Source: a virus. Taken from it: a DNA stretch of 64,000 nucleotides. The translations under genes and the position numbers were made by a program. Below, in pieces: positions 1 through 64,000 of this stretch. The DNA lies in the IMG/VR virus record IMGVR_UViG_3300025133_000029, positions 1 to 64,000 of that record. The stretch is one strand, 5' to 3'. Each line of letters starts with the position of its first letter. Within the stretch, counting starts at the first letter, position 1. The notes beneath the pieces are model-generated. The model worked only from the letters and a program-made list of their open reading frames with translations. It made no database searches and had not been told where the DNA came from.

Positions 1-32
1 TCCTGCCCATCCTTATACAGAAGCGTTTCTTT

Positions 33-108
33 AGCGGAGTGGCGCAGTTGCGGTAAGCGCGGTGGGCTCATATCCCACAGGTCAAGGGTTCAACTCCCTT
101 CTCCGCTT
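33..108 (+). tRNA. tRNA-Met (CAT)
   Basis: Full cloverleaf. The 7-bp acceptor AGCGGAG/CTCCGCT is perfect, the D stem is GCGC/GCGC, and the anticodon arm GTGGG-CTCATAT-CCCAC reads CAT. The T arm is AAGGG/CCCTT with loop TTCAACT. CAT could be initiator Met, elongator Met or a lysidine-modified Ile tRNA; a second CAT tRNA lies at 2014. CCA is not encoded. Confidence 0.9.
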
Positions 109-202
109 TTTATTCTTATGATATTCGTTTTGCTCTTTTCGCATGGAGTGGGATGGATGAACTATTTTTATAGTTTGAATGAACCACGTCATAAGAATAT
201 TT

Positions 203-277
203 AAATGAATAGCTCAGCTTGGTTAGAGCATTCGGTTAATAATCGAAAGGTCGTAGGTTCGAATCCTGTCGCTGGCT
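203..277 (+). tRNA. degenerate tRNA-like unit, anticodon reads AAT (Ile-like)
   Basis: The D arm (GCTC/GAGC), an anticodon arm (TTCGG-TTAATAA-TCGAA) and the T arm (GTAGG-TTCGAAT-CCTGT) are present in the right order and spacing. The 5' seven bases (AAATGAA) do not pair with the 3' seven (CGCTGGC), so no acceptor stem forms. Either the tRNA is decaying or its 5' end needs repair. An A34 Ile anticodon is unusual in bacteria. Confidence 0.5.
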
Positions 278-295
278 TTTGTGGGAGGTGATAGT

Positions 296-685
296 ATGGA
301 TGCACGAGGATTTCATTTGGATGTGGACCAAAAGAGCTTCTTTGAAGATGTGTTGCCTTCTTCGGTTGCTCGTTCATTATGTGATGACTTGGTGGAGATA
401 TGGAGCAGTGCGACGGGAGAGCCGTCAAGTAATCTTGTTGTGCAAAAATCGATAGACCTGTTGGATCTGATGTGTCGGCATCCGGGCCTTGCTTTGTATG
501 AGATACTGGCATTGGTGGAAGATTACGTTGTTGGCGATAGTGAACTGAATGAGTCAGCTCATAGATTCGTACTGACTTGGTTTATAGGTAGGGTTAAGAT
601 CCGGATGGACGAGGCCGAAATGATGCTCCCTATATGGTGGGATGCTCCGTCTGATGACCCAGGGAAGAGTATGTACTTGTATTGA
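296..685 (+). CDS. hypothetical protein between tRNA units
   Basis: Encodes 129 aa. The ATG at 296 follows GGGAGGTGATAGT, a good SD at normal spacing, so it is preferred over the GTG at 281. The protein is acidic with mixed helical segments, no signal peptide, no cysteine cluster and no recognised motif. It fills the space between two tRNA-like units (203-277 and about 689-778) and is probably transcribed with them. I do not recognise the family. The SD and lack of overlap with canonical tRNAs argue it is real. Confidence 0.65.
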   Translation: MDARGFHLDVDQKSFFEDVLPSSVARSLCDDLVEIWSSATGEPSSNLVVQKSIDLLDLMCRHPGLALYEILALVEDYVVGDSELNESAHRFVLTWFIGRVKIRMDEAEMMLPIWWDAPSDDPGKSMYLY

Positions 686-688
686 TTG

Positions 689-778
689 TTTCGTGGGAGG
701 TGTTCCTCGCAGCGGACTGTGAATCCGCCGACATGTGTTGCGAGGTGGGCGTCGAGAGGTTTAAATCCTACTTCATCT
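689..778 (+). tRNA. tRNA-like unit with His-type anticodon arm (GTG) and long variable arm
   Basis: A perfect anticodon arm GCGGA-CTGTGAA-TCCGC (712-728) reads GTG. It is followed by a possible variable-arm helix CGAC/GTCG (729-732/751-754) and a T-like loop whose stem keeps only three pairs (AGG/CCT, 757-769). CCTCGCA (705-711) can pair perfectly with TGCGAGG (739-745), enclosing the anticodon hairpin. No normal acceptor or D arm is visible, so this is a tRNA relic, an expanded tRNA or a different structured RNA. Confidence 0.4.
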
Positions 779-784
779 ATTTTT

Positions 785-861
785 TCAAGCAGGACGGTTT
801 TGGTGTCCAGGGATTAAATGTGCGCGCATTGTCCCGAAAGGTTCGACCCCTTTTGCTTGAG
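785..861 (+). ncRNA. tRNA-like RNA without a normal anticodon arm
   Basis: The 7-bp terminal helix TCAAGCA/TGCTTGA (785-791/854-860) is perfect. A D-like arm GGAC/GTCC encloses a 9-nt loop with GG. The T arm AAAGG-TTCGACC-CCTTT (837-853) is canonical. The middle arm is GGGAT/GTCCC (810-814/831-835) around a 16-nt, largely self-complementary loop, so there is no 7-nt anticodon loop. The variable region is one base and the two linker bases before the D stem are missing. It may be a tRNA mimic rather than a translating tRNA. Confidence 0.55.
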
Positions 862-876
862 CTAAAGAGAAATTCT

Positions 877-948
877 CCCGCGTTGGTCTAGTGGTTATGG
901 CACCGGTCTGTCGAATCGGAAAGAGGAGTTCGATTCTCCTACGCGGGG
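877..948 (+). tRNA. tRNA-Asp (GTC)
   Basis: Perfect acceptor CCCGCGT/ACGCGGG. Anticodon arm CCGGT-CTGTCGA-ATCGG with one G-U pair reads GTC. T arm AGGAG-TTCGATT-CTCCT. Discriminator G. Confidence 0.92.
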
Positions 949-1007
949 CTATTTTTTACTGGGGTTGCGCGATAATGCTTGTTGGCATTATGCTTCTTTT
1001 GGTTTCT

Positions 1008-1080
1008 GGGGCTATAGCTCAATTGGGAGAGCGCTAGGTTTGCAACCTGGAGGTCGTCGGTTCGACCCCGACTAGTTCCA
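1008..1080 (+). tRNA. tRNA-Ala (TGC)
   Basis: Acceptor GGGGCTA/TAGTTCC pairs with two G-U wobbles. The D arm GCTC/GAGC is present. Anticodon arm CTAGG-TTTGCAA-CCTGG reads TGC. T arm GTCGG-TTCGACC-CCGAC. Discriminator A. Confidence 0.9.
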
Positions 1081-1092
1081 CTAGTTTTTTTT

Positions 1093-1165
1093 GCCCCGAT
1101 AGCTCAATTGGCAGAGCAGTAGTTTTGTAAACTACAGGTTCTCGGTTCGATTCCGGGTTGGGGCT
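1093..1165 (+). tRNA. tRNA-Thr (TGT)
   Basis: Acceptor GCCCCGA/TTGGGGC pairs with one G-U and a weak last pair. Anticodon arm GTAGT-TTTGTAA-ACTAC reads TGT. T loop TTCGATT. Lies 12 nt after the Ala tRNA. Confidence 0.9.
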
Positions 1166-1478
1166 TTTTAGAATGATTGGGATCGAGTATCGAGCTAGGT
1201 TCCAATAAAATCGAAGGGCATGGGTCGCCACCTCAAACAACTTCGACATAACCTCGTTGGGCGTTGTGAGGTTTCTTTTCTGACAGGGAAGTGTTCAGGA
1301 TGGGATTTCCTGGGCCTTGGAATCCTACCCCTAAGTAACCATGGCAATGTTTAGGGATGGTAGATTTAAGAATATAAAACGAGACTTAGCGGTCAAAAGT
1401 GATTGAATCTTAGCGCGGGGTCAAACCCGTCCAGATGTGTGCATGTTAATGTGACCACAATAACCTGTTGGTTTCTTC
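1166..1478 (+). other. 313-nt gap in the tRNA cluster with hairpins, no gene seen
   Basis: No convincing reading frame or complete tRNA. Hairpins visible are TCGAAG/CTTCGA (1211-1216/1241-1246, with an inner GGC/GCC) and AACCTC/GAGGTT (1250-1255/1268-1273). A CAGGA/TCCTG arm with a 7-nt loop follows further on but has no U33, so it is not a normal anticodon arm. This may hold an unrecognised RNA or decayed tRNAs. Confidence 0.4.
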
Positions 1479-1554
1479 TCTATCTGTGGCGCAGTCCGGT
1501 AGCGTACTGGTTTTGGATACCAGTGGTCGTAGGTTCAAATCCTACCAGATAGAC
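1479..1554 (+). tRNA. tRNA-Pro (TGG)
   Basis: Perfect acceptor TCTATCT/AGATAGA. Anticodon arm CTGGT-TTTGGAT-ACCAG reads TGG. T arm GTAGG-TTCAAAT-CCTAC. Confidence 0.92.
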
Positions 1555-1560
1555 TTCTCC

Positions 1561-1632
1561 TCCTTTACAGTCAATGGTAGACGGCATGCAGTGTGCAGTA
1601 TGCGGGTGGTAGGTTCGAGTCCTCTAGGGGGG
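1561..1632 (+). tRNA. degenerate tRNA-like unit, enlarged anticodon loop
   Basis: The acceptor TCCTTTA/TAGGGGG pairs only with several G-U wobbles. The D stem GTC/GAC is present, and a T arm GTAGG-TTCGAGT-CCTCT has one mismatch. The anticodon arm is too long: GCATG/TATGC closes a 10-nt loop, or GCATGC/GTATGC an 8-nt loop. The anticodon is therefore ambiguous (GTG or GCA). Confidence 0.4.
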
Positions 1633-1644
1633 GGGAGAAGATTT

Positions 1645-1718
1645 GCCTCCGTAGCTCATCTGGATAGAGCGTCAGATTTCTACTCTGAGTGTAGTGGGTT
1701 CGAGTCCTACCGGGGGTA
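1645..1718 (+). tRNA. tRNA-Arg (TCT)
   Basis: Acceptor GCCTCCG/CGGGGGT pairs with two wobbles. Anticodon arm TCAGA-TTTCTAC-TCTGA reads TCT. T arm GTGGG-TTCGAGT-CCTAC. Discriminator A. Reads AGA/AGG. Confidence 0.9.
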
Positions 1719-1739
1719 TTTTTTTACTTAAAGTGCTTT

Positions 1740-1814
1740 TCTCCTATAGCTCAGCTTGGTCAGAGCAATTGACTGTTAATCAATGGGTCGGAGGTTCAAA
1801 TCCTCCTGGGAGAG
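1740..1814 (+). tRNA. tRNA-Asn (GTT)
   Basis: Acceptor TCTCCTA/TGGGAGA. Anticodon arm ATTGA-CTGTTAA-TCAAT reads GTT. T arm GGAGG-TTCAAAT-CCTCC. Confidence 0.92.
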
Positions 1815-1815
1815 C

Positions 1816-1920
1816 TTTTGTTCTGCATCGGGTTGGTGCCGTAATTTATCAAGAATTCTGACGGATTTTGATGAGTCGGTTTACGGTTCTCGGAAGAAGA
1901 TCTTTTGGGACAGAACAAAA
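1816..1920 (+). ncRNA. nested-hairpin RNA candidate between tRNA-Asn and tRNA-Glu
   Basis: The ends pair perfectly over 10 bp (TTTTGTTCTG 1816-1825 with CAGAACAAAA 1911-1920). Inside lie GCCGTAA/TTACGGT (1838-1844/1881-1887) and ATCAAGA/TTTTGAT (1848-1854/1866-1872). The element fits exactly between two tRNAs with 1 and 4 nt to spare and has no reading frame. Ends-paired stems with internal loops are how Y RNAs are built, and a Ro60-like gene lies 0.7 kb downstream. That link is inference. Confidence 0.55.
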
Positions 1921-1924
1921 ACAT

Positions 1925-2003
1925 GGCCTTGTCGTTCACGGTAGGTTAGTTAGGACGCCAGCCTTTCAAGCTGAAGAACCGGGTTCGACCCCCGGTGGGG
2001 CCA
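1925..2003 (+). tRNA. tRNA-Glu (TTC) with enlarged D loop
   Basis: Acceptor GGCCTTG/TGGGGCC pairs with wobbles. The anticodon arm CCAGC-CTTTCAA-GCTGA reads TTC, with a C-A mismatch at its base. T arm CCGGG-TTCGACC-CCCGG. The D arm is about 6-7 nt longer than in usual tRNA-Glu, with a repeated GTTAG, so it looks expanded by a short duplication. Confidence 0.8.
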
Positions 2004-2013
2004 TTTTCTTTAA

Positions 2014-2087
2014 GGACCTATAGCTCAATTGGTTAGAGCTTCCGGCTCATAACCGGATGGTTTCTGGTTCGATCCCAGATGGGTCCA
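2014..2087 (+). tRNA. tRNA with CAT anticodon (Met or Ile2)
   Basis: Acceptor GGACCTA/TGGGTCC. D arm GCTC/GAGC. Anticodon arm TCCGG-CTCATAA-CCGGA reads CAT. T loop TTCGATC. Discriminator A. It is the second CAT tRNA in the cluster, so one of the two may be the lysidine-type Ile tRNA for AUA. Confidence 0.9.
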
Positions 2088-2095
2088 TTTTTTTT

Positions 2096-2238
2096 GCGGG
2101 AATGGTCTAATGGTAAGACGGAGGCGTTTCCAGCCTTTCAGTGCAATTTCAGATCATAAACTCGAGAGGCATTTGTCTTTCATTCTTGTGTATCTTACAA
2201 GCGCGTTTCAGATGTTGGTTCGATTCCAGCTTCCCGCT
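2096..2238 (+). tRNA. tRNA-Gly-like gene interrupted by about 70 nt in the variable region
   Basis: The acceptor GCGGGAA/TTCCCGC is perfect, the D stem is GTCT/AGAC and the T arm GTTGG-TTCGATT-CCAGC is intact. The anticodon arm GAGGC-GTTTCCA-GCCTT reads TTC by strict 7-nt loop rules, or TCC (Gly) if shifted by one. The Gly-type acceptor and D arm favour Gly. About 70 extra bases sit between anticodon and T arms, bounded by direct repeats of TTTCAG (2136, 2147, 2206). Removing one repeat unit (2136-2205) leaves a perfect 73-nt tRNA. Confidence 0.7.
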
Positions 2239-2352
2239 CTATTTTACTGAATCTAGTATTCGGTGTTTTTCTTGTGCCAGATCCTCGCTCCTTCCTGGTT
2301 GATTCTCTAGCAGGGTTATAGATTGATTTTGCGAAATGAGAACAAGGATCGC

Positions 2353-2385
2353 CACCCCCTGGTCTTTGTCCAGCGCTTGGGGGTG
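2353..2385 (+). other. strong hairpin between tRNA-Gly and tRNA-Leu
   Basis: CACCCCC (2353-2359) pairs with GGGGGTG (2379-2385), with an inner TGG/CCA. It sits in the 166-nt gap 2239-2404, which otherwise shows no tRNA or gene. A run of six T follows about 15 nt later, so it could be a processing or weak termination site. Confidence 0.4.
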
Positions 2386-2404
2386 AGGGGATGGCTCCTT
2401 TTTT

Positions 2405-2488
2405 GTCGGAATGGTGGAATCAGGTAGACACGCTTGACTTAAAATCAAGTACTCGAAGAGTGTGTGGGTTCAATTCCCACTTCCGACA
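2405..2488 (+). tRNA. tRNA-Leu (TAA)
   Basis: Perfect acceptor GTCGGAA/TTCCGAC. Anticodon arm CTTGA-CTTAAAA-TCAAG reads TAA. The long class II variable arm contains ACTC/GAGT. T arm GTGGG-TTCAATT-CCCAC. Discriminator A. Confidence 0.93.
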
Positions 2489-2493
2489 TATTT

Positions 2494-2510
2494 TCTTTAG
2501 AGTCTAAAGA
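2494..2510. repeat. 17-bp palindrome copy 1 (centre G)
   Basis: Perfect TCTTTAGA-G-TCTAAAGA. It starts 6 nt after tRNA-Leu and closes the tRNA block. A degenerate cousin (ATTGGACTCCAAAGAAT) lies about 40 nt on. Confidence 0.95.
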
Positions 2511-2596
2511 TTTTTCTTATTATTGACCCTTCTAGGAAAAGGATTGGACTCCAAAGAATTTTTTCTTGCGTATCTCTATTCATATTCTCGATAAGC

Positions 2597-2633
2597 ATGG
2601 CCCTGTACTTTTATGTGCGGGGCCATTTTTTTT
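2597..2633 (+). terminator. probable intrinsic terminator
   Basis: ATGGCCC (2597-2603) pairs with GGGCCAT (2620-2626), followed by a run of T. It lies between the tRNA block and the next gene, whose SD starts about 15 nt later. Confidence 0.65.
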
Positions 2634-2653
2634 GGCAAATAGGAGGAGAGTGA

Positions 2654-4609
2654 ATGGTACAACAAGTCGTTCCGGATATGGAGCAAAGATTGGAGAGTCT
2701 TGGTCCTGCAGAGAGGATCTTGAATCACATGTTGGAGTATGTGGATCACCTTTTCCACAATCGTATTGGTATGGTTGTGGAGGATGCCAGAACCCGAATT
2801 GGCGTTCGGTGGCATCACGTCTCATACGAAGAAAAAGATGGACAGAAGGAGGTCATTCGCCTCGACAAAGTTGGAAAGAAGACAACGCGAACCCCTGTGG
2901 GTATTTGGGGTGAAGACGATCTTATTCGAAAAGATGGTGTTGTCGTGGGCCGTTATCAGCCTGCGGGAATCTTCAAAGAGGTCGCGGTTTACATCTATCG
3001 AAACATCGCAGAGATTTGGGCGATGGATCAAGACTTCGTGGCACGCTGGGCTTCGTATGTGTTTTCGCAAGATCACCGTGATATGAAGGTGATTGTTGCA
3101 GCATTTATGTTGGTTCAGTCAGATCGTAGAGGAGATCCTATCCGGAGTGAAGAAACGGGCGAGATTCTTTTCTACGATGAAGACTATCGCGATATTGGTG
3201 AGGCGATGTGCCTTATTCGGCGTCGGGGTTCTGACTTGGGGCCTCGCGAGATTGAACGGATGTTTGATGTTTTGCGGCTTCCTGCAATCGCGGCGATTAA
3301 CCGGGAATTGGGTTTCACTTCTTCTCCCACAAGAAAGGCAAAGGGTCGCCTACCTTCGGTCGTTCGCAGATGGCTTGGGTTTAGAGAGAGAAATCGTCCT
3401 CTCTTGGATGGGATTGTCCGGGCAAGCATGAAGAGAACGGTGTGGCGTTTGTGTCAATACTCTAACTACAAACCTGCGGGTGAAGAATTCTTCCAGGTTC
3501 TGGGCTACAAGCAGAAGCAACGGGACGACGGTCGAAGAAAGATAGCTCTTGATATCGAGATGCCGCAGGCAGAGTCGTGGGAGGGTTTGTCGGAGAGTGA
3601 CATCTGCCAGAAGATATCGGATGAGCGTCTTTCCTTGAAGTATGTGGTAGGGAAGCTTCCATCTTCTGTGGGTATGACGCCAGCAGTTGTTGCAGCATCC
3701 ATGATGCATGGCGGAATGTCGGCAAAAGAAATTCTCATCGCTTCTCCCACTCTTGAGGCTTTGGGACTCCTGGATGTTCCAGAGATCAAGGCAAAGCATG
3801 CAGAGGCGTTGGCGCAGGTGGCCAAGAGAGCCGAGGACCAACGTGCAGCAAATATTGCGATGCGTATGCGCAAAAAAGAGAACGTGCAAGCTTTGGAGCA
3901 AGTGAGCGAAGCAGTTGTGGCGAAGAAGGTTGAAAAATCTTTGGAAGACTTCATGCTTTATCTTGTCATCGACAGGTCTATTTCAATGCGAGGTTCCTTG
4001 GAGAGGGGTAAACAAATGCTGCTCCAGATGCTTCCTGGCATTTTGCAGGTGGGAATGGATAAAATCAAAGTTTCCACATTCAATACAGACGGGAAGGAGA
4101 TTAGGTTCCGCCATGCTTCTGCAGAGGGGGTTGAGCATGCTTTTCGGAGTGAAAAGGCAAGTGGAGGTACTGCTTATGCAGAGGGCGTTCGGGTTCTCAA
4201 TGGGTATCCTCCCAAAGATCACGAAGAATCCATTATCTTCTTTGTTGGTGATCAGGAGGACAGAAACACAGACGGTCTTGTTCGGGCCATTAATCTTTCG
4301 GGACTGCGCCCTGCAGCGTTTGGTTTGATTGAAGTTCTGAGTCCCACACAAATGAGAGATACGAGGCGTCCACGGATTGTGGAGGCAACGGCTGCTCGTT
4401 TGGGTATTCCGTGTTTCATGATTGAAGAAGACACCTTCAGTGATCCCTATGCGCTTCCTCGGACGTTACAACGTTTGATCGAGTCGACTCCGGTTACGGA
4501 ACAAGTCACAGCGAGTCGTGCTTCGGTTGGTAGGGGACGTCGGAAGTCTTTGATTGAGAAAATTTTAGAGACAGATCTTCTTCGAAAGCCTGGATGGGCG
4601 ATGGGATAG
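2654..4609 (+). CDS. Ro60-like (TROVE plus vWA) RNA-binding protein, probable
   Basis: Encodes 651 aa; the ATG follows AGGAGGAGAGTGA. Residues about 100-340 are helical and Arg/Lys-rich and include a YKP...FF..LGYKQKQ stretch that resembles the TROVE ring of Ro60/Rsr proteins. Residues about 432-600 form a vWA domain with a metal site D440-x-S442-x-S444, a later Thr near 506 and an Asp near 532. Ro proteins bind Y RNAs and misfolded RNAs, and a set of tRNAs, a tRNA-like RNA and a nested-hairpin RNA lies directly upstream. The vWA assignment is secure; TROVE is from memory of the family. A MoxR-partner-type vWA protein is the main alternative. Confidence 0.6.
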   Translation: MVQQVVPDMEQRLESLGPAERILNHMLEYVDHLFHNRIGMVVEDARTRIGVRWHHVSYEEKDGQKEVIRLDKVGKKTTRTPVGIWGEDDLIRKDGVVVGRYQPAGIFKEVAVYIYRNIAEIWAMDQDFVARWASYVFSQDHRDMKVIVAAFMLVQSDRRGDPIRSEETGEILFYDEDYRDIGEAMCLIRRRGSDLGPREIERMFDVLRLPAIAAINRELGFTSSPTRKAKGRLPSVVRRWLGFRERNRPLLDGIVRASMKRTVWRLCQYSNYKPAGEEFFQVLGYKQKQRDDGRRKIALDIEMPQAESWEGLSESDICQKISDERLSLKYVVGKLPSSVGMTPAVVAASMMHGGMSAKEILIASPTLEALGLLDVPEIKAKHAEALAQVAKRAEDQRAANIAMRMRKKENVQALEQVSEAVVAKKVEKSLEDFMLYLVIDRSISMRGSLERGKQMLLQMLPGILQVGMDKIKVSTFNTDGKEIRFRHASAEGVEHAFRSEKASGGTAYAEGVRVLNGYPPKDHEESIIFFVGDQEDRNTDGLVRAINLSGLRPAAFGLIEVLSPTQMRDTRRPRIVEATAARLGIPCFMIEEDTFSDPYALPRTLQRLIESTPVTEQVTASRASVGRGRRKSLIEKILETDLLRKPGWAMG

Positions 4610-4633
4610 TTTCTGTGTCGATAGGGGGGTGTT

Positions 4634-4670
4634 ATAAAGAGAGTGACTTGCTCCAAGTCACTCTCTTTAT
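4634..4670 (+). terminator. intrinsic terminator, 17-bp stem
   Basis: A 17-bp perfect stem (4634-4650/4654-4670) with a 3-nt CTC loop is followed by GTTTTTG. It separates the Ro-like gene from the next gene. A-rich sequence upstream is weak, so it may work in both directions. Confidence 0.85.
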
Positions 4671-4688
4671 GTTTTTGAAGGAGTTTTT

Positions 4689-5390
4689 ATGAAAACGAAG
4701 AATATTGGTCGTGCAAAGAAATGGTCTCGTGTACATGTGGTCGTTTTGGTTGTGGGAGTAGCACTGTCAGTCTTGCTGATAGGTGTGTCATCAATTCTTT
4801 GGTTGAAAGTAAAAAAAGTGGCTTGGGGTATTTCGTTGCTTTTGACTGGAGGGTTCACAATGGGAATGTCTATTTATGGATATTTTCAATTACGGGAAAT
4901 GTATAATTGGAGTGAGTTGTATTGGAATACGAAGGTACCATCGTATAAAAGAAAAGGTACGGGATGGAAGAAGCTTTTGACGCATTGGTATGGACTTTTG
5001 GGTTTTGTGTGGTCTCTGCCAGTGTCTTTGCCATATGCCCTATATGTTTTCTTTTTTGTTTTATTGGGACAATATAGGTTTGTAAGAAGATACGGTTGGA
5101 CGCTAGAATTTGAAACGGTGTACAATAGCTGGGTACACAAGAAATATTGGGAAGGGAAGTGGTCTGGAGCCAATGGTGGGGCTATAACGGTGTATAGTCA
5201 TTTGTATGTGAATAATGAAGATACACAGGACCATGAACGACGACACGCTTGGCAGGTTTTTTGTTTTGGTTTCTATGGGGTTTTTATTTATGCGATCCAT
5301 TCTATTTATTTATATGCATCGGGAAAAGATGGATACAGGGATGTCTTTTTAGAAGAAGAGGCTCGCAGAGCGGAACATTTAGATCACTAG
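4689..5390 (+). CDS. membrane protein with HExxH-type motif
   Basis: Encodes 233 aa; start ATG after AAGGAGTTTTT. Hydrophobic helices are at about residues 15-38, 45-66, 98-125 and 190-212. H182-E183-x-x-H186 is followed by W-Q and, about 35 residues later, an EEEA segment. That is the layout of zinc proteases with a third Glu ligand, and HE..H..Q resembles DUF4157-type peptidase cores. The motif sits just before the last membrane helix, facing the cytoplasm or periplasm depending on topology. The AT content is higher than in its neighbours. Substrate unknown; a non-catalytic role is possible. Confidence 0.6.
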   Translation: MKTKNIGRAKKWSRVHVVVLVVGVALSVLLIGVSSILWLKVKKVAWGISLLLTGGFTMGMSIYGYFQLREMYNWSELYWNTKVPSYKRKGTGWKKLLTHWYGLLGFVWSLPVSLPYALYVFFFVLLGQYRFVRRYGWTLEFETVYNSWVHKKYWEGKWSGANGGAITVYSHLYVNNEDTQDHERRHAWQVFCFGFYGVFIYAIHSIYLYASGKDGYRDVFLEEEARRAEHLDH

Positions 5391-5433
5391 AAAGTTGCGA
5401 TGGATTGTGCTTTCTTACCTGACAGGAGTCGAT

Positions 5434-6402
5434 ATGGTTTGGCAGGCATTATTGAAACCAGAGGTGGGGCAAGAACGTTTTGTGGCTCCTTGGTTTGGGC
5501 AGAAACAAATTTTATCACCAAAGGGCAGATGTTTTTCTCTAAAGGGAAGGCGTCATCGGGAGCATGGATGGTATTTTTTTGAAATCACTAAGCCCAAGAT
5601 AGTGAGGTGTGTGTTGGGCGAGGAGGCGTCTGCACCAGATGGTTGGGGGGAGAGCGAAAGAAGGGTCCAGGGATACGCTGTAGGGGATAGGTTGATTCTG
5701 GATAGTATTGGCTTTGTAAATGATCCTTCTAAAATCATTGAGCATTCGAGGTCGGTTTATTTTTTGGATCCGGGTTTAGATCGTTTTTCCAGAGTATCTG
5801 CAGTGGAATACGAGAGCGGAGATTTGTTATTTTATCAGCAAGAGTTTCCTTTGGGTCCTGAGTCTTTGGCATTGGATGCTTTTTTGGATGGAAGAGAAGA
5901 TTTGAGTGGGATAAAAGAAGTTACTCCTGCATTGCATTTTTCTTTTCTGTTTGAGCGGTGGGTTCAGGAGGAGCAGAGGGCAAGGATTCGAATTCTAGAG
6001 GAACATCGTCTAGAGCAAGAGCGCCTTTTGCGTGAAGCGGAGATGAGGGCGGAGATAGAGCGCTCAGTGGGCGATGGGGCGTCTAGAAGGGCGATGGCCT
6101 TGGTAGATTTTGAGGCGGCAGCAGGGGCGGCTTTGCGGCTTTCTGGGGCAGAACTGTTAGATGTGAGAGATGGCTATCGGGGGGAGAAAACAATTCGTTT
6201 TCGTTATAGGGAGAGGCGCTTTTGTTCGGTTATCAACGGTACTACTTTGGAAGTTATAGATTCTGGCATTTGTTTGGTGGGGAATGATCGATTATTTACG
6301 TTAGAAAGCCTTCCCAGTGTTATTGGAATGGCTATGGATGAAGGAGTTCTTCACGTTTTTCGTCGGGTAGATGATTATTATGGATATGGCGATGATGATT
6401 AG
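5434..6402 (+). CDS. hypothetical protein with central coiled coil
   Basis: Encodes 322 aa from the ATG at 5434, which has ACAGGAG seven bases upstream; an upstream frame extends to 5395 but lacks a good SD. Residues about 178-212 are Glu/Arg/Leu-rich and predicted coiled coil. Flanking parts look globular and beta-rich. It ends with an acidic DDYYGYGDDD tail. It stands directly before the JAMM peptidase, separated by palindrome copy 2. Family not recognised; no E2-type motif was found in it. Confidence 0.7.
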   Translation: MVWQALLKPEVGQERFVAPWFGQKQILSPKGRCFSLKGRRHREHGWYFFEITKPKIVRCVLGEEASAPDGWGESERRVQGYAVGDRLILDSIGFVNDPSKIIEHSRSVYFLDPGLDRFSRVSAVEYESGDLLFYQQEFPLGPESLALDAFLDGREDLSGIKEVTPALHFSFLFERWVQEEQRARIRILEEHRLEQERLLREAEMRAEIERSVGDGASRRAMALVDFEAAAGAALRLSGAELLDVRDGYRGEKTIRFRYRERRFCSVINGTTLEVIDSGICLVGNDRLFTLESLPSVIGMAMDEGVLHVFRRVDDYYGYGDDD

Positions 6403-6454
6403 AGAATAAGTGGGAGTTATTGTTTCTTTTTTCTTTTACCTAAAAATCAAAAAA

Positions 6455-6471
6455 TCTTTAGAGTCTAAAGA
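6455..6471. repeat. 17-bp palindrome copy 2 (centre G)
   Basis: Perfect arms, flanked by AAAA/TTTTTT. Ends 19 nt before the ATG of the JAMM gene and precedes its SD. Confidence 0.95.
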
Positions 6472-6490
6472 TTTTTTGCAAGGAATAGTC

Positions 6491-6982
6491 ATGTCATTTT
6501 TAGAAACTGCGGTTGTTATTGGCAAAAATGGGGATCCCCTCTATTGGCATGAACCTTTGGGGAGGACTTCCGTCTATATCCCCGATTCCCAAAATTTGTG
6601 GGATGTTCTTTGGGAAAACAGGGACGATCTTTTGGGTGTTGCACACACACATCCAGGGAATGGGAAGCCAGTTCCTTCTCCAATAGATTTGGACACATTC
6701 TATGGGTGTGAACTAGGTCTAGGCTTCGGGCTGGCATGGTGGATAGCAACAGAGGATGAATTTCAAGAATTTAGACTTGTTCATTTTGATAGGAAGGTGG
6801 TTTTTCCGGGGTTGGATGAGTCTAAAGCAGAAAAATTTATTTGTTCGCCCACATCATGGATGGATTCTTCTGGTCTTTGTTATTCTACTTCGTTGTTTGA
6901 ACTGTGTAAATTGGGGCCTGATAAGCGGGTACCTGATTGGGTACATGAATTGCGTAGCAGGTCTGGCTACGAAGGAGATTAA
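6491..6982 (+). CDS. JAB/MPN (JAMM) metallopeptidase
   Basis: Encodes 163 aa. ATG 6491 has AAGGAATAGTC before it; the longer frame from 6410 would read through the palindrome region. The JAMM zinc motif is complete: Glu5, then H52-T-H54-P-G, S63 and D66. This is the Prok-JAB type seen next to E1-like and ubiquitin-like genes. Such enzymes remove C-terminal tails from ubiquitin-like proteins or cleave their conjugates. The next gene, 6 nt downstream, is a small candidate ubiquitin-like protein, and an E1-like gene lies at 9384. Catalytic residues are all present, so it should be active. Confidence 0.85.
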   Translation: MSFLETAVVIGKNGDPLYWHEPLGRTSVYIPDSQNLWDVLWENRDDLLGVAHTHPGNGKPVPSPIDLDTFYGCELGLGFGLAWWIATEDEFQEFRLVHFDRKVVFPGLDESKAEKFICSPTSWMDSSGLCYSTSLFELCKLGPDKRVPDWVHELRSRSGYEGD

Positions 6983-6988
6983 AAAACG

Positions 6989-7282
6989 ATGACAACAGCA
7001 TTGGTTACTACGATTCGAGATGATCAAGCAAAATTGAACATCACATGGGAAGGGCAAAACGGAGAACTTCCTGACGCGGTCCCTGCAAGCTCGAGCGACG
7101 AAGAGGTCAAAAGGTTCGCAGAGGAAGCCGTGCGAGGGGGAGACGTTCCGGGTATTTCGGCAGATCCCAATGCGGACTTTTCGAGCTTTGTCGTTCGTCG
7201 GTATGAACCGGAGGCGAGGGTTCCATATCTTCGGTTTTTCTTGCAACCCAAAACTCAGTTTGGGATTGCTCCAAAATGGTAG
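6989..7282 (+). CDS. small ubiquitin-like protein candidate
   Basis: Encodes 97 aa; ATG after GAAGGAGATTAAAAAACG. It begins with a short beta-like segment (LNITWEGQNGELPD), then an acidic helix, and ends in PKTQFG-IAPKW. The single Gly92, followed by five residues, would be a natural processing site for the JAMM peptidase encoded just upstream. From memory, similar short proteins ending in KTPFG occur in other phages. The beta-grasp fold is inferred from length, context and tail, not from a strong motif. Overlaps the next gene by 7 nt. Confidence 0.5.
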   Translation: MTTALVTTIRDDQAKLNITWEGQNGELPDAVPASSSDEEVKRFAEEAVRGGDVPGISADPNADFSSFVVRRYEPEARVPYLRFFLQPKTQFGIAPKW

Positions 7283-8142
7283 CGCATCCAGGAGAAATGA
7301 CGGCAAGGGATCGCTTCTACAGTGATAGGTTAGAGAAAACCTTTTTCATTATAGAAGCGACTTCCTTTGAGCAGCACACTCTTTGGCAGAACCACCACTA
7401 CTACCCAACTCTCTCGCTAGATTATAGAGGATTTCGAGAGGAGTCTGTTTCGTGGGATAGTCTGTCTGGGATAATTATAACGATAGGGCACTTGGGGGAA
7501 AAGCTAGTTGCTATTTCTTTATCGTGGGTTATGGTTAATGGAGTGCCTGTTCTGTTTTGGTGTCCTAGCTCGAAAGTGGTTTGCTATGACTTGATAGAGA
7601 AGTGGTTCTCTGAGAATTGTGTACCAGAACGATGGGGTAATGGTACGCGAAGGTCGTATACGGATGCGAACAACTTCAGTCATTGTAGAATTGCAATTAA
7701 AGAATATAAGGATGGCGAACACAGCAATCCTTATAAATATCCATTTGACTTTCCGATACATTCACCACCAAAGGAAATCGATCTGAAAGATTTGGAAGCT
7801 TTTGATTTAGCAAAGCGACAGAAGGATCTGGATGTTTGTTGCAGATCTTGTGGTCGAAGTGATATCCGCCTCTATCGAAGCTATGGGGGATTTCGGCGAA
7901 CCGAAGAAGATAGATGCAACGAGCATCTGGAGGAGGTCTGTTCGGGTGAGGATTTTAGGGGGTGGTATGTTCCTCTTATAGTCGATGATGCGGGGAATGC
8001 ATGGGGATATACTTCAGTTCCGCAAAATGCTATAGATGCTTTCTATGGTTTAGAAGATTTTACACAGGAAAAACCATATTGGTGTGGTCCTGGTGAAAGA
8101 TCTGATGGGATTTCGGGTTGGTCTAATCGGTCATTGGCTTAG
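7276..8142 (+). CDS. hypothetical phage protein with Cys pairs
   Basis: Encodes 288 aa. ATG 7276 overlaps the previous stop; ATG 7297 directly behind AGGAGAA is an alternative. The N-terminal half has a GVPVLFWCPSS segment and a GTRRSYTDANNFSHC segment. Similar pieces occur in unannotated phage proteins next to JAMM genes, as far as I recall. The C-terminal half carries CCRSCG near residue 190 and a later Cys/His pair, possibly a zinc site. Its place between Ub-like and E1-like genes makes a role in that cassette possible, but no E2 active-site motif is seen. Confidence 0.6.
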   Translation: MVAHPGEMTARDRFYSDRLEKTFFIIEATSFEQHTLWQNHHYYPTLSLDYRGFREESVSWDSLSGIIITIGHLGEKLVAISLSWVMVNGVPVLFWCPSSKVVCYDLIEKWFSENCVPERWGNGTRRSYTDANNFSHCRIAIKEYKDGEHSNPYKYPFDFPIHSPPKEIDLKDLEAFDLAKRQKDLDVCCRSCGRSDIRLYRSYGGFRRTEEDRCNEHLEEVCSGEDFRGWYVPLIVDDAGNAWGYTSVPQNAIDAFYGLEDFTQEKPYWCGPGERSDGISGWSNRSLA

Positions 8143-8146
8143 GGAT

Positions 8147-8707
8147 ATGATTATTGTAGATTCCTTACAAAATGATCCGACAAATGTTATTTTTTTAGAC
8201 ATGGATGGCGTTCTCAATAATAGAGATTTTTTAACAGAATCATTTCTAAGATGGAAGAGAGATAAAAAGAAGGGAATTGTTAAAGACTGGGGAATTGGTG
8301 AGGGGTTTTTGTATTTGATTTGCGAACAACTGGTAGAGCGACTGAATCGAATAACATTGGCCACAGATGCAAAGTTAGTAATGTCTTCTTCTTGGCGTTA
8401 TTCGTGGTATGAAGACTTTGAGGGACTTCAAGATTTATTCAAAAATGCAGGGATTCAAGGTGAGTTAATAGGGATGACGCCTTTGGGAGTGTCTGGAGGG
8501 GATTCGCGAGGAAAACAGATACAACGATGGTTGGATGAAAATCTTAAAAATTCTAAAGGGTGGCAAATAAATAGATTTATCATTTTGGATGATAGTTCTG
8601 ATATGGAGCATTTGATGTCGTTCTTGGTGAGGACAAGCTTGCATGGCCCCATGGGAGGTTTGCAAGACAAACATGTAAAAAAAGCAATCTCTCAATTATT
8701 AGGATAA
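8147..8707 (+). CDS. HAD-superfamily hydrolase
   Basis: Encodes 186 aa from ATG 8147; a longer frame from 8084 would overlap the previous gene by 59 nt. Motif I is D18-M-D20-G-V-L-N, motif II is in SSSWR, and a late acidic motif lies in ILDDSSDM. This is the compact HAD type common in large phages. It is likely a phosphatase acting on a nucleotide or other small phosphoester; the substrate is unknown. All key acidic residues are present. Confidence 0.8.
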   Translation: MIIVDSLQNDPTNVIFLDMDGVLNNRDFLTESFLRWKRDKKKGIVKDWGIGEGFLYLICEQLVERLNRITLATDAKLVMSSSWRYSWYEDFEGLQDLFKNAGIQGELIGMTPLGVSGGDSRGKQIQRWLDENLKNSKGWQINRFIILDDSSDMEHLMSFLVRTSLHGPMGGLQDKHVKKAISQLLG

Positions 8708-8744
8708 TAAGAATATTGTTTTTTTTGAATCCAATGGAGTTGTT

Positions 8745-9371
8745 ATGCCTTTTGGTAAACTTATTCCTGAAATGGAGACGTATTTAGCGAATCTATGTGC
8801 AGGACGTCATGTGTGGGATTTAGGTGCAGGTGATTGCATAAGGTCCTTGGGTTTGTATAACTTGGGTGCATCAAGGGTTACAGCGGTTGATAAGGCTTTT
8901 CTTAAGGGGGAGTTGGGAAATCCATCTGTTGCAGAAGGTCTTCCGGATCTATACAGAGATGATTGGTTTTCTGCGATTGCTTGTTATTTCGAAGATCTTT
9001 TTTCAGGAAATCATATTCCTAGAGATGGAATTGATATTGCCTTTGTTTCTTGGCCAGTTGACAAGCGGAGTATGTCGGGTTTAGTCAAAGTGTTGGAAGC
9101 ATCTGATGTTATTGTTTATTTGGGCAAAAATACAGATGGAACTCAGTGTGGCAATGCGGAGTTGTTTCGGTATTTACTCCATAGAGAAATATTAGTGCAT
9201 ATTCCTTGTGAGATAAACACATTGATTGTGTACGGAGATGTGAGGATGTGTAGAAGGGAGAGAATTCTTTTCGAGGAGTATTGTGCTTTTTATCATGGCT
9301 TAGTCTCTTATGATTCTGGCTATGCGCAATTGAATCAGGATATGTTGTATTGGTTAAATTTTGGGTCTTAA
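8745..9371 (+). CDS. SAM-dependent methyltransferase-like protein
   Basis: Encodes 208 aa. Motif I reads W-D25-L-G27-A-G29-D, followed about 20 residues later by TAVDKA, whose Asp would bind the SAM ribose. This is a class I methyltransferase N-terminal half. No NPPY or other target-specific motif is present, so the substrate is unknown. It has several cysteines and no zinc cluster. It lies between the HAD gene and the E1-like gene with short gaps, so all are probably on one transcript. Confidence 0.65.
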   Translation: MPFGKLIPEMETYLANLCAGRHVWDLGAGDCIRSLGLYNLGASRVTAVDKAFLKGELGNPSVAEGLPDLYRDDWFSAIACYFEDLFSGNHIPRDGIDIAFVSWPVDKRSMSGLVKVLEASDVIVYLGKNTDGTQCGNAELFRYLLHREILVHIPCEINTLIVYGDVRMCRRERILFEEYCAFYHGLVSYDSGYAQLNQDMLYWLNFGS

Positions 9372-9383
9372 GGGGAAAGAAAC

Positions 9384-9983
9384 GTGTCAAAGAAAATAGT
9401 TATTGTGGGTGGCGGTGCTCTGGGTTCTCATCTATTGTTTGGCTTGAGGGCACAATTGTTTACTCGTAGTGGCGAAGGACTGTCTGTATGTGTTGTTGAC
9501 TTTGATGTTGTTGAGCAAAAGAACCTTTGGTCTCAATTGCATACTAAGATGTCTATTCGAAAACGAAAATCACAAGCTTTGCAGCAGGCTATGAATGGTC
9601 TTTTTGGGATTCGTATCGAAAGCAACACGAATCGTCTAGAAGAGAATAACAAAGAGGTTATTTTGAATGATGCATTCTTGATTGTGGATTGTGTTGATAA
9701 TGCAGCGACACGAATACTTATTCAAGAGTACGCAAGGGAGAAAAATATTGCGTGTCTCCATGGCGCACTTGCGGCGGGTGGGATTTTTGGAAGCGTCCAT
9801 TGGAATGAGAGGTTTGTAGTGGATGAAGATCCAGAAGAAGAGCAAGCGACGTGCGAGGATGGAGCCTTTCTACCATTCATACAATTCACATCTGCTTTGA
9901 TGGCAGGAACCATTCAGGAGTTCTTGGAGAGTGGGAAAAAGAGAAGCTTTAATCTATTTCCTTGGAATGTTTTAGAAATATAG
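9384..9983 (+). CDS. E1-like adenylyltransferase (ThiF/MoeB/HesA family)
   Basis: Encodes 199 aa; GTG start after AAGGGGAAAGAAAC. The nucleotide-binding loop is G9-G-G-A-L-G-S, followed by V-D39-F-D41-x-V-E and N46, then D102-C-V-D-N. These are the conserved ThiF-fold ATP-binding residues. It is shorter than ThiF or MoeB (about 240-250 aa) and lacks their CxxC zinc pairs. Cys157 is placed where a catalytic Cys could act. E1 enzymes adenylate the C-terminal Gly of a ubiquitin-like protein; the candidate partner is the 97-aa protein at 6989. Confidence 0.85.
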   Translation: MSKKIVIVGGGALGSHLLFGLRAQLFTRSGEGLSVCVVDFDVVEQKNLWSQLHTKMSIRKRKSQALQQAMNGLFGIRIESNTNRLEENNKEVILNDAFLIVDCVDNAATRILIQEYAREKNIACLHGALAAGGIFGSVHWNERFVVDEDPEEEQATCEDGAFLPFIQFTSALMAGTIQEFLESGKKRSFNLFPWNVLEI

Positions 9984-10020
9984 GGGTTGTGACTTCTTAG
10001 AACATATATAATTGTTATCT

Positions 10021-10075
10021 TAATAATGGGAAGGGGAGATCTTTAGAGTCTAAAGATCTCCCCTTCCCATTATTA
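10021..10075. terminator. 55-bp perfect inverted repeat built around palindrome copy 3
   Basis: Arms of 27 bp are fully complementary (10021-10047/10049-10075) around a single central G at 10048. The inner 17 bp (10040-10056) are the palindrome TCTTTAGA-G-TCTAAAGA. The outer part adds a GGGAAGGGGA/TCCCCTTCCC block. It lies between the E1-like gene and the helicase gene. It could end transcription from either side or serve as an extended protein-binding site. Confidence 0.8.
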
Positions 10076-10114
10076 CAAAGTAATCACGGATTTATATTTT
10101 GGAGGATTATTCTT

Positions 10115-12034
10115 ATGCAGGCATTGGTTGAGATAGACTCTGTTTTTTCGCGAGTGTTTTGCTTAGATGAAAAAGGTCAAAAAATAAGTCTAAATCGATG
10201 GATAGAGCTATTTAGGGATGCAGTCTTGTCTGCTACATCGTATATGTCGTCTGGGTGTCAATTCTCAGATAATTATAGAAATGGAACATGGGATGGTCGG
10301 ATTAGGTTACAGAAAACCTTGTCAGGAAGAATTGGTTATTCGTTTCCAACAGGTTTAGTAGGCCATGTCGTACAAATGCTGCAAATGTCGAACATTGCCA
10401 TTAATTACTTGGATTGCAGATCGAAGCCCGTGCCTCATTGTGAGCCATTGCATGAACTAGCAGGGTTTACTCTTCGTTCTTATCAAAATCGCATGATTTC
10501 CTCTATCCTGGAGCAACCTGAGAGTATTTACTCGATAGGAGAGGAGTGGGGAGAATATCTTTATGACGGAACAGGAATAAAAACACCGCTACGAGTATCA
10601 GGACTGGGAATATGGTGTGCTGCGACGGGGGGCGGGAAGACATTAACGGTTGCAGGATTAATAGGTCGCCTTGCAGTAAAGACCCTCTTTGTTGTTTATG
10701 GAAACAATCTTGTCCTGCAGACCTATAGGCGTTTTGAAGAAGCTTTTTCTAATTGGTTTATAACAAATGATTTAACTATGGGTTTGGGAATAGAGGGAAA
10801 CCTGGACGAGGGCTTTGTAACAGTAGCTGGAATAAGCACATTATCGTCTATATTAGAGAGATGTGACAAAACAATCAGTCGTGTAAAGAAAACAATTGGG
10901 GACCTGCTAAAAGAGGGAAAGCTCTCGACCACGGCTAAAAACTTACTTCGTGAGTATTTATCGGTTTATACGAAGGTTTCAAAATCAACTAGACTTTTGG
11001 AGATAGCACAAGAACTATACAATCTAGGCGCTGTATCAGAAAAGGTCTTAAATATTCTTGGTCAGTTCCCTGTTAATTACAGGAATGCTTTGGGTGCCAG
11101 GACGGAGTTGATAGAATACTTAAAAACAGTGGAACTCTTGGTATATGATGAAGCCCATGGAGCAGGAAGCAAGATGGGTTATGGTTTTTGTCAAGAGTGT
11201 CCTGCGTATTATCGTTTGGCGATGTCTGCAACACCTTTGGATCGTTCAGACGAAGCAAACTTGAAGGTCGTGGCGTCTTTTGGTGATTTATTGGTGAATG
11301 TAACTAGTAAAGAGTTGCGGGATGCAGGCGTTCTTCCCCCGGCAGAAATATTTTTGCTTACGGTGCTTGGAGAGGTTGAGGGGAAATGGCCTGGAGCCTA
11401 CACAGACGGTATTGTGAACTATGAGGATAGAAATTCGTGGGTTTTTGATGTTCTGGCGATAGAAAGATCTTTAGGTATGCGGTGTTTGGTCCTTTTTGAT
11501 CGAATCGAACACGGAGAAAATTTGGGTGATGGAATGGAAGCGGGTAGAGGCTCTCTGCATGGAGACACAGGTAGTTTTATTATTCTAGATGGTGATTCAA
11601 GTTTGGATGAGAGAGAAGAGGGCATTGATTTATTTAAGAGTGGGGAAATTGATGTTCTTTTTGCGTCTAAGATTTTCAAGCAAGGGATTGATCTTCCGGA
11701 AATTGATGTTTTAATTGTGGCATCTGGAGGAAAGGGGAAGATTCCGGTTCTACAAGGTTTGGGGAGGGGGTTACGTGGCACGAGATTGAGAGTGTATGAT
11801 TTTTCAGACTTTCAGCACAAAATCCTTGCAAGGCACTCACTAACAAGGCATAAAATCTATGAGTCTCAAGGATGTTATAGTATTAAATACATTCAAACGT
11901 TGAATGAGTTGCGTCAGGTGCTATTAGAGAAGGAAGAAGGAGAAACAAATGACGTCGTCGATAGCGGTACCAATTCCGGAACAAGTCAAGAAGAAAGAGG
12001 AGAAGGAGGGGGACAAGGTTCCTTTGGATTCTAA
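10115..12034 (+). CDS. SF2 DNA/RNA helicase, UvsW-like
   Basis: Encodes 639 aa; ATG after TTGGAGGATTATTCTT. Walker A is A170-T-G-G-G-K175-T176, the DEAH box is D345-E-A-H348 and motif III is S371-A-T. The C-terminal RecA-like domain contains FKQGIDLPEIDV and a Q..GRGLRG motif VI. An insert of about 110 residues separates motifs I and II. Phage UvsW-type helicases unwind branched DNA and R-loops and help switch from origin-dependent to recombination-dependent replication. RecA, SbcCD and UvsY-like genes elsewhere in the window fit this. The 3' end overlaps the next gene by 86 nt. Confidence 0.85.
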   Translation: MQALVEIDSVFSRVFCLDEKGQKISLNRWIELFRDAVLSATSYMSSGCQFSDNYRNGTWDGRIRLQKTLSGRIGYSFPTGLVGHVVQMLQMSNIAINYLDCRSKPVPHCEPLHELAGFTLRSYQNRMISSILEQPESIYSIGEEWGEYLYDGTGIKTPLRVSGLGIWCAATGGGKTLTVAGLIGRLAVKTLFVVYGNNLVLQTYRRFEEAFSNWFITNDLTMGLGIEGNLDEGFVTVAGISTLSSILERCDKTISRVKKTIGDLLKEGKLSTTAKNLLREYLSVYTKVSKSTRLLEIAQELYNLGAVSEKVLNILGQFPVNYRNALGARTELIEYLKTVELLVYDEAHGAGSKMGYGFCQECPAYYRLAMSATPLDRSDEANLKVVASFGDLLVNVTSKELRDAGVLPPAEIFLLTVLGEVEGKWPGAYTDGIVNYEDRNSWVFDVLAIERSLGMRCLVLFDRIEHGENLGDGMEAGRGSLHGDTGSFIILDGDSSLDEREEGIDLFKSGEIDVLFASKIFKQGIDLPEIDVLIVASGGKGKIPVLQGLGRGLRGTRLRVYDFSDFQHKILARHSLTRHKIYESQGCYSIKYIQTLNELRQVLLEKEEGETNDVVDSGTNSGTSQEERGEGGGQGSFGF

Positions 12035-12668
12035 TTTGGAAAATTCAGATACATTGTCAAAGAATCCTGTGACGAAATCGAGTGGATTGGGAGACATTTC
12101 TGCAGAGTTAGAGCAGCTTTTGGAAGATCACGGGGAAGCTACTAATCATGCTTTAGAATCGCTTATCGGTAGTGAATTGTCGACTGTTTTTTCTGTTCTT
12201 GAAAAAGGTTATTTAGAGAATGGATTTGGTGGATTATTGGTCGTTCCCCGTGATGTAGCACAGCATGTTTCTTTTGCATGGACGCGACTTTTACAAGCGA
12301 TGAAGGAGAGAGGGGAATACGGGGGAAGTGTAGAGGGTAACGCTTTTATTTGTCGGATGATGCCGGATGGGAGCCTTTTCTTAAAGGCTGTGCCTATGCC
12401 TGAAGGGCTTGTTTTTTGTTCAACTCCTTTTGCACCTCCTGTGCAACAATTAGGTGGATTACCTAAATTGCCATCGCAATCTGGTCCGGTCCCCCAGAAT
12501 TTTCGTTTTGATGGAAATGAAAATCTTGAGAATGTTGAACCATTGCAAACAAATTTGGTTCCACTTCCAAGCCAAGAAAATTCGCAAGACAAAAAAGCTG
12601 CGAGTGCTTCTGGGGTAAAAAGAAGGTCTATTATACTTAGTAATAATGGCGATGTTGTTGTTGACTAA
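11949..12668 (+). CDS. hypothetical protein, charged N-terminus and Pro-rich C-terminus
   Basis: Encodes 239 aa. ATG 11949 is preceded by GAAGGAGAAACAA and overlaps the helicase 3' end by 86 nt in another frame, a long overlap for this genome. A later start is possible, but this SD is strong. Residues 12-60 are low-complexity and charged; about 65-140 look like a compact helical domain. The rest is Pro/Gln/Asn-rich. No recognised motif. Translational coupling to the helicase is likely. Confidence 0.7.
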   Translation: MTSSIAVPIPEQVKKKEEKEGDKVPLDSNLENSDTLSKNPVTKSSGLGDISAELEQLLEDHGEATNHALESLIGSELSTVFSVLEKGYLENGFGGLLVVPRDVAQHVSFAWTRLLQAMKERGEYGGSVEGNAFICRMMPDGSLFLKAVPMPEGLVFCSTPFAPPVQQLGGLPKLPSQSGPVPQNFRFDGNENLENVEPLQTNLVPLPSQENSQDKKAASASGVKRRSIILSNNGDVVVD

Positions 12669-12751
12669 TTGATATTTTAGAGTTCTGGTAAGATAATCAA
12701 AATGCGTCTTAAGTATATAGTTTATAACTTGTTTTTATAAGGAGATATTTG

Positions 12752-13363
12752 ATGTCTGACTGGTCTGAGAGCGCCTTTGCATCTACAGCTTTTCTTTGGG
12801 TAGAGACAGATACACAAAGTCTATTGAATTCAGATAAAGTTGAGGAGTCTTGGCTCGGAGTGTCAATACCGGAGAAATTTGACGGAATATTTCGATCGTG
12901 GTGTCGAACGCTTTCTATGGCAGATTATCGTTTTGTGGGGTCTTTGAATTTTTGGTTATTTGCTCCCAGTATGCGTAAGGATCTGTTGGAGCGTTTTATC
13001 GGGTATGGTCTTGTTCTCGAGGAAAAGAAACCTGCTCGTCTGGGTGGGCCAAGGTGGGGAGGTGGAGGTGGAGGTGGAGGGGATTCTTTTTCTCCACAGG
13101 GTCCATCACCATCAGGTGGCGGGGATAAACTTGAGGGTCAAACGACAAAAACTTTTGCATCTGAATATTTAGAGGCATGTGAGATTTTGGGTTTGTCTCC
13201 GCATGCTCCTGAAGAAGTGGTGAAAGCAGCGTTTCGAGCTTTACAAAGAAAGCATCATCCTGATAAACAATTAACTGATGGACGGTCTTCTTCTGGCATA
13301 GATGCAGAGGCAAAGCGAATCAACTCTGCGATGGATACGATTAAGCAGCACCGTTCCTGGTAA
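12752..13363 (+). CDS. J-domain (DnaJ-like) protein
   Basis: Encodes 203 aa from ATG 12752 after AAGGAGATATTTG. Residues 1-95 are an unrecognised helical domain. Residues about 100-125 are a Gly/Ser/Pro linker encoded by a GGTGGAGGT-type repeat. Residues 141-198 are a C-terminal J domain with the H169-P-D171 signature flanked by basic residues. J domains stimulate DnaK ATPase. Placed between helicase genes, it may recruit host DnaK to remodel replication complexes, as lambda uses DnaJ; that role is inference. Confidence 0.8.
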   Translation: MSDWSESAFASTAFLWVETDTQSLLNSDKVEESWLGVSIPEKFDGIFRSWCRTLSMADYRFVGSLNFWLFAPSMRKDLLERFIGYGLVLEEKKPARLGGPRWGGGGGGGGDSFSPQGPSPSGGGDKLEGQTTKTFASEYLEACEILGLSPHAPEEVVKAAFRALQRKHHPDKQLTDGRSSSGIDAEAKRINSAMDTIKQHRSW

Positions 13364-13416
13364 TTATATATTCTTTCGAAAATTAGTTATTTACATGGGT
13401 TGTGTGGGGTTTACAC

Positions 13417-14142
13417 ATGGGATCTCGAAGTGCGTTGGGTGATGCTCCGGTGCCTCTTTCCTTAGTTTTGCGCGAGAAACAAGAGAAAAGAAAAAAACGA
13501 AGAGATAGAAGACGTCGGACAAGTAGCGCTCTATCATCCACAGATAAAGAAGAAATTATAAGGGGTGTATGTAGTGGGCGTTTTGCTCCTGTGGGGGGTA
13601 TAAAACAACAAACAGCACGCGCCGCTGATGAGATGGCCTCTCTGTGTGCAGAACTACATGCAGAATATTATGGGAGTAGGGTGTCTGATTGGCAATCACG
13701 ATCGCAGCAGAATAAAGGCCACTTGGGATGTTGCAGCAGAGCAGCGGCTCAGGCGGATATGTTAGGAGTGTGTTATCGAGATTACTTACGAGCGCAATTT
13801 TATTGGATCAATGATTATTTTTCTCGACCACCGAGATATTCGGAAATAGCAAGTCCCGGAGCTATAGTTCGTTACGAGAAGTGGAAGATTGTCAAAGAGG
13901 AGGGACAGGCACCACCTATGGTTGTTCATCCCGCGATTATGGGAAATATTGATCCAGGAGATCAGTCAGACAGTGATGTCATTGAATATGAAAAAATTGT
14001 ATTGGATCGCATGGTTCGTCAGTGGGGTAGTGAGGAGGAGGTCTGGAGAATGTTTGGTTCTCCTGAAGATACAGAAGTATTTTCAAGTGTTTTTAAGAAA
14101 ACCAGAGAAGTTTGGCGTTCCATGTATGGTAAAGATCTTTAG
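13417..14142 (+). CDS. hypothetical protein, basic N-terminus
   Basis: Encodes 241 aa from ATG 13417, with GGGG eleven bases before; an upstream in-frame start at 13402 is possible. Residues about 14-40 are very rich in Arg/Lys (EKQEKRKKRRDRRRR), suggesting nucleic-acid binding. The stop codon TAG (14140-14142) lies inside palindrome copy 4, which the reading frame enters as GAT CTT TAG. It is followed 33 nt later by the DnaB gene. A helicase loader would be expected about here, but no AAA+ motif is visible. Confidence 0.75.
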   Translation: MGSRSALGDAPVPLSLVLREKQEKRKKRRDRRRRTSSALSSTDKEEIIRGVCSGRFAPVGGIKQQTARAADEMASLCAELHAEYYGSRVSDWQSRSQQNKGHLGCCSRAAAQADMLGVCYRDYLRAQFYWINDYFSRPPRYSEIASPGAIVRYEKWKIVKEEGQAPPMVVHPAIMGNIDPGDQSDSDVIEYEKIVLDRMVRQWGSEEEVWRMFGSPEDTEVFSSVFKKTREVWRSMYGKDL

Positions 14143-14152
14143 ACTCTAAAGA
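14136..14152. repeat. 17-bp palindrome copy 4 (centre C)
   Basis: Perfect arms, extended to 13 bp per side (AAAGATCTTTAGA/TCTAAAGATCTTT). It supplies the TAG stop of the upstream gene and ends 23 nt before the DnaB ATG. Confidence 0.95.
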
Positions 14153-14175
14153 TCTTTGTTAGGGATTTTTTATAA

Positions 14176-17100
14176 ATGAAGAGTAAACTACCTCAGCCCC
14201 CATTGCCACAGCCTCCTCCGTCATTAGAGGCAACAGCCCACTCTCTTCCTCTTGTTCCTTTGTCGCCTCATTCAGTACCTCCGGAGATGCCTGTTTTTAT
14301 ATCGGCGAATATTCCGGGGTCTGGTAATTCCTTGCCTGTACCGAGCGGAGGAACGGATGGAATGGTTGGTGGGGCGCAACTGGCTAGGAATTCGGTTCAC
14401 CATTTCCCAACACAGCCAGTGGTGGATACCCCATCGCTTAGAGTCGCACCGACATTGCCAGAAAATGTTTGGGCAGAGCCAAAAGCTACAGCGAGTGTTT
14501 TGGATAAGTATCCTTTTCATAGTGAGGTTCAAGATGATATTTTGCGGCTTATGGCAACGAAAAAGCATTTTTCTCGAGCAGCTTTAGATTGGGTTAGACC
14601 TGGATATTTCGAAGGCGACGAGCGTCGAGCATTAGCAGCGACAATGTTAGACTTTTTTAAAGATTATGGATTTCCTCCAACCGAAGGGCAGATGTTCACA
14701 GAGTTGCAGCGGAGAGGGCAGCTTAGTGGTGAACTGAAGGAGAACTTAGAATCTTTAGTGGATAGTGTTTATCGTATTCCTCCAACAACACCAGACTATA
14801 CTGTGGAGGTAGTATCAGAGTTTGCAGAAACCCAGGCTTGGATTTCTGCAGTGTTACGTGCAGGCCCTCTCATCCGGCAAAGAAAATTTTCAGAGATGAA
14901 AAAAATAATGCGGGAAGCAGAGAATATTGGAGGGGTTCTTGAGACGGGCGGGACTTGGTTTTTTGAGGAAACCGAAGAGCGATCCCGACGCAGGAACGAT
15001 GAAGTGCATATTGCTTCTCGTATTATTCCGACAGGTGTTCCAGACCTGGATAGAATCATACGTTATGGTGGACCTGCTAAGGGAGAAGTAGGAATAGTAG
15101 TAGCCAGTACGGGCAAAGGCAAGTGCTTACGAGAAGACACTTGGCTGAGTGTGCCGGGAGGTTACAAACGTCTAGGAGACTTAATAAGAGAAGATATTGG
15201 ATTGGAAGATTTAGAAACAATATCTGAGGGATGGCATCAATTCAACAACCGACCGTTAGTATTTGATGCCAATGGTATTTGTCGTGAAATTGATAAATTC
15301 TATGCTAATGGAAACAAGATTTCTTATTCGGTGACAATGAGGGACGGGATGTCCTTAGTTGGAAGCTCGGAACATCCATTACTTGTAGTGAGGGATGGTA
15401 TCTGGACATGGATAACCATGTCCGAAATAAAAGAGGGAGATGTTGTTGCTTCTTTGCGTGATTCAAAACCTTTTGGTTTGAATTATGATAACGAGGTTTC
15501 GAATAATTTTAGCTTGGGTGGTGATTGGAATATTAGAAAGGGAAAGGAGAAGTTTACTCCTTTGCAGCGGTGGCCGACTAAAGGAAGTTCGGAACTGGCG
15601 GAATGGGTGTCCTTGTTGCTTGCAGAAGGTTATTATAATGCACCTCCAACGGCTCCCTATAGATTATCGTTTACAAATAAAGAAGATGTTCTGATAGATC
15701 GTTTTATATATCTATCACGAGAGTTATTTTCTTTGAATCTTCGGTCAGTTGCATCGGAGGATGGGAGTAAGGTTGTAATAATCGATAGCAAAGCTCTTGT
15801 TCGATATCTTTGTCTAATTGATATTCCTCCCGGACGATCAGCGGACAAGAGAGTACCTGCTTGGATTATGGACGGAGGGGAGGCAATACGGCGATCTTTT
15901 GTTTCAACTTTTTTTACGTGTGAATCGCATGTAAGAGATGACTTTTCGATAGAAATCTCGTCCGCGTCATCAGAAATGATAGAGCAGATACATCTGTTGC
16001 TTCTTTCTGATGGTATTTACTGTCGCTCGTTTGCAAAGCGTGGAACTGCGACAAATGGTCTAGATTTAGAACGTTTATATTTTCGTTTAATTGTTATGGG
16101 GAAAGAAAATCTAAGAAAATATAAGCAAATTGGCTTCATGTCGGGGAGCAATAAGTTTTTTGCTTTCCAAAAAGCATTACAAGCTCCAACATTTTCAAAC
16201 AGCTTAACGAATTTTAGAGATAAAATACATGGAGCACCATCGATATTAAGATCCATCAAGAAAAGAATACAAGAGATGGATTCAACTCCAGGAGGGAGAA
16301 TAAGGAGAGGGCTTGGATTATCGAATCGTCTAGGAAAGCGTATCAGTAATAATTTCAGAGCATCTATAGATCGGAATAGTGTTTCTTATGATTTCTGTTT
16401 GGAAATACTATCTGGATGCTCCAAAATTGAAGATGAGAAACTTCAAGGTTTATTGCAGGAGTTGAGATTATTAATTCGGTATAGAATGATTGAAGTTATA
16501 GATGTGCAAAGGACTCGGTGCTTTACCTATGACATAGAGGTCCCAGATTCTCATCATTTTATTGCCAATTCCTTTGTTTCACACAATTCGATCGCCCTTG
16601 GTCAGTTTGCTAGGAGAGGGGTCTGGGAAGGTGAAAATGTAGCTATTTTCTCTGGTGAGATGTCAGAAGAGAAATTCTCAGATCGTCTTGACGCAGCCTT
16701 CACAGGTTTGCGTATGAACGAGATTGGAAACGAAGAAGAGTTCCTTTCTCGCATGGAGATATTGCGCACACGTTTCAAGAAAAAGCTTTGGATTCGAAGG
16801 TTTCCAACAAAAGGTGCATCTATTGGGGATTTGAGAGCGTCGTTAGAGTCCATGAGGAGGGAAGGTTGGACTCCGGGTATGATTATTTTGGACTATGCAG
16901 CCTTAGTTAAGCCAGAGGTATCGAGAGATCAGAGGCATACCGAGATTCAGGAGATCCTTCAGGCTTTTAGGGGATTGTGTATTGATTTCGACGCAGTGGG
17001 TTGGACTGCACTTCAAGCATCTCGCCAAGGTGAGAAAGCATATATTATTAAGGGTGATCATGTTGCAACGTCTTGGGATAGTTTGGGGGATGCAGATTAT

Positions 17101-17247
17101 ATTTTCTCCATCAACATGACGGATGATGAGAAAGTCGCAAACCAGTTGCGTTTGTATATTATCAAAAACAGAGATGGGGATATGTCACGGATCACGATTG
17201 GTCCCTTGCAATCGGATTATGCGAGGATGTGTTTTGTTAAGATTTGA
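14176..17247 (+). CDS. DnaB-type replicative helicase, intein-containing
   Basis: Encodes a 1023-aa precursor, 535 aa after splicing. Residues 1-95 are Pro-rich; about 112-205 resemble the DnaB N-terminal helical domain. The P-loop A-S-T-G-K-G-K (310-316) is interrupted by an intein at residues 317-804. After splicing the loop continues as GK-SIALGQ. Downstream are FSGEMSEE (after Walker A), the Walker B IILDYAALV and TALQASRQG, typical of DnaB/RecA-like hexameric helicases. It would unwind DNA at the fork with the primase at 17636. SD AGGG upstream; palindrome copy 4 sits just before the gene. Confidence 0.9.
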   Translation: MKSKLPQPPLPQPPPSLEATAHSLPLVPLSPHSVPPEMPVFISANIPGSGNSLPVPSGGTDGMVGGAQLARNSVHHFPTQPVVDTPSLRVAPTLPENVWAEPKATASVLDKYPFHSEVQDDILRLMATKKHFSRAALDWVRPGYFEGDERRALAATMLDFFKDYGFPPTEGQMFTELQRRGQLSGELKENLESLVDSVYRIPPTTPDYTVEVVSEFAETQAWISAVLRAGPLIRQRKFSEMKKIMREAENIGGVLETGGTWFFEETEERSRRRNDEVHIASRIIPTGVPDLDRIIRYGGPAKGEVGIVVASTGKGKCLREDTWLSVPGGYKRLGDLIREDIGLEDLETISEGWHQFNNRPLVFDANGICREIDKFYANGNKISYSVTMRDGMSLVGSSEHPLLVVRDGIWTWITMSEIKEGDVVASLRDSKPFGLNYDNEVSNNFSLGGDWNIRKGKEKFTPLQRWPTKGSSELAEWVSLLLAEGYYNAPPTAPYRLSFTNKEDVLIDRFIYLSRELFSLNLRSVASEDGSKVVIIDSKALVRYLCLIDIPPGRSADKRVPAWIMDGGEAIRRSFVSTFFTCESHVRDDFSIEISSASSEMIEQIHLLLLSDGIYCRSFAKRGTATNGLDLERLYFRLIVMGKENLRKYKQIGFMSGSNKFFAFQKALQAPTFSNSLTNFRDKIHGAPSILRSIKKRIQEMDSTPGGRIRRGLGLSNRLGKRISNNFRASIDRNSVSYDFCLEILSGCSKIEDEKLQGLLQELRLLIRYRMIEVIDVQRTRCFTYDIEVPDSHHFIANSFVSHNSIALGQFARRGVWEGENVAIFSGEMSEEKFSDRLDAAFTGLRMNEIGNEEEFLSRMEILRTRFKKKLWIRRFPTKGASIGDLRASLESMRREGWTPGMIILDYAALVKPEVSRDQRHTEIQEILQAFRGLCIDFDAVGWTALQASRQGEKAYIIKGDHVATSWDSLGDADYIFSINMTDDEKVANQLRLYIIKNRDGDMSRITIGPLQSDYARMCFVKI
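15124..16587 (+). mobile_element. intein in DnaB P-loop, LAGLIDADG-like
   Basis: 488 residues. The N-terminal splice residue is Cys317, followed by LREDTWLSVPGG. The C-terminal end is HHFIANSFVSHN with Ser805 as the +1 residue, so all splicing residues are present. The GSSEHPLLVV block is the usual TxxH-type motif. Two degenerate LAGLIDADG-like stretches (LLLAEGYY and a later FVSTFFTCES) suggest a decayed homing endonuclease, because the second acidic motif is altered. Splicing is needed to rebuild Walker A. Confidence 0.9.
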
Positions 17248-17301
17248 TTTCGTGCAGCGTGTGCGTCTACAGTTCTTTTATTGGTAATTGAAATTGAAAT
17301 T

Positions 17302-17318
17302 TCTTTAGACTCTAAAGA
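17302..17318. repeat. 17-bp palindrome copy 5 (centre C)
   Basis: Perfect arms, between DnaB and the next gene, ending 25 nt before ATG 17344. Confidence 0.95.
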
Positions 17319-17343
17319 AATAACAAACAAAGAGGATTTTAGG

Positions 17344-17622
17344 ATGAGTAAAGATGTGAGAATAATGGAAATAGACTACAAGCTCCCGTATCGAATGGAG
17401 CTTAGCTTTTTGAATCCTTCTTCTACACAATGGATTCTTGATAAGATGGCGTTTATTAAGAAAAGTTTGCGCAGTTTAGGAGGAGGCTTAGATCCAATTC
17501 CTGTAGGAAAGAAGCCGTGGAATATTCGCAGAGTTGGGAAGAAAATCTTATTTTCCTTCACTTATAAGTATATGAAAGCGGTTTCTTTCGTAGATGTGCC
17601 AGAAACCCTAGAAGAGAATTGA
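17344..17622 (+). CDS. hypothetical small basic protein
   Basis: Encodes 92 aa from ATG 17344 behind GAGGATTTTAG. A longer frame from 17281 would translate the palindrome as SLDSKE, but lacks an SD. The protein is Lys/Arg-rich with several aromatic residues. It lies between helicase and primase genes, 13 nt before the primase, so a replication role is possible. No family recognised. Confidence 0.7.
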   Translation: MSKDVRIMEIDYKLPYRMELSFLNPSSTQWILDKMAFIKKSLRSLGGGLDPIPVGKKPWNIRRVGKKILFSFTYKYMKAVSFVDVPETLEEN

Positions 17623-17635
17623 GGGAAGCAAGACG

Positions 17636-18721
17636 ATGCTTGATGTAGTGCGCCTATTTAGGGACTATGGGGTAAAATACTCCCGTACTACAGTGGATGC
17701 TCTGCAGGTCAAGATAAAATGTCCAGAGTGCAATGGGAAAGATAAACTCTGGGTTTGCTTAGACAGAGACCAGTACTATTGTCATAAGTGCGAGTGGACT
17801 CCATACACAGTCCAGGCTTTTTTGCGAAGTACTTTGGGTTTATTTGGCCTTGAGCTTGTTCGTGTGGAGCATGAGTATCAACGGACCTTGGATGTAGCCG
17901 ATCTAGAAGCACATCTCGCAGAAGAGATGAATAATCTGAGACAATCGTTAGGCTTTACCGAAGAGTCTGGGCAAAATGATTCGGGTAGGGGACGTCAAAG
18001 AAGCTCTAGAGCTATGACCAAGATAGAATGGCCAGAGCATTTTACTCCTTTGGGTGATATACGAATTCCACGAATCAATGAGTATGCACTTTCTCGAGGG
18101 TTTTCTTGGGATGAGATGTGTCGCCTTGGTTTTGGGGGATGTTTTGGGGGGAAACTTCGAGGTTATCTAATAATTCCTTCCTTAGAGGGGGGTGTTCTCA
18201 AGTTTTGGCAAGGAAGAGATGCTTGGGGTAGGGAAAATGTTCCCCGATATAAAACACCATCTGGAGCTTCCAACACACTATCGTTGTTTAATATCGATGA
18301 AGCATCGCACCATGAGGTTGTTGTTGTTTGTGAGGGTGTTTTTTCGGCTATGAGGGTTGGGCCAGACGCAGTCGCCACATTCGGTAACAAACTATCATTG
18401 GAACAAATAGAGATGCTACGTCGAAGAGGGGTTCGACACATCGTTATCTTTTTTGATCCCGATTCTTGGTATGTTCCAAAGTCTGTTAGACAAAGAAAAA
18501 ATGGACATAGGGCAAAACCACCTATTCAATCTGTTTTAGATCGATGTTTGGGGCGTTTTGATACTATTCGAGTAGTAGAGTCTTCGCGATATAGTAGTAG
18601 TCATGATCCGGATGATTGGGGAACTGCCAATAGTCGCCATTTGGTTTCTTCAGGAACGGGGTTATATTCTCCGATAGACATAGGGGAAATGTTGCTTCGA
18701 CGACCACCACCATCTGATTGA
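17636..18721 (+). CDS. DnaG-type DNA primase
   Basis: Encodes 361 aa; ATG after GAGGGAAGCAAGACG. An N-terminal zinc ribbon starts at C29-P-E-C32, with a second pair YCHKC near residue 50. A Toprim domain spans about 225-330 with VVVCEGVFSAM (catalytic Glu) and IFFDPD (the DxD metal site). The link between them (about 105-220) corresponds to the primase N-terminal catalytic part but is short. It makes RNA primers for lagging-strand synthesis with the DnaB-type helicase upstream. It is shorter than bacterial DnaG because the helicase-binding C-terminal domain is missing. Confidence 0.85.
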   Translation: MLDVVRLFRDYGVKYSRTTVDALQVKIKCPECNGKDKLWVCLDRDQYYCHKCEWTPYTVQAFLRSTLGLFGLELVRVEHEYQRTLDVADLEAHLAEEMNNLRQSLGFTEESGQNDSGRGRQRSSRAMTKIEWPEHFTPLGDIRIPRINEYALSRGFSWDEMCRLGFGGCFGGKLRGYLIIPSLEGGVLKFWQGRDAWGRENVPRYKTPSGASNTLSLFNIDEASHHEVVVVCEGVFSAMRVGPDAVATFGNKLSLEQIEMLRRRGVRHIVIFFDPDSWYVPKSVRQRKNGHRAKPPIQSVLDRCLGRFDTIRVVESSRYSSSHDPDDWGTANSRHLVSSGTGLYSPIDIGEMLLRRPPPSD

Positions 18722-18738
18722 TATTTGGAGTGTTATTT

Positions 18739-19203
18739 ATGGAGTTCTGTGATAATTGTGGGATAATGTTGTCGGGAATGGGCTCTATACTCGGAAACAC
18801 TGGTAGAATTAGATCGATGCAGGCCCTGCACCAGACACGTTGTTTTTGTCGAACAGATTTGGATGGGTTGGAAGATCTTCTCCAACGATGTCGTCGGGGG
18901 CTCGATGACATGATGGAGGAGATCCTTCCTGGTGTTGCGACTAACAAAAGAACGGTTGACAGGATTTTGGATGAGTTACCAAATGATAATCCCATTCGGA
19001 CAGAGATGCAGCAACGATTTGCTTATATCACTCGATTGCGCGAAGAGATATTGAAGCGAAAAAAGGCAATACAAAAACTACAAGCAAGTGAAGGAGAAGG
19101 AGAAGAAGATTTTAATTTAGATGACTTCTTGGATCACGAAAAGGGTTCTGATGGTGGATTGGGTTCTTTTTTGCGAAGCCGTTCAAATAGAAGAATTAAA
19201 TAG
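18739..19203 (+). CDS. hypothetical protein with N-terminal Cys motif and coiled coil
   Basis: Encodes 154 aa from ATG 18739. It opens with MEFCDNCG, a zinc-ribbon half whose second pair may be the CFC near residue 35. Residues about 45-120 are helical and probably coiled coil (LREEILKRKKAIQKLQ). The C-terminus is acidic then basic. It sits 17 nt after the primase. No recognised family. Confidence 0.7.
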   Translation: MEFCDNCGIMLSGMGSILGNTGRIRSMQALHQTRCFCRTDLDGLEDLLQRCRRGLDDMMEEILPGVATNKRTVDRILDELPNDNPIRTEMQQRFAYITRLREEILKRKKAIQKLQASEGEGEEDFNLDDFLDHEKGSDGGLGSFLRSRSNRRIK

Positions 19204-19271
19204 TTCGTAGTCTTTCTTTCTTCTTTGTTTTCTGTGTTTATATTTGGTTTTCTTGTAGAGGGCTTTGCACA

Positions 19272-20582
19272 ATGAGTATGAATGATTCTGAAGTCGGTGA
19301 ATTTGAGAATTCTCGGTTGGTTAGTGACTACGAACAAGATGTACTAGATGATGAAGTGGGTGTTTCTGATGAAGACTCTGAATATACAGAGTCTTTGTTT
19401 TTATTAGATGGTCGGAGTGCAAGTCTTTCTCGAGAGGTGCGCTATACATCAGAAGGTTTGGCAAAATGCAGGTTGTGTGGGTATGCAGCAGCCGACTTAT
19501 CGAATCACATCCGAGAAAAGCATAAAATAGAAAGGAGTGTTGGGGACGCTGTAGGCATAGAGATAGATCCTGTTTCTGATTATCAAAGGCGTCACGCAGG
19601 ATGGCCAATTTATGGTGAGCGGATTGGTGATGCGGGTAGTCTTGTTTATAGAAGCAGGCCACGAAAGAGTTTTTCTGTTTTGGAACAGTTTGGCTTTTTT
19701 TGGAATGAACGATCCAAGAGGGATAAAATGGTTTTGGGGTATGAGTATCCTGGCCCCTACACGCCGCCCATCGACCCTAATTATGTTTTTCCAAAGGAGG
19801 CAACACAAGACATCCTGTTGGGGTTCAATCTTCGGGACAGAATCAAGATTGTGGGGCATTCAGGGACAGGAAAAACGAGTCTAGTTGAACAAATATGTGC
19901 TCGTCTTGGATACAATTATGCTCGTATCAATATGGATGGATCTATAGAGCGTCCCGAGCTTCTTGGTCACTACATTATGACTGAGACGGGTGGAATGATT
20001 TTTAATTACGGCATGCTCCCACGAGCTATGGTTTTGCCGGGGACAATAATTGTTTTAGATGAATGGGACACAATGGGTGGTGTTGCATTTGTCTTGCAGC
20101 GTGTTCTGGAGGAAGCGGGTCAGCTTCAGATGTTGGAACGTGGTGAAGAAATCATAACGCTGCACGATGAGAATGTGTTCGTTGCTACATCAAACACCAC
20201 AGGGTTTGGTGATGAAGATGGTCTGTACACTGCAGGGACTTCAACACAGAATTTCTCGCAGATTCGTCGATTCACAATGAATATTGAGTTGGATTACTTG
20301 CCTCGTGAAAAAGAATTGGAGTTGTTGCAGAAGACGTATCCACGGCTTAAGAAAAGGGTTGCGGAGGCGTTGATTGAGTGTGTCTCTTTGATACGAAGTG
20401 GCTTTGTGAACGATCGTCGTTTCTTGGTGCCCTTGACGGTGGCGGATACACTCAACTGGGCGCAGAAAACAATAAGGCTGGGAAATCCAATGCGTGCTGC
20501 GAGGTTATCCTTTATCAACAGACTCCCTCCTTTAGAGAGACCAAAGTGGGAAGATGTTATTAGTCGAGTGTTTGTTGTCTAA
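19272..20582 (+). CDS. CobS-like AAA+ ATPase (MoxR group)
   Basis: Encodes 436 aa. A C2H2/zinc-ribbon-like finger CRLCGY...H lies near residues 66-84. Walker A is G195-H-S-G-T-G-K201-T202, Walker B is IIVLDEWD near 262, and sensor 1 is in VFVATSNTTG. The PELLGHY and GTIIVLDEWD segments match the CobS/MoxR type. In bacteria CobS and CobT form the cobalt chelatase chaperone complex. Phage pairs exist without the chelatase subunit and their role is unknown. The stop overlaps the CobT-like ATG in TAATG. Confidence 0.85.
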   Translation: MSMNDSEVGEFENSRLVSDYEQDVLDDEVGVSDEDSEYTESLFLLDGRSASLSREVRYTSEGLAKCRLCGYAAADLSNHIREKHKIERSVGDAVGIEIDPVSDYQRRHAGWPIYGERIGDAGSLVYRSRPRKSFSVLEQFGFFWNERSKRDKMVLGYEYPGPYTPPIDPNYVFPKEATQDILLGFNLRDRIKIVGHSGTGKTSLVEQICARLGYNYARINMDGSIERPELLGHYIMTETGGMIFNYGMLPRAMVLPGTIIVLDEWDTMGGVAFVLQRVLEEAGQLQMLERGEEIITLHDENVFVATSNTTGFGDEDGLYTAGTSTQNFSQIRRFTMNIELDYLPREKELELLQKTYPRLKKRVAEALIECVSLIRSGFVNDRRFLVPLTVADTLNWAQKTIRLGNPMRAARLSFINRLPPLERPKWEDVISRVFVV

Positions 20583-22591
20583 TGAGAAGAAGACCTCGGG
20601 ACTTGTCGAGACGTGTTGCCAGAGATCGCACAAATCCTCTTTTGAATAGACTGATAACGGTTGCTCGAGTTTTCTCTGATCGATATGATTTAGAAATCGT
20701 CTTTTCTGGCAACGAGTGTTATACAGACGGGAGAAAGATAGTCCTCCCATCGATTGCTCCGGATGCTCCAGAAGAAGAACAGGAAATCATACACGGTCAC
20801 CTTGATCATGAGGTGGCTCATATTATTGAGAGTGACTGGTTCGATGTTCATTTTCTAGAAACAGGGGTGACTAACTTATTTGGTCAGACCATAGAAGATC
20901 TTCGTGTAGATTATAAGATAGGCCAGAGATGGAGGGGGTGTTGGCAGAATCGCATGAAAACAGTGCGCTATATGTCTCTAAATTATATATTCCCTGGATG
21001 GAATATAATAGAGGCAGTGCACAGACTGAGCCTCGCTGTTTACTACAAATCCTTAAATGATAGTGAGTTGCTAAAGGCTTTTCCTGATCAGGAGTTATTG
21101 AAGAAATTATCGCCTTTAAGTGCAGTTCTATCTTTATATAAAGATTTTCCAAGCACTAAGTATTCTGTGGCTTTGGCAGTTGAAATAATAAAATTATTAG
21201 GTTTAGAGCCAGACGAACCATACGAAGAAATTCCTGACTTTGACGCGATTTCAAAGAAGGTTCAAGATGATGTAGACTTTGCGATGAGTAGAGGTGGGGG
21301 AGTTGCAGGAAGTGATGTTTGTGATGTGAATTCTTCCAACAGTGTAATGTTGGAAGAGGATGATTTCTCCGATATTGTGGAACCTGCAGATAGTGGAGTA
21401 AGTGGCTCAACATCTGATGAAACAGATGGTGATTCAGAGAAAGGTGGGATTGAGGGTGAAGAAAAAACGAAAAATGAATATAAGGACGACAGTGATGATT
21501 CTTTGGGTGACTTATCGGATAATGAGGATGCAGATGACGGAGAGAAGGATTTAGATGAGTTACACGAACATATAGAGGATGAATACAGTGTTGCTCCAGG
21601 AGACTCTCCACAAACAACTCAGCCTTGGCCTTTATCCATAGACTCTCAGAGAGAAATCGTAAAGCAATCGGTTTCTGTTTTTGAACATTTCAGGACTGAT
21701 GAATCTGATTTTTATTGTCCATATACAACGGATGGCGATTTTTGCGAGATAATGCCTGACGGAGAGTTCTCTTGGTTTACTTCAGAGCGAGGAATAGCTA
21801 AGCAAACTTGTAATGTGGCTCTGCGGTATTTGCGAATGAGTCTAATGGGTAAAAAGAAAAGCTTTTGGGAGAGGGGGCATCATACAGGAAGAATTCATCC
21901 TCCCGATCTTCACAAGCTAATTATCGGTAAGAATCCTAGAGTGTTCAAACGGCGTGTCACAAGAGAAGCAATAAAGGCTCGTGTGTCATTAGTAATAGAT
22001 GTTTCTGGTTCGATGTGCGGAGGGCGAATATTAGCGGCTCGTCGCGCAGCTATTGTTTTTGGAGAGCTTTGTCACAGTGTGGGAGTTCCTTTTGAAGTGT
22101 GTGCATTCACTACAGACTCCTCTATGTCTCGTAATAGATGGAGTTCTGTTAGTGAGGAGGAGCAGAAGCGGTATACAAGGTGGGGTAATTTAAGATTTGA
22201 AATCTATAAAACATTTTCTGAGGATTGGATAAGGGTTGGACATCGTTTGCAGAATATGGAGGCTCAGGAACACAACTACGATGGAGAGGCCCTGTTATTG
22301 GCCGCAAAGAGGCTCCTAGCCTCTTCTTGTCCCGGTGAGCGATTGATTATGCTTAAGATGTCAGATGGAAGACCCCAGCAAGCTATAGGACCTTGTCAAC
22401 CGCATCATCAATGGTTCTTGCGTCATGTGATTGAAGAAGTTGGAAAAATGGGGATCAGTTTGGTCGGGATGGGGATTCAAAGCGAGGCGATTCATGAATA
22501 CTATGATGATGCGGTGTATGTAGAAAATCCTTATGATTTAAGTGAGGTCGAGTTGAAAAAAATGAGGGAACTGCTTCAGGAAAAGAAGTAG
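20582..22591 (+). CDS. CobT-like protein with HExxH and vWA domain
   Basis: Encodes 669 aa, translationally coupled to the CobS-like gene. The N-terminal domain carries H76-E-V-A-H80 in a DHEVAHIIE context, a zinc-protease-like motif known in CobT-type proteins. A middle linker (about 255-345) is strongly acidic with Asp/Glu/Ser runs. The vWA domain has the MIDAS D473-V-S-G-S-M. With the AAA+ partner it probably forms a metal-dependent remodelling complex. The vWA head binds the target and the ATPase ring pulls. Target unknown. Palindrome copy 6 starts 4 nt after the stop. Confidence 0.85.
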   Translation: MRRRPRDLSRRVARDRTNPLLNRLITVARVFSDRYDLEIVFSGNECYTDGRKIVLPSIAPDAPEEEQEIIHGHLDHEVAHIIESDWFDVHFLETGVTNLFGQTIEDLRVDYKIGQRWRGCWQNRMKTVRYMSLNYIFPGWNIIEAVHRLSLAVYYKSLNDSELLKAFPDQELLKKLSPLSAVLSLYKDFPSTKYSVALAVEIIKLLGLEPDEPYEEIPDFDAISKKVQDDVDFAMSRGGGVAGSDVCDVNSSNSVMLEEDDFSDIVEPADSGVSGSTSDETDGDSEKGGIEGEEKTKNEYKDDSDDSLGDLSDNEDADDGEKDLDELHEHIEDEYSVAPGDSPQTTQPWPLSIDSQREIVKQSVSVFEHFRTDESDFYCPYTTDGDFCEIMPDGEFSWFTSERGIAKQTCNVALRYLRMSLMGKKKSFWERGHHTGRIHPPDLHKLIIGKNPRVFKRRVTREAIKARVSLVIDVSGSMCGGRILAARRAAIVFGELCHSVGVPFEVCAFTTDSSMSRNRWSSVSEEEQKRYTRWGNLRFEIYKTFSEDWIRVGHRLQNMEAQEHNYDGEALLLAAKRLLASSCPGERLIMLKMSDGRPQQAIGPCQPHHQWFLRHVIEEVGKMGISLVGMGIQSEAIHEYYDDAVYVENPYDLSEVELKKMRELLQEKK

Positions 22592-22595
22592 AAAA

Positions 22596-22612
22596 TCTTT
22601 AGAGTCTAAAGA
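22596..22612. repeat. 17-bp palindrome copy 6 (centre G)
   Basis: Perfect arms flanked by GAAAA/TTTTC, 4 nt after the CobT-like stop codon. It is the only copy followed by a long gap (261 nt) before the next large gene. Confidence 0.95.
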
Positions 22613-22680
22613 TTTTCTCGGGTAATTGTTATTTTTCTTGAGTCACATGAATCGGGATGCTAGAGAAATGTGAGGTTTCT

Positions 22681-22755
22681 ATGAAAACTTGCCGGTTTTG
22701 GCGATGTTTCCCCTTGAAGATGTCCGGTTTTCGAGGTATTATGCTAGGTAAATGA
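22681..22755 (+). CDS. possible 24-aa Cys/Arg-rich peptide
   Basis: An ATG preceded by GTGAGGTTTCT opens a 24-codon frame (MKTCRFWRCFPLKM...), ending where terminator-like hairpin 22750-22775 begins. The SD is fair, but the frame is short and could be chance. It lies in the 261-nt gap between the CobT-like and sigma-like genes. Confidence 0.25.
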   Translation: MKTCRFWRCFPLKMSGFRGIMLGK

Positions 22756-22775
22756 TCTAAAAGTGATCATTTTTT
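22750..22775 (+). terminator. probable intrinsic terminator after CobST
   Basis: AAATGATC (22750-22757) pairs perfectly with GATCATTT (22765-22772), followed by further T. The stem is AT-rich and therefore weak. A TATAAT-like box (22803-22808) follows before the sigma-like gene; no good -35 box was found. Confidence 0.5.
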
Positions 22776-22872
22776 CCCATAAAGCTATTATTTCTGCATA
22801 GATATAATTTCATATTTCTTGGCTTTGGGGTTTCTTAGAGTTCATTTTGTTTTGGCTAAGGAGGACTGAGAA

Positions 22873-23736
22873 ATGGATAAGGGTGGCGTATACGACCTTC
22901 TTTTGGGTGAGTCTCTTGTAGCAGCAACTTTGGGTGTGGGAATTGATGTTTCTGCCGAAGGAAGTCAATCATTTTCAGATCTTTGTGTAGATGATGTTTC
23001 AGATGTATTTATTTGTGAATCTTCTCTTGATATCCCGGATTGGGATAAAAATGGTATGTATGAAGAGTTTAGAAGAAATTATGCAAATTGGTTCAAAAAG
23101 CATGCTTACTCTGTAGCAGAGGGATCTCGGGGTTTTGCAGCCTTTGATGATGTGTTACAAGAAATCGAAATCAAGGTTTGGCTTGTTATGATGCAAGATG
23201 GCCGTTGTTTTGATGGTCGATGCAAGACGAGGGTTGATGTTTTTAACTATGTTCTTAGATCCGTTAGTAACTTTTTGTCTTCTATGGTTAGAGGGTTTGG
23301 TCAAAAGGCTTGGGGACGAACTGATGTTGGGCTTGGTATTCGTCGGGGCAAAGACGGAGATACAAAAGAGTCTCAGGATACTTGTGCTTACTTGGGAGCA
23401 GACAACAGAACAGAGGAGCGCTACGAGGCACGGGAGTCGCTGAAAAGGCTGTTAGCCTATGCAGAAAAGAAAGAAGAAGAAGAGGCATATTTGATTGCCA
23501 GGATTATTCGAAACCTTGCAGATCCTTGCAGGCCGCTCCTTAACTTTATTCGTCGATATGAAGAGGAAATTGAGCGTCAGTCTTTAGAAGAAGGGCAGTC
23601 AGACAGCAGCAAGAAGAACTTTGGAAGTCGAGGTGTGGAGATTGCTTCGCAGGAGGCGTATGCCAAGTATATTGGATGTTCTTGGCGTTACGTGAAGCTG
23701 GTTTTAGAAGAAGCAAGGATAGAGTTAGGTATGTAA
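22873..23736 (+). CDS. sigma-factor-like protein
   Basis: Encodes 287 aa; ATG after AAGGAGGACTGAGAA. Residues about 65-140 (FDDVLQEIEIKVWLVMM...FNYVLRSVSNFLSSM) resemble sigma-70 region 2. The last 40 residues (EAYAKYIGCSWRYVKLVLEEAR) resemble a region 4 helix-turn-helix. The middle part is acidic. Phages use such proteins to redirect host RNA polymerase to late promoters. It lies after a terminator and probably has its own promoter. Similarity is weak and positional, so the call is tentative. Confidence 0.5.
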   Translation: MDKGGVYDLLLGESLVAATLGVGIDVSAEGSQSFSDLCVDDVSDVFICESSLDIPDWDKNGMYEEFRRNYANWFKKHAYSVAEGSRGFAAFDDVLQEIEIKVWLVMMQDGRCFDGRCKTRVDVFNYVLRSVSNFLSSMVRGFGQKAWGRTDVGLGIRRGKDGDTKESQDTCAYLGADNRTEERYEARESLKRLLAYAEKKEEEEAYLIARIIRNLADPCRPLLNFIRRYEEEIERQSLEEGQSDSSKKNFGSRGVEIASQEAYAKYIGCSWRYVKLVLEEARIELGM

Positions 23737-23738
23737 CA

Positions 23739-24407
23739 ATGAAGGTTCGCTTAATACGTCGTTTACGATGTGAGGGGTGTGGACTGATATATTTGCTTGA
23801 GGAGGCTTACAGGGGCAGGTTTAGTCTGAAGCAGAACAAGTGCGCTCGTTGTATTATTAAGATACGAGGTAGAGAGGGGAGTTTGCTCTTACCTGACTGT
23901 TTTGGGAAGTCGTATAGTGGCTTGGATCCCATGTGTGTGGAACGATGCAACCTCAGAGAGGGGTGCGTTATTGAGTATGCGGATGGAAAGATAACTGATT
24001 TGGATTTTAGCTTGGGTTTGCAAAAGCGGCCTACGGTTAAACAGTTACTACTTCGAATATTGCGTTTTTTGGCAAAGCCGGTTCATGCTTACGATCTTGC
24101 ACCCATCTTGCAGAAAATGACAAATGGTCGTTTTTCAATGAGAAGAAAGCATTGGTATGCGCAGATTGTTCAACGTTTGCGAGAAACACCACATGTTTTT
24201 GCTCTTGGGGATGGATTTTTTGTTTGGGATGGGGCCTGGAGTGAGGATCGTTTTGATGAAATTTTATACCCACGACGTCCTGCGACAGATGTTGATTCTA
24301 TACTGGAACAGATCAGAAGAGATGCTTTAGAGAAAGCAGAGGAAATAACATCTAGGTTCAAAAGTGTGGGTGGTTCAGATAATGACTCCGAGAATATTGA
24401 TGAATAG
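23739..24407 (+). CDS. zinc-ribbon and winged-helix (HARE-HTH-like) protein
   Basis: Encodes 222 aa from ATG 23739, 2 nt after the sigma-like gene. Residues 11-40 hold CEGCG and CARC, a four-Cys zinc site. A further set of Cys lies near 72-82. Residues about 100-165 (RPTVKQLLLRILRF, then KPVHAYDLAPILQK, ending FFVWDGAW) look like a HARE-type winged helix, as in the RNA polymerase delta subunit. Together with the sigma-like gene it may control transcription. It overlaps the polymerase gene by 8 nt. Confidence 0.55.
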   Translation: MKVRLIRRLRCEGCGLIYLLEEAYRGRFSLKQNKCARCIIKIRGREGSLLLPDCFGKSYSGLDPMCVERCNLREGCVIEYADGKITDLDFSLGLQKRPTVKQLLLRILRFLAKPVHAYDLAPILQKMTNGRFSMRRKHWYAQIVQRLRETPHVFALGDGFFVWDGAWSEDRFDEILYPRRPATDVDSILEQIRRDALEKAEEITSRFKSVGGSDNDSENIDE

Positions 24408-26478
24408 TGATTTGCGCCATAGTGTCTGGCATTTATTAGACGAAGATGTAACGATTCCAACTGAGAGTATTCTAAAAGGTGATTATCGTTTTGAAGGACT
24501 TCCCATTTTTTCTGAAAAATTTGAGCTTATTGATACTTGGGATGCATTCTTTGAAATACTCGCAGATTTGATGCGGGTGAAGATATTATCGGCGGATGTG
24601 GAGACCGATGGTCTTGGAAAATTAACGCATAGAATTATTGGATATTCATTTAGCTATAATATTAACTTTAGAGGGATGGATATTGAGAGCAGGGGTTGCT
24701 TGCGTAACGTGTATATTCCTGTAAGGCATAGAACGGGTGATAGATCTTTAGATCCTAAAGATGTTGCTTTTTATTTGGGCAAAGTTTTTTTAAGGAGTGA
24801 TGTCGTTTTTCTGTTTTGGAATGCACGATTTGATATGCACATGCTTTTCAATGAAGGGATGGGGTTGGGTGGTCTTGTTATTGATGGGATGATTTATAGA
24901 AAATTATTATTCCCCGAAGATAGAGCGGGATTGAAAAGAACGTCTGAGGATCTTGTAGAGAGTACTGCAGGTGAGTGGGATAGGTGTATTCGTGTGTTTA
25001 TTAGATCTCTTTGTGGGAAAAATGGTTGGAAAATACCGGGAAGGGGAGATCCTCTTGCACGTTCTCTTTACGATTACATTCCCACGCTATGGATGGCACA
25101 GTATGCCGGTAGAGACACATATTATACGTGGCTGTGTGTTGATTTATTATTGGCAATGATTCGCGATATCCCTGGACTTATGTCGATATCTGCAACCGAG
25201 CATTCTTTAATACTTCCTCTTTTTAGGATGGAGAGAAATGGTCTTCCTGTAGATCGTGTTGAGGTGGGCTCGAGTGTAGAGAGAGCATTCTCAATACAAA
25301 AAAAATTAGAGAGGTCTTTGGAGGAAGATTTTGGATTTTCTGGTAATTTGAGGAAGGACTCGGATGTTATTTCTTTTCTAAGAGACCAGGGAGCAATATT
25401 TACTCGAGCGACAAGAGGGACGAGACATCTCCCTCCAGAAAAGCAAAACATGTCGTTGGCGGGAGATGTTCTGCGAATGCAGGCGGTGGAAGGGGTTGTG
25501 GCATCGGGTTTGGTCTATCAATGGCGAACACTCTTCGACATTCTATCGAGGAACCTGCTGAAGTTATCGGAATATATAGAGGGAGATGGGTGTGTACACG
25601 CATCATTTATGCAATTGGGCGCAAAGTCGGGAAGAATGTCTGCTAATGCACCTAATGTGATGAACGTTCCGCAGAGGAATGAGTATGCGTCATTAGTGCG
25701 GACTTGTTATCGATTAAAAAGCAATGATTGGGAGTGGTGGTTTTTAGACCTGAATCAGATTGAGCTTCGGATTATTGCTCATTGCTCAAAAGATCCACAT
25801 TTATGCGATGCTTTTATCCGCGGAGAAGATCTGCATGTATTAACGGCTATAGATATTTTTGGTTTAGATGTGTGGGATCGAGGAACATTAGAAGAAAAGA
25901 GTCTCATGCGCTCTATAGCAAAAGAGGCGAATTTTGGAATAGTTTATGGTATTGGTGCGAAAGGCTTAGCGGACAACTTGTTTAAAAGAGGAATTCTTCG
26001 GTCTGTAGAAAGTTGCGAGGAGGTTATTTTCCGGTTTAAGTCGCAGCGTCCGAGATTAATGCAGTGGGTGAGTGAAGTGAAGGTTTTAGCTCACAGGCAA
26101 GGTTATATTGATAATCTGTACGGAAGAAGAAAAGATTGTCGGTTACTGAGTGACATGTCTGTTTCAAGATATGAAAGGGAAAAGCTGGAGCAATCCATAC
26201 CAAACTTTATGGGGCAGGGGACCGCTGCGGATTTCTTTAAGCGTTTTTGGATTTCATTTGAGGATGCGTTGTTTTCGAGGTTGGGCGCAGAATACAAATT
26301 TGTTAATTGGGTGCATGATGAGATTCAGGTCTTTATCAGGCCAACCGATCGAAACTTTATGATTGAAGAGTCTCAGAGAGTTTTAGATGAGGAGTCTGCA
26401 TGCTTTGATGTTCCAATTAGTTTAAATTATCAAAGAAGTTTAGGTAGTTGGGACGAAAAGGAAGAAATATCTTTATAA
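24400..26478 (+). CDS. DNA polymerase I (family A) with 3'-5' exonuclease domain
   Basis: Encodes 692 aa from ATG 24400 (ATG 24382 also possible). The exonuclease domain has ILSADVETDG (DxE), FWNARFDMHM and a late TYYTW motif. The polymerase domain has motif A LDLNQIELRIIAH, motif B RSIAKEANFGIVYG and motif C H639-D-E641. There is no 5'-3' exonuclease domain, so it is a replicative phage-type Pol A. Position 762 (E. coli numbering) was not determined. A two-mismatch version of the palindrome (24745-24761) is in frame here as RSLDPKD. Followed by palindrome copy 7. Confidence 0.93.
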   Translation: MNSDLRHSVWHLLDEDVTIPTESILKGDYRFEGLPIFSEKFELIDTWDAFFEILADLMRVKILSADVETDGLGKLTHRIIGYSFSYNINFRGMDIESRGCLRNVYIPVRHRTGDRSLDPKDVAFYLGKVFLRSDVVFLFWNARFDMHMLFNEGMGLGGLVIDGMIYRKLLFPEDRAGLKRTSEDLVESTAGEWDRCIRVFIRSLCGKNGWKIPGRGDPLARSLYDYIPTLWMAQYAGRDTYYTWLCVDLLLAMIRDIPGLMSISATEHSLILPLFRMERNGLPVDRVEVGSSVERAFSIQKKLERSLEEDFGFSGNLRKDSDVISFLRDQGAIFTRATRGTRHLPPEKQNMSLAGDVLRMQAVEGVVASGLVYQWRTLFDILSRNLLKLSEYIEGDGCVHASFMQLGAKSGRMSANAPNVMNVPQRNEYASLVRTCYRLKSNDWEWWFLDLNQIELRIIAHCSKDPHLCDAFIRGEDLHVLTAIDIFGLDVWDRGTLEEKSLMRSIAKEANFGIVYGIGAKGLADNLFKRGILRSVESCEEVIFRFKSQRPRLMQWVSEVKVLAHRQGYIDNLYGRRKDCRLLSDMSVSRYEREKLEQSIPNFMGQGTAADFFKRFWISFEDALFSRLGAEYKFVNWVHDEIQVFIRPTDRNFMIEESQRVLDEESACFDVPISLNYQRSLGSWDEKEEISL

Positions 26479-26551
26479 TTTTTTTTTAATGACGCATCAT
26501 GACATTGGTTTTTCTTAGTTTATTTTTTGTGACATTTGATTTCTTGAAAAA

Positions 26552-26568
26552 TCTTTAGAGTCTAAAGA
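26552..26568. repeat. 17-bp palindrome copy 7 (centre G)
   Basis: Perfect arms with AAAAA before it. Ends 16 nt before the TTG start of the zinc-ribbon gene. Confidence 0.95.
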
Positions 26569-26584
26569 TCGATTGGGTGGTGTA

Positions 26585-27010
26585 TTGAGAAAAATATATG
26601 ATTATCTCTGTCAAAATGAAAATTGCTCCGCAGAGGTAGCAGAGCTTATGGTTCGTTCTGGACAAGAGGATGAGCAGGTTTGCTCGGAGTGCAACCAAGC
26701 TCTACACAGACTACCCCCCGCTGTTCGTGGTTGGGCACCTTCGGCAGAAAGGACCAGTGAACAATTACAAGAGAGATCTTTCCAGCATTCTATGGAGATG
26801 GCTCGAAAAGGTCATGACCCAACTCAGAAGGACAACTATCACCCATCTGAATCGACAAAGCGAAAGCGAAGGGTGAGGAACACTCAAAAAGGTATGGTTG
26901 CGAGGCATCAAGATGATTGGAAGAGGCTCTCTAAGGATGCAGGCACCACAGAGAAAATTACGAGATCTGAACTTGGTCGTCGCATGGGTTCTAAGAGTGG
27001 TGGGGGATAA
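26585..27010 (+). CDS. FmdB-like zinc-ribbon protein
   Basis: Encodes 141 aa from TTG 26585, chosen because the RKIYDYLC start matches the MP.YDY.C opening of FmdB-type regulators and GGGTGGTG lies upstream. A frame from TTG 26573 is possible. Cys pairs CQNENC and CSEC form a zinc ribbon in the first 45 residues. The rest is basic and hydrophilic (ESTKRKRRVRN). Many phage versions exist without known role; nucleic-acid binding is likely. Confidence 0.65.
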   Translation: MRKIYDYLCQNENCSAEVAELMVRSGQEDEQVCSECNQALHRLPPAVRGWAPSAERTSEQLQERSFQHSMEMARKGHDPTQKDNYHPSESTKRKRRVRNTQKGMVARHQDDWKRLSKDAGTTEKITRSELGRRMGSKSGGG

Positions 27011-27047
27011 TGGGGCGGAGTTAATTTTTTGATAGGAGAGTTTGGTT

Positions 27048-27749
27048 GTGGATGATTTCTTAAGTGGTGTTGAAGAGTATTTCAATGATATGTTTTCTCC
27101 CCCCAGATCTCTTCGATCGTGGTGGGAAGAAGTTCAAATAGATATGCCTACTTTGGGGGCACAGTTGGCAGAATGGCCAACACTCTATTCATATTTTGGA
27201 GCGCTTTTGGTGCAAGCTTCTGAGAAACATGAAGAAGCAAAGACAGAACTGGATGCAATAAGGGCTGATGTTCGTCTTTCTGCTTATGAGCGTAGGAAGA
27301 GCATGGGTTTTAGTGTTGGCGATACATTTCTGAAAGCAGAAATAGATTCAGACGAACGAGTAAAGACAGCACGCTTATCTCTGAGGAAAGCTTCTCGAGT
27401 AAAGAAGCTGTGTGAGGTTGCGGTGAATGCTTTTGAATCGAAATTGAAAGCAATGCGATCTTTGGGTGCTAGAGAAAGGGCAGAGATGGAGGGAATTGAT
27501 CCATCAGTCCGAGACCAGATGTCGAGGGGGACTGGGACGTCTAGGGAAGTTGGGAGGCATAACACCTTCTACTCTGGACGTCATTCGGGGAGCAATGGCG
27601 ATTTGTCTGGAACAATGCCCGATGTCGTGAGAACAACTCCCACTCGTTCTCCAGATTCATCAGAACAGGATAACATTGTGCGAGGTGCAACAAAACAGGG
27701 TCAGTTTTTCAAGCCTGGAACGGATTGGTTTTCTGGTGAAAATGAATAG
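27048..27749 (+). CDS. UvsY-like recombination mediator, probable
   Basis: Encodes 233 aa from GTG 27048, seven bases after AGGAGAG. Residues 30-145 are a long helical region with the pattern LGAQLAEWPTLYSYFGALL, then Glu/Lys-rich helices. That resembles phage recombination mediator and ssDNA-binding accessory proteins. The tail is polar and ends in acidic residues. It stands immediately before the gp32-like protein and RecA, where a loader would be expected. The call rests on helix pattern and gene order. Confidence 0.5.
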   Translation: MDDFLSGVEEYFNDMFSPPRSLRSWWEEVQIDMPTLGAQLAEWPTLYSYFGALLVQASEKHEEAKTELDAIRADVRLSAYERRKSMGFSVGDTFLKAEIDSDERVKTARLSLRKASRVKKLCEVAVNAFESKLKAMRSLGARERAEMEGIDPSVRDQMSRGTGTSREVGRHNTFYSGRHSGSNGDLSGTMPDVVRTTPTRSPDSSEQDNIVRGATKQGQFFKPGTDWFSGENE

Positions 27750-27900
27750 ATATTTGTTTTCGTTGTTTCATTTTTGTATGGGTTATATATATATATATTT
27801 TCAAAGCAATAAAAAGGAGGGTTAATTATCTAAAAAAACAGGAAAAAAACAGGAAAGAAAATCGGATTATCTCAAAAAACAAGCAAGGAAAAAAACACAG

Positions 27901-29364
27901 ATGACAGAGTTTATTGCAGTTAGTCAGGATGCTATTCGCGAGAGGCAAAAAATTGAAAAAGTGAGCAGGAACTCAAGCCTTCCCAAGCTTTCTTTTTTTC
28001 AGCCTAACAACGGGCATACCTATACTATTCGAATCCTTCCTCCTTGGACGAGTGAAGGGAAATTCGCGGCGTTGCCGTATATGGAAATTTGGCAACATTG
28101 GGATGTTGGACCTCAAAATATCCGAGTGAATTGTGCAAAGAGGATGTCGGACAATCAAGAGTACTGTTACGTTTGTGAGCAATTGGAACTCTTGAACAAA
28201 CATGGTTCGGAGGCGGAAAAGAAGGCTTCCGGTCGGCAACGAGCGAGTCGTCGATATGTTTATCAAATCATCGATCGCGAAGATATGGTTTACACCGCAA
28301 ATGATTCTCAAGTAGAGAAAAATCCCAAGCTTCTTGGAACGCTCAAGATCAAAATGATGGGCTTGGGGTATCGGGCACACTCGAAGATCACAACACTGTT
28401 TGCATCGGCGCAGTGGGGTGATATCTCGAATCCTTTTACAGGGGTGGATATTGAACTGTCGAAGTCGGGCTTTGACAGTGATACGACGTATTCGATCAGC
28501 CCTTGTCGAAACAGCATGCCGATATTCGCGACGGCAGATGGGAAGGCAGACAGTCGGGCTATTAGTGGAGTGGCTTCGGGGATGTATGAACTCGATGATC
28601 ATCGAAATTTCACGCCGACTACGGATGAAGATTGTCGTTTGATTTGGGCGGGGATTGCTCCGTGGCAAGCCACAGAGGAGCAGAAAGTCGCCGTTTTAGG
28701 AGAGGGCTACAAAACGAGAGCCTCTAATCAGGTGACGGATGGTGGGACACAGACACAGCCAGCGGGGCTTTTGTCTCCTCCTGCCACAGCGCCGACCTCC
28801 AATCCACTGACGGCTTGGGAGGGAAGGATTGTGGGTGGTCAGGTTTTGGGGAAAGCCGAGGTCGCGGAAAAACATGGTCATCAGTTAGAGCAGATCCCCT
28901 GGTGTTACGGAGAGCGTCCACAGCCCGTTGGAAGCCATGCAGAGTATTGTGAGAGTTGTCCTCTTGTTGCAGATTGCGTGGCGTTGTACAAGCACAATAG
29001 CGATATGCAATATTACGAAGGTCCTCCCGTTCCAAGAGCGGCTCCGGTGATTCCAGCGGCTCCAGCGGCTCCAGCGGCTCCAGTGGCTCCGGTGGCTCCA
29101 GCGGCTCCAGTGGCTTCGGCGGCTCCGGTGGCTCCAGCGGCTCCGGTGGCTCCAGCGGCTCCAGTGGCTTCGGCGGCTCCAGTGGCTCCGGCGGCTCCAG
29201 TGGCTCCGGTGGCTCCAGCAAACTATAATCAGTTTGCTACTTCGGGAGTACCAACAGCATACCAAACACCTCCTCCAGCAGCGGTTCCGGCACCACCGGG
29301 ACAAGAAGCGAGTGCCATGGCGCAAATGACTCAAAAATTGCAAGCAGCGGCACAAGGAAAATAA
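27901..29364 (+). CDS. gp32-like single-stranded DNA-binding protein
   Basis: Encodes 487 aa. Residues 1-240 match a gp32-type core: [21 protein letters not shown], then a Cys cluster (VNC, CYVC) that would bind zinc, and basic/aromatic strands. Residues about 325-365 hold a second Cys group (WCYGER, YCESC, DC). Residues 380-440 are an Ala-Pro-Val repeat. The C-terminus ends in a Gln/Ala helix rather than the usual acidic tail. It would coat ssDNA in replication and recombination. An A-rich, purine-rich leader precedes the ATG. Confidence 0.8.
29040..29218 (+). repeat. Ala-Pro codon repeat in the SSB gene
   Basis: A degenerate 9-nt unit (GCTCCAGCG/GCTCCGGTG/GCTTCGGCG) repeats about 20 times and encodes A-P-A/A-P-V units. 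Base composition is much more GC-rich than the surroundings. It also creates long shadow frames on the - strand. Likely prone to length change by slippage. Confidence 0.9.
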
Positions 29365-29404
29365 GCGGAGGGGATTGAGGGGGTTTATTTTTTTGTTCAG
29401 ATCT

Positions 29405-29446
29405 AGAGGTTGTGAAGAAGAATATTCTTCGCAGCCTCTTTTTTTT
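29405..29446 (+). terminator. intrinsic terminator
   Basis: A 15-bp stem (AGAGG... 29405-29419 with ...CCTCT 29425-29439, two G-U pairs) and a 5-nt loop are followed by eight T. It separates the SSB gene from recA; the recA SD begins right after the T run. Confidence 0.85.
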
Positions 29447-29460
29447 AGGAGAATTTGAGC

Positions 29461-31539
29461 GTGGCGAAAAAAAGAAAAAAAAGCAGCAGTGCTCCTGCTT
29501 CTCCCAGTCCAGGAGTTATGGACAGAGATACAGCATTGCACTTAGCAATCTCATCGGTCGAAAAGCAGTTTGGCAAGGGAGCTATTTATCGTTTGGGTGA
29601 CGATGGATCCGAACAGCGATCGAAGATAGATACTGTTTCAACAGGAAGCATTACTCTTGACAAGGCTTTGACTGTGGGAGGATACCCTCGGGGTCGTGTC
29701 ATTGAGGTGTTTGGTCCGGAAGCATGTTTAGATGGTGATACTTTTATCCAGTACACTGTTTGGGGTGCAGATGGGAAGAGGGTTAATCATAAAGGGGGGA
29801 CCATACGCAGGCTATGGGAGAGATTCCACGGAAAGTCTGCATCAGGAGATGGTAGGGGTAAAAAATATCTCCATCCTTCTTCTATTGGAGTAACGTTCAC
29901 GGCACCTTGTGTTAACGAAGAAAACTGTATCTTTCACAACAATATCATTGATGTTGTGCAGACGGGTTCGAAGGAGTGCTATGAATTAACAACGGTTGGT
30001 GGATCTGTCATTGTTGCGACAGAAGACCACAAGTTTTTCACGGGGGAACAATGGGTTGCTTTGTCAGACTTGAATCCCGGTGATACTCTTATGATTCACA
30101 ACAATACTCCCTTTCGAGCGAGTGATAGTTGTTGTGATGAGGATGAAAAAGAATATCGCAAGTATGTTCATGTGCGTCATCATCCAGTTGGGGGAAAGAA
30201 GATGGTGAGGGAGAGGGTGTCGAGGACGGATCCTAGTTTGTTCCGTGAGTATGAATATAGAAGACTGTCTATTGCTAGGGTGGTGGTGGAAGCTTCTATG
30301 AATAATCTTTCTTATGAAGAATATATAGAAAGATTAAATTCTGGAGATTTGGATGGACTTTCATTCTTAGAAAGGGATGACCACGTTCATCATCTAGATG
30401 AAAATATCACGAACAATGATCTGAACAATCTGTTAGTTATGTCAGCTTCGGAGCATTCCCGGCTACGTGCTTTGGATAGACATAACAACCTTCGCTTCAG
30501 GGTCTTGGAAGATCAAGTCTTTTCGATAGTTCCAGTTGGTCTCAGAGAGACATATGATATTAAAATGGAAAATCCATTTAATAACTATGTTGCCAATGAG
30601 TTTGTTGTCCACAATAGCGGGAAAACCACCATTTGCTTGCATGCTATCGCCTCGGTTCAACGATTGGGTGAGGTGGCAGCGATTGTGGATGCAGAGCATG
30701 CTTTGGATATGAAGTATGCGCGTCATTTGGGAGTAGACGTTGATAATCTTTTAGTTTCCCAACCTGACTACGGGGAGCAAGCACTGGAGATAGTAGAGAC
30801 ACTGATGCGATCGTCAGCCGTATCGTTGATAGTGGTGGATTCAGTCGCTGCTTTGGTTCCGAGGGCAGAGATAGAGGGTGATATGGGTGACTCTCATGTT
30901 GGATTGCAAGCGAGACTGATGTCTCAGGCTTGTAGGAAGCTTGCGGGTTTGGCTAATTCGACTGGGACCATTCTATACTTCACAAATCAACTCAGAATGA
31001 AGATTGGTGTTCAGTGGGGGAATCCTGAGACAACGACGGGCGGGAACGCTTTAAAATTCTATGCTTCTGTTCGTCTCGATGTGAGAAGGATAGGAAAACT
31101 GAAGAGTGGTGATGAGCTAAAGGGACACCGCGCACGAATAAAGGTTGTAAAAAACAAGGTAGCTCCACCGTTCCAAGAAGCAGAGGTAGATATTGTCTAC
31201 AACCGGGGAATCGCTCCTGAGATGGAGATATTGAATCTTGGAGTAGACTTAGGAATTCTTGAGAAAAAAGGTGCTTACTTTTCATATGATGGAGAAAACA
31301 TCGGGCAAGGAAAGTTCAGGGCGGCAGATCATTTGCTTTCCCAACCGGAATTATTCCAAACTCTTTACAATCTTGTAAGGAATGCATGTTTGAGTGAGTC
31401 TTTTGATGAAGAAGTGCCGACACTCCCAACAATTCCAATCCCAGATCAAGAGATTCGGCCTTTGCCTGTTGTTCCTCCTCGACCGAACGGTGCAAATGGT
31501 TCGGATTCAGGTGGTGGCAAGGTTCCAACACCAAAATAG
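29461..31539 (+). CDS. recA: RecA recombinase, intein-containing
   Basis: Encodes a 692-aa precursor, about 395 aa after splicing. GTG 29461 is 9 nt after AGGAG; TTG 29455 is too close. The N-extein has [10 protein letters not shown] and VSTGSITLD, then FGPEA. After the intein it resumes [12 protein letters not shown], giving a complete P-loop. Later come [23 protein letters not shown] and the Q..R.MSQA...L loop 2 region with a TNQLRMKIG segment. The C-terminus is Pro-rich. It drives strand exchange with the UvsY-like and SSB proteins upstream. Confidence 0.95.
29725..30615 (+). mobile_element. intein in RecA P-loop with HNH endonuclease
   Basis: 297 residues. Starts at Cys89 ([10 protein letters not shown]), has a [11 protein letters not shown] block, and ends [12 protein letters not shown] before Ser386. 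An HNH-type nuclease sits inside: the HVHHLDEN block near residue 308, followed by [15 protein letters not shown]. This suggests an active homing element. The insertion lies between A and S of the P-loop GPEA-SGKTT, so unspliced protein cannot bind ATP. Confidence 0.92.
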
Positions 31540-31552
31540 TTCTTGCTTTGGT

Positions 31553-31606
31553 CTTCAATCTCCTTATTTTTATTTTTGGCTTTTATAGAAAATAAGGAGA
31601 TTGAAG
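31553..31606 (+). promoter_or_regulatory. 18-bp hairpin sequestering the groES Shine-Dalgarno
   Basis: The left arm 31553-31570 (contains TCTCCTTA) pairs perfectly over 18 bp with 31589-31606 (contains AAGGAG). The loop is 18 nt. The right arm ends one base before the groES ATG, so the SD is fully buried. No T run follows, which argues against an ordinary terminator. Confidence 0.75.
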
Positions 31607-31607
31607 A

Positions 31608-31910
31608 ATGAAATTCAGACCTCTGGGAGACAGGTTGGTTGTGCGTCGTGATGCCCCGGAAGATGTTACGCCGGGTGGCCTCATTATGCCGACTAACGAA
31701 GAAAAGCAGACGGGCGTTGTGTTGTCGGTCGGGAGAGGAACGGTTCTGGAGGATGGAGCCATTCGTCCTCTTGATGTTTCTGTGGGGGACCGTGTCCTCT
31801 TCTCGAAGTATGGTGGAACAGACATCAAAATTGATGGGGATGGGGTTATCATCTTTCGAGAGGCAGATCTCTTGGGAGTGTTTGAGGAATCTTCGGATGT
31901 AGGCGAATAA
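31608..31910 (+). CDS. groES: GroES-like co-chaperonin (Hsp10)
   Basis: Encodes 100 aa. It has the full GroES layout: FRPLGDRLVVRR at the start, a mobile-loop region GGLIMPTNEEKQT with GVVLSVGRG, then VGDRVLFSKYGGTDIKIDG and a late FREADLLGV strand. Length is normal. It would cap host GroEL (or a phage GroEL elsewhere) to fold phage proteins such as the capsid; no groEL lies in this window. Its SD is buried in an 18-bp hairpin. A terminator follows the gene, so it forms a single-gene unit. Confidence 0.95.
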   Translation: MKFRPLGDRLVVRRDAPEDVTPGGLIMPTNEEKQTGVVLSVGRGTVLEDGAIRPLDVSVGDRVLFSKYGGTDIKIDGDGVIIFREADLLGVFEESSDVGE

Positions 31911-31941
31911 CTAGTCGATGTTTTTTTGATTCCTTTTTGTA

Positions 31942-31969
31942 GGGTGCTTCTTTGAGGCACCCTTTTTTT
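31942..31969 (+). terminator. intrinsic terminator after groES
   Basis: GGGTGC/GCACCC stem with a 9-nt loop, followed by seven T. Confidence 0.9.
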
Positions 31970-31978
31970 ATATGAAAA

Positions 31979-31995
31979 TCTTTAGACTCTAAAGA
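31979..31995. repeat. 17-bp palindrome copy 8 (centre C)
   Basis: Perfect arms, just after the groES terminator and 23 nt before ATG 32019. Because a normal terminator already lies 10 nt upstream, this copy is unlikely to be needed for termination. Confidence 0.95.
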
Positions 31996-32018
31996 TTTCT
32001 GTTTAGGAGAATTGGTCT

Positions 32019-33227
32019 ATGAGCTTGAGTACCGAAGAGCAAAATGAAATATCGATGTCTTTGTCTATCATTCCATTGGACGCCAAGGCAGCAGTCTTGA
32101 GCTTGGATGGCGTGTCTCCGCATAAGTTGGGTGACATTATTGAGTTTATGGACGATGTGAAAAAGAAAAAAGGGTTGGATCTGCCGATAATCATCTTGGA
32201 TGGACAGAGGATGTCCTTGGAGGTTGTTTCGCCTTTGGGCGAAGATAATTTTGTCTTTTTTCGATTTTCGGAGAGTTGTACATTGGAAGAAGTGACAGAG
32301 GCCAAAGAGGAACTTGAGAAAATATTTTCGAAGGAAAGGGTTGTTATTATTCCAGGATCACCGGATATCGAGTTTGTTCCTTCGGGTGGGGCAAAAATAG
32401 TGTTGTTGGATACTGGAAAATTATCGATCGGTGTTTTGACTGCCATCAATATGATTAAGAAAAAACTGGGTGATGATGTCGGAGTCATTCCAGTTAGGGG
32501 AAAATGTGCGGTTCCCGAGGTTTTTACCACAGAAGATATGGAATCGCATGGATGGTATCCTTGGATCAAATACGTCAACCTCTTGGCAGCACATATAGGG
32601 ATGTCGGAGCGTTTAGATATTTTCAGACACCTGCTCTCTAGGTTAATGGACGGCGAGGTGGTTCCCGAAAATGAGCTTGAGGAAATAGAGATAAACCTTC
32701 TAGACTTTAAGCTACTACAGACACATGAAAGCAATAGAGATGGCAATACGGTGGAGTTTGCTACTTCTATTACAAAGCACAGAGATTTATTTTTTCAGGT
32801 CCTCGAGGATTTCATCTTGGAGTTGAGGGGAGAGTCAGAGGTAGGTCGAACGCTTCCACCTCAACACTGGTTGCAGTATTTTATAGGAAAGCTTTGCAAG
32901 TCTGCGATGGGTGGTGCAGAAAATTTCAAAATTGGTCTTTTTGAAGATAGAACACCTGTAGCAGAAGACCTAGGCTTTTCGGGGAAGCCCGATCGTTTTG
33001 AGGTCATTATTAATAAGCTTAAACCATTGTCATTAACAGTGGGTGAGGTTCTGCAGCAGTATAAGAGTAAATCTGCAAGCGTAAATGGTTTGGCTTCTGT
33101 TGTTAGAGATAAGCTATCGAATGCTCTAAGTCTTATCAATCATGAAGACTTATCCAATCGGGAAATGATTTCTCATATTGAGGACGCCCTTCAGACGTTG
33201 GAGCACATGGCTAAGTTAACGAGATAA
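32019..33227 (+). CDS. hypothetical protein
   Basis: Encodes 402 aa; ATG after AGGAGAATTGGTCT. Residues 1-165 alternate beta strands and helices (IIILDGQRMSLEV, VVIIPGSPDIEFVP), possibly one alpha/beta domain. The rest is mostly helical with a Leu-rich C-terminus. No cysteine cluster or nucleotide-binding loop. It is acidic overall. The neighbours are groES and two unknown or nuclease genes. Family not recognised. Confidence 0.75.
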   Translation: MSLSTEEQNEISMSLSIIPLDAKAAVLSLDGVSPHKLGDIIEFMDDVKKKKGLDLPIIILDGQRMSLEVVSPLGEDNFVFFRFSESCTLEEVTEAKEELEKIFSKERVVIIPGSPDIEFVPSGGAKIVLLDTGKLSIGVLTAINMIKKKLGDDVGVIPVRGKCAVPEVFTTEDMESHGWYPWIKYVNLLAAHIGMSERLDIFRHLLSRLMDGEVVPENELEEIEINLLDFKLLQTHESNRDGNTVEFATSITKHRDLFFQVLEDFILELRGESEVGRTLPPQHWLQYFIGKLCKSAMGGAENFKIGLFEDRTPVAEDLGFSGKPDRFEVIINKLKPLSLTVGEVLQQYKSKSASVNGLASVVRDKLSNALSLINHEDLSNREMISHIEDALQTLEHMAKLTR

Positions 33228-33252
33228 GAAAACAGATACAAGGAGTTTAGAG

Positions 33253-34035
33253 GTGGGTTCTTCTATTGATGCAACATGGCTGTTGGATTCTTGTGACAAA
33301 ACGTTTCCACATTTCTTTTCAAAACCATGCCTCTTTTTTGATCTTTGGATTGAATCAGAGATATTCGGCGGGAAAATTTTAGAGAATGTATTGCATGACA
33401 TCCAAGAGAACCAACTGGACCTAGAGGATGTCATGCGGGGGAGTGATGGGCACTCTTACTACGGTATCAAAAATTATACTACGGACATGTCAGCGGCTTG
33501 GAAGATTGTAGAGTTGTTTGGTGAAGGCATGGGTCTTGCGAACCCAGGATTTTCTTTTCGGGGGCCTTTGCGAAAGAGGGAAGGTCGGAGAGTGGGTAGA
33601 CTGCTAAGTAGTCTTGTGGGTTGGTATGTTGTTGCAGAACGGTATAACAAGAAGGAATTGATTTTCAATACGAATCCTGCGATGGTGATTTGTGAAGCGG
33701 CTCGAATTATTCGACGAGAGAAGTTCTTCATTTTTCCACATGAGCCAGAGGATCCAATCCCAGGAGCAAAGCAACTATCGCCGGAATTCCCATTGGAAGA
33801 TGACTTTTCGCAGACAGATGTGGGAGATGAGGTTGGGTGGAGTTTGGAAGAGTTTCCAAACTCTAGATCTCAAGAAGGAATGCGTCCTTTGCTAGAGAAC
33901 AATGTTTCTTCTGAACTTGGGGGGAGTCAACGTCTTTCAGAAGAGAAGAAAGGTTTTGCTTTATCAGTACCGGCTCCCCCTATCCAGGTTCCGTTACCTC
34001 CTTCAAGGAAGGGAAAGGGGAGAAAGAAGAAGTAG
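33253..34035 (+). CDS. hypothetical protein, phage ABA-sandwich-like segment
   Basis: Encodes 260 aa; GTG start after AAGGAGTTTAGAG. Residues about 75-145 (NYTTDMSAAWKIVELFG, then a basic stretch and NPAMVICEAARII) resemble the small phage ABA-sandwich fold with its Y(S/T)TD..AAW motif. The last 100 residues are Pro/Ser/Glu-rich and probably disordered, ending RKGKGRKKK. Function unknown. Confidence 0.55.
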   Translation: MGSSIDATWLLDSCDKTFPHFFSKPCLFFDLWIESEIFGGKILENVLHDIQENQLDLEDVMRGSDGHSYYGIKNYTTDMSAAWKIVELFGEGMGLANPGFSFRGPLRKREGRRVGRLLSSLVGWYVVAERYNKKELIFNTNPAMVICEAARIIRREKFFIFPHEPEDPIPGAKQLSPEFPLEDDFSQTDVGDEVGWSLEEFPNSRSQEGMRPLLENNVSSELGGSQRLSEEKKGFALSVPAPPIQVPLPPSRKGKGRKKK

Positions 34036-34047
34036 GGTTTGTAATAA

Positions 34048-35268
34048 ATGTCCATACGCTTTGTTGTTTCGGCAGATATTCATTGTCACAATTTTGAGGG
34101 ATTCTCGTCTCGTTTGCCATCGGGTCTACACGAGAGGATGTTTGTGCCCCTACGATGTCTTTCTTATATGAGAGAGGTTGCGCTCAGGGAAGGTATTTAT
34201 AATTTAATCATTGCGGGTGATTTATTTGATGCCAAGGGTCGCATTCCTGTTGTGGTAATCAATCATGTCTATAGAGAACTTTGTAAGTGGTCAGAAGAAG
34301 GGTTTCAGGTATTAGTTATACCGGGCAATCATGACCACGCTTTGCGGACGGGCGAAGAGCATGGCCTTTCTGTGTTTAGGGATCTTGATGGCTTTATGGT
34401 CATTGACGAGCCAGAAAAGTTTTATTGGAGCGTGATAGACGATTTTGGGGAAGAAAACTGGGTCTATGTTTCGGCGGTTCCCTATAGAGATAAACTGCGA
34501 GAGACATATTTTTCGATATCGGAAGAAGATGAAGCGGGAGACCATTTTCTTTTGTGCGTAGCGCATGGTGTTGTGGGGGGAACACATTACCGGAAAGACC
34601 AGGGCAAATCATTCGCGGTAGAAGGGGATGGGGTTGTTGATCACGAAGGGTTGCGAGAGTTTGATGTAATTCGAAGGAACTGGCTTGAGCCTTTTGATCG
34701 ATCCATTGTTGGCCATGTGCATTTGCCACAAAAGACAGGTAGGTATGATCATATATTGATTCCGGGGATGCCATGGCAACAATATCCGCATGAGTGTGGG
34801 GAGTATCGAGGGATATGGATTCTTTCTACAGATGAGGATGTGGATGATAACCATTTGCGCGTTCCAGATATTCCTTTCTTTATCAGGGCGGATCTTCATA
34901 TTGATGGTCGTTTGTCTTCTAGGGTTAAAGGACAGGGTGGTGAAAACTTATCGATGTCGATCGTTCCAGGGAACATAGTGCTGGTGACGCCTGAGTCCTC
35001 TGCTATCGAGCAGTCTGTTGTGAATGATGCTCTGAGTAAGTTGAGGGATAGCGGTGCTTCCTTTGTGGAGTTAACAAACCCGAGAGAGAAGATGGGAGAC
35101 AAACCACCACGCATTGAGCTAAACGCGGAAGAGTCGCCCTATGATGTTTTGGATAAAGTTTTACACTCTGGACATTTGGATCTGAAGGGATTTGAGCCAG
35201 AAGAGATAAGAGACTTGGGAAATGATGTTCTTGATGAGGTCTTAGGAAAAACAGAGGAGGAAGAATAA
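34048..35268 (+). CDS. sbcD: SbcD/Mre11-like nuclease subunit (gp47 type)
   Basis: Encodes 406 aa. The calcineurin-like phosphoesterase motifs are all present in order: S-A-D-I-H (near 8-12), AGDLFD, IPGNHD, a VAHG motif and VGHVHLPQ. These bind the two metal ions. It works with the SbcC-like ATPase at 38916 to process DNA ends and hairpins, feeding RecA. The two genes are separated by six others, unlike the usual adjacent pair. The C-terminal 130 residues are the SbcC-binding part. Confidence 0.9.
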   Translation: MSIRFVVSADIHCHNFEGFSSRLPSGLHERMFVPLRCLSYMREVALREGIYNLIIAGDLFDAKGRIPVVVINHVYRELCKWSEEGFQVLVIPGNHDHALRTGEEHGLSVFRDLDGFMVIDEPEKFYWSVIDDFGEENWVYVSAVPYRDKLRETYFSISEEDEAGDHFLLCVAHGVVGGTHYRKDQGKSFAVEGDGVVDHEGLREFDVIRRNWLEPFDRSIVGHVHLPQKTGRYDHILIPGMPWQQYPHECGEYRGIWILSTDEDVDDNHLRVPDIPFFIRADLHIDGRLSSRVKGQGGENLSMSIVPGNIVLVTPESSAIEQSVVNDALSKLRDSGASFVELTNPREKMGDKPPRIELNAEESPYDVLDKVLHSGHLDLKGFEPEEIRDLGNDVLDEVLGKTEEEE

Positions 35269-35269
35269 A

Positions 35270-36316
35270 ATGATAGAGTATAAAGAGTATGATCAAAAAG
35301 AACTGGTGGGATCTTGTATTTGTGTTCATTGTCAGAGTGTTGTCGATTTCAAAAAAATAAGAAGGACTTTTCTGAATGAGATTATTCGGTGTCCAGAGTG
35401 TCTAAGGATTGGTCTGTTTTACAGTAGGACCCAAGATGGTCTTCCAATCTATAGGGAAGAAGGACCTTTGCATTGGGGAGAACTGGTGAAAAATGGACTA
35501 GCGGTGCATTCTTGGACCCCGGATGACTTGAGAAACATTGCAGATGATTGGGAGTTTCGATTAAAGCAAAGCTCTTCGGACTCGGAAAGAGTGGCGAAGT
35601 ATAGAAGAGTCCCCTTAGACTTGGAGGAAACGCATAAACTTGCAACGAGAAATGTGGGATTGTTGCAAATCTATGAAGATTTCGAGTGGTTGTGTTTTCA
35701 CTGCAGGACAGAGCCTTTTAGTGCTATGGAGTTCGATGAGAAAGAAGGTGTAACTGCAGATGGAACATTACTTTGTCCCAAGTGTGGGATTGATGCAGTG
35801 ATTCCTTGCCATCCTGATTTGATGGGGATTATTAGTGGTGAAAATGACACACAGTCTTCTCGGGAATTATCTTCATTTATGGATAAGATGGAGGCTCATT
35901 ATTTCAAGAAGGATGAGAGAGTAAACGACTGGCCTCAAACTCTGGATGATTGCCTTACTTGTTTAGATGGTGTTTTGAACGAAGAGAACAAAGACTCACT
36001 GCGAAGGACAAAACGATCGGATCTTATTGCATGGCACACGTCACTCGGGCGCTGGATACGGAATAATTTTGGACTTTGGGAGAGGAATTTTCCACTTCTT
36101 AGTGATATTGCAGAGAAAGCGTTTCCTGCAGGCATGGATGACACTCATGCTATTGTGTGGCCTGCGGAGGAGGAAGTAAAAACGATTCATCCTGATAATG
36201 CTTCTTCCTGGATTACTTTTTACTTCTGGGAATATTTGCGAGAGAAGCAGCCGTTTGATGAGAGTTTGGAAAAAGAATTCTCTGTCGATGTTTTTTATTT
36301 AGGAAGAAGAAGATGA
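35270..36316 (+). CDS. zinc-ribbon protein with DUF6794-like C-terminus
   Basis: Encodes 348 aa; ATG one base after the SbcD stop. CVHC/CPEC (residues about 18-45) and CFHC/CPKC (about 142-170) form two zinc ribbons; the second ends CGIDAVIP. Residues about 215-335 hold LDDCLTCLDGVL, DLIAWHTSLGRWIRNNFGLW and HPDNASSWI, the marks of the phage DUF6794 domain. Role unknown; the two zinc sites suggest nucleic-acid or protein docking. Confidence 0.65.
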   Translation: MIEYKEYDQKELVGSCICVHCQSVVDFKKIRRTFLNEIIRCPECLRIGLFYSRTQDGLPIYREEGPLHWGELVKNGLAVHSWTPDDLRNIADDWEFRLKQSSSDSERVAKYRRVPLDLEETHKLATRNVGLLQIYEDFEWLCFHCRTEPFSAMEFDEKEGVTADGTLLCPKCGIDAVIPCHPDLMGIISGENDTQSSRELSSFMDKMEAHYFKKDERVNDWPQTLDDCLTCLDGVLNEENKDSLRRTKRSDLIAWHTSLGRWIRNNFGLWERNFPLLSDIAEKAFPAGMDDTHAIVWPAEEEVKTIHPDNASSWITFYFWEYLREKQPFDESLEKEFSVDVFYLGRRR

Positions 36317-36328
36317 AAGAAGTTGAAA

Positions 36329-36652
36329 ATGAAAGAAATTAAAGAGGAAAAAGAAGATTTTGAACTAGATTATGCTTGGTTGCAACGTCGGAAGGGTGTA
36401 AAGGTGATGCATCCTGTTCATGGGCTCGAGCTAAGACTTTTAGAGGGAGGCGATGAGGATTATGTTATTATGAGGTATCCTCAAAACAACATAAAGTTGC
36501 CAACAGTAAGCGAGGTTCCTCCTGAATTAGAAGCGTTGATACAAACTAGACTTGAATTGAAACGTCTTCTAGAAGGGGTGGAGACTGCTATCTCTTTTCA
36601 ATCTTTTGTTTCTTCGGGAAGGGGAATCTATAACAATGGCAAAGAAGATTAA
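36329..36652 (+). CDS. hypothetical small protein
   Basis: Encodes 107 aa from ATG 36329 (TTG 36323 possible). Acidic N-terminus, then beta-rich part and a helix. Overlaps the next gene by 17 nt. Not recognised. Confidence 0.6.
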   Translation: MKEIKEEKEDFELDYAWLQRRKGVKVMHPVHGLELRLLEGGDEDYVIMRYPQNNIKLPTVSEVPPELEALIQTRLELKRLLEGVETAISFQSFVSSGRGIYNNGKED

Positions 36653-36872
36653 GTATGCTCAGTGCAAACTTCGTAAAGAAGTCGAAAATAAATATTATAA
36701 AGTAACGACGGCTTGGATACCTGAAAAATATGCAGTCATCAACAAAACCCTAAGAATAAGAAACACCGATACAGGTGAATGGGAAGATGGGTGGGTTGTT
36801 ACTCATTCGTTTCAGGTTTTGGACTCTCCACACCTTTCTTTTCCACGAACACTCGATGGGTATTGGCGATAA
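36636..36872 (+). CDS. small hypothetical phage protein, Trp-rich
   Basis: Encodes 78 aa from ATG 36636 behind GGGGAATCTATAACA. The layout TTAWIPEKYAVINKTLRI then WEDGWVVTHSF recalls short phage proteins of unknown role with conserved Trp. Beta-rich, no Cys cluster. Palindrome copy 9 starts 8 nt after the stop. Confidence 0.65.
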   Translation: MAKKIKYAQCKLRKEVENKYYKVTTAWIPEKYAVINKTLRIRNTDTGEWEDGWVVTHSFQVLDSPHLSFPRTLDGYWR

Positions 36873-36880
36873 ATAAAAAA

Positions 36881-36897
36881 TCTTTAGAGTCTAAAGA
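36881..36897. repeat. 17-bp palindrome copy 9 (centre G)
   Basis: Perfect arms flanked by AAAAAA/TTTTT; 61 nt before the TTG start of the next gene. Confidence 0.95.
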
Positions 36898-36958
36898 TTT
36901 TTCCTCATCATTGTTTTCGGATAATATATGGTTTTCTTTGCTTGTGGGGAATTGAGCC

Positions 36959-37981
36959 TTGAGAATTATTTTTTATCTGATGTTCTCTATCTTTCTCTTT
37001 GTTTCTGGAGATACTCTGGGAGTATCTAAGAAGGAAAGTAATCCTACCTCTCTTCAAAGCTTCTTCAAAAAGAGCGTAATATCAGATCGTGGACTGTTTT
37101 TATATATAGAGAGAGGTTTTCTTCGGAAGAAGAAGTTCTATATAAAGAGATACACATCAAACAGATGGAGCGCGGAGAGTAGCCACGGACGATACTGGCC
37201 TGCTTCAGTGGTAAAAATATGGGCTGCGCTGGGAGCAGTTTTGTTTGCAAATGAGCTAGGCCAGGATAGTCGTCTGGTTTTGCGTGGAAGAGATTCTCGA
37301 GGTGTTTTTTCTTCGAATGTTATCTCTCTCTGTCGTCAGACATTAATCAGAGGTGGGAACCTTTCTTATGACAGGCTTTTGCGATTTGTTTCTCCTGCGG
37401 TTCTAAACTCGGTATATCGTCTTCGGTATAAGTTGAGGCGCATGTGGGTTTCTCGATTTTTCTCTTCAAGATCTCGTCTAAATCGATTTTGGATAAAGAA
37501 TTCTCGAAAGAAGTGGAATATTCTTCTTCGAGGAAAGATTAGTATTTCTAAAAAGAATTCCATATGCCGTTCGAATTGCATTTCCTTTAGCGACGTGTCT
37601 TCCATTATGAGGAGACTTGTTTTTCACGAGCGTTTATCAAAGAGAAAGAGGTTTAGGATTTCCAGTTACGATTCTCTTCACTTGCGATTGGCTATGAATC
37701 AATCGCCGCTTCGACTTAGAAGTGTAATAAGGAAATCTTTGGGGCGGAATATTATTGTTTATGGAAAATCTGGAAATGTTTTTGGTAGGTCTCGTGTAGA
37801 AATTGCTTTAATTGAGAGGGGATTTGGTGAGTATTATTTCATTGGGGTATCAATGAAATACAGAGGGATTCATAGGAGGATGGGGCAAAAGAGTGCATAT
37901 AGGCATTTAGGGAATCAAATGGAACGCCTCATTGGAAAGGTTCTCCGATATATAAAAAGAAAGCCTGTGGATTTCAGGTAA
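36959..37981 (+). CDS. secreted serine-hydrolase-like protein, beta-lactamase fold candidate
   Basis: Encodes 340 aa; TTG start after GGGGAATTGAGCC. Residues 1-21 are a signal peptide. S83-V-V-K86 in a PASVVKI setting matches the catalytic SxxK of class A beta-lactamases and penicillin-binding proteins. K270-S-G272 fits the KTG motif. The middle S136-Y-D138 is where SDN would be, but Asn is replaced. The protein is extremely rich in Ser, Arg and Lys, unlike any standard beta-lactamase. It could bind or trim peptidoglycan; hydrolysis is unproven. Confidence 0.5.
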   Translation: MRIIFYLMFSIFLFVSGDTLGVSKKESNPTSLQSFFKKSVISDRGLFLYIERGFLRKKKFYIKRYTSNRWSAESSHGRYWPASVVKIWAALGAVLFANELGQDSRLVLRGRDSRGVFSSNVISLCRQTLIRGGNLSYDRLLRFVSPAVLNSVYRLRYKLRRMWVSRFFSSRSRLNRFWIKNSRKKWNILLRGKISISKKNSICRSNCISFSDVSSIMRRLVFHERLSKRKRFRISSYDSLHLRLAMNQSPLRLRSVIRKSLGRNIIVYGKSGNVFGRSRVEIALIERGFGEYYFIGVSMKYRGIHRRMGQKSAYRHLGNQMERLIGKVLRYIKRKPVDFR

Positions 37982-38053
37982 ATGCTCATAGTTGTGTTTA
38001 GTTAGAAGATATTTCTTTTTATGCGAATAGAAAAAAACAAGGGAGTGATAGTA

Positions 38054-38899
38054 ATGAATTCAAAGAATAACCTTTTGTATTATCTTGTAGATTGGAGTGG
38101 TGTTCCTTCTTATGTGCAGGGTTTAGCGGGAGATTTTTCCCAGGTTCGTGATATCAATCCAAATTGCGATTTGCATGTTGGATGCAGAGAAGATGAAGAG
38201 GGTTGGTTTATTCTGCAGGTTCCTTGTCCAACAGGAAGCTCTTATAGGATTCTGTGGTCGCAAAAAGATGAGTTGATTTCAAAGAGCGGACACAGGACTT
38301 TGAATCTTCATGTGATGGATAAAGCAAAGCGTTCGATCACTGCACTATTGGAGTGTAATGAAAAACTAAAGTTGTTTGTTCAAGATGATGACAAAGAAAG
38401 GATTGAAGAGTTTTCTGCAATCCTGCGCGGCGCACAAGGAACATGGGAAAGCTTAGAAGACAGCTTCCGATCTCATCTCGAGGATACCGCTCGTTTTGTG
38501 GGGACTTCGATGGGAGATAAGATGAGATATGAAGGATCTGGTGGTGGGGGAGATTATCTTTTACGATTGGTGGGTGAAATCTTTTTGGCGATTTGCGAGG
38601 ACGCAGAACTCTGCAAAGAAGGATTTTTGGATATACTGGGAAGTGTTTCGCCAGAGAAGGAAACGCCAAGTATTTTTTCTCCCTTGGTTCGTCTTTTGTA
38701 TTTGTTAACATCATGGAATGGGAATCTTGAAAAAGAGGAAGAAGATCTGCCTTCGGCAGGGGATGTCGTTTCTGATATAGACTTATCAAGGATCCGCCGA
38801 CAAAATCGGATTATTCGCAATATCTTCTTGGCCTCCGATGATGGGGTGGATTTAGATGAATCCAGACCTACTCTGAAGGAGGTGCCACCAACTTTGTAA
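38054..38899 (+). CDS. hypothetical protein
   Basis: Encodes 281 aa from ATG 38054 behind AAGGGAGTGATAGTA; a longer frame from 38021 lacks an SD. N-terminal 95 residues look beta-rich, the rest helical and acidic. A Gly-rich GSGGGG stretch lies near residue 160. Sits just before the SbcC-like gene. No recognised motif. Confidence 0.75.
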   Translation: MNSKNNLLYYLVDWSGVPSYVQGLAGDFSQVRDINPNCDLHVGCREDEEGWFILQVPCPTGSSYRILWSQKDELISKSGHRTLNLHVMDKAKRSITALLECNEKLKLFVQDDDKERIEEFSAILRGAQGTWESLEDSFRSHLEDTARFVGTSMGDKMRYEGSGGGGDYLLRLVGEIFLAICEDAELCKEGFLDILGSVSPEKETPSIFSPLVRLLYLLTSWNGNLEKEEEDLPSAGDVVSDIDLSRIRRQNRIIRNIFLASDDGVDLDESRPTLKEVPPTL

Positions 38900-38915
38900 A
38901 AACTAGGGGTGAGGT

Positions 38916-40868
38916 GTGTCTCGGCAGGTTTATTTTTTCTCTTTTCGGAATGTGCTTTGTTTTGGCGATGTAGAAGTTCATCTCGATGATTCGGGTGGGG
39001 TTGTTGGTGTTTTTGGGGAGAGTGATGATTCATCTGCTTTTGATAGTAATGGGTCGGGGAAAACATCGCTTTTAGAGGGCATATACTGGACGCTCTACGG
39101 TGTAACGATAAAAAAGCGGCTAGCCGACGAGGTGATACGCTGGGACTCCACAGGCGGGGCTTGTGGGGTTGTTCGCGTTCGTACCCATGATCGAGATTTT
39201 GAGATTTGCCGATATCGTCGTGACCCAAAATACAAAAATGATCTGATCTTACGGGAGAGATTGGATGGTTCTTGGGTTGATATTTCTGGAGAAGAAAAGA
39301 AAGACATCCAGAATAAGGTTTGCAAGGTATTGGGGATATCTGCGAAGCTCTTTATGCAGATTGTTTTCTTTGGTCGTGACCAGAGATTCTCCAGCTTGGG
39401 AGACGCTAAACAAAAACAACTTATTGAAGAGGTTTTGGGTGTCGATATTTATGAGAAATCTGCACAGGTCGTTCGAGGGAAAGCGAAATCTATTCGTGAT
39501 GATTTGGAAAAAATAGAAATTAGGATAGAAGAGCAAGATAAGTTTTTAAGGTCTTTGCGCGAACGAGTTCAAGAGGGAAGGTTGGCAAAGCAGCGTTGGG
39601 AGATAGATTTTGAATCGAGGGGAGACAGGCTCAGAAAAACAATAGAGGATCTTGATGTAAAATTGTTTGAGATAGACAGGGAGCGAAAGAGGGATGTGTT
39701 CGGTCCTGGCTTAGGTCCTCTTTCGCATGATCCTCTCTTGGAAGAATTGGGGGATGTGAGAAGTAGAGAATCGGAAGTGGGAGTATCTGAGAGTCGGCTC
39801 TCTGTGATGTATCATGCTCAAAGAAATGATTGGATTAGAGAGAGAGGTCGGTTACAGGGGACGAAAGACTCAATCAACAGACAGCTGGATAGAATCAAAA
39901 GCCTAATAATGCAGGGTCGCTGTGTTTCATGTGGTCAAACCATTTCTGAGGGCTATGCTCAAGAAGAGTCAACTGCTAAAAACGAAGAGTTGTTGGCGAC
40001 TAAAAATCAATTGTCTGATGTTTCTAAAAATCTGGGTATGTGGGATGAGGCGATGATGCTTGAGCAGTCCAAACTTCGTTCAGAAAGAGAGGAGCTTGAA
40101 AACAGGAGGGTTGCTCTGGAGTCTCAGATTGGAGCAATTGAGAAGCAGCAGTCTCGTCTAGAGCATCTTGATTATCAATATGAAGATGCTCTAGCTAGAA
40201 GAAAGGATACAGAAAGGAACTTAGCTCTTTTGGGAGATGGTCTATATCCATATCTTTCCAATCTGGAGAACGTGGAAGAAGAGTTGTTATCAGCAGAGGA
40301 AGTGCATAGGGGTACGAAGGAATCTATTGATCAATTAACTTTATTGTATTCAAAATACAAAGTCTTAGAGGGTGCCTTTGGAACAAAGGGTATTAGATCG
40401 TATCTAATGGAATCTTTTTTTCCAGAGTTAAATAGAAGGCTCAGTTACTATTCGGACATCTTGAGCAATGGGCAGATGTCTGCCTATTTTTCAGCTTTAT
40501 CAACTAACTCAAAGGGTGAGGAGACAGATGGAATTAGCTTGCGGGTGGTAACACCTCGAAGGGAGGTAGGTTATGACTCTGGAAGTGGTGGAGAGCAAAC
40601 AAGATTAGATTTACCGATCATCCTGGCCCTGCAAGACGTGGCAGCGTTGCGAGGAGTTTCTCTGGGATTCTGTGCATTTGATGAAGTTTTTGATCGAATG
40701 GATAAGTCTGGGATTGATGGTATTATGGAAACGTTGCAAGATGCATCGACTAGACCACACACTCCTAATATTTTTGTAATTACGCACAAGGATGATCTAG
40801 CTCTTCGATTCTCTCGGAAAATTATTGTATCTAAGAAAAAAGATTGCACTTCTTTGCGCAATGGGTAA
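38916..40868 (+). CDS. sbcC: SbcC/Rad50-like ATPase (gp46 type)
   Basis: Encodes 650 aa; GTG start after AGGGGTGAG. Walker A is N-G46-S-G-K49-T-S, followed by a long coiled coil with a zinc hook C336-V-S-C339 at its centre. The ABC signature region is SGSGGEQTRLDLP and Walker B is CAFD589-E590. This is the ATPase arm of the SbcCD/Rad50-Mre11 complex, pairing with the nuclease at 34048. The coiled coil is shorter than in bacterial SbcC, as in T4 gp46. Confidence 0.92.
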   Translation: MSRQVYFFSFRNVLCFGDVEVHLDDSGGVVGVFGESDDSSAFDSNGSGKTSLLEGIYWTLYGVTIKKRLADEVIRWDSTGGACGVVRVRTHDRDFEICRYRRDPKYKNDLILRERLDGSWVDISGEEKKDIQNKVCKVLGISAKLFMQIVFFGRDQRFSSLGDAKQKQLIEEVLGVDIYEKSAQVVRGKAKSIRDDLEKIEIRIEEQDKFLRSLRERVQEGRLAKQRWEIDFESRGDRLRKTIEDLDVKLFEIDRERKRDVFGPGLGPLSHDPLLEELGDVRSRESEVGVSESRLSVMYHAQRNDWIRERGRLQGTKDSINRQLDRIKSLIMQGRCVSCGQTISEGYAQEESTAKNEELLATKNQLSDVSKNLGMWDEAMMLEQSKLRSEREELENRRVALESQIGAIEKQQSRLEHLDYQYEDALARRKDTERNLALLGDGLYPYLSNLENVEEELLSAEEVHRGTKESIDQLTLLYSKYKVLEGAFGTKGIRSYLMESFFPELNRRLSYYSDILSNGQMSAYFSALSTNSKGEETDGISLRVVTPRREVGYDSGSGGEQTRLDLPIILALQDVAALRGVSLGFCAFDEVFDRMDKSGIDGIMETLQDASTRPHTPNIFVITHKDDLALRFSRKIIVSKKKDCTSLRNG

Positions 40869-40919
40869 ACATAGGATGGGTCTAGGGGTTTTCTTTTATA
40901 TATAAAGAGTTGATGAGAA

Positions 40920-42107
40920 ATGAAAATTACAAGAAATAAGGTGGAGTTGAGTCTACCAAGACTTACATCTTTGGGTGAAGAGTTTGACCTTCCCGAAAGT
41001 CATTTCACACCAGGAACAATTGGACGCGTTTCTCAAATAAAGGGTCAGTCTGCGGGAAAAACGCATGTTATTCTTGATATAGTTGGTGGCAGAGCATTGT
41101 CATCACCAAGAGTGCAGGGTTCTGGAAATAATCAATATGAACAGGAAAGAGATAGACGTCCTCCGCAGATTGATATTTCAAGAATGCCAAATATGACTCC
41201 TCGTGATCGCTTTATGAATGGGACACAGAGGTTGGAAGGGGATGGTGGGACTCCTGTTTTTGCGTCTGGTGATCCTAGACCAAGAACAGGCCCTAACAAT
41301 CAAATTGTACAAAACTCTCCAGGAACGATAGACAAGTCGCTGGCGAATCCACTGGCGCAAGAGTTAGTGGCTGGGATGTTGGGTGGAGGTATGCAAGGGC
41401 AAGCAGTACCAGTCTCTCAAGAAGAGGCAGAGGCGAGAGGTTTGGTTGGGGGGGAGGAGGTTTCTCAACCAACTATTTCACACGACAATGCTAAACAAAG
41501 ATCCCAGGAGCAGAACGAAGCGTGGGCAGCGTCTGAATTTGGTATACAGGTAACTCGAGAACAAAAAAGCACTAGAACAAGGGGTGGGAGAAGAAAAAGT
41601 AGGTACTCTTCTAACTTTGTGGTTGGTGACGATGGTGATTACTTAAGACACCCAGATGGTTCGGTCATTAGACAGGAACAAGACGGGATTAGGGCATTGT
41701 CGAACTCTGGGGTTGGAGGGATACGTCCTCCACAGGCTAAAGAAGTTCAGGAACAATTTGTGCAGCAGGACATTCAACGTAGGAAGGCAAGTAAAAGTGA
41801 GGATGGGGCGCAGGTAAAATTTGAAGAGATGCCCGAGATGGACTTACTTGATGATCCTGAAGCATTGGAGAATTTGTTGTCGACTAATCCGGCAGGAGGA
41901 ACTTTGATTCCGGGTGTTCAGGGTGGGTCTGGCATTATAACAACAGGCAATGCTCATGTAGAGAGATCGCCTGTCAGTAATGTTCAAAGACAAACTCCCT
42001 ATCCTATTCCTCCTCATATGCAAAATGTTCCCCCTCCTTCACAACAGTTCTCTGGAATGATCCCGTTAGTCCCTGCTAATCCAGACAATAATGGAATGAA
42101 TAAATAA
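40920..42107 (+). CDS. hypothetical protein, disordered
   Basis: Encodes 395 aa. Residues 1-60 may be a small beta-rich head; the rest is rich in Gly, Pro, Gln, Asn and Ser with little hydrophobic core. Codon use is like the neighbours. The last base of its stop TAA is the A of the RusA ATG, so translation is coupled. Possible scaffold or linker protein; family not recognised. Confidence 0.7.
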   Translation: MKITRNKVELSLPRLTSLGEEFDLPESHFTPGTIGRVSQIKGQSAGKTHVILDIVGGRALSSPRVQGSGNNQYEQERDRRPPQIDISRMPNMTPRDRFMNGTQRLEGDGGTPVFASGDPRPRTGPNNQIVQNSPGTIDKSLANPLAQELVAGMLGGGMQGQAVPVSQEEAEARGLVGGEEVSQPTISHDNAKQRSQEQNEAWAASEFGIQVTREQKSTRTRGGRRKSRYSSNFVVGDDGDYLRHPDGSVIRQEQDGIRALSNSGVGGIRPPQAKEVQEQFVQQDIQRRKASKSEDGAQVKFEEMPEMDLLDDPEALENLLSTNPAGGTLIPGVQGGSGIITTGNAHVERSPVSNVQRQTPYPIPPHMQNVPPPSQQFSGMIPLVPANPDNNGMNK

Positions 42108-42772
42108 TGTTTACTCATGTTTTCTTTGAGCCTCCTGTAGCTTGGGGACGTCCGCAATACAACAGAAGTTTGGGTATTTTTTATCCCCATAAGCCGTCTC
42201 AGAAGTTTGGTGAGCGTTTAGCAGAAGATGTTCTTTCATCTTTTGATCCTTCAGAGATAGAGCTTCCTCATTTTGAAGCAGGGAGACCTTTGGGAATAGA
42301 TTTGGATTTTGTATTGCCTCGTCCAAAGTCACTTAGGAGAAAAAAAGACCAGGGTGGTTTAATTTGGTTTGGGAAATCCAAGAAAAATGACTTGGACAAC
42401 TTAATTAAAGCTGTGTGGGATGGCTTGTCTAAGGTTATGTGGGATGACGATGGCAGGTTGGTGCAGAGTCGTTCTCGTAAGTTTTATGCAGAGAAGTGGG
42501 GTGCCCCTCGAATTTGTATGCGTGTGTACTACATGAGAGAGGAGCCGGTATTCTTGTGTACTGATTATGGTTTCTCTGAAGGATCCTGGGATGAATCTTT
42601 AGACTCTAAAGATTTTCTAATGATTGATGAGCCTTGCGAACAAGGTAAAGAGAGTTTAGTATTATCTAGAAATGAGGATGGCCATCTAGTTATGCCTCCA
42701 AGAGATTCTAGAGAATATGATGAGCTTCTTTGGTCTTTTATGAGATCGAGGTCGGGAACATTAAATGATTAG
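42107..42772 (+). CDS. rusA: RusA-like Holliday junction resolvase
   Basis: Encodes 221 aa. The N-terminus VAWGRPQYN and the catalytic motif K-N-D95-L-D97-N-L-I-K with the later WDDDG match RusA, which cuts four-way DNA junctions as a dimer. It is longer than E. coli RusA (120 aa) because of an acidic C-terminal extension of about 75 residues. Palindrome copy 10 lies in that extension (42596-42612) and is translated as SLDSKD. Confidence 0.85.
   Translation: MFTHVFFEPPVAWGRPQYNRSLGIFYPHKPSQKFGERLAEDVLSSFDPSEIELPHFEAGRPLGIDLDFVLPRPKSLRRKKDQGGLIWFGKSKKNDLDNLIKAVWDGLSKVMWDDDGRLVQSRSRKFYAEKWGAPRICMRVYYMREEPVFLCTDYGFSEGSWDESLDSKDFLMIDEPCEQGKESLVLSRNEDGHLVMPPRDSREYDELLWSFMRSRSGTLND
42596..42612. 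repeat. 17-bp palindrome copy 10 (centre C), inside the RusA gene
   Basis: Perfect arms, read as TCT TTA GAC TCT AAA GA (SLDSKD) in the C-terminal extension, outside the catalytic core. Confidence 0.95.
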
Positions 42773-42784
42773 GATTTTTTAGCA

Positions 42785-42967
42785 ATGAAGAGAAAAAATA
42801 GTTCCTCAAAAGGGTCTGATGCAACTAAGGCTTCTAGTGGTTCGGCGAATAAATCCGGGGAGAGCTTTTCTGCTAATTCGGGAAGTCCTCCGATCATACC
42901 AACATGCGCGTCGTGTTCACAATTGCTTACATCTTGTCGGTGTAAAGATAACAATTTGCAGAAGTAG
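42785..42967 (+). CDS. hypothetical small Ser/Cys-rich protein
   Basis: Encodes 60 aa; ATG nine bases after AGGA. Residues 1-38 are Ser/Lys/Gly-rich and probably disordered. The tail has CASC and CRC, a possible four-Cys zinc site. It immediately precedes the large terminase, where a small terminase subunit is often found, but no helix-turn-helix is visible. Confidence 0.6.
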   Translation: MKRKNSSSKGSDATKASSGSANKSGESFSANSGSPPIIPTCASCSQLLTSCRCKDNNLQK

Positions 42968-42978
42968 GGAGAGGGGCT

Positions 42979-44703
42979 ATGTTGGGGAGTGCTCCGACTC
43001 CAGAGTCTGATCGTATTGTTCTTGATATTCCGCCGCACATTATGCGCAAGTATATGGAGCGGCGTTTGTCTTTGTGGGCAGAATTTTCAGGAATATATGT
43101 CGATAGGCGTCGTTTTTCTTTTGATGGTCATCAGTATTTGATGCCATTATTTGATGATAGATCGGAGCATATAGTGTTACTGAAGGCAGCTCAGATGGGT
43201 GCCACTGTTTACATGCTCGTTAAGGCGTTTCACATGGCTCTGTACCCACAGAGTTGGGGTTTTGATATTCCGATAAAGATCGGCTTTTATTTTCCCGAGG
43301 CGAGGGGGATTGGGCGAATAGTAAGAGACCGGGTGCAACCTATGTTGGAGTCCTGTTCTGATTTGCGTCCCTACTCAAGAGAAGCACGCCTGGATCTAAA
43401 GCCGGTTGGAAACTCGACTTTGTATTTTCTTTATATGGGTGGTCGGTCCTCCAAGGACTCGGTTCCTCTTAATGCTCTATTTATTGATGAGGTTCGACTC
43501 GTTAATTTACACGATGTTCATCAAACAAATTCTCGACTTTTGCATAGTAAACCCTATAAATTTAAAAATTATGTCTCTACGGCAGGGATGCCTAATAGCG
43601 ACATACATAGACTGTTTTTAAACACAGATAAAAAATGGTTTCATACTATTTGCCAACATTGCGGGACGGAGCAAATTCTTGCACAGGAGTTTCCTGAGTG
43701 CATTGCGGTTCCTGCACCTCACAGCACAGTCCAAGAATATTACTATATCTGTAAGAAACCAACCTGTCGGGGAAGGATAGAAGATAATCAGTTTGGAATG
43801 TATATAGCGGAAAATCCTGGACATGAGTATTCTGGTTATCACATAAGTCAGCTTATTTCTTATAATATTACGCCAAAAGAAATTTGGGAAAGATATAGAG
43901 ACACTACAGATTTCAAAGGTTTCTATAACGATATTTTGGGTCTTCCTTATGTTGATACAAAAAACAAACCAATATCGTTGGATATGCTTGATGATTTTGT
44001 AAATCCTTTCTTGGAGTGGGGCGACAAGTGTGGTGGTCCATACTATGCAGGAATCGATCAAATGATGGGCTACAACTACATGTTTATCATTGAACGACCC
44101 GCGGATAAAAAGTGGAGAATTGTTTGGTTTGAAATCATAGAGGACGAGAAACCATTCAGACGCTGCGCGGAGTTAATGGAAGAGTTTGATGTTCGTGTTT
44201 GTTTATGTGATGCACTTCCGAACGCCACAGAAGCTCTAGAGTTTGCAAATCATTTCAATAAAAGAGTTTTCTTGGCTTTTTCAGGTCAGTTTAAGGACCC
44301 CATAAGCTGGGAGGACGATCACAAGACGAAGAAGAAGCACAAAAAGGCTTCTCCTGAGACGTTTGGCAAATACAAAGTTCTTATAGATGCTTATCAGAGC
44401 TTGGATCATACATTGTCTCGTTTAGGAGAGGGTTGTGTGGAGTGGCCTGATCCAAGAGGACATCTTATTTCTTGTCACCCTTACAACGGGGGGCGCGTAG
44501 ACCATTATCCGATTATGGAGACCCATGCTTATCATCACTTTGATTGCCCGGTAAGAGAGCGTGTTCTTATAGAAGAAGAGACCGGAAAGTCGAGGATGCG
44601 ATGGAACTTTGCAGGGATACAAGATCCGCATGCTCTTTCGGCTTTCAATCTTGCTATGTGGGCATCAGAGAGAAAGAAGAGTACTTTTTCATTTTCATTC
44701 TAA
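42979..44703 (+). CDS. terL: terminase large subunit (GpA family)
   Basis: Encodes 574 aa; ATG after AGGGAGAGGGGCT. The ATPase domain has the altered Walker A K69-A-A-Q-M-G-A-T76 typical of lambda gpA, and Walker B LFID170-E171. A zinc ribbon lies near 210-260 (CQHCG and CKKPTC). The nuclease domain includes YYAGIDQMMGYNY and later acidic residues. It packages DNA into the capsid through the portal and cuts it. No portal or capsid gene follows in this window, which is unusual. Confidence 0.85.
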   Translation: MLGSAPTPESDRIVLDIPPHIMRKYMERRLSLWAEFSGIYVDRRRFSFDGHQYLMPLFDDRSEHIVLLKAAQMGATVYMLVKAFHMALYPQSWGFDIPIKIGFYFPEARGIGRIVRDRVQPMLESCSDLRPYSREARLDLKPVGNSTLYFLYMGGRSSKDSVPLNALFIDEVRLVNLHDVHQTNSRLLHSKPYKFKNYVSTAGMPNSDIHRLFLNTDKKWFHTICQHCGTEQILAQEFPECIAVPAPHSTVQEYYYICKKPTCRGRIEDNQFGMYIAENPGHEYSGYHISQLISYNITPKEIWERYRDTTDFKGFYNDILGLPYVDTKNKPISLDMLDDFVNPFLEWGDKCGGPYYAGIDQMMGYNYMFIIERPADKKWRIVWFEIIEDEKPFRRCAELMEEFDVRVCLCDALPNATEALEFANHFNKRVFLAFSGQFKDPISWEDDHKTKKKHKKASPETFGKYKVLIDAYQSLDHTLSRLGEGCVEWPDPRGHLISCHPYNGGRVDHYPIMETHAYHHFDCPVRERVLIEEETGKSRMRWNFAGIQDPHALSAFNLAMWASERKKSTFSFSF

Positions 44704-44710
44704 ACTAAAA

Positions 44711-44727
44711 TCTTTAGACTCTAAAGA
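44711..44727. repeat. 17-bp palindrome copy 11 (centre C)
   Basis: Perfect arms, 7 nt after the terminase stop and 17 nt before the next GTG start. Confidence 0.95.
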
Positions 44728-44744
44728 TTCTCGGGAGTGTTTTC

Positions 44745-45038
44745 GTGAAACGAGAAATTTATACGTGCGATTTTTGCAAAGAAGATTTTGACCCCAAAGA
44801 AGGAGAAATAAAAGAAAAGCTTATTGGTGTAGATGTCTTTCCGGGTGGGTTTGATCGGAAGTGGATGAAAACATCTCTTTTTTCTGCAAGTAGGCATGTT
44901 TGTGTTATGTGTTTGACTGATTTTTCACTACTTTTTAAAGAGTCACAAGAATCAGTCCACGATGTGTTGGAGAATGCAGAAGAAGCCGTGGAAGAAGTTG
45001 AGGGAGGTGGTGCTATTGGTAAAGAGAAAGTGGGGTAG
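44745..45038 (+). CDS. hypothetical zinc-binding protein
   Basis: Encodes 97 aa, GTG start. CDFC near residue 8 and CVMC near 53 form a likely zinc site. The C-terminal 40 residues are an acidic helix with a Gly-rich end. Family not recognised. Confidence 0.6.
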   Translation: MKREIYTCDFCKEDFDPKEGEIKEKLIGVDVFPGGFDRKWMKTSLFSASRHVCVMCLTDFSLLFKESQESVHDVLENAEEAVEEVEGGGAIGKEKVG

Positions 45039-45040
45039 GC

Positions 45041-45316
45041 ATGGGAAGGAGAGTTTCCTTATTGGAGCTTAGTGCGATCCATACGGCCCTTGGGCTATTG
45101 GGTCGTAAGATATTTCGCATAAAGTGTTGTAATAGCCTAATGCAACAGGTTGATGTCAATAGTATAAGAAGGAGTGATACAACAACACCCTTCAACTTTA
45201 GTAAACTAGTATTGAGGTGCAGTGTTTGCACTAGAGAGATTCAGCTAGATCTGTTTCTTGGTAGATTTCCTGTTTATATGGCATCAAATTATTTATCACA
45301 TGACAACGGGGATTAG
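45041..45316 (+). CDS. hypothetical small protein
   Basis: Encodes 91 aa; starts 2 nt after the previous gene behind GGGGTAGGC. Two Cys groups (KCC and CSVC) suggest metal binding. Function unknown. Confidence 0.6.
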   Translation: MGRRVSLLELSAIHTALGLLGRKIFRIKCCNSLMQQVDVNSIRRSDTTTPFNFSKLVLRCSVCTREIQLDLFLGRFPVYMASNYLSHDNGD

Positions 45317-45322
45317 AAGAAA

Positions 45323-45661
45323 GTGCCGATTGATATAAAAACACCATTTTGTTCTTATTGGGTTGATGTGGATCCATCGAGATGTCCCGATGGTCCGGTT
45401 GAGAGAGAGATATATCCAGAAGACCTGATGCTGTTTATTATGAATGGATATTCTCCAGATGAGATTGCAGAGAGTTTATTTGCTCCAATCGATGCGATAG
45501 AGCATGCAATCATGCTCATCCCAAAAATGATGGCATGGCGTCGAGATCATTTGGCTAAAGAGTCTGCGGATTTTGATGCCAAACGTTTACCCAGTCTTTC
45601 TGAGGAGTATAGGGTGCCACATGCGAGAGATAATGTTTTGGTAAACGAAAAAATAGATTAG
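45323..45661 (+). CDS. hypothetical protein
   Basis: Encodes 112 aa with a GTG start. A helical segment (SPDEIAESLFAPIDAIEHAI) recalls a helix-turn-helix of the type found in small terminase subunits or regulators. It lies two genes after the large terminase. The helix-turn-helix is a guess from pattern only. Confidence 0.6.
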   Translation: MPIDIKTPFCSYWVDVDPSRCPDGPVEREIYPEDLMLFIMNGYSPDEIAESLFAPIDAIEHAIMLIPKMMAWRRDHLAKESADFDAKRLPSLSEEYRVPHARDNVLVNEKID

Positions 45662-45694
45662 TTTTTTCAATAGACATCGGGGATTTGAAAAAAA

Positions 45695-46327
45695 ATGGCA
45701 AAGAAAATAAAACGTATTGCACTTATAGGTAATAGCATTCTTGAGGAGGAGGATTGGCAGGCATCTTTGGTTAGTCAGGTAGGGGATTTATTTTCAAAGT
45801 TTTGTGATTCTGAAAATATGGCTCTTGATTTCCCTTGTAGTGTTTCGCCTGCATACGTTCCATTTTTTCCGCGCGGAATTGCTTATGTTGATCATATCAA
45901 AAGAGGGCAGGAGCTTGTTATTGCATCGGCATCTGATGTTACGGTTGTTCTCAACTTAGGTCATTCCTTTGATGGTGGAGGTCCAGAAGATCATCATTTG
46001 GAGGCTTTAATTCAAGCTTCGAATCTTTTGATAATATGGACCCCTACATCAGTGCACGTTGATGAGGTTTTACCGAATGATGTGGTGGGGAAAAATGCGG
46101 GGGTAATACCAGTAAGTGGCTCTGTTGGGGTTCTTGCGGCGGTTGTGTTGTATATTTGCTTAGAAAATGATTGGTCACTACAATTGAATACGCCAATCTC
46201 ATTGGCCTTGGGTGAATTTAATGACGATTCTGATTCTTTAGATTCTAAAGAAGAGGTTGAATTAGAAATAGAAGTTGAAATTATTGAAAAGTTAAAAGTT
46301 CCCGAGCCTGAAAAGGGTCTTCAGTAG
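45695..46327 (+). CDS. hypothetical alpha/beta protein
   Basis: Encodes 210 aa. Begins KRIALIGNSILEE and later has VTVVLNLGHSFDGGG and LLIIWTPTSVHVDE, alternating strands and helices of a Rossmann-like fold, possibly a nucleotide or ligand sensor. The acidic C-terminal tail contains palindrome copy 12, read SLDSKE. Family not recognised. Confidence 0.65.
   Translation: MAKKIKRIALIGNSILEEEDWQASLVSQVGDLFSKFCDSENMALDFPCSVSPAYVPFFPRGIAYVDHIKRGQELVIASASDVTVVLNLGHSFDGGGPEDHHLEALIQASNLLIIWTPTSVHVDEVLPNDVVGKNAGVIPVSGSVGVLAAVVLYICLENDWSLQLNTPISLALGEFNDDSDSLDSKEEVELEIEVEIIEKLKVPEPEKGLQ
46235..46251. repeat. 17-bp palindrome copy 12 (centre T), inside a gene
   Basis: Perfect arms with central T, read TCT TTA GAT TCT AAA GA (SLDSKE) in the acidic tail of the 45695 gene. 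Confidence 0.93.
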
Positions 46328-46422
46328 TTGTTTTCACTTGAATATTTTCTTTGATCTTTTTTCTTTTTTTAGATAGTTTGTGAATCATCTTCTCATTTAT
46401 TGTACGTTTTCTGGAGAAAGTA

Positions 46423-46743
46423 ATGAACAGAGCAGAGTTTTTAGACAAAATGTTTATCTCACAACTGGGAAGTGGCAATAAAGTTTTTGAGCGAGCGGAG
46501 CTTGAGGAAGCTTTTGATTTATTTTCCATGGTTATGCAGAACGTTCTCCTAGAGGGAGATGTTGTATATTTCAGAGAGTTTATGAAAATATCTGTCAAAA
46601 GAACTAAGCCAAAGGTTGGCAGGAATCCACAGACTGGTGATTCTATTGATATTCCAGCAAAGAATATTCTAAAAGTAACTCTTATGGATAAATTCGATCA
46701 GAGGTTGAATAGTTTGCCCGAGTATCCTTTAGCAGGCATATGA
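46423..46743 (+). CDS. HU-family DNA-binding protein
   Basis: Encodes 106 aa. After an N-terminal helical part it has VVYFREFMKISVKRTKPKVGRNPQTGDSI in parts, ending IPAKNILKVT. The GRNPQTG tip and the flanking strands are the DNA-bending arm of HU/IHF proteins. It would compact or bend phage DNA. About 15 residues longer than bacterial HU. Confidence 0.8.
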   Translation: MNRAEFLDKMFISQLGSGNKVFERAELEEAFDLFSMVMQNVLLEGDVVYFREFMKISVKRTKPKVGRNPQTGDSIDIPAKNILKVTLMDKFDQRLNSLPEYPLAGI

Positions 46744-46810
46744 TAGATAAATGGGTGTGATCGTTAGATTCTTCAGAATATCCTCACCAATTATTCAGAG
46801 GGATTTTAGG

Positions 46811-47335
46811 ATGGGTTTCCTTATTGACTCAAGACCATCCTTAGTCAAAGAGAATAACGAGAGAGAAGATATTAAATCGAGGTTAGTATATTGGGATAAA
46901 AAGGTTCTCCAAGCTCCTGGTCGTGATTCAAAAAGACATTTCTTCGAAGATATAGAAGAGGGTGGTGAGGATGAGATTCCATCTACATTATTGGGAAAGG
47001 GAGTAAACAGGGAGGCAGGGGATGAGGAGGTAATAGAAAGACAATACGCTCTTCTCCCAAAGAAAGAAGAGGAGAATGAGTTTATCCCGATAGATAATAT
47101 ACGTGTTCCATTACTGGGGGCGCAGACAAAGGGTGCGGCAGTAAGGGCAATCTTTTTGAAAATAATTGAGCATCCAGAATACAAGTCTTCAGGGGTCGTG
47201 GGTTTCTTTATATGTCCTCTGGATGTTCCTTCAAAGAAATTGATAAATGCTTCTTCGTTTCAAACATCTGTAGCATTTTTGGATTCAAATTATTTGGATT
47301 TATGGATGGGGGATTCGTATCAGGTATATATCTAA
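46811..47335 (+). CDS. hypothetical protein
   Basis: Encodes 174 aa from ATG 46811 behind AGAGGGATTTTAGG; a longer frame from 46751 lacks an SD. Residues about 40-105 are highly charged. The C-terminal part is a compact alpha/beta segment. Not recognised. Confidence 0.65.
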   Translation: MGFLIDSRPSLVKENNEREDIKSRLVYWDKKVLQAPGRDSKRHFFEDIEEGGEDEIPSTLLGKGVNREAGDEEVIERQYALLPKKEEENEFIPIDNIRVPLLGAQTKGAAVRAIFLKIIEHPEYKSSGVVGFFICPLDVPSKKLINASSFQTSVAFLDSNYLDLWMGDSYQVYI

Positions 47336-47360
47336 GTAGAGGAATGGTGGGTGTAAAGAA

Positions 47361-47762
47361 ATGCGTAGAGTGTGTGTCTTTGGAGGAGCGGTTCTTTTTT
47401 TGTTTCTGCTTTTGTCTTGTAGGGTTCGGCAGAAGTTTGTTCAGGGCAAGACCGGTGTCCATTGTAATTCGATAAAAAACAACAAGAGATATAAGCGCGT
47501 AAAAAAGTCGTGCAATTATCATGTTAGAGAGCATATGCTTTCTATGGAGGCTTACTTTTCAGGATCCCTAAAGGTGTGCAAAAGGAGTCAGGTTTCACTT
47601 TATTATTTAGTAATGAACAAGTGCATAAAAATACTTATGGGGAAAGATTCCAGGTGTTCTGTTTTGGGCATAGAAATGTCGTTATTACCAAAGAATTGTA
47701 ACGAAATTGTTAATATGTTCTTTTTGTTCAAAGAGGAAGTGGAGAAGATACATTATGAGTGA
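47361..47762 (+). CDS. putative lipoprotein, small, Cys- and Lys-rich
   Basis: Encodes 133 aa. MRRVCVFGG then a hydrophobic run ending LLLSC is a signal peptide with a lipobox, the Cys near residue 20 being lipidated. The exported part is basic with six further Cys. Phage-encoded lipoproteins often block superinfection at the envelope; that role is inference. Overlaps the next gene by 8 nt. Confidence 0.6.
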   Translation: MRRVCVFGGAVLFLFLLLSCRVRQKFVQGKTGVHCNSIKNNKRYKRVKKSCNYHVREHMLSMEAYFSGSLKVCKRSQVSLYYLVMNKCIKILMGKDSRCSVLGIEMSLLPKNCNEIVNMFFLFKEEVEKIHYE

Positions 47763-48192
47763 GATACCTTTGCCTCCAACATATGATCGTATTTGTATTC
47801 AGCGTGGTCATCGTTACGAGGGGCAAGATGCTAAACTGGTGAGGTTTCGCGGTAACAATATTATTGTTGAATTTAAGGATGAGCATCAGGAGGAGTTTCA
47901 TCGTTCTTCTATGGTGACCAAAGGAGGCCCCAGAGCCAGAAGAGCAGCTAGGCTGGCCAAATCAAAGATGTCTGAAGAGACGCTAGCAGGCAAAATAAAG
48001 GATTTAATAATAAAGAGAGGGGGGATGCTTAAGCACGACATTATACATTTTTTCAAGGATCGAGCTTTGCGTGTGGAAGTGGAGTTTTGTATACAAAAAT
48101 GTAAAGATGACTATGGCTTGACAACCGACCCAAGGAAAGCAGATCCTAGAAAAGGGGGAAATGGGACGTTTTATTGCTTCCCCGAAGAATAG
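47755..48192 (+). CDS. hypothetical protein, possible winged helix
   Basis: Encodes 145 aa from ATG 47755 behind AAGTGGAGAAGATACATT. The first 50 residues are SH3-like strands (LVRFRGNNIIVEFKDE). A basic linker follows, then a C-terminal helical domain (AGKIKDLIIKRGGMLKHDIIHFFKD) that looks like a winged helix. Role unknown. Confidence 0.6.
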   Translation: MSEIPLPPTYDRICIQRGHRYEGQDAKLVRFRGNNIIVEFKDEHQEEFHRSSMVTKGGPRARRAARLAKSKMSEETLAGKIKDLIIKRGGMLKHDIIHFFKDRALRVEVEFCIQKCKDDYGLTTDPRKADPRKGGNGTFYCFPEE

Positions 48193-48204
48193 GAGCGATT
48201 TGCA

Positions 48205-48627
48205 GTGGTTGGGGATGATGATTTTTCTGGGTTTGGATTCCCTGTTTTGGATGCGCCCAGTATATTACTTTCAGAGTTTGGTATAGAGGGTTTACCCTCC
48301 CGGCAAATGTCTTTAGGGGAAGGGGTTTGGTCTTGGGATAATTTGTCAGAGGATGAAATAGATACGTATGTATACTTTATGCAAGAGGGTGGGGAATCTG
48401 GACCGATCAAAATAGGGATTAGTCGAAATCCTTATAAAAGAAGATCGAAGTTACAGACAGGGAATTCGAAATATATTAGATTAGTGGCGTATAGAAAGGG
48501 TATGAGGTGTGATGAAGATAGGCTTCATTATCTTTTCGCAAGAGATCGAGAGCGTGGGGAATTTTTCAAACTATCCCAAGATTTGATAGACTTGCTTCGA
48601 GATTGGTTTGGTGAGGGGATTATTTAG
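48205..48627 (+). CDS. GIY-YIG superfamily protein (T5orf172 / MUG113 type)
   Basis: Encodes 140 aa; GTG start seven bases after AGGAGCG. Residues about 52-135 carry VYFMQE...IKIGISRNPYKR and the following LHYLFA...GEFFKLS helix, matching T5orf172 domains with the Y-x-M...KIG..(N)..R pattern. These are GIY-YIG-fold nucleases of uncertain target. The N-terminal 50 residues are unique. Confidence 0.75.
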   Translation: MVGDDDFSGFGFPVLDAPSILLSEFGIEGLPSRQMSLGEGVWSWDNLSEDEIDTYVYFMQEGGESGPIKIGISRNPYKRRSKLQTGNSKYIRLVAYRKGMRCDEDRLHYLFARDRERGEFFKLSQDLIDLLRDWFGEGII

Positions 48628-48642
48628 CGGGGTCTTTCAATT

Positions 48643-48891
48643 TTGGCTTTCTTGAACACAACAATGGTCGTCATGTGTCAGTGTCCTTATAGATATGGGG
48701 AAGCTGACTTGTATAAGACGATGGTGGTCTTAGAAGACAAGAGAGCTTGGTTTGAGTTAGGGGATCGAGCTTATATGATAATACTTGAGTTGCATGCACA
48801 TGTGATAAGGATGAGATGGTCGATGCCAGAAGGTTTCGACACATTAGTTCGCGGGATAGCAGACGAGGGGTTTTGGGGAATAAAATCGTAA
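48643..48891 (+). CDS. hypothetical small protein
   Basis: Encodes 82 aa from TTG 48643 (GCGGGG nearby); ATG 48664 is an alternative. Beta-rich with several Met/Trp. Ends just before the variant palindrome. Not recognised. Confidence 0.45.
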   Translation: MAFLNTTMVVMCQCPYRYGEADLYKTMVVLEDKRAWFELGDRAYMIILELHAHVIRMRWSMPEGFDTLVRGIADEGFWGIKS

Positions 48892-48911
48892 AACTTTAGA
48901 CTCTAAAGTTT
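48891..48911. repeat. variant palindrome copy 13, AAACTTTAGA-C-TCTAAAGTTT
   Basis: Same core CTTTAGA-C-TCTAAAG, but both flanking T/A pairs are changed together to A/T, so symmetry is kept. Arms are 10 bp. The paired change is what selection on symmetry would give. Confidence 0.85.
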
Positions 48912-48917
48912 GATTGT

Positions 48918-49005
48918 ATAAATAAAAGCTCTTGTGCAAGAAAAGTGTTTTTTGTATGATTGCACACAGCCCCATTCATACTGTGGCTATGTGACTTTTA
49001 TTTAT
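48918..49005 (+). ncRNA. structured RNA candidate in the leader of the next gene
   Basis: ATAAATAAAAG (48918-48928) pairs perfectly with CTTTTATTTAT (48995-49005). Inside, CACACAGCC pairs with GGCTATGTG (one mismatch). A CTTG/CAAG hairpin competes with TGTGCAA/TTGCACA pairing. The region has no gene and ends 47 nt before the next start. It could be a leader switch or a small RNA. Confidence 0.4.
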
Positions 49006-49052
49006 ATTCTATCGATTTTATAAATATCTCTCAGGCTTTGGAGAGTGCAAGT

Positions 49053-49436
49053 GTGTCCGAGAAAAAAACGGATAAGTCTATACATCTTGTTCCGGTGCCC
49101 GAGTCATTGGGGGGCGATGAGGAAGAGAATCAAAGGATAAAGAGGCGGCTTGGACTTGGAATTGATAATTATGCAACTCGTGAAGAAGCTCGATCTATCT
49201 TCCAGTTTAGGAAATTTTCTGCGCCTGTTCCCATAATCAAGGATGGTGAGGTTATTGGGATATACTTGCATAAAGGAAAGCGTCGTCGCTTTAGAGATAG
49301 GTATTGTGATCTTTGCAATAAACAACTGGAAACAAGTCCAAAGATAACAGACCATAGTGATCCTTCGATGCCTTTATATTTTTGTTCTGAAGAGTGTGCG
49401 GATTCCTGGAGATTGGACGAGGAGATTGGAATATAA
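49053..49436 (+). CDS. hypothetical zinc-finger protein
   Basis: Encodes 127 aa from GTG 49053, seven bases after GGAGAG; an upstream frame from 48960 would run through the structured leader. The C-terminal CDLC and CSEEC pairs form a treble-clef-like zinc site. The N-terminal part is charged. Its stop TAA overlaps the next ATG by one base. Confidence 0.6.
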   Translation: MSEKKTDKSIHLVPVPESLGGDEEENQRIKRRLGLGIDNYATREEARSIFQFRKFSAPVPIIKDGEVIGIYLHKGKRRRFRDRYCDLCNKQLETSPKITDHSDPSMPLYFCSEECADSWRLDEEIGI

Positions 49437-51055
49437 TGTCAAAAAGTGTTTGGTTCGTTCGTCGTTGTCGGGGTGAGAGGGCGGGGCTTTGTCCTTCGCG
49501 GTTTATTAAGGGTCGGCATATAATTGCTTCTGATGGGATGGAGGCAATAAAGTTGTATCTATTTCACTATAATGGTTGGGTAGAGAGTTCACTTGGTGCA
49601 GTAGAGCATTCTCATGTTTTTGAAAACTATACATCGGGAATTCGTTGGGACATTAAGGTTTACTCAGAGGGTCTGAAAAGAGAACCCCTCCTCCTCCTGG
49701 CGCAGTGTATGTTTTCTTTTGATGGGAAAAAGAAAGAGAGAGTTTTTCTGTGGCCGAGTGATGATAGTGCCGATATGGCAACGACTCCTGGGCTACATGT
49801 TTCCTTTCCTTCTATTTCTTCAGATATTGAAGAGATGGTTGCTTCGCTAGGAGTTGGATTTTATTCTGGTAAGGTTTATTCAGAAAATCCGATGTCGTAT
49901 AAGCACGATGTTGTTTTGGCGGAAAGTGAAGTCGGCGTTGCGAAATTGCTATACGTAGATGCTACAGAAGTTCAAGATTTGGATCCGAGTTTGCTTGAGG
50001 AGCGATCGGGAGAGTACTCGAGTAGGGGATCTGTTTTGCAGATAGATGTTTTTCCCCATCAAAATGTTTATACTTTTGCGCAAGTTTCTGCAGATCAACA
50101 TTCTCTTCGGAGTTCAGTGTTTGAGGATCTGGGGGTTCCCCCGCTGGGGAGTGCGGCGTTTACGGAGGGTGTTGCAGAGGGGATGTATCCAAAGCAGCCT
50201 CTTTACTCTGGGGAGAGTATGCTAATCAAACGATCGGATGAGGTTCCAACAGAGCATCGTGTCTGGCGTTTTGGTGATAAGGATCGAGATAAGGAGATAT
50301 TTACAAGAGGAGGTTTGCGGGTTGTCGATGTCAGTGTCGGGGAGAAGCCTTGCTATCTATGGAAGGTTGTCCTAGATGTGTTGTGGGCAGGGGAGAAGAA
50401 GTCATACGCGGCAGTACTACTTGCGGGGAGTGGTGAAGATGCAGTTGTTTCTTATTTTACTCACTTCTTTAAACATCTCCCCTTTCGCTCGGAAACTCCT
50501 TTTGTTTTAGAGGATTTGGTTACATCGCAAGTATTATGTCTTAATCGATCGAATAGTTCTTTCTGCATCGAAGCATCGAGAATTACTCATGGAAAGGGTG
50601 AGTGGGGTGAGGCGCCTGCAGACTTTGCTTGTGAGGGGGAGAGTGGGATTTCTTTGCTAGAAGAGGCAAGGGATCGACAGGATGGTGGAGACATGGGTCT
50701 GTATATTACCGTTTTGTATACCACGACCAATAGGAGAAAGGGCTACATCCGAAGTTATGCAAAGTCACCCATACAGGCGGCAGCGTTATCGTTGGTTCAT
50801 TGGACAGCAGTCCTCCCCAAGATTGGTGACGGAGCTTTGTATAACATGGGCGATCTGCAGACATCTTTACATGGGAAGGATTGCGACATCGTTCCTGCTG
50901 GGAAGATGTATGATGTGTTGGCAGAGTACACTGGCCTGCCAACACGACATGATTGCATTGAGTGTGAAGGAGATATCTTGGCAGGGCGGGTAGGGGAGCC
51001 GGAGAAGGATGGGGAAGAGTCTGTGGAATCTGTGAAAAATGGAGAAAATCTTTAG
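49436..51055 (+). CDS. hypothetical large protein
   Basis: Encodes 539 aa from ATG 49436 after GGACGAGGAGATTGGAATATA. It mixes beta-rich segments with scattered His and Cys; no nucleotide-binding motif or membrane segment is visible. The C-terminal 30 residues are acidic. The last codons AAT CTT TAG lie in palindrome copy 14, so the repeat supplies the stop. It faces a convergent gene whose stop lies in the same repeat. Family unknown. Confidence 0.75.
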   Translation: MSKSVWFVRRCRGERAGLCPSRFIKGRHIIASDGMEAIKLYLFHYNGWVESSLGAVEHSHVFENYTSGIRWDIKVYSEGLKREPLLLLAQCMFSFDGKKKERVFLWPSDDSADMATTPGLHVSFPSISSDIEEMVASLGVGFYSGKVYSENPMSYKHDVVLAESEVGVAKLLYVDATEVQDLDPSLLEERSGEYSSRGSVLQIDVFPHQNVYTFAQVSADQHSLRSSVFEDLGVPPLGSAAFTEGVAEGMYPKQPLYSGESMLIKRSDEVPTEHRVWRFGDKDRDKEIFTRGGLRVVDVSVGEKPCYLWKVVLDVLWAGEKKSYAAVLLAGSGEDAVVSYFTHFFKHLPFRSETPFVLEDLVTSQVLCLNRSNSSFCIEASRITHGKGEWGEAPADFACEGESGISLLEEARDRQDGGDMGLYITVLYTTTNRRKGYIRSYAKSPIQAAALSLVHWTAVLPKIGDGALYNMGDLQTSLHGKDCDIVPAGKMYDVLAEYTGLPTRHDCIECEGDILAGRVGEPEKDGEESVESVKNGENL

Positions 51056-51065
51056 ACTCTAAAGA
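51049..51065. repeat. 17-bp palindrome copy 14 (centre C), shared stop for convergent genes
   Basis: Perfect arms. The + gene ends in TAG at 51053-51055 and the - gene ends in TAG at 51061-51059, both within the repeat. Confidence 0.95.
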
Positions 51066-52237
51066 TCCTTCCTTTTAAATATTCCAGAGATGAAAGTGTG
51101 AAATCTTCTCCAGAGTGTTGGTTTATTTGTGAGAAGCAATCTTGTTGTGAGTTGATTATTGCTTCGCTCGAGGGTTTCGTTGTGTTCGACAAGTGTTTGT
51201 ATTGTTTTGGCAAGTCTTCTGATGAAGTCTCGTTTTTTGTGTCCCTCGCCTGCCTCATCAATGCTTCTTGGTGTGAGCGATGGGTTGATGTCTGCGGGTA
51301 GGTTTTCTATGAAGCCATAGGCTTGGAAGAAGGGCTTTTTGTCTTGGGGAGACCATCTTTCGAGTTCTACTGTGCCTATATGCATATGCTCCATTACAAA
51401 TAAGGAGTATGCCAGCTCTTCTTGGGATAGAAGCTTTAAGGTTTCGAACTCATCTCCTCTGATGCCGAGATGTATTGACTTTGTTCGCGGGTCGTCTGGG
51501 TCCTCAGCAAAGATAAGAGGATTGGTGGCATCTCCCACATAAGGTCTTCTTGTGGGAACAGAGATCTCTTGTTTTTCTGGTGGATTGAAGGTGATGCTTT
51601 CGTGATGTTTCTCAATTAGCCCGAAGCTTTTGTTGTCGGTGATCGCTTCGGGGTCTGTGACTTTCCCAGTTTCCGCTTGTTTTACTCTAAAGTTTGGTCG
51701 CGGCTTGCCAAGGGCGGTCTGCTGCGCAGCAGTTGCGGAGAGGACGTTTGGTTTTGCTCTATAGGTTCGTATGGGGCCACGACTGACTTGGTTATTGTCT
51801 TCTTCTACTTTGTGAAATTGTTCGGCAAACTTTTCTAAGGATCTATGATCTTCCAGGAGAAGTTGGATTCGATATTTTATTTTGGGGTTACTGCTTTGGT
51901 TGTAAAGGAGGACAAGGTCTTCAATAGCTCCTAATCGAGCGATGTAGGACGGAGGATATGTTTCGGTGATGGCTTTGCTTTTTGTTATATTCCCAGGAGG
52001 TATTTCTATCTCCAGATCTGGCTCTGGGAGTATTAGCTTTGTTTTGTCTGATGTCGGTGGTATGTGAGGAAGCCACGGTTCTATTATCTCATAAACCGAT
52101 GGATTCTCGCTTGGAAATCCATTAGTTTCTATCACTTTCAGCACGTCTTCGTATGCTCCAGATGTTTCTGGAATGGTGACAGTCTTTAAGGTGTTGTCGT
52201 TTTGAAGGACTTCGGGTTTCTTTGTTTCGTTGGACAT
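51059..52237 (-). CDS. hypothetical protein, only - strand gene of the window
   Basis: Encodes 392 aa; the start at 52237 is preceded (on - strand) by AGGAGACCTAAG. The protein is hydrophilic, Pro/Glu/Asn-rich with a short helical block near 90-140. A coiled coil lies near 350-370 (VEHNETLERSNNQLTTRL), before a basic C-terminus (FKRKDL). No signal peptide or membrane segment. Its GC content and rigorous SD differ slightly from the neighbours. Divergent from the gene at 52393, with a regulatory-looking gap between. Possibly a structural or morphogenetic protein; not recognised. Confidence 0.8.
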   Translation of the reverse strand: MSNETKKPEVLQNDNTLKTVTIPETSGAYEDVLKVIETNGFPSENPSVYEIIEPWLPHIPPTSDKTKLILPEPDLEIEIPPGNITKSKAITETYPPSYIARLGAIEDLVLLYNQSSNPKIKYRIQLLLEDHRSLEKFAEQFHKVEEDNNQVSRGPIRTYRAKPNVLSATAAQQTALGKPRPNFRVKQAETGKVTDPEAITDNKSFGLIEKHHESITFNPPEKQEISVPTRRPYVGDATNPLIFAEDPDDPRTKSIHLGIRGDEFETLKLLSQEELAYSLFVMEHMHIGTVELERWSPQDKKPFFQAYGFIENLPADINPSLTPRSIDEAGEGHKKRDFIRRLAKTIQTLVEHNETLERSNNQLTTRLLLTNKPTLWRRFHTFISGIFKRKDL

Positions 52238-52271
52238 CTTAGGTCTCCTGTTCTGGTTTCTTGGTGGTTGA

Positions 52272-52307
52272 TTCTTATTAGAGAGTTGATTTTTTTTCTA
52301 ATAAGAA
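52272..52307. promoter_or_regulatory. 11-bp inverted repeat in the divergent intergenic region
   Basis: TTCTTATTAGA (52272-52282) pairs perfectly with TCTAATAAGAA (52297-52307), spaced by 14 nt including eight T. It lies between the two divergent starts, so it could be an operator or divergent-promoter element. TCTAA/TTAGA recalls the palindrome core but is not a copy. Confidence 0.55.
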
Positions 52308-52376
52308 AAACCTTGAGTTTCTAGAGAAGTTTAGTATCTTCTGGTTATAGATGTAATGCTTTTTTCAGTTTGAGCA

Positions 52377-52391
52377 AGAAGGAGACCTTCT
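52377..52391 (+). promoter_or_regulatory. hairpin over the Shine-Dalgarno of the 52393 gene
   Basis: AGAAGG-AGA-CCTTCT forms a 6-bp hairpin with a 3-nt loop, ending one base before the ATG. The SD AAGGAG is half in the stem and half in the loop, so opening it may set translation. Confidence 0.6.
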
Positions 52392-52392
52392 G

Positions 52393-53082
52393 ATGTCCAC
52401 GATCCCCAAGAGGAAGAAAGACAAGAGTGCTTCTGGTCAGCCCGACGTAGAATATCGAAGAGATGGCCACGGGAACATAGTGGGGCAAATCCACGTCCCT
52501 GCCGCCACTCCAGTAGAGGATGGTGTGTTAGTGGTGGATGATGTGGAGGAGCGAAAGAGGGAGGAGACTGAAGAGAGGCTTCGCCCTATGGACGTGGCTC
52601 CATTGGGGGGAGCAGAATTGATGTTAGCGCTGCTTCTCTTTCAACAAATCACAGTAAAGCAGATGGAGGTTGTGATTCAGGAGAAGCCCGATTCCATTGG
52701 AGCTATTAGTGGGACGTTGGAATTTGTTGTGGATGACGAGGAGATATTAGCAGGTCTTGTGACTTTGGCAGACAGTCGTCAACAGAGTTTCACTGAGATG
52801 TTTTCTTTGATGTCTTCGGAAGATTTTCAAAAACTTCTTCGGGGATTGTCGAGTATTACTGCGGCGTGGTCGGCGAGAATAAATCATCTGACGGAACAGA
52901 ATCAACAGCTATTTGCGATGTTGGAGATGGCGAAGGCAGAGGTGGAGCGTCAAGACGGTATGGAGAGAACAGAAGCGGGTATTCTGGTTCCGGCAGGTCT
53001 GCATCAGCGTGTCGAATCTGAGTCTGAGGATGGAGAGAATGGTAAAAAAGAGGGTGTTACGAGCGATCTCATAATTGCATAA
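52393..53082 (+). CDS. hypothetical protein
   Basis: Encodes 229 aa. Residues 1-75 are charged and probably disordered. About 75-175 is a helical core with many Leu/Met/Gln. The rest is a coiled coil (LTEQNQQLFAMLEMAKAEVE) and an acidic tail. It has a strong SD held in a hairpin and is divergent from the - strand gene; the two may form a pair. Family unknown. Confidence 0.75.
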   Translation: MSTIPKRKKDKSASGQPDVEYRRDGHGNIVGQIHVPAATPVEDGVLVVDDVEERKREETEERLRPMDVAPLGGAELMLALLLFQQITVKQMEVVIQEKPDSIGAISGTLEFVVDDEEILAGLVTLADSRQQSFTEMFSLMSSEDFQKLLRGLSSITAAWSARINHLTEQNQQLFAMLEMAKAEVERQDGMERTEAGILVPAGLHQRVESESEDGENGKKEGVTSDLIIA

Positions 53083-53104
53083 ATAGAGATAGAGGTTATT
53101 CATT

Positions 53105-53689
53105 ATGGTTAGCGACGTTATGTTTTCTTCTAAGAATGATAATTGGGCCACTCCCGATGATTTCTATGAGAAAGTGGATAGTATATTCTCTTTCTCTTTA
53201 GATGTTTGTGCATCTACTAGTAACGCAAAATGTTCGGTTTTTTACACCGAAAGCGACGATGGCCTCACGAAGCCATGGTTCGGCACATGCTGGATGAATC
53301 CTCCCTATTCTGATGTGATGTCTTGGATAGCAAAGGCACAGCAGGTGGGGCAACGTGATGGTGATACCGTTGTTTGCTTGGTCCCATCGAGAACAGAGAC
53401 ACGCTGGTGGCAGCTTTTTGTGAAGCATGCACAGTGTGTTGTTCATATTCGTGGTCGTCTGCAATTTAGGAGCGACGATGATGACGCCAACAGCAATCAC
53501 TCTGCTCCATTTCCTTCGAGCTTGGTTATTTTTCGAAAGAATCCTCTAACGGAAGATGAACTCGAGTCCTTGTCGGAACTGGGGCATGTTGTGATAACGT
53601 ATCATCCATCTTCCGTCTTGGTGGTTGAGGGTAAGAAAAAAACTCAATCTGACTTAGATTGGGAAAAAACATTTATGCAATGGCCATAA
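53105..53689 (+). CDS. phage DNA N6-adenine methyltransferase (Dam-type)
   Basis: Encodes 194 aa. The start FSSKNDNWATPDDFYEKV and catalytic N65-P-P-Y68 in MNPPYSDVMSWI are typical of the compact phage Dam family. LVPSRTETRWWQ and RLQFR are further family marks. It methylates adenine in DNA, often to escape host restriction. Target site unknown. Length is normal for the family. Confidence 0.9.
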   Translation: MVSDVMFSSKNDNWATPDDFYEKVDSIFSFSLDVCASTSNAKCSVFYTESDDGLTKPWFGTCWMNPPYSDVMSWIAKAQQVGQRDGDTVVCLVPSRTETRWWQLFVKHAQCVVHIRGRLQFRSDDDDANSNHSAPFPSSLVIFRKNPLTEDELESLSELGHVVITYHPSSVLVVEGKKKTQSDLDWEKTFMQWP

Positions 53690-53708
53690 TTTCGCATGGA
53701 GTCTAATA

Positions 53709-54308
53709 ATGAAGTCTAGCTTAGAGATTGATTGGTCTTGGTTTAAAAAGATAAAAGAAAAGGAGGGGGCATCTTTCTCTTTGGGACTTCTGGGTAGGCC
53801 ATACGAAATTAGCAATGAGCGTCGTCTCTTTGGTGCTGCGTCTCGTTACTGGGCTGTTCAGATAGAGTGGGGAATTCCTTCGGAACAGTTATTCACAACA
53901 GAAGACATCCAACCTCGCTGGGATGATAATAAAATTGCTGAGGAAGAGACAGTTCTTCTTTTAACTGAGAGAGAATTTGGGAATGTCATCACGAGGGGGC
54001 TAAGAAACAGAGAGGATTTCGAATCGTATATTGGGGGAGTAGAAGATACTAATGAATTGCTAGGCAAGGCGGTTTTTAAAAACAATGAGGACCCCCGACC
54101 AGCAGCCCTGAAGCATTATTGGTATGTGCTTATTGAGTTTCCTTATGCATGTTTTGTGCAAGATAGTTTTCAATTTGCAGCGGGGAATGAAACACTTTTG
54201 CTTTTAACTCCACATGAGATGGAAGGAGCTTTGTATCGATCCGCGAGGAATCCTGAAGATATAATTTCGTTCTTACGGGAACATTCTTCTGAGGATTTGG
54301 TTGACTAG
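53709..54308 (+). CDS. hypothetical protein with internal repeat
   Basis: Encodes 199 aa. Two halves resemble each other. RYWAVQIEWGIP...TVLLLTEREFGNVITRGLRNREDF is echoed by HYWYVLIEFPYA...TLLLLTPHEMEGALYRSARNPEDI. It therefore looks like an internal duplication of about 90 residues. Function unknown. Confidence 0.75.
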   Translation: MKSSLEIDWSWFKKIKEKEGASFSLGLLGRPYEISNERRLFGAASRYWAVQIEWGIPSEQLFTTEDIQPRWDDNKIAEEETVLLLTEREFGNVITRGLRNREDFESYIGGVEDTNELLGKAVFKNNEDPRPAALKHYWYVLIEFPYACFVQDSFQFAAGNETLLLLTPHEMEGALYRSARNPEDIISFLREHSSEDLVD

Positions 54309-54311
54309 AAA

Positions 54312-54328
54312 TCTTTAGACTCTAAAGA
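54312..54328. repeat. 17-bp palindrome copy 15 (centre C)
   Basis: Perfect arms, 3 nt after the previous stop and 23 nt before the TTG start at 54352. Confidence 0.95.
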
Positions 54329-54351
54329 TTTTCTTGAGGAGGTATTTTATC

Positions 54352-55269
54352 TTGTCAGATAACAGAGGCGGTGAATTCTTAACTTCAGAATCTTTTGAAG
54401 TGGATCAGTTGATTTTTGAAGGGGGTTTTGCTTATAAGGAGAGGGATGAAATAAAAAGCTCATTCTTGCCACATACAATGGATGGGATTTTAGATGGAAA
54501 AGAGACTCTCAGCGTTGAGGTCCAAGACGCATTAAGCAGAACATCGGCTAAGTCATCTTTTCTAGAAGCTCGAAAACGAGTAATGAAAACTCTTGGAGTG
54601 GAGGAGTCTGCGGGGGTTGTTCTCATGACAGACAGCTTGAGGGAGATTGGTGCAAAGCATCCACGTAAAAAAGAAAGCTCAATAAGAAGATCAGATTTAT
54701 TTAAACCAAGCAGTATAGAATATAGCCGATGTGGTTCGTGTTGTGAGTCGTTTACTCTTTCATTGTCTCATAAAAGTCATGCAATGGTGTTAGAGGCATT
54801 AAGTAATGGAACTTCTCCAATTAGAATAGAAGTTAGCAACGATGATGGAACTTATGGACCAGAAACAAGAGAAGTCTCTTTTTTTGAAGATCTTTTAAAT
54901 TGGTTTCAAAATATTGTGCCTATCCCATTAGAGGAGGCATGGTCGAGAATGTTGGTATCACCAGGACATTACGAGGCTTCTGGCATTAATGCTTATCGAT
55001 GCCAGCTTTTTGTTAGAGATGAAGAGACTGGTCTAGGGGAATGCACCATACATGAAGAACGTCCTCGTGTTTGTCGCGAATTCCGCCCATATTCTGATGG
55101 TGGTTATTTGAGATCTAGAGGAGGAAATCCATACGTAGAGTGCAGTTATAGGATACATCACAATGAAGAACAGTCGGAGGTGTATAGACATTTATTAAAT
55201 AGATTTGTGGAAACGGACTTAACAACAAACCCATACGATGTGCTAGATGGAGAGGGTGTAGAAGAATGA
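54352..55269 (+). CDS. YkgJ-family metal-cluster protein
   Basis: Encodes 305 aa from TTG 54352, nine bases behind GAGGAGG. C-G-S-C-C near residue 120, then YRCQLF, GLGECTIHEERPRVCREF and a final C near 260 follow the YkgJ pattern (CxxC...C...C..Y..RP..C), which binds iron-sulfur or zinc. The N-terminal 110 residues are unique. Role unknown. Overlaps the next gene by 4 nt (ATGA). Confidence 0.75.
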   Translation: MSDNRGGEFLTSESFEVDQLIFEGGFAYKERDEIKSSFLPHTMDGILDGKETLSVEVQDALSRTSAKSSFLEARKRVMKTLGVEESAGVVLMTDSLREIGAKHPRKKESSIRRSDLFKPSSIEYSRCGSCCESFTLSLSHKSHAMVLEALSNGTSPIRIEVSNDDGTYGPETREVSFFEDLLNWFQNIVPIPLEEAWSRMLVSPGHYEASGINAYRCQLFVRDEETGLGECTIHEERPRVCREFRPYSDGGYLRSRGGNPYVECSYRIHHNEEQSEVYRHLLNRFVETDLTTNPYDVLDGEGVEE

Positions 55270-55712
55270 GTGATAAAGAAAATAAAGAAGTGGAAACGTT
55301 TGAAACAACATCGGACAATCGTGAGGAGGAGTTGGATGAGATCCAATCGATTCTTTCGAAAGTTTCAGAAAGTAGGTCAGAGCTTCCAGATAATGAGATA
55401 GAAGATCGGTGGAGTGCAGCTCAAGAATTAGTTTTTGTTGTTGCCGAAGCTCTTACCAGTGAAGAAGAGGATGTTAGAGGGGCAGCTTTTCAATCTCTGA
55501 TGGCAATGGGTGATGTTGCTTTATCTATTCTTCCGAATCTTAGAGATATTATGCAGAGTCCCAATTTCGGAGATTTGACAAAGAAAAATAGAATACAGCT
55601 TTTAGCTTTGGCGGGTCATTTGATACGATTGCAAAAGAGGGCGATGGAACAGTTTGGTGGTTTCAATGCATCCAAAGGTTCTCCGCGGACATATGTAGGG
55701 GTTTCAAGCTAA
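55266..55712 (+). CDS. hypothetical helical protein
   Basis: Encodes 148 aa; coupled to the YkgJ-type gene by ATGA. Acidic N-terminus, then repeated helices (AAQELVFVVAEAL, RGAAFQSLMAMGDVALSIL) of HEAT-like appearance. No catalytic motif. Possibly a partner of the upstream protein. Confidence 0.65.
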   Translation: MSDKENKEVETFETTSDNREEELDEIQSILSKVSESRSELPDNEIEDRWSAAQELVFVVAEALTSEEEDVRGAAFQSLMAMGDVALSILPNLRDIMQSPNFGDLTKKNRIQLLALAGHLIRLQKRAMEQFGGFNASKGSPRTYVGVSS

Positions 55713-55726
55713 GGAGAATAGTTTTC

Positions 55727-56548
55727 ATGCCGCAACTTTTAAGTATACCCAACAAAGAGTTTTATCCGGATTCAGTAGACAAGTTCAAGTCTTTATTGCC
55801 GGATCCAGACACTTTGGATGATTATCAATATTGTGTCTATGAGTGGATGTGCAAGATGTTCGAAGAACAGCTTCGCCGTCGCGCCATTTATAGATGGGTT
55901 GCTGGTCATGAGGGTTGTTTGTGGACACATACTTATGAAGGTGCAAAAAAACCTTTCATGAAGGCACACCAAGGAAATCCTTCATGGACATTCTGTACAG
56001 GCGTTTCGCTCGAGTTGTTTTATTTATCTTGGAAAACATGGATGGGTGAATTCTATGGTTCTGAGATAGACATGCATCACGATTTCATATGGACTGTGAG
56101 GGGGCATTTTGAAAGATGGAAGTCTCCACCCCAGGAGCCATATTATCGTGGCGCAGGAGGGGGCTTTGAGGCCCTGCAGGGGCACTTAGAGGAGAGGTGG
56201 AAGAAGTATGGGGAGTCCGAAGGGGAAGATGTGGGCTCAATGGATTGGGTGAAGTTTTCGCACCACCAAGACTTAGACAGTGCTCGCTTCGGTTCGGTTG
56301 TTCAGTTCCGTCGCACTACAGGAAAAATGGGCAAGGGGCATGCGGCGGTTTTGATAGGTATGGAAGATCGCGGAAAGTACAGGGCTTTGCGTGTTTTTAA
56401 TTCTAACTACGATTATGCGTTAGATTATAATTTTGGAAAGGTTTCTCCCAATGGTGGCATTGGGGTGACGTGGTACCAAGAGAATAAGCCATATAGTGAT
56501 GGGACTTATAGAGCTTCTGAGTATGGGACATTGATCATCCCTGAATAG
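55727..56548 (+). CDS. putative cysteine peptidase/amidase (CHAP or NlpC-like)
   Basis: Encodes 273 aa; SD AAGGAGAATAGTTTTC. A Cys in WTFCTGVSLELF starts a helix, GHAAVLIGM supplies a His-bearing strand, and VFNSNYD gives a polar third residue. Cys-His-Asn order and spacing fit the papain-like CHAP/NlpC fold that cuts peptidoglycan. No signal peptide. Could be an endolysin or a virion enzyme. The motif fit is moderate. Confidence 0.55.
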   Translation: MPQLLSIPNKEFYPDSVDKFKSLLPDPDTLDDYQYCVYEWMCKMFEEQLRRRAIYRWVAGHEGCLWTHTYEGAKKPFMKAHQGNPSWTFCTGVSLELFYLSWKTWMGEFYGSEIDMHHDFIWTVRGHFERWKSPPQEPYYRGAGGGFEALQGHLEERWKKYGESEGEDVGSMDWVKFSHHQDLDSARFGSVVQFRRTTGKMGKGHAAVLIGMEDRGKYRALRVFNSNYDYALDYNFGKVSPNGGIGVTWYQENKPYSDGTYRASEYGTLIIPE

Positions 56549-56629
56549 TTCCTTTTTTTTGACATATTTTTGTTTATATCCTTTTTAGTTTGGAGTGTTT
56601 TTTTACTCCACAAAAAGAGGAACATTTAT

Positions 56630-57370
56630 ATGTTTAGATCTGGAGACTTCCCTGGAAAGTTGTTTGTTTTTGAGGGTCCTGATGGGGTTGGTAAAACATC
56701 TTTGTCGAAATATGCGCATGCGAAACTACTTGATTTACATGATAATGGTGGGTGGTTCCCAGGAGCGACTCGAATTCTTTGGATGCGCCAACCCACGACA
56801 CGTTGGCGTGAGAAAATAAAGGAAGCGGATCCAAAGAACTGGCTCCAGGTTCTCTATATGTTTATGCGAGATAGGGAGAGGCAGTGGGAGGAGGAGCTTC
56901 GACCTGCGCTGGAAGATCGATGCATTGTTGTGATGGATCGGTATTTTTTGTCGAGCCTTGTTTACCAGGGGCTTTGTTTTTCTGCGATGTTTCGTGGGGA
57001 GCTAGAACATGCAGACAAGTTGAGGTATCAAAGAAATGTCTATGACATAATAAGAGGTCATAGCGATTTCGTTGTTCATCCTTATATGACTTTTGTTGTA
57101 GATGAGGATGATTTGATTATTCATGAGCGGCTTCAGGCTTCTCGTGGGGATACTATTGACGTTTTTGACGAAAACTCTATACAGACTCGAGTTAGAGAAA
57201 TTTATCGATATTTGTTGAGTTGGGACATAGATGATTGCTTAGAGGTGGGTCTTCCGACAATGACGACTATACACGGTCGAGGCAGATCAATAGAATCGAT
57301 ATTTGAAGATGATTTGCGAGGGATGTTGATAAGGGCCTTGGGGTATACTAAATTGGCTTCCCCTATTTAA
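56630..57370 (+). CDS. tmk: thymidylate kinase (dTMP kinase)
   Basis: Encodes 246 aa from ATG 56630 behind GAGGAACATTTAT. P-loop G16-P-D-G-V-G-K22-T23, LWMRQPT (the R-x-P segment for dTMP), DRYFLSSLVYQG and a late R.R lid are all present. It phosphorylates dTMP to dTDP. A longer frame from 56570 lacks an SD. The ThyX-like gene at 63695 would supply dTMP. Confidence 0.9.
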   Translation: MFRSGDFPGKLFVFEGPDGVGKTSLSKYAHAKLLDLHDNGGWFPGATRILWMRQPTTRWREKIKEADPKNWLQVLYMFMRDRERQWEEELRPALEDRCIVVMDRYFLSSLVYQGLCFSAMFRGELEHADKLRYQRNVYDIIRGHSDFVVHPYMTFVVDEDDLIIHERLQASRGDTIDVFDENSIQTRVREIYRYLLSWDIDDCLEVGLPTMTTIHGRGRSIESIFEDDLRGMLIRALGYTKLASPI

Positions 57371-57387
57371 AAAGAGATGTAATTGTT

Positions 57388-58740
57388 ATGGTAAATGCAG
57401 ATAATCTAAAAACTTGTGTGGCAATATTTAAAGATGCAGTTTGTTGTGCCATTGGTGGGGACAATAGACCTCTTTCTATCATGCTATTGGCTTCGGCGTG
57501 TAAGTCGAGAGATATAGAAGAGGAAATAGCGGCTTCTGTTTTTTATCATCTTGCAGAGAACAATGGTTTTAGCTCAACTCCCTATTTTTCATACGATGGC
57601 AAAATGGCAAAACTTTTGGAAATACCTGAGAATGTAAGGCACGGAAGGACGCTGAGGAACTTACAAAAGTCTTGGATTGATTATTTTGAAGTTTTTTCAT
57701 TAGAGGATATGGAGATGTCATGGGAACAGGTGGGTGAAGATTGGGCAAGGCTTGTGACAGATAAATCTCTACATTTCTTACTGGAAAAGGTTTTTGATAG
57801 GGAGGTATTGAGGCTAGAGAAGGTTCTGAAAATTTATGACGATTCGATTGGGGGGAAGGCAAAGAAGGTTAATCAAAGTGATTTGGCAAAGTCGTGTGTG
57901 GAGTTAGGGGATCTTGTTTTTGCGTATCCGTGGGCGACTCATTTGATGATACAGAACTCTGGTGATGGAGGGGAGCCATGGATACATTTACATATTAATT
58001 CTGGCCTGGATGCTATTCCCTTCATGCGGGAATACTTTCTTCCAGGTTTTGAAGAAGCTTCAAGGGAAGGCGCACACCTACGTTGGCAGGGGACACCTGT
58101 TATAGTCTTTTGGCACCAAGCTTTTGAGAATAAAGAAATTATTGCGAAGACTTGCGGACCAAAATATCGACCAGATGTCGATGATATAAATGCTCCATCT
58201 ATGGATTCTTTGATTTTATGGATGTTGTTGACAAAAAAAATAAAGGACTTGAGGAGAGATGTAGATTTTACAGATAGGATATCGAGGACAAAAGATGAAA
58301 GATTGTTCTCATTAGACTTGGATGACAATTCGGATAGTTCTGTTTTGTTTTTTGCGCCAAATGAACAGATCTCGATGCTTTTTTGTTTTTCTGTGGGCTT
58401 ATTTGAGGTTTTGCATGGAAGAGACGATATGGTTTCTAGAGAGGATGAATACTACGTTTATTTTGTTCTTCGAAGTGTGGGTAACTTCCAATTTATGATT
58501 TATGATCATGAAATAAAATTGAGTCCAAAGGATTCAGTGGATCCGGGGATGTTTGCAGCGGGGGGTGTGGGAGACTATGAGCTTGCAGTGTTTTTCACAC
58601 GAACAAAAATTATAAAAGACGGTGGTAGTCTTGAGCTTAAGGATATTCTCAATGCGGGTAGTAACGATATGTATTGGGGTGAAATCTTTCGTTACAAAGT
58701 TGAGGGTGTAAATCCATTTTTGTTAAGGAAGTCAGTGTAG
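57388..58740 (+). CDS. hypothetical protein
   Basis: Encodes 450 aa. Long alpha-helical N-terminal half; the C-terminal half is mixed alpha/beta with conserved-looking FMIYDHEIKLSP and FFTRTKIIKDG strands. Several Cys but no cluster. No motif recognised. Lies between dTMP kinase and a membrane protein. Confidence 0.75.
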   Translation: MVNADNLKTCVAIFKDAVCCAIGGDNRPLSIMLLASACKSRDIEEEIAASVFYHLAENNGFSSTPYFSYDGKMAKLLEIPENVRHGRTLRNLQKSWIDYFEVFSLEDMEMSWEQVGEDWARLVTDKSLHFLLEKVFDREVLRLEKVLKIYDDSIGGKAKKVNQSDLAKSCVELGDLVFAYPWATHLMIQNSGDGGEPWIHLHINSGLDAIPFMREYFLPGFEEASREGAHLRWQGTPVIVFWHQAFENKEIIAKTCGPKYRPDVDDINAPSMDSLILWMLLTKKIKDLRRDVDFTDRISRTKDERLFSLDLDDNSDSSVLFFAPNEQISMLFCFSVGLFEVLHGRDDMVSREDEYYVYFVLRSVGNFQFMIYDHEIKLSPKDSVDPGMFAAGGVGDYELAVFFTRTKIIKDGGSLELKDILNAGSNDMYWGEIFRYKVEGVNPFLLRKSV

Positions 58741-58811
58741 CGAACTGGTTTTTTTTATGACATCTTGGATATAACTAGATTGGACAATTAATCATTGTAG
58801 GAAATCTAGAT

Positions 58812-59660
58812 ATGTCTGAAACAAAAAATATCCTATCTCCACCTATGGATGATGCGGAAATCGCATCTCTTTCTCATGTTGAAGTGGAGGATACAATTCA
58901 ATTGCCAAAAACCCACGAGGGTTGGCTTAAGCGGTTTTTAGCTTATTTGAACATATTTGGATTCCTTAGAGTTTTCTTTGGTCAAACTCGAGATTCTACA
59001 AATCGACCCAATAATATTCTCATGTTGTTTTATGCAGCATGTCTTATACATGCGTCTGTTTTGGTTGGATCTGTGTACTTTAAGGGGGCAAGATATCATT
59101 TGGTCTTAGATTGTCCACCGGGGACAAAGCAAAACTACATAGGCAAGAAGATTTTAAAGAAATCTTTAGAGTCTAAAGAAAAGTCTTCCAAAAAGGGGTT
59201 GCGGGGAAAGATAAAAAGGGGGGCTAAGAGTTTAGCTAAGAGAATAAAAAATAGGTTGTCGAGGAAGAGGGTTCGTCGAACTTTTAATAATCCATCACCC
59301 ACCGCAGTTTCAAAAAAAGAAAAAATCATATGCGGTGGTTTAAAGATTACAATACATTTGACTTTGCAGCCGTCGCCTTCTTTGCCTGGGGCGGTGTACT
59401 GGACGTGTTTTTGGGCATTAGTTTTTATAGGAATGTTGTATATGGGAAGGCATCAGCAGACTCGGGATTGGTCTGTTGATCTAATGTATGCGTGGAAGGG
59501 AGGAAGTAGAAGAGATGGTTTGGATTCGAGAACTGCATCTATTTCTGTTTCTGGAGAAGGAGTGAGTTTTGATACAGGAGATGCAGGGGGTACAGTGACT
59601 GCCCCTCCAAGTGTAGATCCTCGGGGAACTATGGGAGATAAGAAAGGACATAGTCACTGA
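58812..59660 (+). CDS. membrane protein with two TM helices and a basic loop
   Basis: Encodes 282 aa. TM helices at about 72-95 and 194-213 flank a loop of about 95 residues that holds a very basic patch (KKGLRGKIKRGAKSLAKR). A further TM is not seen. Palindrome copy 16 (59163-59179) lies in this loop, read SLESKE. The C-terminus is Gly/Ser/Asp-rich. Role unknown. Confidence 0.7.
   Translation: MSETKNILSPPMDDAEIASLSHVEVEDTIQLPKTHEGWLKRFLAYLNIFGFLRVFFGQTRDSTNRPNNILMLFYAACLIHASVLVGSVYFKGARYHLVLDCPPGTKQNYIGKKILKKSLESKEKSSKKGLRGKIKRGAKSLAKRIKNRLSRKRVRRTFNNPSPTAVSKKEKIICGGLKITIHLTLQPSPSLPGAVYWTCFWALVFIGMLYMGRHQQTRDWSVDLMYAWKGGSRRDGLDSRTASISVSGEGVSFDTGDAGGTVTAPPSVDPRGTMGDKKGHSH
59163..59179. repeat. 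17-bp palindrome copy 16 (centre G), inside a membrane-protein gene
   Basis: Perfect arms, read TCT TTA GAG TCT AAA GA (SLESKE) in the basic loop. Confidence 0.95.
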
Positions 59661-59703
59661 TCGGTATAAATGTCGGGGGAGAATTGAAGATTTGGAGGTT
59701 TCT

Positions 59704-60564
59704 ATGACTATTGATCGCTATTCTTTTGTTGCAAGCTCGAGGAGAAGAAATAGAGAAGTTGAAGAGAAAGAAGTGGATTCGAGTTCTGAAGCACAACATC
59801 CTCTTTTTGGTGAAAGCAATTCGGAGTGTGTAGAGGACAGTGGGAGTATTGCGGAGTCTCGAGTGCAGGAGTTGCGGGTTAGGGAAATCTTCCCTTCTCT
59901 CAATTACTTTTTTAGTTTTTTCAAATCAATGCGAAGCAATAGGGAGTATCGTGTTCTTGTCCCAGTTGATTCTTTTTGTAACTGTATAAGGAATAAGAAC
60001 AGTGATGAGTTGTGGAATTCTCTTGTTTCGTTTGGTGGTGAGCGGGTTTTGTATGCTTCTGTAGTTAGCTCCCCTAAAGGTCTAAGATCTTTTTACTCAT
60101 GTTCTTATTTAGAGTGTGTTCTTGAGAAGCATATGGAATCGTTTATAGAAAATGAAACTGGAGAAGATTATCCTTCCCCAAATAATGATTTTCTTTCCAG
60201 AACCATTTCTGATGTTTTAGAAGTTTGGTCTTGCCATGGTTATAAGGGTTTCGTAAGGGAGGTTAGAAAGCATCTACGTGTTTGGAAGTACTTTTGTTTT
60301 CTATTTTCTCTTTGGGATAATATTGTAAAACAGGGACCATCTAATATTTCTGTACAATTAATGCAAAGTATTCGAGATGATATGTCGAGAGTTTTTTGCG
60401 ACAAGGCTAGTTCTCCATTATGGTCTCAGGAAATATGGAGAGATGAGTTTCGAGAGATGGGACAAGAAATTTTTGCTCGTATGGAATTAGAGTCTCCTGA
60501 TAAGGTTTCTGTTATCCGAAGAATGTCATCTTCCTGGGATCGTGTGATATCAAGATCGTCTTAA
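59704..60564 (+). CDS. hypothetical protein
   Basis: Encodes 286 aa from ATG 59704 behind GGAGGTTTCT. Ser/Glu-rich N-terminus, then a helical body rich in Phe, Arg and Ser. No recognised motif. Lies between a membrane protein and the DUF1937 gene. Confidence 0.7.
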   Translation: MTIDRYSFVASSRRRNREVEEKEVDSSSEAQHPLFGESNSECVEDSGSIAESRVQELRVREIFPSLNYFFSFFKSMRSNREYRVLVPVDSFCNCIRNKNSDELWNSLVSFGGERVLYASVVSSPKGLRSFYSCSYLECVLEKHMESFIENETGEDYPSPNNDFLSRTISDVLEVWSCHGYKGFVREVRKHLRVWKYFCFLFSLWDNIVKQGPSNISVQLMQSIRDDMSRVFCDKASSPLWSQEIWRDEFREMGQEIFARMELESPDKVSVIRRMSSSWDRVISRSS

Positions 60565-60588
60565 TCTTTTGATGGGGTAGTTTTTTTT

Positions 60589-61332
60589 ATGATAGCAGTC
60601 GACGGAAGAGAAATAGTTTATCTGGGGATTCCATACTCGCATAAGGATGCGGAAGTGCGGCGAAAGAGGTTTGAGATCTCTTGTCTTGTTGCGAGTATTC
60701 TTATGAAGAATGATGTTGTTGTATATGCGCCAATTACTCATTGTTATCCTATCGCGGTAAAACAAGGTCTTCCTCATGGTTGGGACTTTTGGGAGAAGTT
60801 TGACACCGCATACCTGCGCTGCAGTAAAGCTTTATATGTTGTAACCATGGAAGGTTGGGAGAGTTCGAAAGGGCTAAACGCAGAGATTCAAATAGCAGAA
60901 AACCTGGGGATACCTGTTTTTTATTTGTCTTTGTATGAGAAGGTGAATATCAAAGTAGAAGAATATATGAATACAGGCGTGGAGGTTGCGGAGTTTGCTG
61001 AAACTCCAAAAGAGACAACTGTATTAGATCCGCCTAGACTTCCTTTCTTTTTAATGCCTCAGTATAGAGAAGCTGGGTGTTTGGATGTGGTTAATGTTTA
61101 CAACCGTGTGGATGGGGATCTGGAGATGGTATATCAATTCGCAGCACCACCAACAACACAGGTGGAATTTGAGGTTATTAATCATCGTACGTATGGGGTG
61201 TTGGTTAAATACAAGGATCAGATTATTTATGTTTCTTATAGGGATTGTTCTTCTTTGCGAGACATTGAAGAAGGTGGGATTTATGATGGATCTATGAATG
61301 AGGACTTTTTTGTTCGTATGGGAGAGAGGTAG
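60589..61332 (+). CDS. DUF1937 (nucleoside deoxyribosyltransferase-like) protein with C-terminal extension
   Basis: Encodes 247 aa. Residues 8-125 carry VYLGIPYSHKDAEVRRKR, YAPITHCYPIA, GWDFWEKFDTAYLRCSKALYV and GWESSKGLNAEIQIAE, the marks of DUF1937. It is related to nucleoside deoxyribosyltransferases. Residues 125-247 are a separate beta-rich domain (FEVINHRTYGVLVKYKDQ), SH3-like, that may be unique. It may act on nucleotides. Confidence 0.8.
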   Translation: MIAVDGREIVYLGIPYSHKDAEVRRKRFEISCLVASILMKNDVVVYAPITHCYPIAVKQGLPHGWDFWEKFDTAYLRCSKALYVVTMEGWESSKGLNAEIQIAENLGIPVFYLSLYEKVNIKVEEYMNTGVEVAEFAETPKETTVLDPPRLPFFLMPQYREAGCLDVVNVYNRVDGDLEMVYQFAAPPTTQVEFEVINHRTYGVLVKYKDQIIYVSYRDCSSLRDIEEGGIYDGSMNEDFFVRMGER

Positions 61333-61334
61333 AA

Positions 61335-61351
61335 TCTTTAGAGTCTAAAGA
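61335..61351. repeat. 17-bp palindrome copy 17 (centre G)
   Basis: Perfect arms flanked by GAA/TTC, 3 nt after the DUF1937 stop and 34 nt before the next ATG. Confidence 0.95.
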
Positions 61352-61385
61352 TTCTCAATGTGGTGACAATAGAGAGAGTGGTGAA

Positions 61386-61583
61386 ATGGATTATTCTTCA
61401 GTCGAACTTTTTGTAATTGAGCATCGAGATCGATCGGCACTTGTTCTTATTGAGGGTGAGGAGGTGGTGCTTCCATATTCTCAATGTGGGGGCTTGCATC
61501 GAATCGATACGGATAAAGAGGGTGTTGTGGAAGTGCCTGATTGGATATTGAGGGACAGAGGGCTTGAGGATTGCATTTCGTAG
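61386..61583 (+). CDS. hypothetical small protein, related to the DUF1937 tail
   Basis: Encodes 65 aa behind GAGAGAGTGGTGAA. VELFVIEHRDRSALVLIEGEEVVLPYSQCGGLHRI shows the same pattern as FEVINHRTYGVLVKYKDQIIYVSYRDCSSLRDI in the gene just upstream. It may be a duplicated copy of that domain. Function unknown. Confidence 0.6.
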   Translation: MDYSSVELFVIEHRDRSALVLIEGEEVVLPYSQCGGLHRIDTDKEGVVEVPDWILRDRGLEDCIS

Positions 61584-61586
61584 GAG

Positions 61587-61910
61587 ATGACGAAATTGAA
61601 AAAAGATGGTCAAAAAGAAAATAAACGAGTGGTTATAACGGTTGAACTCTGGGAGAGTGATGTGGAGTTTATGCGAAACTTTATGGATGAGGTTCGCAAT
61701 TTCACAGGTGGGATTGTTGAGGTCTTTGGTGTAAGGACAGATCTTTTGCTATCCCCGTTCTTTCGAAATACGTTATTAAGACAGGGCCAGTCTTTGGAGA
61801 AGATGATAGAAGTTGTGGGACTATCTAACGTTTATCGAGATAACCTTGGGGATCCTCTGTCAGTGTCTAATTCTTGCTCTTGTTGCAAATGTGAAAATAA
61901 AGACTCTTGA
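61587..61910 (+). CDS. hypothetical protein with C-terminal Cys cluster
   Basis: Encodes 107 aa from ATG 61587, but AGGAG touches that ATG; TTG 61596, nine bases away, may be the true start. The tail SCSCCKCENK could bind metal. The body is alpha/beta. Not recognised. Confidence 0.55.
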   Translation: MTKLKKDGQKENKRVVITVELWESDVEFMRNFMDEVRNFTGGIVEVFGVRTDLLLSPFFRNTLLRQGQSLEKMIEVVGLSNVYRDNLGDPLSVSNSCSCCKCENKDS

Positions 61911-62035
61911 ATAAATATTGAACCTTTCTTATATTTTTCTTGTATAGTTCTTATAGCTCATTGGTGATGAGTTGTATCTTTTTATAAGTCGAGGTGTTAC
62001 TTGATATAGATATTTTAAGGGACCGGGGAGAGAAT

Positions 62036-63028
62036 ATGAAAAAAATAGTATTGATTTGGGAGAGAAACTCTGAAGAAGACTTGGAGTATAATAGAGAAAT
62101 AATTGAAGGAATACAGTTGTCCGGAGATATTTTAGGGGTGTCTGTGGACGTTTTTGAACTGAATCCTGTATATCGTTTTTATGGTAACGATATACCTGAT
62201 TCCGCATATCCAAATGTCCCAGAATATGATGACATGGTTCTGGGGTTTTGGATTGGGTTTATACCAAAGCGAGAACATTATCAGAGTGTTTATGACTTTC
62301 TAAAGTCCAGAAATGTTGTTCTTGTGAACACCCCAATCGAGCATCTGCGGGGGATAGAGTTTGATTTGGAGAGTTATAATTCTTTGGGATTTAGAACACC
62401 TCTGAGTGTCGAGGTTCGCGATAAAGAAACGGGCCTAGATGCTGCGGAAAGAGATCTAGGTTTTCCTGTATTTGTCAAAGGAAGAGTGCAGTCCCTGAAG
62501 CAGCGGGGTCCGAGTGCTTGTATAGCCTATGACAAAAAAGAGCTAGCGGATATTCTGGATGTGTATATAGAGGCAGGAATGCAAGCAGGTTTGTGCGATT
62601 TGATTCGCGATGGATTGATTTTACGTCGTTATCATCCCTTGGTTTCAGGGAGAAAAACGGACTATGGTTTTCCACAGGGGCGAGAGTTTAGGGTCCTTGT
62701 GTTCAAAGGAATGGTTGTTGGTAGAGGTTATTATTGGCGGAATTTAGATCCACCTCATTCTGAAATATCAGATGATGAGAAGAAACAAATTGATCGGCTG
62801 GCGGAGATGGCTTATCAGGCTTTTGATATTTCTTATATGTCTGTAGACATTGCCCAAAAGGCGGGTAATATGGAGTGGATTCTTGTCGAAGTTGGTGATG
62901 CTCAGTTCTCGGGGATAAACCATATTAATCCTCTGTGGTTGTGGCAGAATATTTTGAGGGCTCTTCTGGGAATATCGTGTGGAACGGTTATTCAAGAAAT
63001 ATCCTCGTTTGCCTCTATGACATTCTAG
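62036..63028 (+). CDS. ATP-grasp protein (R2K clade-like)
   Basis: Encodes 330 aa from ATG 62036 behind GGGGAGAGAAT. The N-terminal domain runs to about 125. Then GFPVFVKGRVQSLKQ has the ATP-binding Lys, REFRVLVFKGMVVGRGYYW has central residues, and SVDIAQ plus ILVEVGDAQFSGI has metal-binding residues. These fit R2K-type ATP-grasp enzymes, which form amide or peptide bonds and occur in large phages. Substrate unknown. Confidence 0.7.
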   Translation: MKKIVLIWERNSEEDLEYNREIIEGIQLSGDILGVSVDVFELNPVYRFYGNDIPDSAYPNVPEYDDMVLGFWIGFIPKREHYQSVYDFLKSRNVVLVNTPIEHLRGIEFDLESYNSLGFRTPLSVEVRDKETGLDAAERDLGFPVFVKGRVQSLKQRGPSACIAYDKKELADILDVYIEAGMQAGLCDLIRDGLILRRYHPLVSGRKTDYGFPQGREFRVLVFKGMVVGRGYYWRNLDPPHSEISDDEKKQIDRLAEMAYQAFDISYMSVDIAQKAGNMEWILVEVGDAQFSGINHINPLWLWQNILRALLGISCGTVIQEISSFASMTF

Positions 63029-63084
63029 TTTTTAGCAGGGTAGTACTCAGGCGAGGTTTTTTTTTAGAAGGAGTTCTAATTCTC

Positions 63085-63669
63085 TTGAGTAAATTGCCTA
63101 GTCCGCCGTTGCCGAATGTTCCTCCTCCGCAAAAAAAAGTGTCCCCTGGCATTGTCACAGAAGATCCCAGTAATCAAATAAACTTCTTTTCTCCCCCCCC
63201 TTCGGTTTCTTTGTCTCCACCCTCTTCGCCCCCTCCGGCTCCACCCTCTTCTCCTCCTCCACCACTTCGAGTAGTTCCGCAACCACCACTATCCAGTTCA
63301 GAGGTGGTGTTTTCTCCTCCTTCTCTTGAGGGAACGAATCTTGGCTTCATAAGTCCTACACAACCCATGCCAGTTGTTCCTTTACCAGAGTCTGTTTTAC
63401 AGGAGAGACGAAAGAAGGAGATAGAGGCAACTATAGGAAGAAAAAGAGGTCGGGCTAAGTTTGTTTCCCCACATGAGTTCAGGATGGTTTATCGGTATCC
63501 TGAAGGAAGTAGATTTTCTAAAGTTTCTCATTTACATGATAAGGATTGTCGTATACTTATAAAGCGAACAGCAGAAGATCCACAGTGTGAGTCAGGCAGG
63601 TGTTGGGTGGAGTTTAAAGATGGTCTTCATGTTTGTGTTCCACGAAGTCGCATTTTCACAAAAGAGTAA
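63085..63669 (+). CDS. hypothetical protein, Pro/Ser-rich N-terminus
   Basis: Encodes 194 aa from TTG 63085, eleven bases behind AAGGAG. Residues 1-110 are almost only Pro, Ser and Val. Residues 110-194 form a small domain (RAKFVSPHEFRMVYRYPEG...HLHDKDCRILIKRT...CWVEFKDGLHVCV) of strands with three Cys. Role unknown. Confidence 0.65.
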   Translation: MSKLPSPPLPNVPPPQKKVSPGIVTEDPSNQINFFSPPPSVSLSPPSSPPPAPPSSPPPPLRVVPQPPLSSSEVVFSPPSLEGTNLGFISPTQPMPVVPLPESVLQERRKKEIEATIGRKRGRAKFVSPHEFRMVYRYPEGSRFSKVSHLHDKDCRILIKRTAEDPQCESGRCWVEFKDGLHVCVPRSRIFTKE

Positions 63670-63694
63670 AATACAGTGAGTGCAGGGAGTTATT

Positions 63695-64000
63695 ATGTCT
63701 TATATCTGTATTGTTGATGATTTGCCCCCAGAGATCATTTCAATGCTTCAGGCTTTCTATAGCCGTAGCCCAAAGTCTATTCGTATTCGCTTAGAGGAGT
63801 TGGGCTATATCCCCAATAGGGACGAATGGATTATAAGTGTATTATCGGAGTGGATTGGGGATTTATTGGGCAACGAAGGGAGAAACGAAGAAAACGCCAA
63901 AGATTTTGAGAGATTCGAGGGCATTATAGAAGAATTTCGGGGAGCAGATAAGAGGGGCATTCAAGAGAAGTTGGAGATGTTCTATGTGAATTATGGGCAC
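63695..64000 (+). CDS. ThyX-like thymidylate synthase, 5' part (runs off the window)
   Basis: At least 102 codons open to the window end, so partial. ATG 63695 behind GGGAGTTATT. The start IISMLQAFYSRSPKSIRIRLEELG and the later EKLEMFYVNYGH resemble the N-terminus of phage ThyX proteins, where the YGH stretch is followed by S-I. A dTMP kinase lies 6.3 kb upstream. The catalytic RHR region lies beyond the window, so this is provisional. Confidence 0.55.
   Translation, partial: MSYICIVDDLPPEIISMLQAFYSRSPKSIRIRLEELGYIPNRDEWIISVLSEWIGDLLGNEGRNEENAKDFERFEGIIEEFRGADKRGIQEKLEMFYVNYGH

Follow-up and report, generated by a model that had tools for sequence, protein, structure and literature searches.

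Gene content of the locus

The stretch of phage DNA analyzed here (hereafter the window, corresponding to positions 1 to 64,000 of the 161-kb record IMGVR_UViG_3300025133_000029) opens with an array of 10 tRNA genes identified with ARAGORN (33..2489, plus strand), within which all 11 tRNA matches of the record fall. Beginning 165 bp downstream of this array and on the same strand, five genes form a conserved unit that encodes, in order, a protein composed of an N-terminal region and a C-terminal VWA domain (2654..4609), a 322-aa protein (5434..6402, the start being corrected from 5395), a JAMM/JAB peptidase (6491..6982), a 97-aa ubiquitin-like protein or Ubl (6989..7282), and a compact ThiF/E1 adenylating enzyme of 199 aa (9384..9983). 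As judged from their predicted functions, the last three would equip the phage with a compact ubiquitin-like protein-tagging kit consisting of a tag-trimming protease, the tag itself and its activating enzyme.

Four further plus-strand genes are interspersed among the core genes and are not conserved in the cassette. These passengers encode a 233-aa protein between the VWA and 322-aa genes (4689..5390), a 288-aa protein matching phrog_18096 over residues 17-143 (7276..8142), a HAD protein (HAD_SAK_2, E 7e-24; 8147..8707) and a methyltransferase-like protein (8745..9371). A preliminary description of this DNA had reported the HAD and methyltransferase genes as mixed in with the cassette and had suggested the 7276-8142 product as a possible transfer protein; all three are real open reading frames but lie outside the conserved unit, and the 7276-8142 gene is missing from the other cassettes, which does not support it as a transfer enzyme. 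That description had also confined the cassette to 6491-9983, leaving out the conserved VWA and 322-aa genes upstream as well as the tRNA array, and these additions alter the likely biology. A palindrome precedes the JAMM gene (6454..6472, one of 18 such sites in the window), and further copies at 2493-2511 and 10039-10057 join it as probable boundaries of transcription units.

Conservation and genomic setting of the cassette

A single-sequence scan of viral sequences returned no match, and relatives were brought up by alignment queries. They come from approximately 60 additional phages and from a number of soil bacteria, in which the cassette likewise resides within tRNA gene clusters. The five genes keep the same order and strand in 63 of 74 distinct loci, an ordered recurrence that argues against a chance arrangement of the JAMM, Ubl and E1 genes, which stay together in relatives, and that supports the earlier proposal that their products act together. 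Even in a divergent 595-kb phage, the VWA, 322-aa, JAMM and E1 genes are ordered alike, inside an array of 29 tRNAs, and chromosomal copies in Myxococcota occupy the same type of setting as the phage copies. The possibility that the bacterial loci are stray prophages was ruled out for the large contigs, where the neighboring genes are ordinary chromosomal ones; short MAG contigs could still be prophage. No natural fusions of the core domains were found.

Across these loci, 845 tRNA genes flank the cassette and 3 lie inside it; 830 are on the cassette strand vs 15 on the opposite one, and the nearest tRNA lies at a median distance of 317 bp upstream and 492 bp downstream. In whole records, the tRNAs located within 15 kb of the cassette number 44/46, 27/32, 11/11 and 21/54. 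Thirteen of the 74 loci have no tRNA within the stretch examined, and some Myxococcota loci are among those without a tRNA nearby. The only other family that recurs on the coding strand across many loci is that of the HNH proteins (91 open reading frames in 44 loci). Two seemingly recurrent minus-strand families proved to be shadow open reading frames of the core genes. The five-gene system was not found described in the literature searched.

The VWA and 322-aa proteins

The MIDAS motif of the VWA protein is complete (D440, S442, S444, T506, D533) and is kept in divergent copies as well. Pfam calls VWA_2 in 19/19 homologs and TROVE in none. Compared directly with the TROVE profile, the full-length protein matches at E 9.5e-7, whereas the N-terminal part alone aligns at E 0.086 and does so without a shift in register relative to the full-length alignment. 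The architecture thus appears Ro60/TROVE-like, with the link coming mostly from the VWA domain, and by analogy with TROVE the N-terminal region may be helical. Searches for a Y RNA near the VWA gene gave only below-threshold matches, overlapping or beside tRNAs.

The 322-aa protein, examined with a 72-row alignment, is modeled with an N-terminal beta domain, a long helix (coiled coil) and a C-terminal domain bearing an invariant GxCL motif (AF2 mean pLDDT 91; the structure-prediction alignments excluded one annotated phage sequence). The cysteine of this motif, Cys280 (codon 6271-6273), is retained in the most divergent copies. Foldseek returned no significant match to the model; weak, non-significant OB-fold matches to the N-terminal beta domain lead us to term the protein OB-fold-like. 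An E2 fold was considered for this protein and rejected: its GICL...LESLP segment resembles an E2 active-site region, yet no UBC match was obtained with Pfam, PDB profiles or Foldseek. As the preliminary description had noted for its shorter cassette, no E2 is recognizable: none was found for the core proteins by Pfam, PADLOC, PDB profiles or the Foldseek top lists, nor was an E3.

The ubiquitin-like protein and its predicted peptidase and activating enzyme

The Ubl terminates in QPKTQFG-IAPKW, as described earlier, where the family consensus end is RPKTPFG. The terminal Gly of this motif is kept in 78 of 79 homologs and is followed by 0-61 variable residues. In the phage protein this residue is Gly92 (codon 7262-7264), such that residues 93-97 constitute a predicted removable tail, and conservation of the Gly supports the proposed processing site after it. 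The predicted fold (beta-beta-alpha-beta-beta, ordered at pLDDT 90 and followed by a flexible end) is compatible with a beta-grasp. Among the 50 highest-ranked Foldseek neighbors of the model, approximately 25 are in our own judgment ubiquitin-like or beta-grasp proteins, none of them significant alone (best E 0.18). At the sequence level, no match was found in family libraries (Pfam, PHROGs, NCBIfam, PADLOC) or among plasmid sequences, and hhalign comparisons with ThiS/MoaD and PRTRC C gave nothing significant (E 0.15 for PRTRC C).

The peptidase scores above the curated Prok-JAB cut-off (E 1.5e-5), and its E5, H52xH54P and S63xxD66 signature is intact: E5, H52, H54, P55, S63 and D66 are invariant among 22 homologs, confirming the complete set of zinc residues reported previously. 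Its gene is closely paired with that of the Ubl, at a median distance of 12 bp and at no more than 50 bp in 55 of 70 cases. In all five bacterial genomes without a detectable JAMM, the Ubl already ends at FG; of 12 further bacterial loci, 4 show such an end (P 0.02 in a hypergeometric test calculated by hand and ignoring kinship). Since the JAMM-less genomes all encode a tag ending at Gly, removal of the tail after this residue is the likely role of the JAMM, in line with what had been suggested.

The E1, also correctly recognized from the outset as a compact ThiF-fold enzyme (Pfam ThiF, E 1e-20), has invariant adenylation residues and an invariant Cys157 (codon 9852-9854) that aligns with the active-site cysteine of MoeB, Cys187. 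The MoeB zinc-site cysteines 172/175 are absent. Its best PDB matches are MoeB, Uba4 and ThiF.

A proposed tagging pathway associated with tRNA arrays

Prokaryotic Ubl operons are known from defense, plasmid and sulfur contexts; none was described in the literature searched as lodged in tRNA arrays. The ordered recurrence of the present cassette in tRNA gene clusters suggests an undescribed tagging pathway linked to tRNA handling. Our main reading, to which we assign a probability of roughly 0.55, is that the five proteins form a Ubl pathway that travels with tRNA arrays and serves a tRNA-handling, Ro60-like ribonucleoprotein built on the VWA and OB-fold-like proteins. The part of this reading that is based on sequence comprises the gene content and order, the catalytic residues, the variable tails past the conserved Gly, and the tRNA-array site. 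Mechanistically, the JAMM would cut the Ubl back to its -FG end, and the E1 would adenylate the terminal Gly and hand the Ubl to its own Cys157, after which the Ubl would attach to, or regulate, one or both of the VWA and OB-fold-like proteins; in the OB-fold-like protein, the invariant Cys280 could act as acceptor or as a relay substituting for an E2. The VWA and 322-aa proteins might then form a ribonucleoprotein that binds, checks or protects the phage tRNAs, plausibly when host defenses cut tRNAs. There is precedent for pairing a Ro-like protein with tRNA in the rsr-yrlBA-rtcBA operon, which reacts to broken tRNAs (PMC7790460), and a role in offsetting the anticodon nucleases of the host has been proposed for phage tRNAs (PMC10264068). 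Tentatively, and with considerable doubt, we extend this reading to a tRNA-dedicated pathway of phages and some Myxococcota in which an E1-activated, JAMM-trimmed tag builds or switches a Ro60-like ribonucleoprotein guarding array tRNAs against tRNA-cutting defenses, with no classical E2 and with the 322-aa cysteine as relay.

The main rival, which we regard as unlikely, is that the Ubl is a sulfur carrier whose C-terminus is converted by the E1 to a thiocarboxylate feeding tRNA thiolation, as in Urm1-Uba4 or TtuB-TtuC. Such a route would directly explain the location in tRNA arrays and agrees with the best PDB matches of the E1. We know of no role for VWA or 322-aa partners in known sulfur relays, however, and the 199-aa E1 carries no rhodanese domain, the Ubl ends in -FG rather than the -GG of the compared ThiS/MoaD proteins, and no tRNA thiotransferase (PP-loop) or sulfurtransferase was recognized among the recurrent genes of the 74 loci, a function that host enzymes could serve. 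A published tie between E1 chemistry and tRNA thiolation through Urm1-type Ubls (PMC7527816) counts for this route. In another reading, the E1, like TcdA/CsdL acting on t6A, would modify tRNA itself, with the Ubl and JAMM being regulatory; TcdA and yeast Tcd1 are among its PDB matches (E 1e-10 to 2e-9) and the context is again fitting, but a conserved terminal-Gly Ubl near the E1, the conserved MoeB-type Cys157 and the tight pairing of JAMM with Ubl make this very improbable.

It is quite unlikely, in our estimation, that the array is simply an insertion hotspot and the cassette a self-standing Ubl system unrelated to tRNA, engaged for example in counter-defense or in regulation of host proteins. 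Phage tRNA regions do gather other genes, such as those for HNH proteins, and the loci without nearby tRNAs fit this view; against it, HNH is the sole other protein family that recurs across many loci on the coding strand, the tRNA association holds in divergent phage and chromosomal copies, and a genuinely Ro-like architecture would point toward RNA. Descent from a PRTRC (ParB-related, ThiF-related) or Bil-type system is a further candidate. PRTRC likewise combines a Ubl (PRTRC C) with a JAB (A) and an E1, its E2 being B, and hhalign relates the phage E1 to PRTRC ThiF (E 8.5e-15), although its 48.6 bits lie far under the TIGR03736 cut-off of 144.75 bits; its similarity to BilD is weak (E 4e-4). 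Yet the Ubl shows no significant relation to PRTRC C; the JAMM has no profile match to PRTRC A; and no core protein matches E2-like B, ParB, E or F. Membership is thus already largely refuted, divergence from such a system is highly improbable, and the Bil link drawn in the preliminary description reduces to generic E1 similarity.

The purpose of the dozens of tRNAs carried by huge phages is debated. A conserved five-protein system within tRNA arrays of phages and bacterial chromosomes would offer a handle on this question, and would also inform Ubl tagging without an E2.

Comparison with known systems

The cassette resembles PRTRC in uniting within one operon a Ubl with a conserved terminal Gly and variable tail, a JAB and a related ThiF-type E1. 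It differs in being devoid of ParB, B, E and F, in a Ubl and JAMM that are unrelated by profile, and in its additional VWA and 322-aa proteins and tRNA-array site. With the prokaryotic JAB-Ubl-E1 operons of classes 4-6 (PMC1779556) and with Bil/BubCD, it shares the implied chemistry, namely trimming of the Ubl by a JAMM and its activation by an E1. Class 6 operons have E2-related proteins, as does Bil, and class 4 operons have sulfur-metabolism partners, in contrast to an E2-less phage cassette; neither VWA nor von Willebrand is mentioned anywhere in that survey (Iyer et al. 2006, PMC1779556). A VWA protein does occur together with a Ubl, an E1 and a JAB in the vWA-MoxR 'FtsH ternary' systems, which carry Ubl, E2, RING E3, JAB, MoxR AAA+, FtsH and an effector (PMC7159879); the MoxR AAA+, FtsH, E2, E3 and effector components are all absent from the five-gene core.

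Ro60/Rsr (TROVE) proteins, TROVE being present in some jumbo phages (PMC7824862), are comparable in their N-terminal region and C-terminal VWA domain and in their tie to tRNA or tRNA-like RNA. The phage cassette departs from these proteins and from the rsr-yrlBA-rtcBA operon in that Pfam calls no TROVE, no Y RNA rises above threshold, and the core includes Ubl genes instead of RtcA/RtcB. Urm1-Uba4 and TtuB-TtuC similarly join a Ubl to a MoeB-like E1 in a tRNA context, but the phage cassette is without a rhodanese or thiotransferase, has the -FG end and includes additional core genes. Finally, a phage-borne Ubl/JAB pair is also found in lambda-type tails as TAPI and TAPK, which are tail-assembly genes unaccompanied by an E1 (PMC1779556), whereas the cassette described here pairs its Ubl and JAMM with an E1 and is situated in a tRNA array.

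Gene content and distribution of the cassette

The genes for a JAMM peptidase (6491-6982), a 97-aa ubiquitin-like candidate (Ubl; 6989-7282) and a ThiF-family E1 (9384-9983) lie where the preliminary description placed them in the window, which is the opening 64 kb of a 161-kb virus record. JAMM scores above the Pfam Prok-JAB cut-off and E1 is a clear ThiF-family protein (Pfam, E 1e-20); the Ubl has no credible match in Pfam, PHROGs, NCBIfam or PADLOC. Profile searches assign two upstream genes to the cassette, one (2654-4609) for a VWA protein and the other (5434-6402) for a 322-aa protein, and the order VWA, 322-aa, JAMM, Ubl, E1 on a single strand recurs in 63 of 74 distinct loci, bearing out the proposed trio and its co-occurrence in relatives. 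JAMM and Ubl are the tightest gene pair (median gap 12 bp). Not conserved among cassettes are the HAD enzyme and methyltransferase originally grouped with the trio, a 233-aa protein of the window, and the protein at 7276-8142, which thus loses its candidacy as a transfer protein.

A search across 50,697 annotated phage records yields a single one, Virus Rctr197k, with recognisable relatives of the Ubl (47% identity) and of JAMM; E1 is encoded there too, in the same gene order. Alignment-based scans of IMG/VR added dozens of contigs, many exceeding 200 kb, and 12 bacterial contigs came from a scan of GTDB, most of them from Myxococcota, the isolate Paraliomyxa miuraensis included; 11 of 284 genomes of its phylum have the 322-aa protein. 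The 595-kb phage LR756511 encodes very divergent VWA, 322-aa, JAMM and E1 proteins in unchanged order; no Ubl was identified there. Phage and bacterial copies intermix in the VWA tree, with at least six changes between the two, as repeated exchange or the binning of phage contigs into MAGs would explain; the four divergent Myxococcota copies, of which two lie on contigs of 1-3 Mb, form one clade. At one Myxococcota locus (L173, 8898-11522; G115), the 322-aa copy sits inside an 874-aa open frame, probably a start-site extension, that overlaps the VWA gene in a different frame.

The ubiquitin-like candidate and its tail

With 72 homologues as input, AlphaFold confidently predicts a bb-a-bb domain (pLDDT 90) and, after it, a flexible end. 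No Foldseek match is significant, and by our reading roughly half of the top 50 neighbours are ubiquitin-like or beta-grasp (PB1, UBL, RBD, EccD, doublecortin). The family's C-terminal motif is RPKTPFG, and its terminal Gly, expected to be conserved, is present in 78 of 79 Ubls (77 motif-matched, plus those of the window and locus L159, read by eye), the exception having Ala. Of the motif-matched proteins, 20 end exactly at the motif (one being the Ala variant), 27 have one extra residue and the remainder up to 61; the window's Ubl has five.

A tail-removing JAMM, as originally suggested, predicts that JAMM absence should correlate with an -FG end. JAMM is undetectable anywhere in five bacterial genomes with the cassette, and all five Ubls already end at -FG, as against only 4 of 12 at other bacterial loci (P ~0.02, calculated by hand and ignoring kinship and MAG gaps), in agreement with the suggestion. 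On PRTRC plasmids, Ubls of two loci with no annotated protein A (L224, L225) end exactly at KG/RG, and several at loci with protein A (L219, L221, L226, L227) have long tails, a pattern with the tail-JAB logic of the cassette.

E1, VWA and 322-aa proteins

E1 aligns with MoeB across 169 residues, keeps D105, K62 and the GxGxxG loop, and has an invariant Cys157 aligned to MoeB Cys187; it lacks counterparts of cysteines 172/175 in the MoeB zinc site, and the most divergent copies retain all key residues. The VWA protein combines a complete MIDAS with an extended N-terminal region. Compared by profile with TROVE proteins, it scores E 9.5e-7 over its full length but only E 0.086 for the N-terminal part on its own, so kinship with Ro60 is suggested rather than shown. 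The 322-aa protein has a confident predicted fold (pLDDT 91) whose best Foldseek neighbours, none significant, are repeatedly OB-folds (cold-shock, eIF1A, S1, TRAM). Without exception, 72 sequences and the divergent set keep its Cys280, which lies in a GxCL motif, and Pfam, PDB-profile and Foldseek searches give no evidence of a UBC fold.

Location in tRNA arrays and possible function

The cassette is lodged within tRNA arrays. In the stretches examined, 61 of 74 loci have at least one tRNA and 38 at least 10; 845 tRNAs flank the cassette versus 3 inside it, and 830 share its strand. In four whole records, the tRNAs within 15 kb of the cassette number 44 of 46, 27 of 32, 11 of 11 and 21 of 54 (positions copied out by hand, a few weak matches left out), where the random means are 3.6, 2.7, 1.2 and 3.0 (P 0.02, 0.04, 0.10 and 0.03). 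The arrangement recurs on a bacterial contig of 3.2 Mb, with 17 tRNAs and non-phage neighbours. Related phages' arrays also contain dispersed HNH-like/zinc-ribbon proteins (91 ORFs at 44 loci, L088, L090, L105 and L121 among them) and, at L083, L107, L134, L139 and L075, tmRNA genes.

What the sequences themselves show is which genes occur and in what order, their conserved chemistry, the variable tail and the tRNA-array location. Together these are consistent with a pathway in which the Ubl would be trimmed, activated and attached, and the cassette may have a ribonucleoprotein role and give protection from defences that cut tRNAs. Sulfur transfer to tRNA still competes seriously with tagging as an explanation, since E1 and Ubl by themselves do not distinguish between the two.

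Other features of the window

The palindrome ATCTTTAGAGTCTAAAGAT, allowing 3 mismatches at most, occurs at 18 sites, many of them intergenic (2493, 6454, 10039, 14135, 17301, 22595, 24744, 26551, 31978, 36880, 42595, 44710, 46234, 48892, 51048, 54311, 59162 and 61334). With 36 matches over both strands versus 0.02 expected, it resembles a phage-specific signal, a terminator or regulatory site, that separates transcription units. The window also encodes an intein-bearing DnaB-like helicase that has a LAGLIDADG domain (14176-17247), a CobT-type VWA protein adjoining an AAA+ ATPase as a MoxR/CobS-CobT-like pair (19272-22591), and an intein-interrupted RecA (29455-31539).

Comparison with known systems

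A jumbo-phage overview covers TROVE and RNA repair and mentions no Ubl system like the cassette; papers on tRNA arrays describe HNH genes and hypothetical proteins, or RNases, and do not report the five genes. Novelty is provisional, since the literature compared was open-access. The cassette is not a PRTRC system, because only E1 is related, and it is not Bil-like, because, as first noted, no E2 is recognisable (Pfam, PADLOC and PDB-profile searches). The vWA-MoxR Ubl systems, in contrast, have MoxR, FtsH, E2 and E3, all four of which the cassette lacks (PMC7159879).

Follow-up and report, generated by a model that had tools for sequence, protein, structure and literature searches.

How can a phage gene be expressed when the site at which its translation should begin is folded into a perfect helix, and what would such a fold be for? 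The question is raised by groES in an uncultured phage, represented by a virus record of 161,002 bases, whose bases 1-64000 form the stretch of DNA under study (the window). The gene (31608-31910, + strand) encodes a Cpn10 protein of 100 amino acids (Pfam PF00166, E = 2.2e-24; PHROG 3188, E = 3.4e-22) and is intact, with a well conserved sequence. No GroEL was found in the record, and the phage GroES would partner the GroEL of the host. Among 39 left-half proteins scanned, one contains a DnaJ domain (E = 3e-7) and so adds a further chaperone-type gene to groES.

The groES start codon (ATG at 31608) follows directly on the last base, 31607, of an exact inverted repeat. The left arm, TCTTCAATCTCCTTATTTT (31552-31570, + strand), is an anti-RBS sequence that starts 12 nt past the recA stop codon, and the right arm, AAAATAAGGAGATTGAAGA (31589-31607, + strand), holds the AAGGAG Shine-Dalgarno (SD) sequence of groES at 31594-31599. 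The arms lie 18 nt apart and form 19 of 19 Watson-Crick pairs with zero mismatches, bulges or G-U pairs; in RNA, U31571 and G31588 can add a closing U-G pair, giving 20 pairs in total and a 16-nt loop. From sequence and fold, the loop region TATTTTTGGCTTTTATAG (31571-31588, + strand) contains the start of a TATAGAAA-like element (31584-31591). The isolated hairpin has an energy of -24.5 kcal/mol at 37 C in the folding model, and the RNA fold offers a possible side extension, UUUG/UGAA, with 4 further pairs beyond a bulge. A preliminary description of this locus had placed an 18-bp helix at 31553-31606, which is indeed perfect, covers AAGGAG and ends before the start codon, but was drawn one pair short of the 19 pairs at 31552-31607. 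As a predicted stable helix over the SD, the groES hairpin is by structural definition an RBS-sequestering hairpin. It was also considered as an intrinsic terminator and rejected, there being no U-run and the stem being followed by AUGAAAUUC; an assembly fold-back artefact was ruled out because the repeat is internal to the contig and is flanked by two genes that are intact and unrelated.

The length of this helix is well beyond what base composition would produce. The longest perfect stem in each of 20 simulated genomes of 161 kb (order-2 Markov model of the record, loops of 3-80) was 11-14, and the fold of the hairpin had a z-score of -3.35 against 200 dinucleotide shuffles, with 0 of 200 equally stable. 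Apart from the TCTTTAGANTCTAAAGA palindrome-array repeats it is the longest perfect hairpin of the record, where the comparable or longer perfect repeats are members of that array plus one 17-bp terminator-like hairpin. Being so far above chance length, the hairpin needs explaining by recent inverted duplication, by selection, or by both.

To express its strength on a common scale, we calculated an opening cost, defined as the energy needed in the folding model to make positions -15 to +3 around a start codon single-stranded; all energies given here are model values from which ribosomes and proteins are left out. At 22.3 kcal/mol, the groES start region ranks first among the 154 called genes of the phage (second, 16.8; median, 6.2), which bears out the earlier claim that its SD is blocked by an exceptionally strong hairpin. 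The same model gives 16.8 kcal/mol for the lysozyme gene e of phage T4 and only 7.5 for T4 soc with this simple window; not every known case thus scores high on the measure. Across 45 viral groES loci from IMG/VR, a set in which some contigs are near-identical or perhaps host DNA called viral, the median was 3.7 and the maximum 10.6 kcal/mol. The absence of such a lock from these 45 loci indicates that it is particular to this phage and not typical of viral groES, and a search of ten annotated phage or phage-labelled groES loci for a similar lock likewise returned nothing alike.

What the hairpin can do depends on the mRNA that carries it. Upstream lies recA (29455-31539, + strand; stop TAG at 31537-31539), in which an HNH-containing intein interrupts the protein inside the Walker A motif (GPEA / SGKTT); GTG at 29461, behind AGGAG, is the more likely start, judged from the position of the Shine-Dalgarno sequence. 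The recA stop and the groES ATG are 68 nt apart. A terminator scan detected an intrinsic terminator just ahead of the recA RBS (29405-29439, + strand) and another 3' of groES (31941-31963, + strand; 10 pairs, 6 of them GC, then TTTTTT), and found none between recA and groES. Hence recA and groES probably share a transcript, with groES in second place, and the earlier view of it as an isolated unit with its own terminator holds for the downstream side only, since no terminator separates it from recA. Given the usual footprint of a ribosome, the leading edge of one terminating on recA falls just before 31552; with the recA stop 12 nt before the helix, translation of recA should therefore not open the hairpin. 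An alternative genetic code with TAG as an amino acid was rejected, long ORFs stopping on TAG as often as on TAA, and the standard code was kept.

Several other genes have an intrinsic-terminator-like hairpin with a T-run that ends about 20-50 nt before the start codon (29405-29439, 4633-4671, about 2595-2635 and others). Lying so near the start codons, these leave little promoter room, which suggests read-through, antitermination or RNA processing. The stems of such hairpins normally exclude the Shine-Dalgarno; at groES the stem contains it.

The explanation that we put first, tentatively and at a little under even confidence, is a cis-acting translational lock: groES would stay silent on mRNA that spans recA, and messages without the left arm would escape the block. 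The lock itself is well supported by the sequence and the folding model: on any mRNA running through recA the left arm would pair with the groES RBS and turn groES off. The modelled probability that the SD is unpaired is 0.0006 for transcripts starting at 31300-31540, which agrees with the preliminary description that so strong a block needs an opener or a bypass. Removal of the left arm frees the SD in the model, its unpaired probability rising to 0.69 for a transcript start at 31571 and 0.87 for one at 31590. groES would then be translated only from messages with a 5' end in the loop or downstream of it. Such mRNAs probably exist, and a bypass through them is the most likely mechanism; they would most likely come from later-stage transcription initiating inside the hairpin, as for T4 e, soc, 49 and I-TevI, and cutting of the helix would be an alternative route to them. 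The purpose of the lock would be timing.

The closest precedent is found in T4, where, as reported in PMC3014915, RBS-sequestering hairpins silence the long early transcripts of e, soc, 49 and I-TevI, and later transcripts start inside the hairpin from internal late promoters; for gene e the structure lowers lysozyme synthesis about 100-fold. Both cases concern a phage gene whose SD would lie in a helix formed only in upstream-initiated transcripts (PMC3014915), and the opening cost of groES is of the same order as that of gene e or higher (22.3 versus 16.8 kcal/mol). The loop offers a further likeness: the TATA-like element TATAGAAA (31584-31591) precedes the GAG of the SD by five bases and matches TATAAATA of gene e at 6 of 8 positions with the same spacing, a resemblance between sequences that is suggestive only. 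In contrast to the T4 class, the target here is a co-chaperonin and not a lysis, capsid or homing gene, the helix is perfect and roughly double the length, a T4-type late promoter consensus and a known late sigma factor are both missing, and the capsid protein resembles that of SPO1 and not that of T4. On its structure, we assign the hairpin to the general RBS-sequestering kind, with the T4 gene e class as a candidate only. The preliminary description had taken a 5' end of the transcript within or beyond the left arm as evidence against the idea; such a 5' end would leave a function intact, because T4 gene e works exactly so (PMC3014915). T4 gene 31 also encodes a GroES-like co-chaperonin and is comparable in that the present phage encodes a GroES-type protein with no GroEL in the record, but no RBS lock is given for gene 31 in the part of PMC3014915 consulted.

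Searches for the promoters and regulators that such a scheme would involve gave the following. No sigma-70-type promoter reached the scan threshold in the recA-groES spacer, and an EM search for a shared promoter motif upstream of left-half genes gave nothing clearly over shuffled controls except T-runs. An early promoter in the spacer was rejected, as the right-half early-type motif GTAAATGCTCTG..TTTTTTATA is absent there. No sigma-70 region 2 protein was found in the record, and no T4-late-type transcription factor was named among the scanned proteins, which cover part of the ORFs. Elsewhere, the motif [CG]GTAAATGCTCTGCTTTTTTATACATGTGAA, which resembles an early promoter, is found in dozens of copies on both strands at about 106000-161002 of the record, many lying 53-60 nt before small-gene start codons; it is rare or absent in the left half.

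The left arm could also be removed after transcription, by host RNase III cutting the 20-bp helix of the recA-groES mRNA, separating the two messages and freeing the groES SD. We regard this as unlikely, though it is the alternative that survives best. A perfect, uninterrupted duplex suits a dsRNA nuclease and exceeds the pairing that a simple lock needs, and RNase III relief of RBS occlusion is documented for E. coli adhE and lambda cIII, which share with groES an RBS occluded by secondary structure and a long duplex (PMC5371410). However, 20 pairs fall just below the 22-nt minimum duplex quoted for RNase III in that paper, although the UUUG/UGAA side extension could lengthen the helix; no RNase III homologue was found in the record, so a host enzyme would be required, and cleavage is hypothetical here.

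Next in order, unlikely as well and still a serious rival given its perfect arms and RBS-like right arm, is that the hairpin has no regulatory role and arose recently, by template switch, as an inverted duplicate of the RBS beside itself, which lowers groES expression and is neutral or being lost. That 19 pairs carry no G-U or mismatch suggests a recent origin, and the right arm resembles ordinary RBSs of the phage (AAATAAGGAGATT at 120262, TAAGGAGATTGA at 92518), so that the left arm looks like its inverted copy; the hairpin is, moreover, unique in the record and missing from other viral groES genes. Against a functionless duplication stand the intact, well conserved groES and the placement of the inverted copy, which covers the SD, ends right before the ATG and starts cleanly after recA, and a recent origin is in any case compatible with function.

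Opening in trans, by a phage or host protein or by an RNA partner of the left arm or loop that would unlock groES as folding demand rises, appears quite improbable. A strong lock with a 16-nt loop would make a landing place for an opener, and T4 exerts protein-RNA control at several start regions (PMC3014915). Yet no binder of the hairpin is known, no complement of the loop of at least 11 bases occurs elsewhere in the record, and the right arm has no copy longer than 13 nt at other places in the record, a length that shuffled arms also reach; an unlocking RNA was accordingly rejected, no complement in the record being above chance.

Ribosomes could themselves open the lock if readthrough of the recA UAG melted the helix and led to re-initiation on groES at ATGA, which would tie chaperone output to a rare event. 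The recA frame does remain open past its TAG (31540-31611, + strand) to a TGA at 31609-31611 that overlaps the groES ATG, an arrangement that is probably fortuitous, and we consider this route very unlikely. Slightly more doubtful still is that the repeat acts as DNA and not as RNA, as a protein-binding palindrome or replication element: its perfect symmetry holds in DNA too and the phage carries a genome-wide DNA palindrome array, but the repeat is single and unlike the array motif, its arms are parted by an 18-nt spacer, and its edges fit an RBS and not a binding site.

The lead offered by the preliminary description, an RNA thermometer in which heat melts the hairpin and switches on the chaperone gene, fares worst and is in our judgment scarcely credible. 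Chaperone genes are the usual targets of thermometers, and Salmonella groES has one (PMC4166951), with the same target gene and a sequestered SD; in contrast, the phage helix is perfect and does not melt in the biological range, whereas thermometers rely for sensing on pairs that are weak or non-canonical (PMC4166951), of which this helix has none. In the model, the accessibility of the SD climbs from 0.06% at 37 C through 0.09% at 42 C and 0.7% at 65 C to 11% at 90 C, staying below 1% up to 65 C, and the tRNA G+C of 44-60% with an IVYWREL value of 0.40 points to a mesophile-like phage; with the site shut past 65 C in the model, heat cannot be the opener. Rfam thermometer families (ROSE, FourU and others) gave no match at threshold, the weak matches, all below cut-offs, being mostly to generic miRNA-type models and otherwise to other unrelated models.

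For a covariation test of the arms, relatives with the recA-groES arrangement were sought in viral contigs with the groES, recA, 402-aa neighbour, capsid and terminase proteins, with arm and palindrome DNA patterns and among palindrome-sharing fragments, and none was found. The best relative is a 23-kb fragment with a terminase 56% identical, which has no recA-groES between the helicase and an SbcD-like gene. Exact 17-base arm matches in viral contigs were mostly those expected as chance, and a two-copy arm match (L050) looked like unrelated sequence.

The record has other features of note. The near-perfect palindrome ATCTTTAGA-N-TCTAAAGAT occurs at 54 sites across the 161-kb record, mostly intergenic and about every 3 kb (in the window, at 2494, 6455, 10040, 14136, 17302, 22596, 26552, 31979, 36881, 42596, 44711, 46235, 48894, 51049, 54312, 59163 and 61335), often with longer perfect arms of up to 27 bp (10021-10075). 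It resembles an array of DNA-binding sites, such as multiple operators or partition sites. The same array is present in a further two viral contigs, 65.9 and 25.4 kb long, whose proteins have no detectable homology with those of the record, and a distant relative carries the variants ACTTTAGATTCTAAAGT and AGTTTAGACTCTAAACT, which are still palindromic. The DnaB-type helicase (14176-17247) contains an insertion of ~485 residues that bears the C-terminal splicing signature of an intein and is missing in the relative on L120. A tRNA at 2096-2238, with an anticodon that is apparently TTC (Glu), has ~70 nt extra between the anticodon arm and the T arm and was detected by Rfam and missed by ARAGORN; a tRNA-like gene at 202-276, read as Ile(AAT), has a badly paired acceptor stem and is perhaps decayed.

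The RBS-hairpin lock is a strong but already known kind of phage switch; what is unusual here is its target and the length of the perfect helix. If the reading of the hairpin as a lock bypassed on mRNAs without the left arm is right, a phage co-chaperonin would be under a message-dependent lock like those of the T4 lysis and homing genes, with a helix stronger than that of gene e in the same model. The locus would then serve as a simple reporter for the switch from the recA-type to the groES-type transcript in this phage group.
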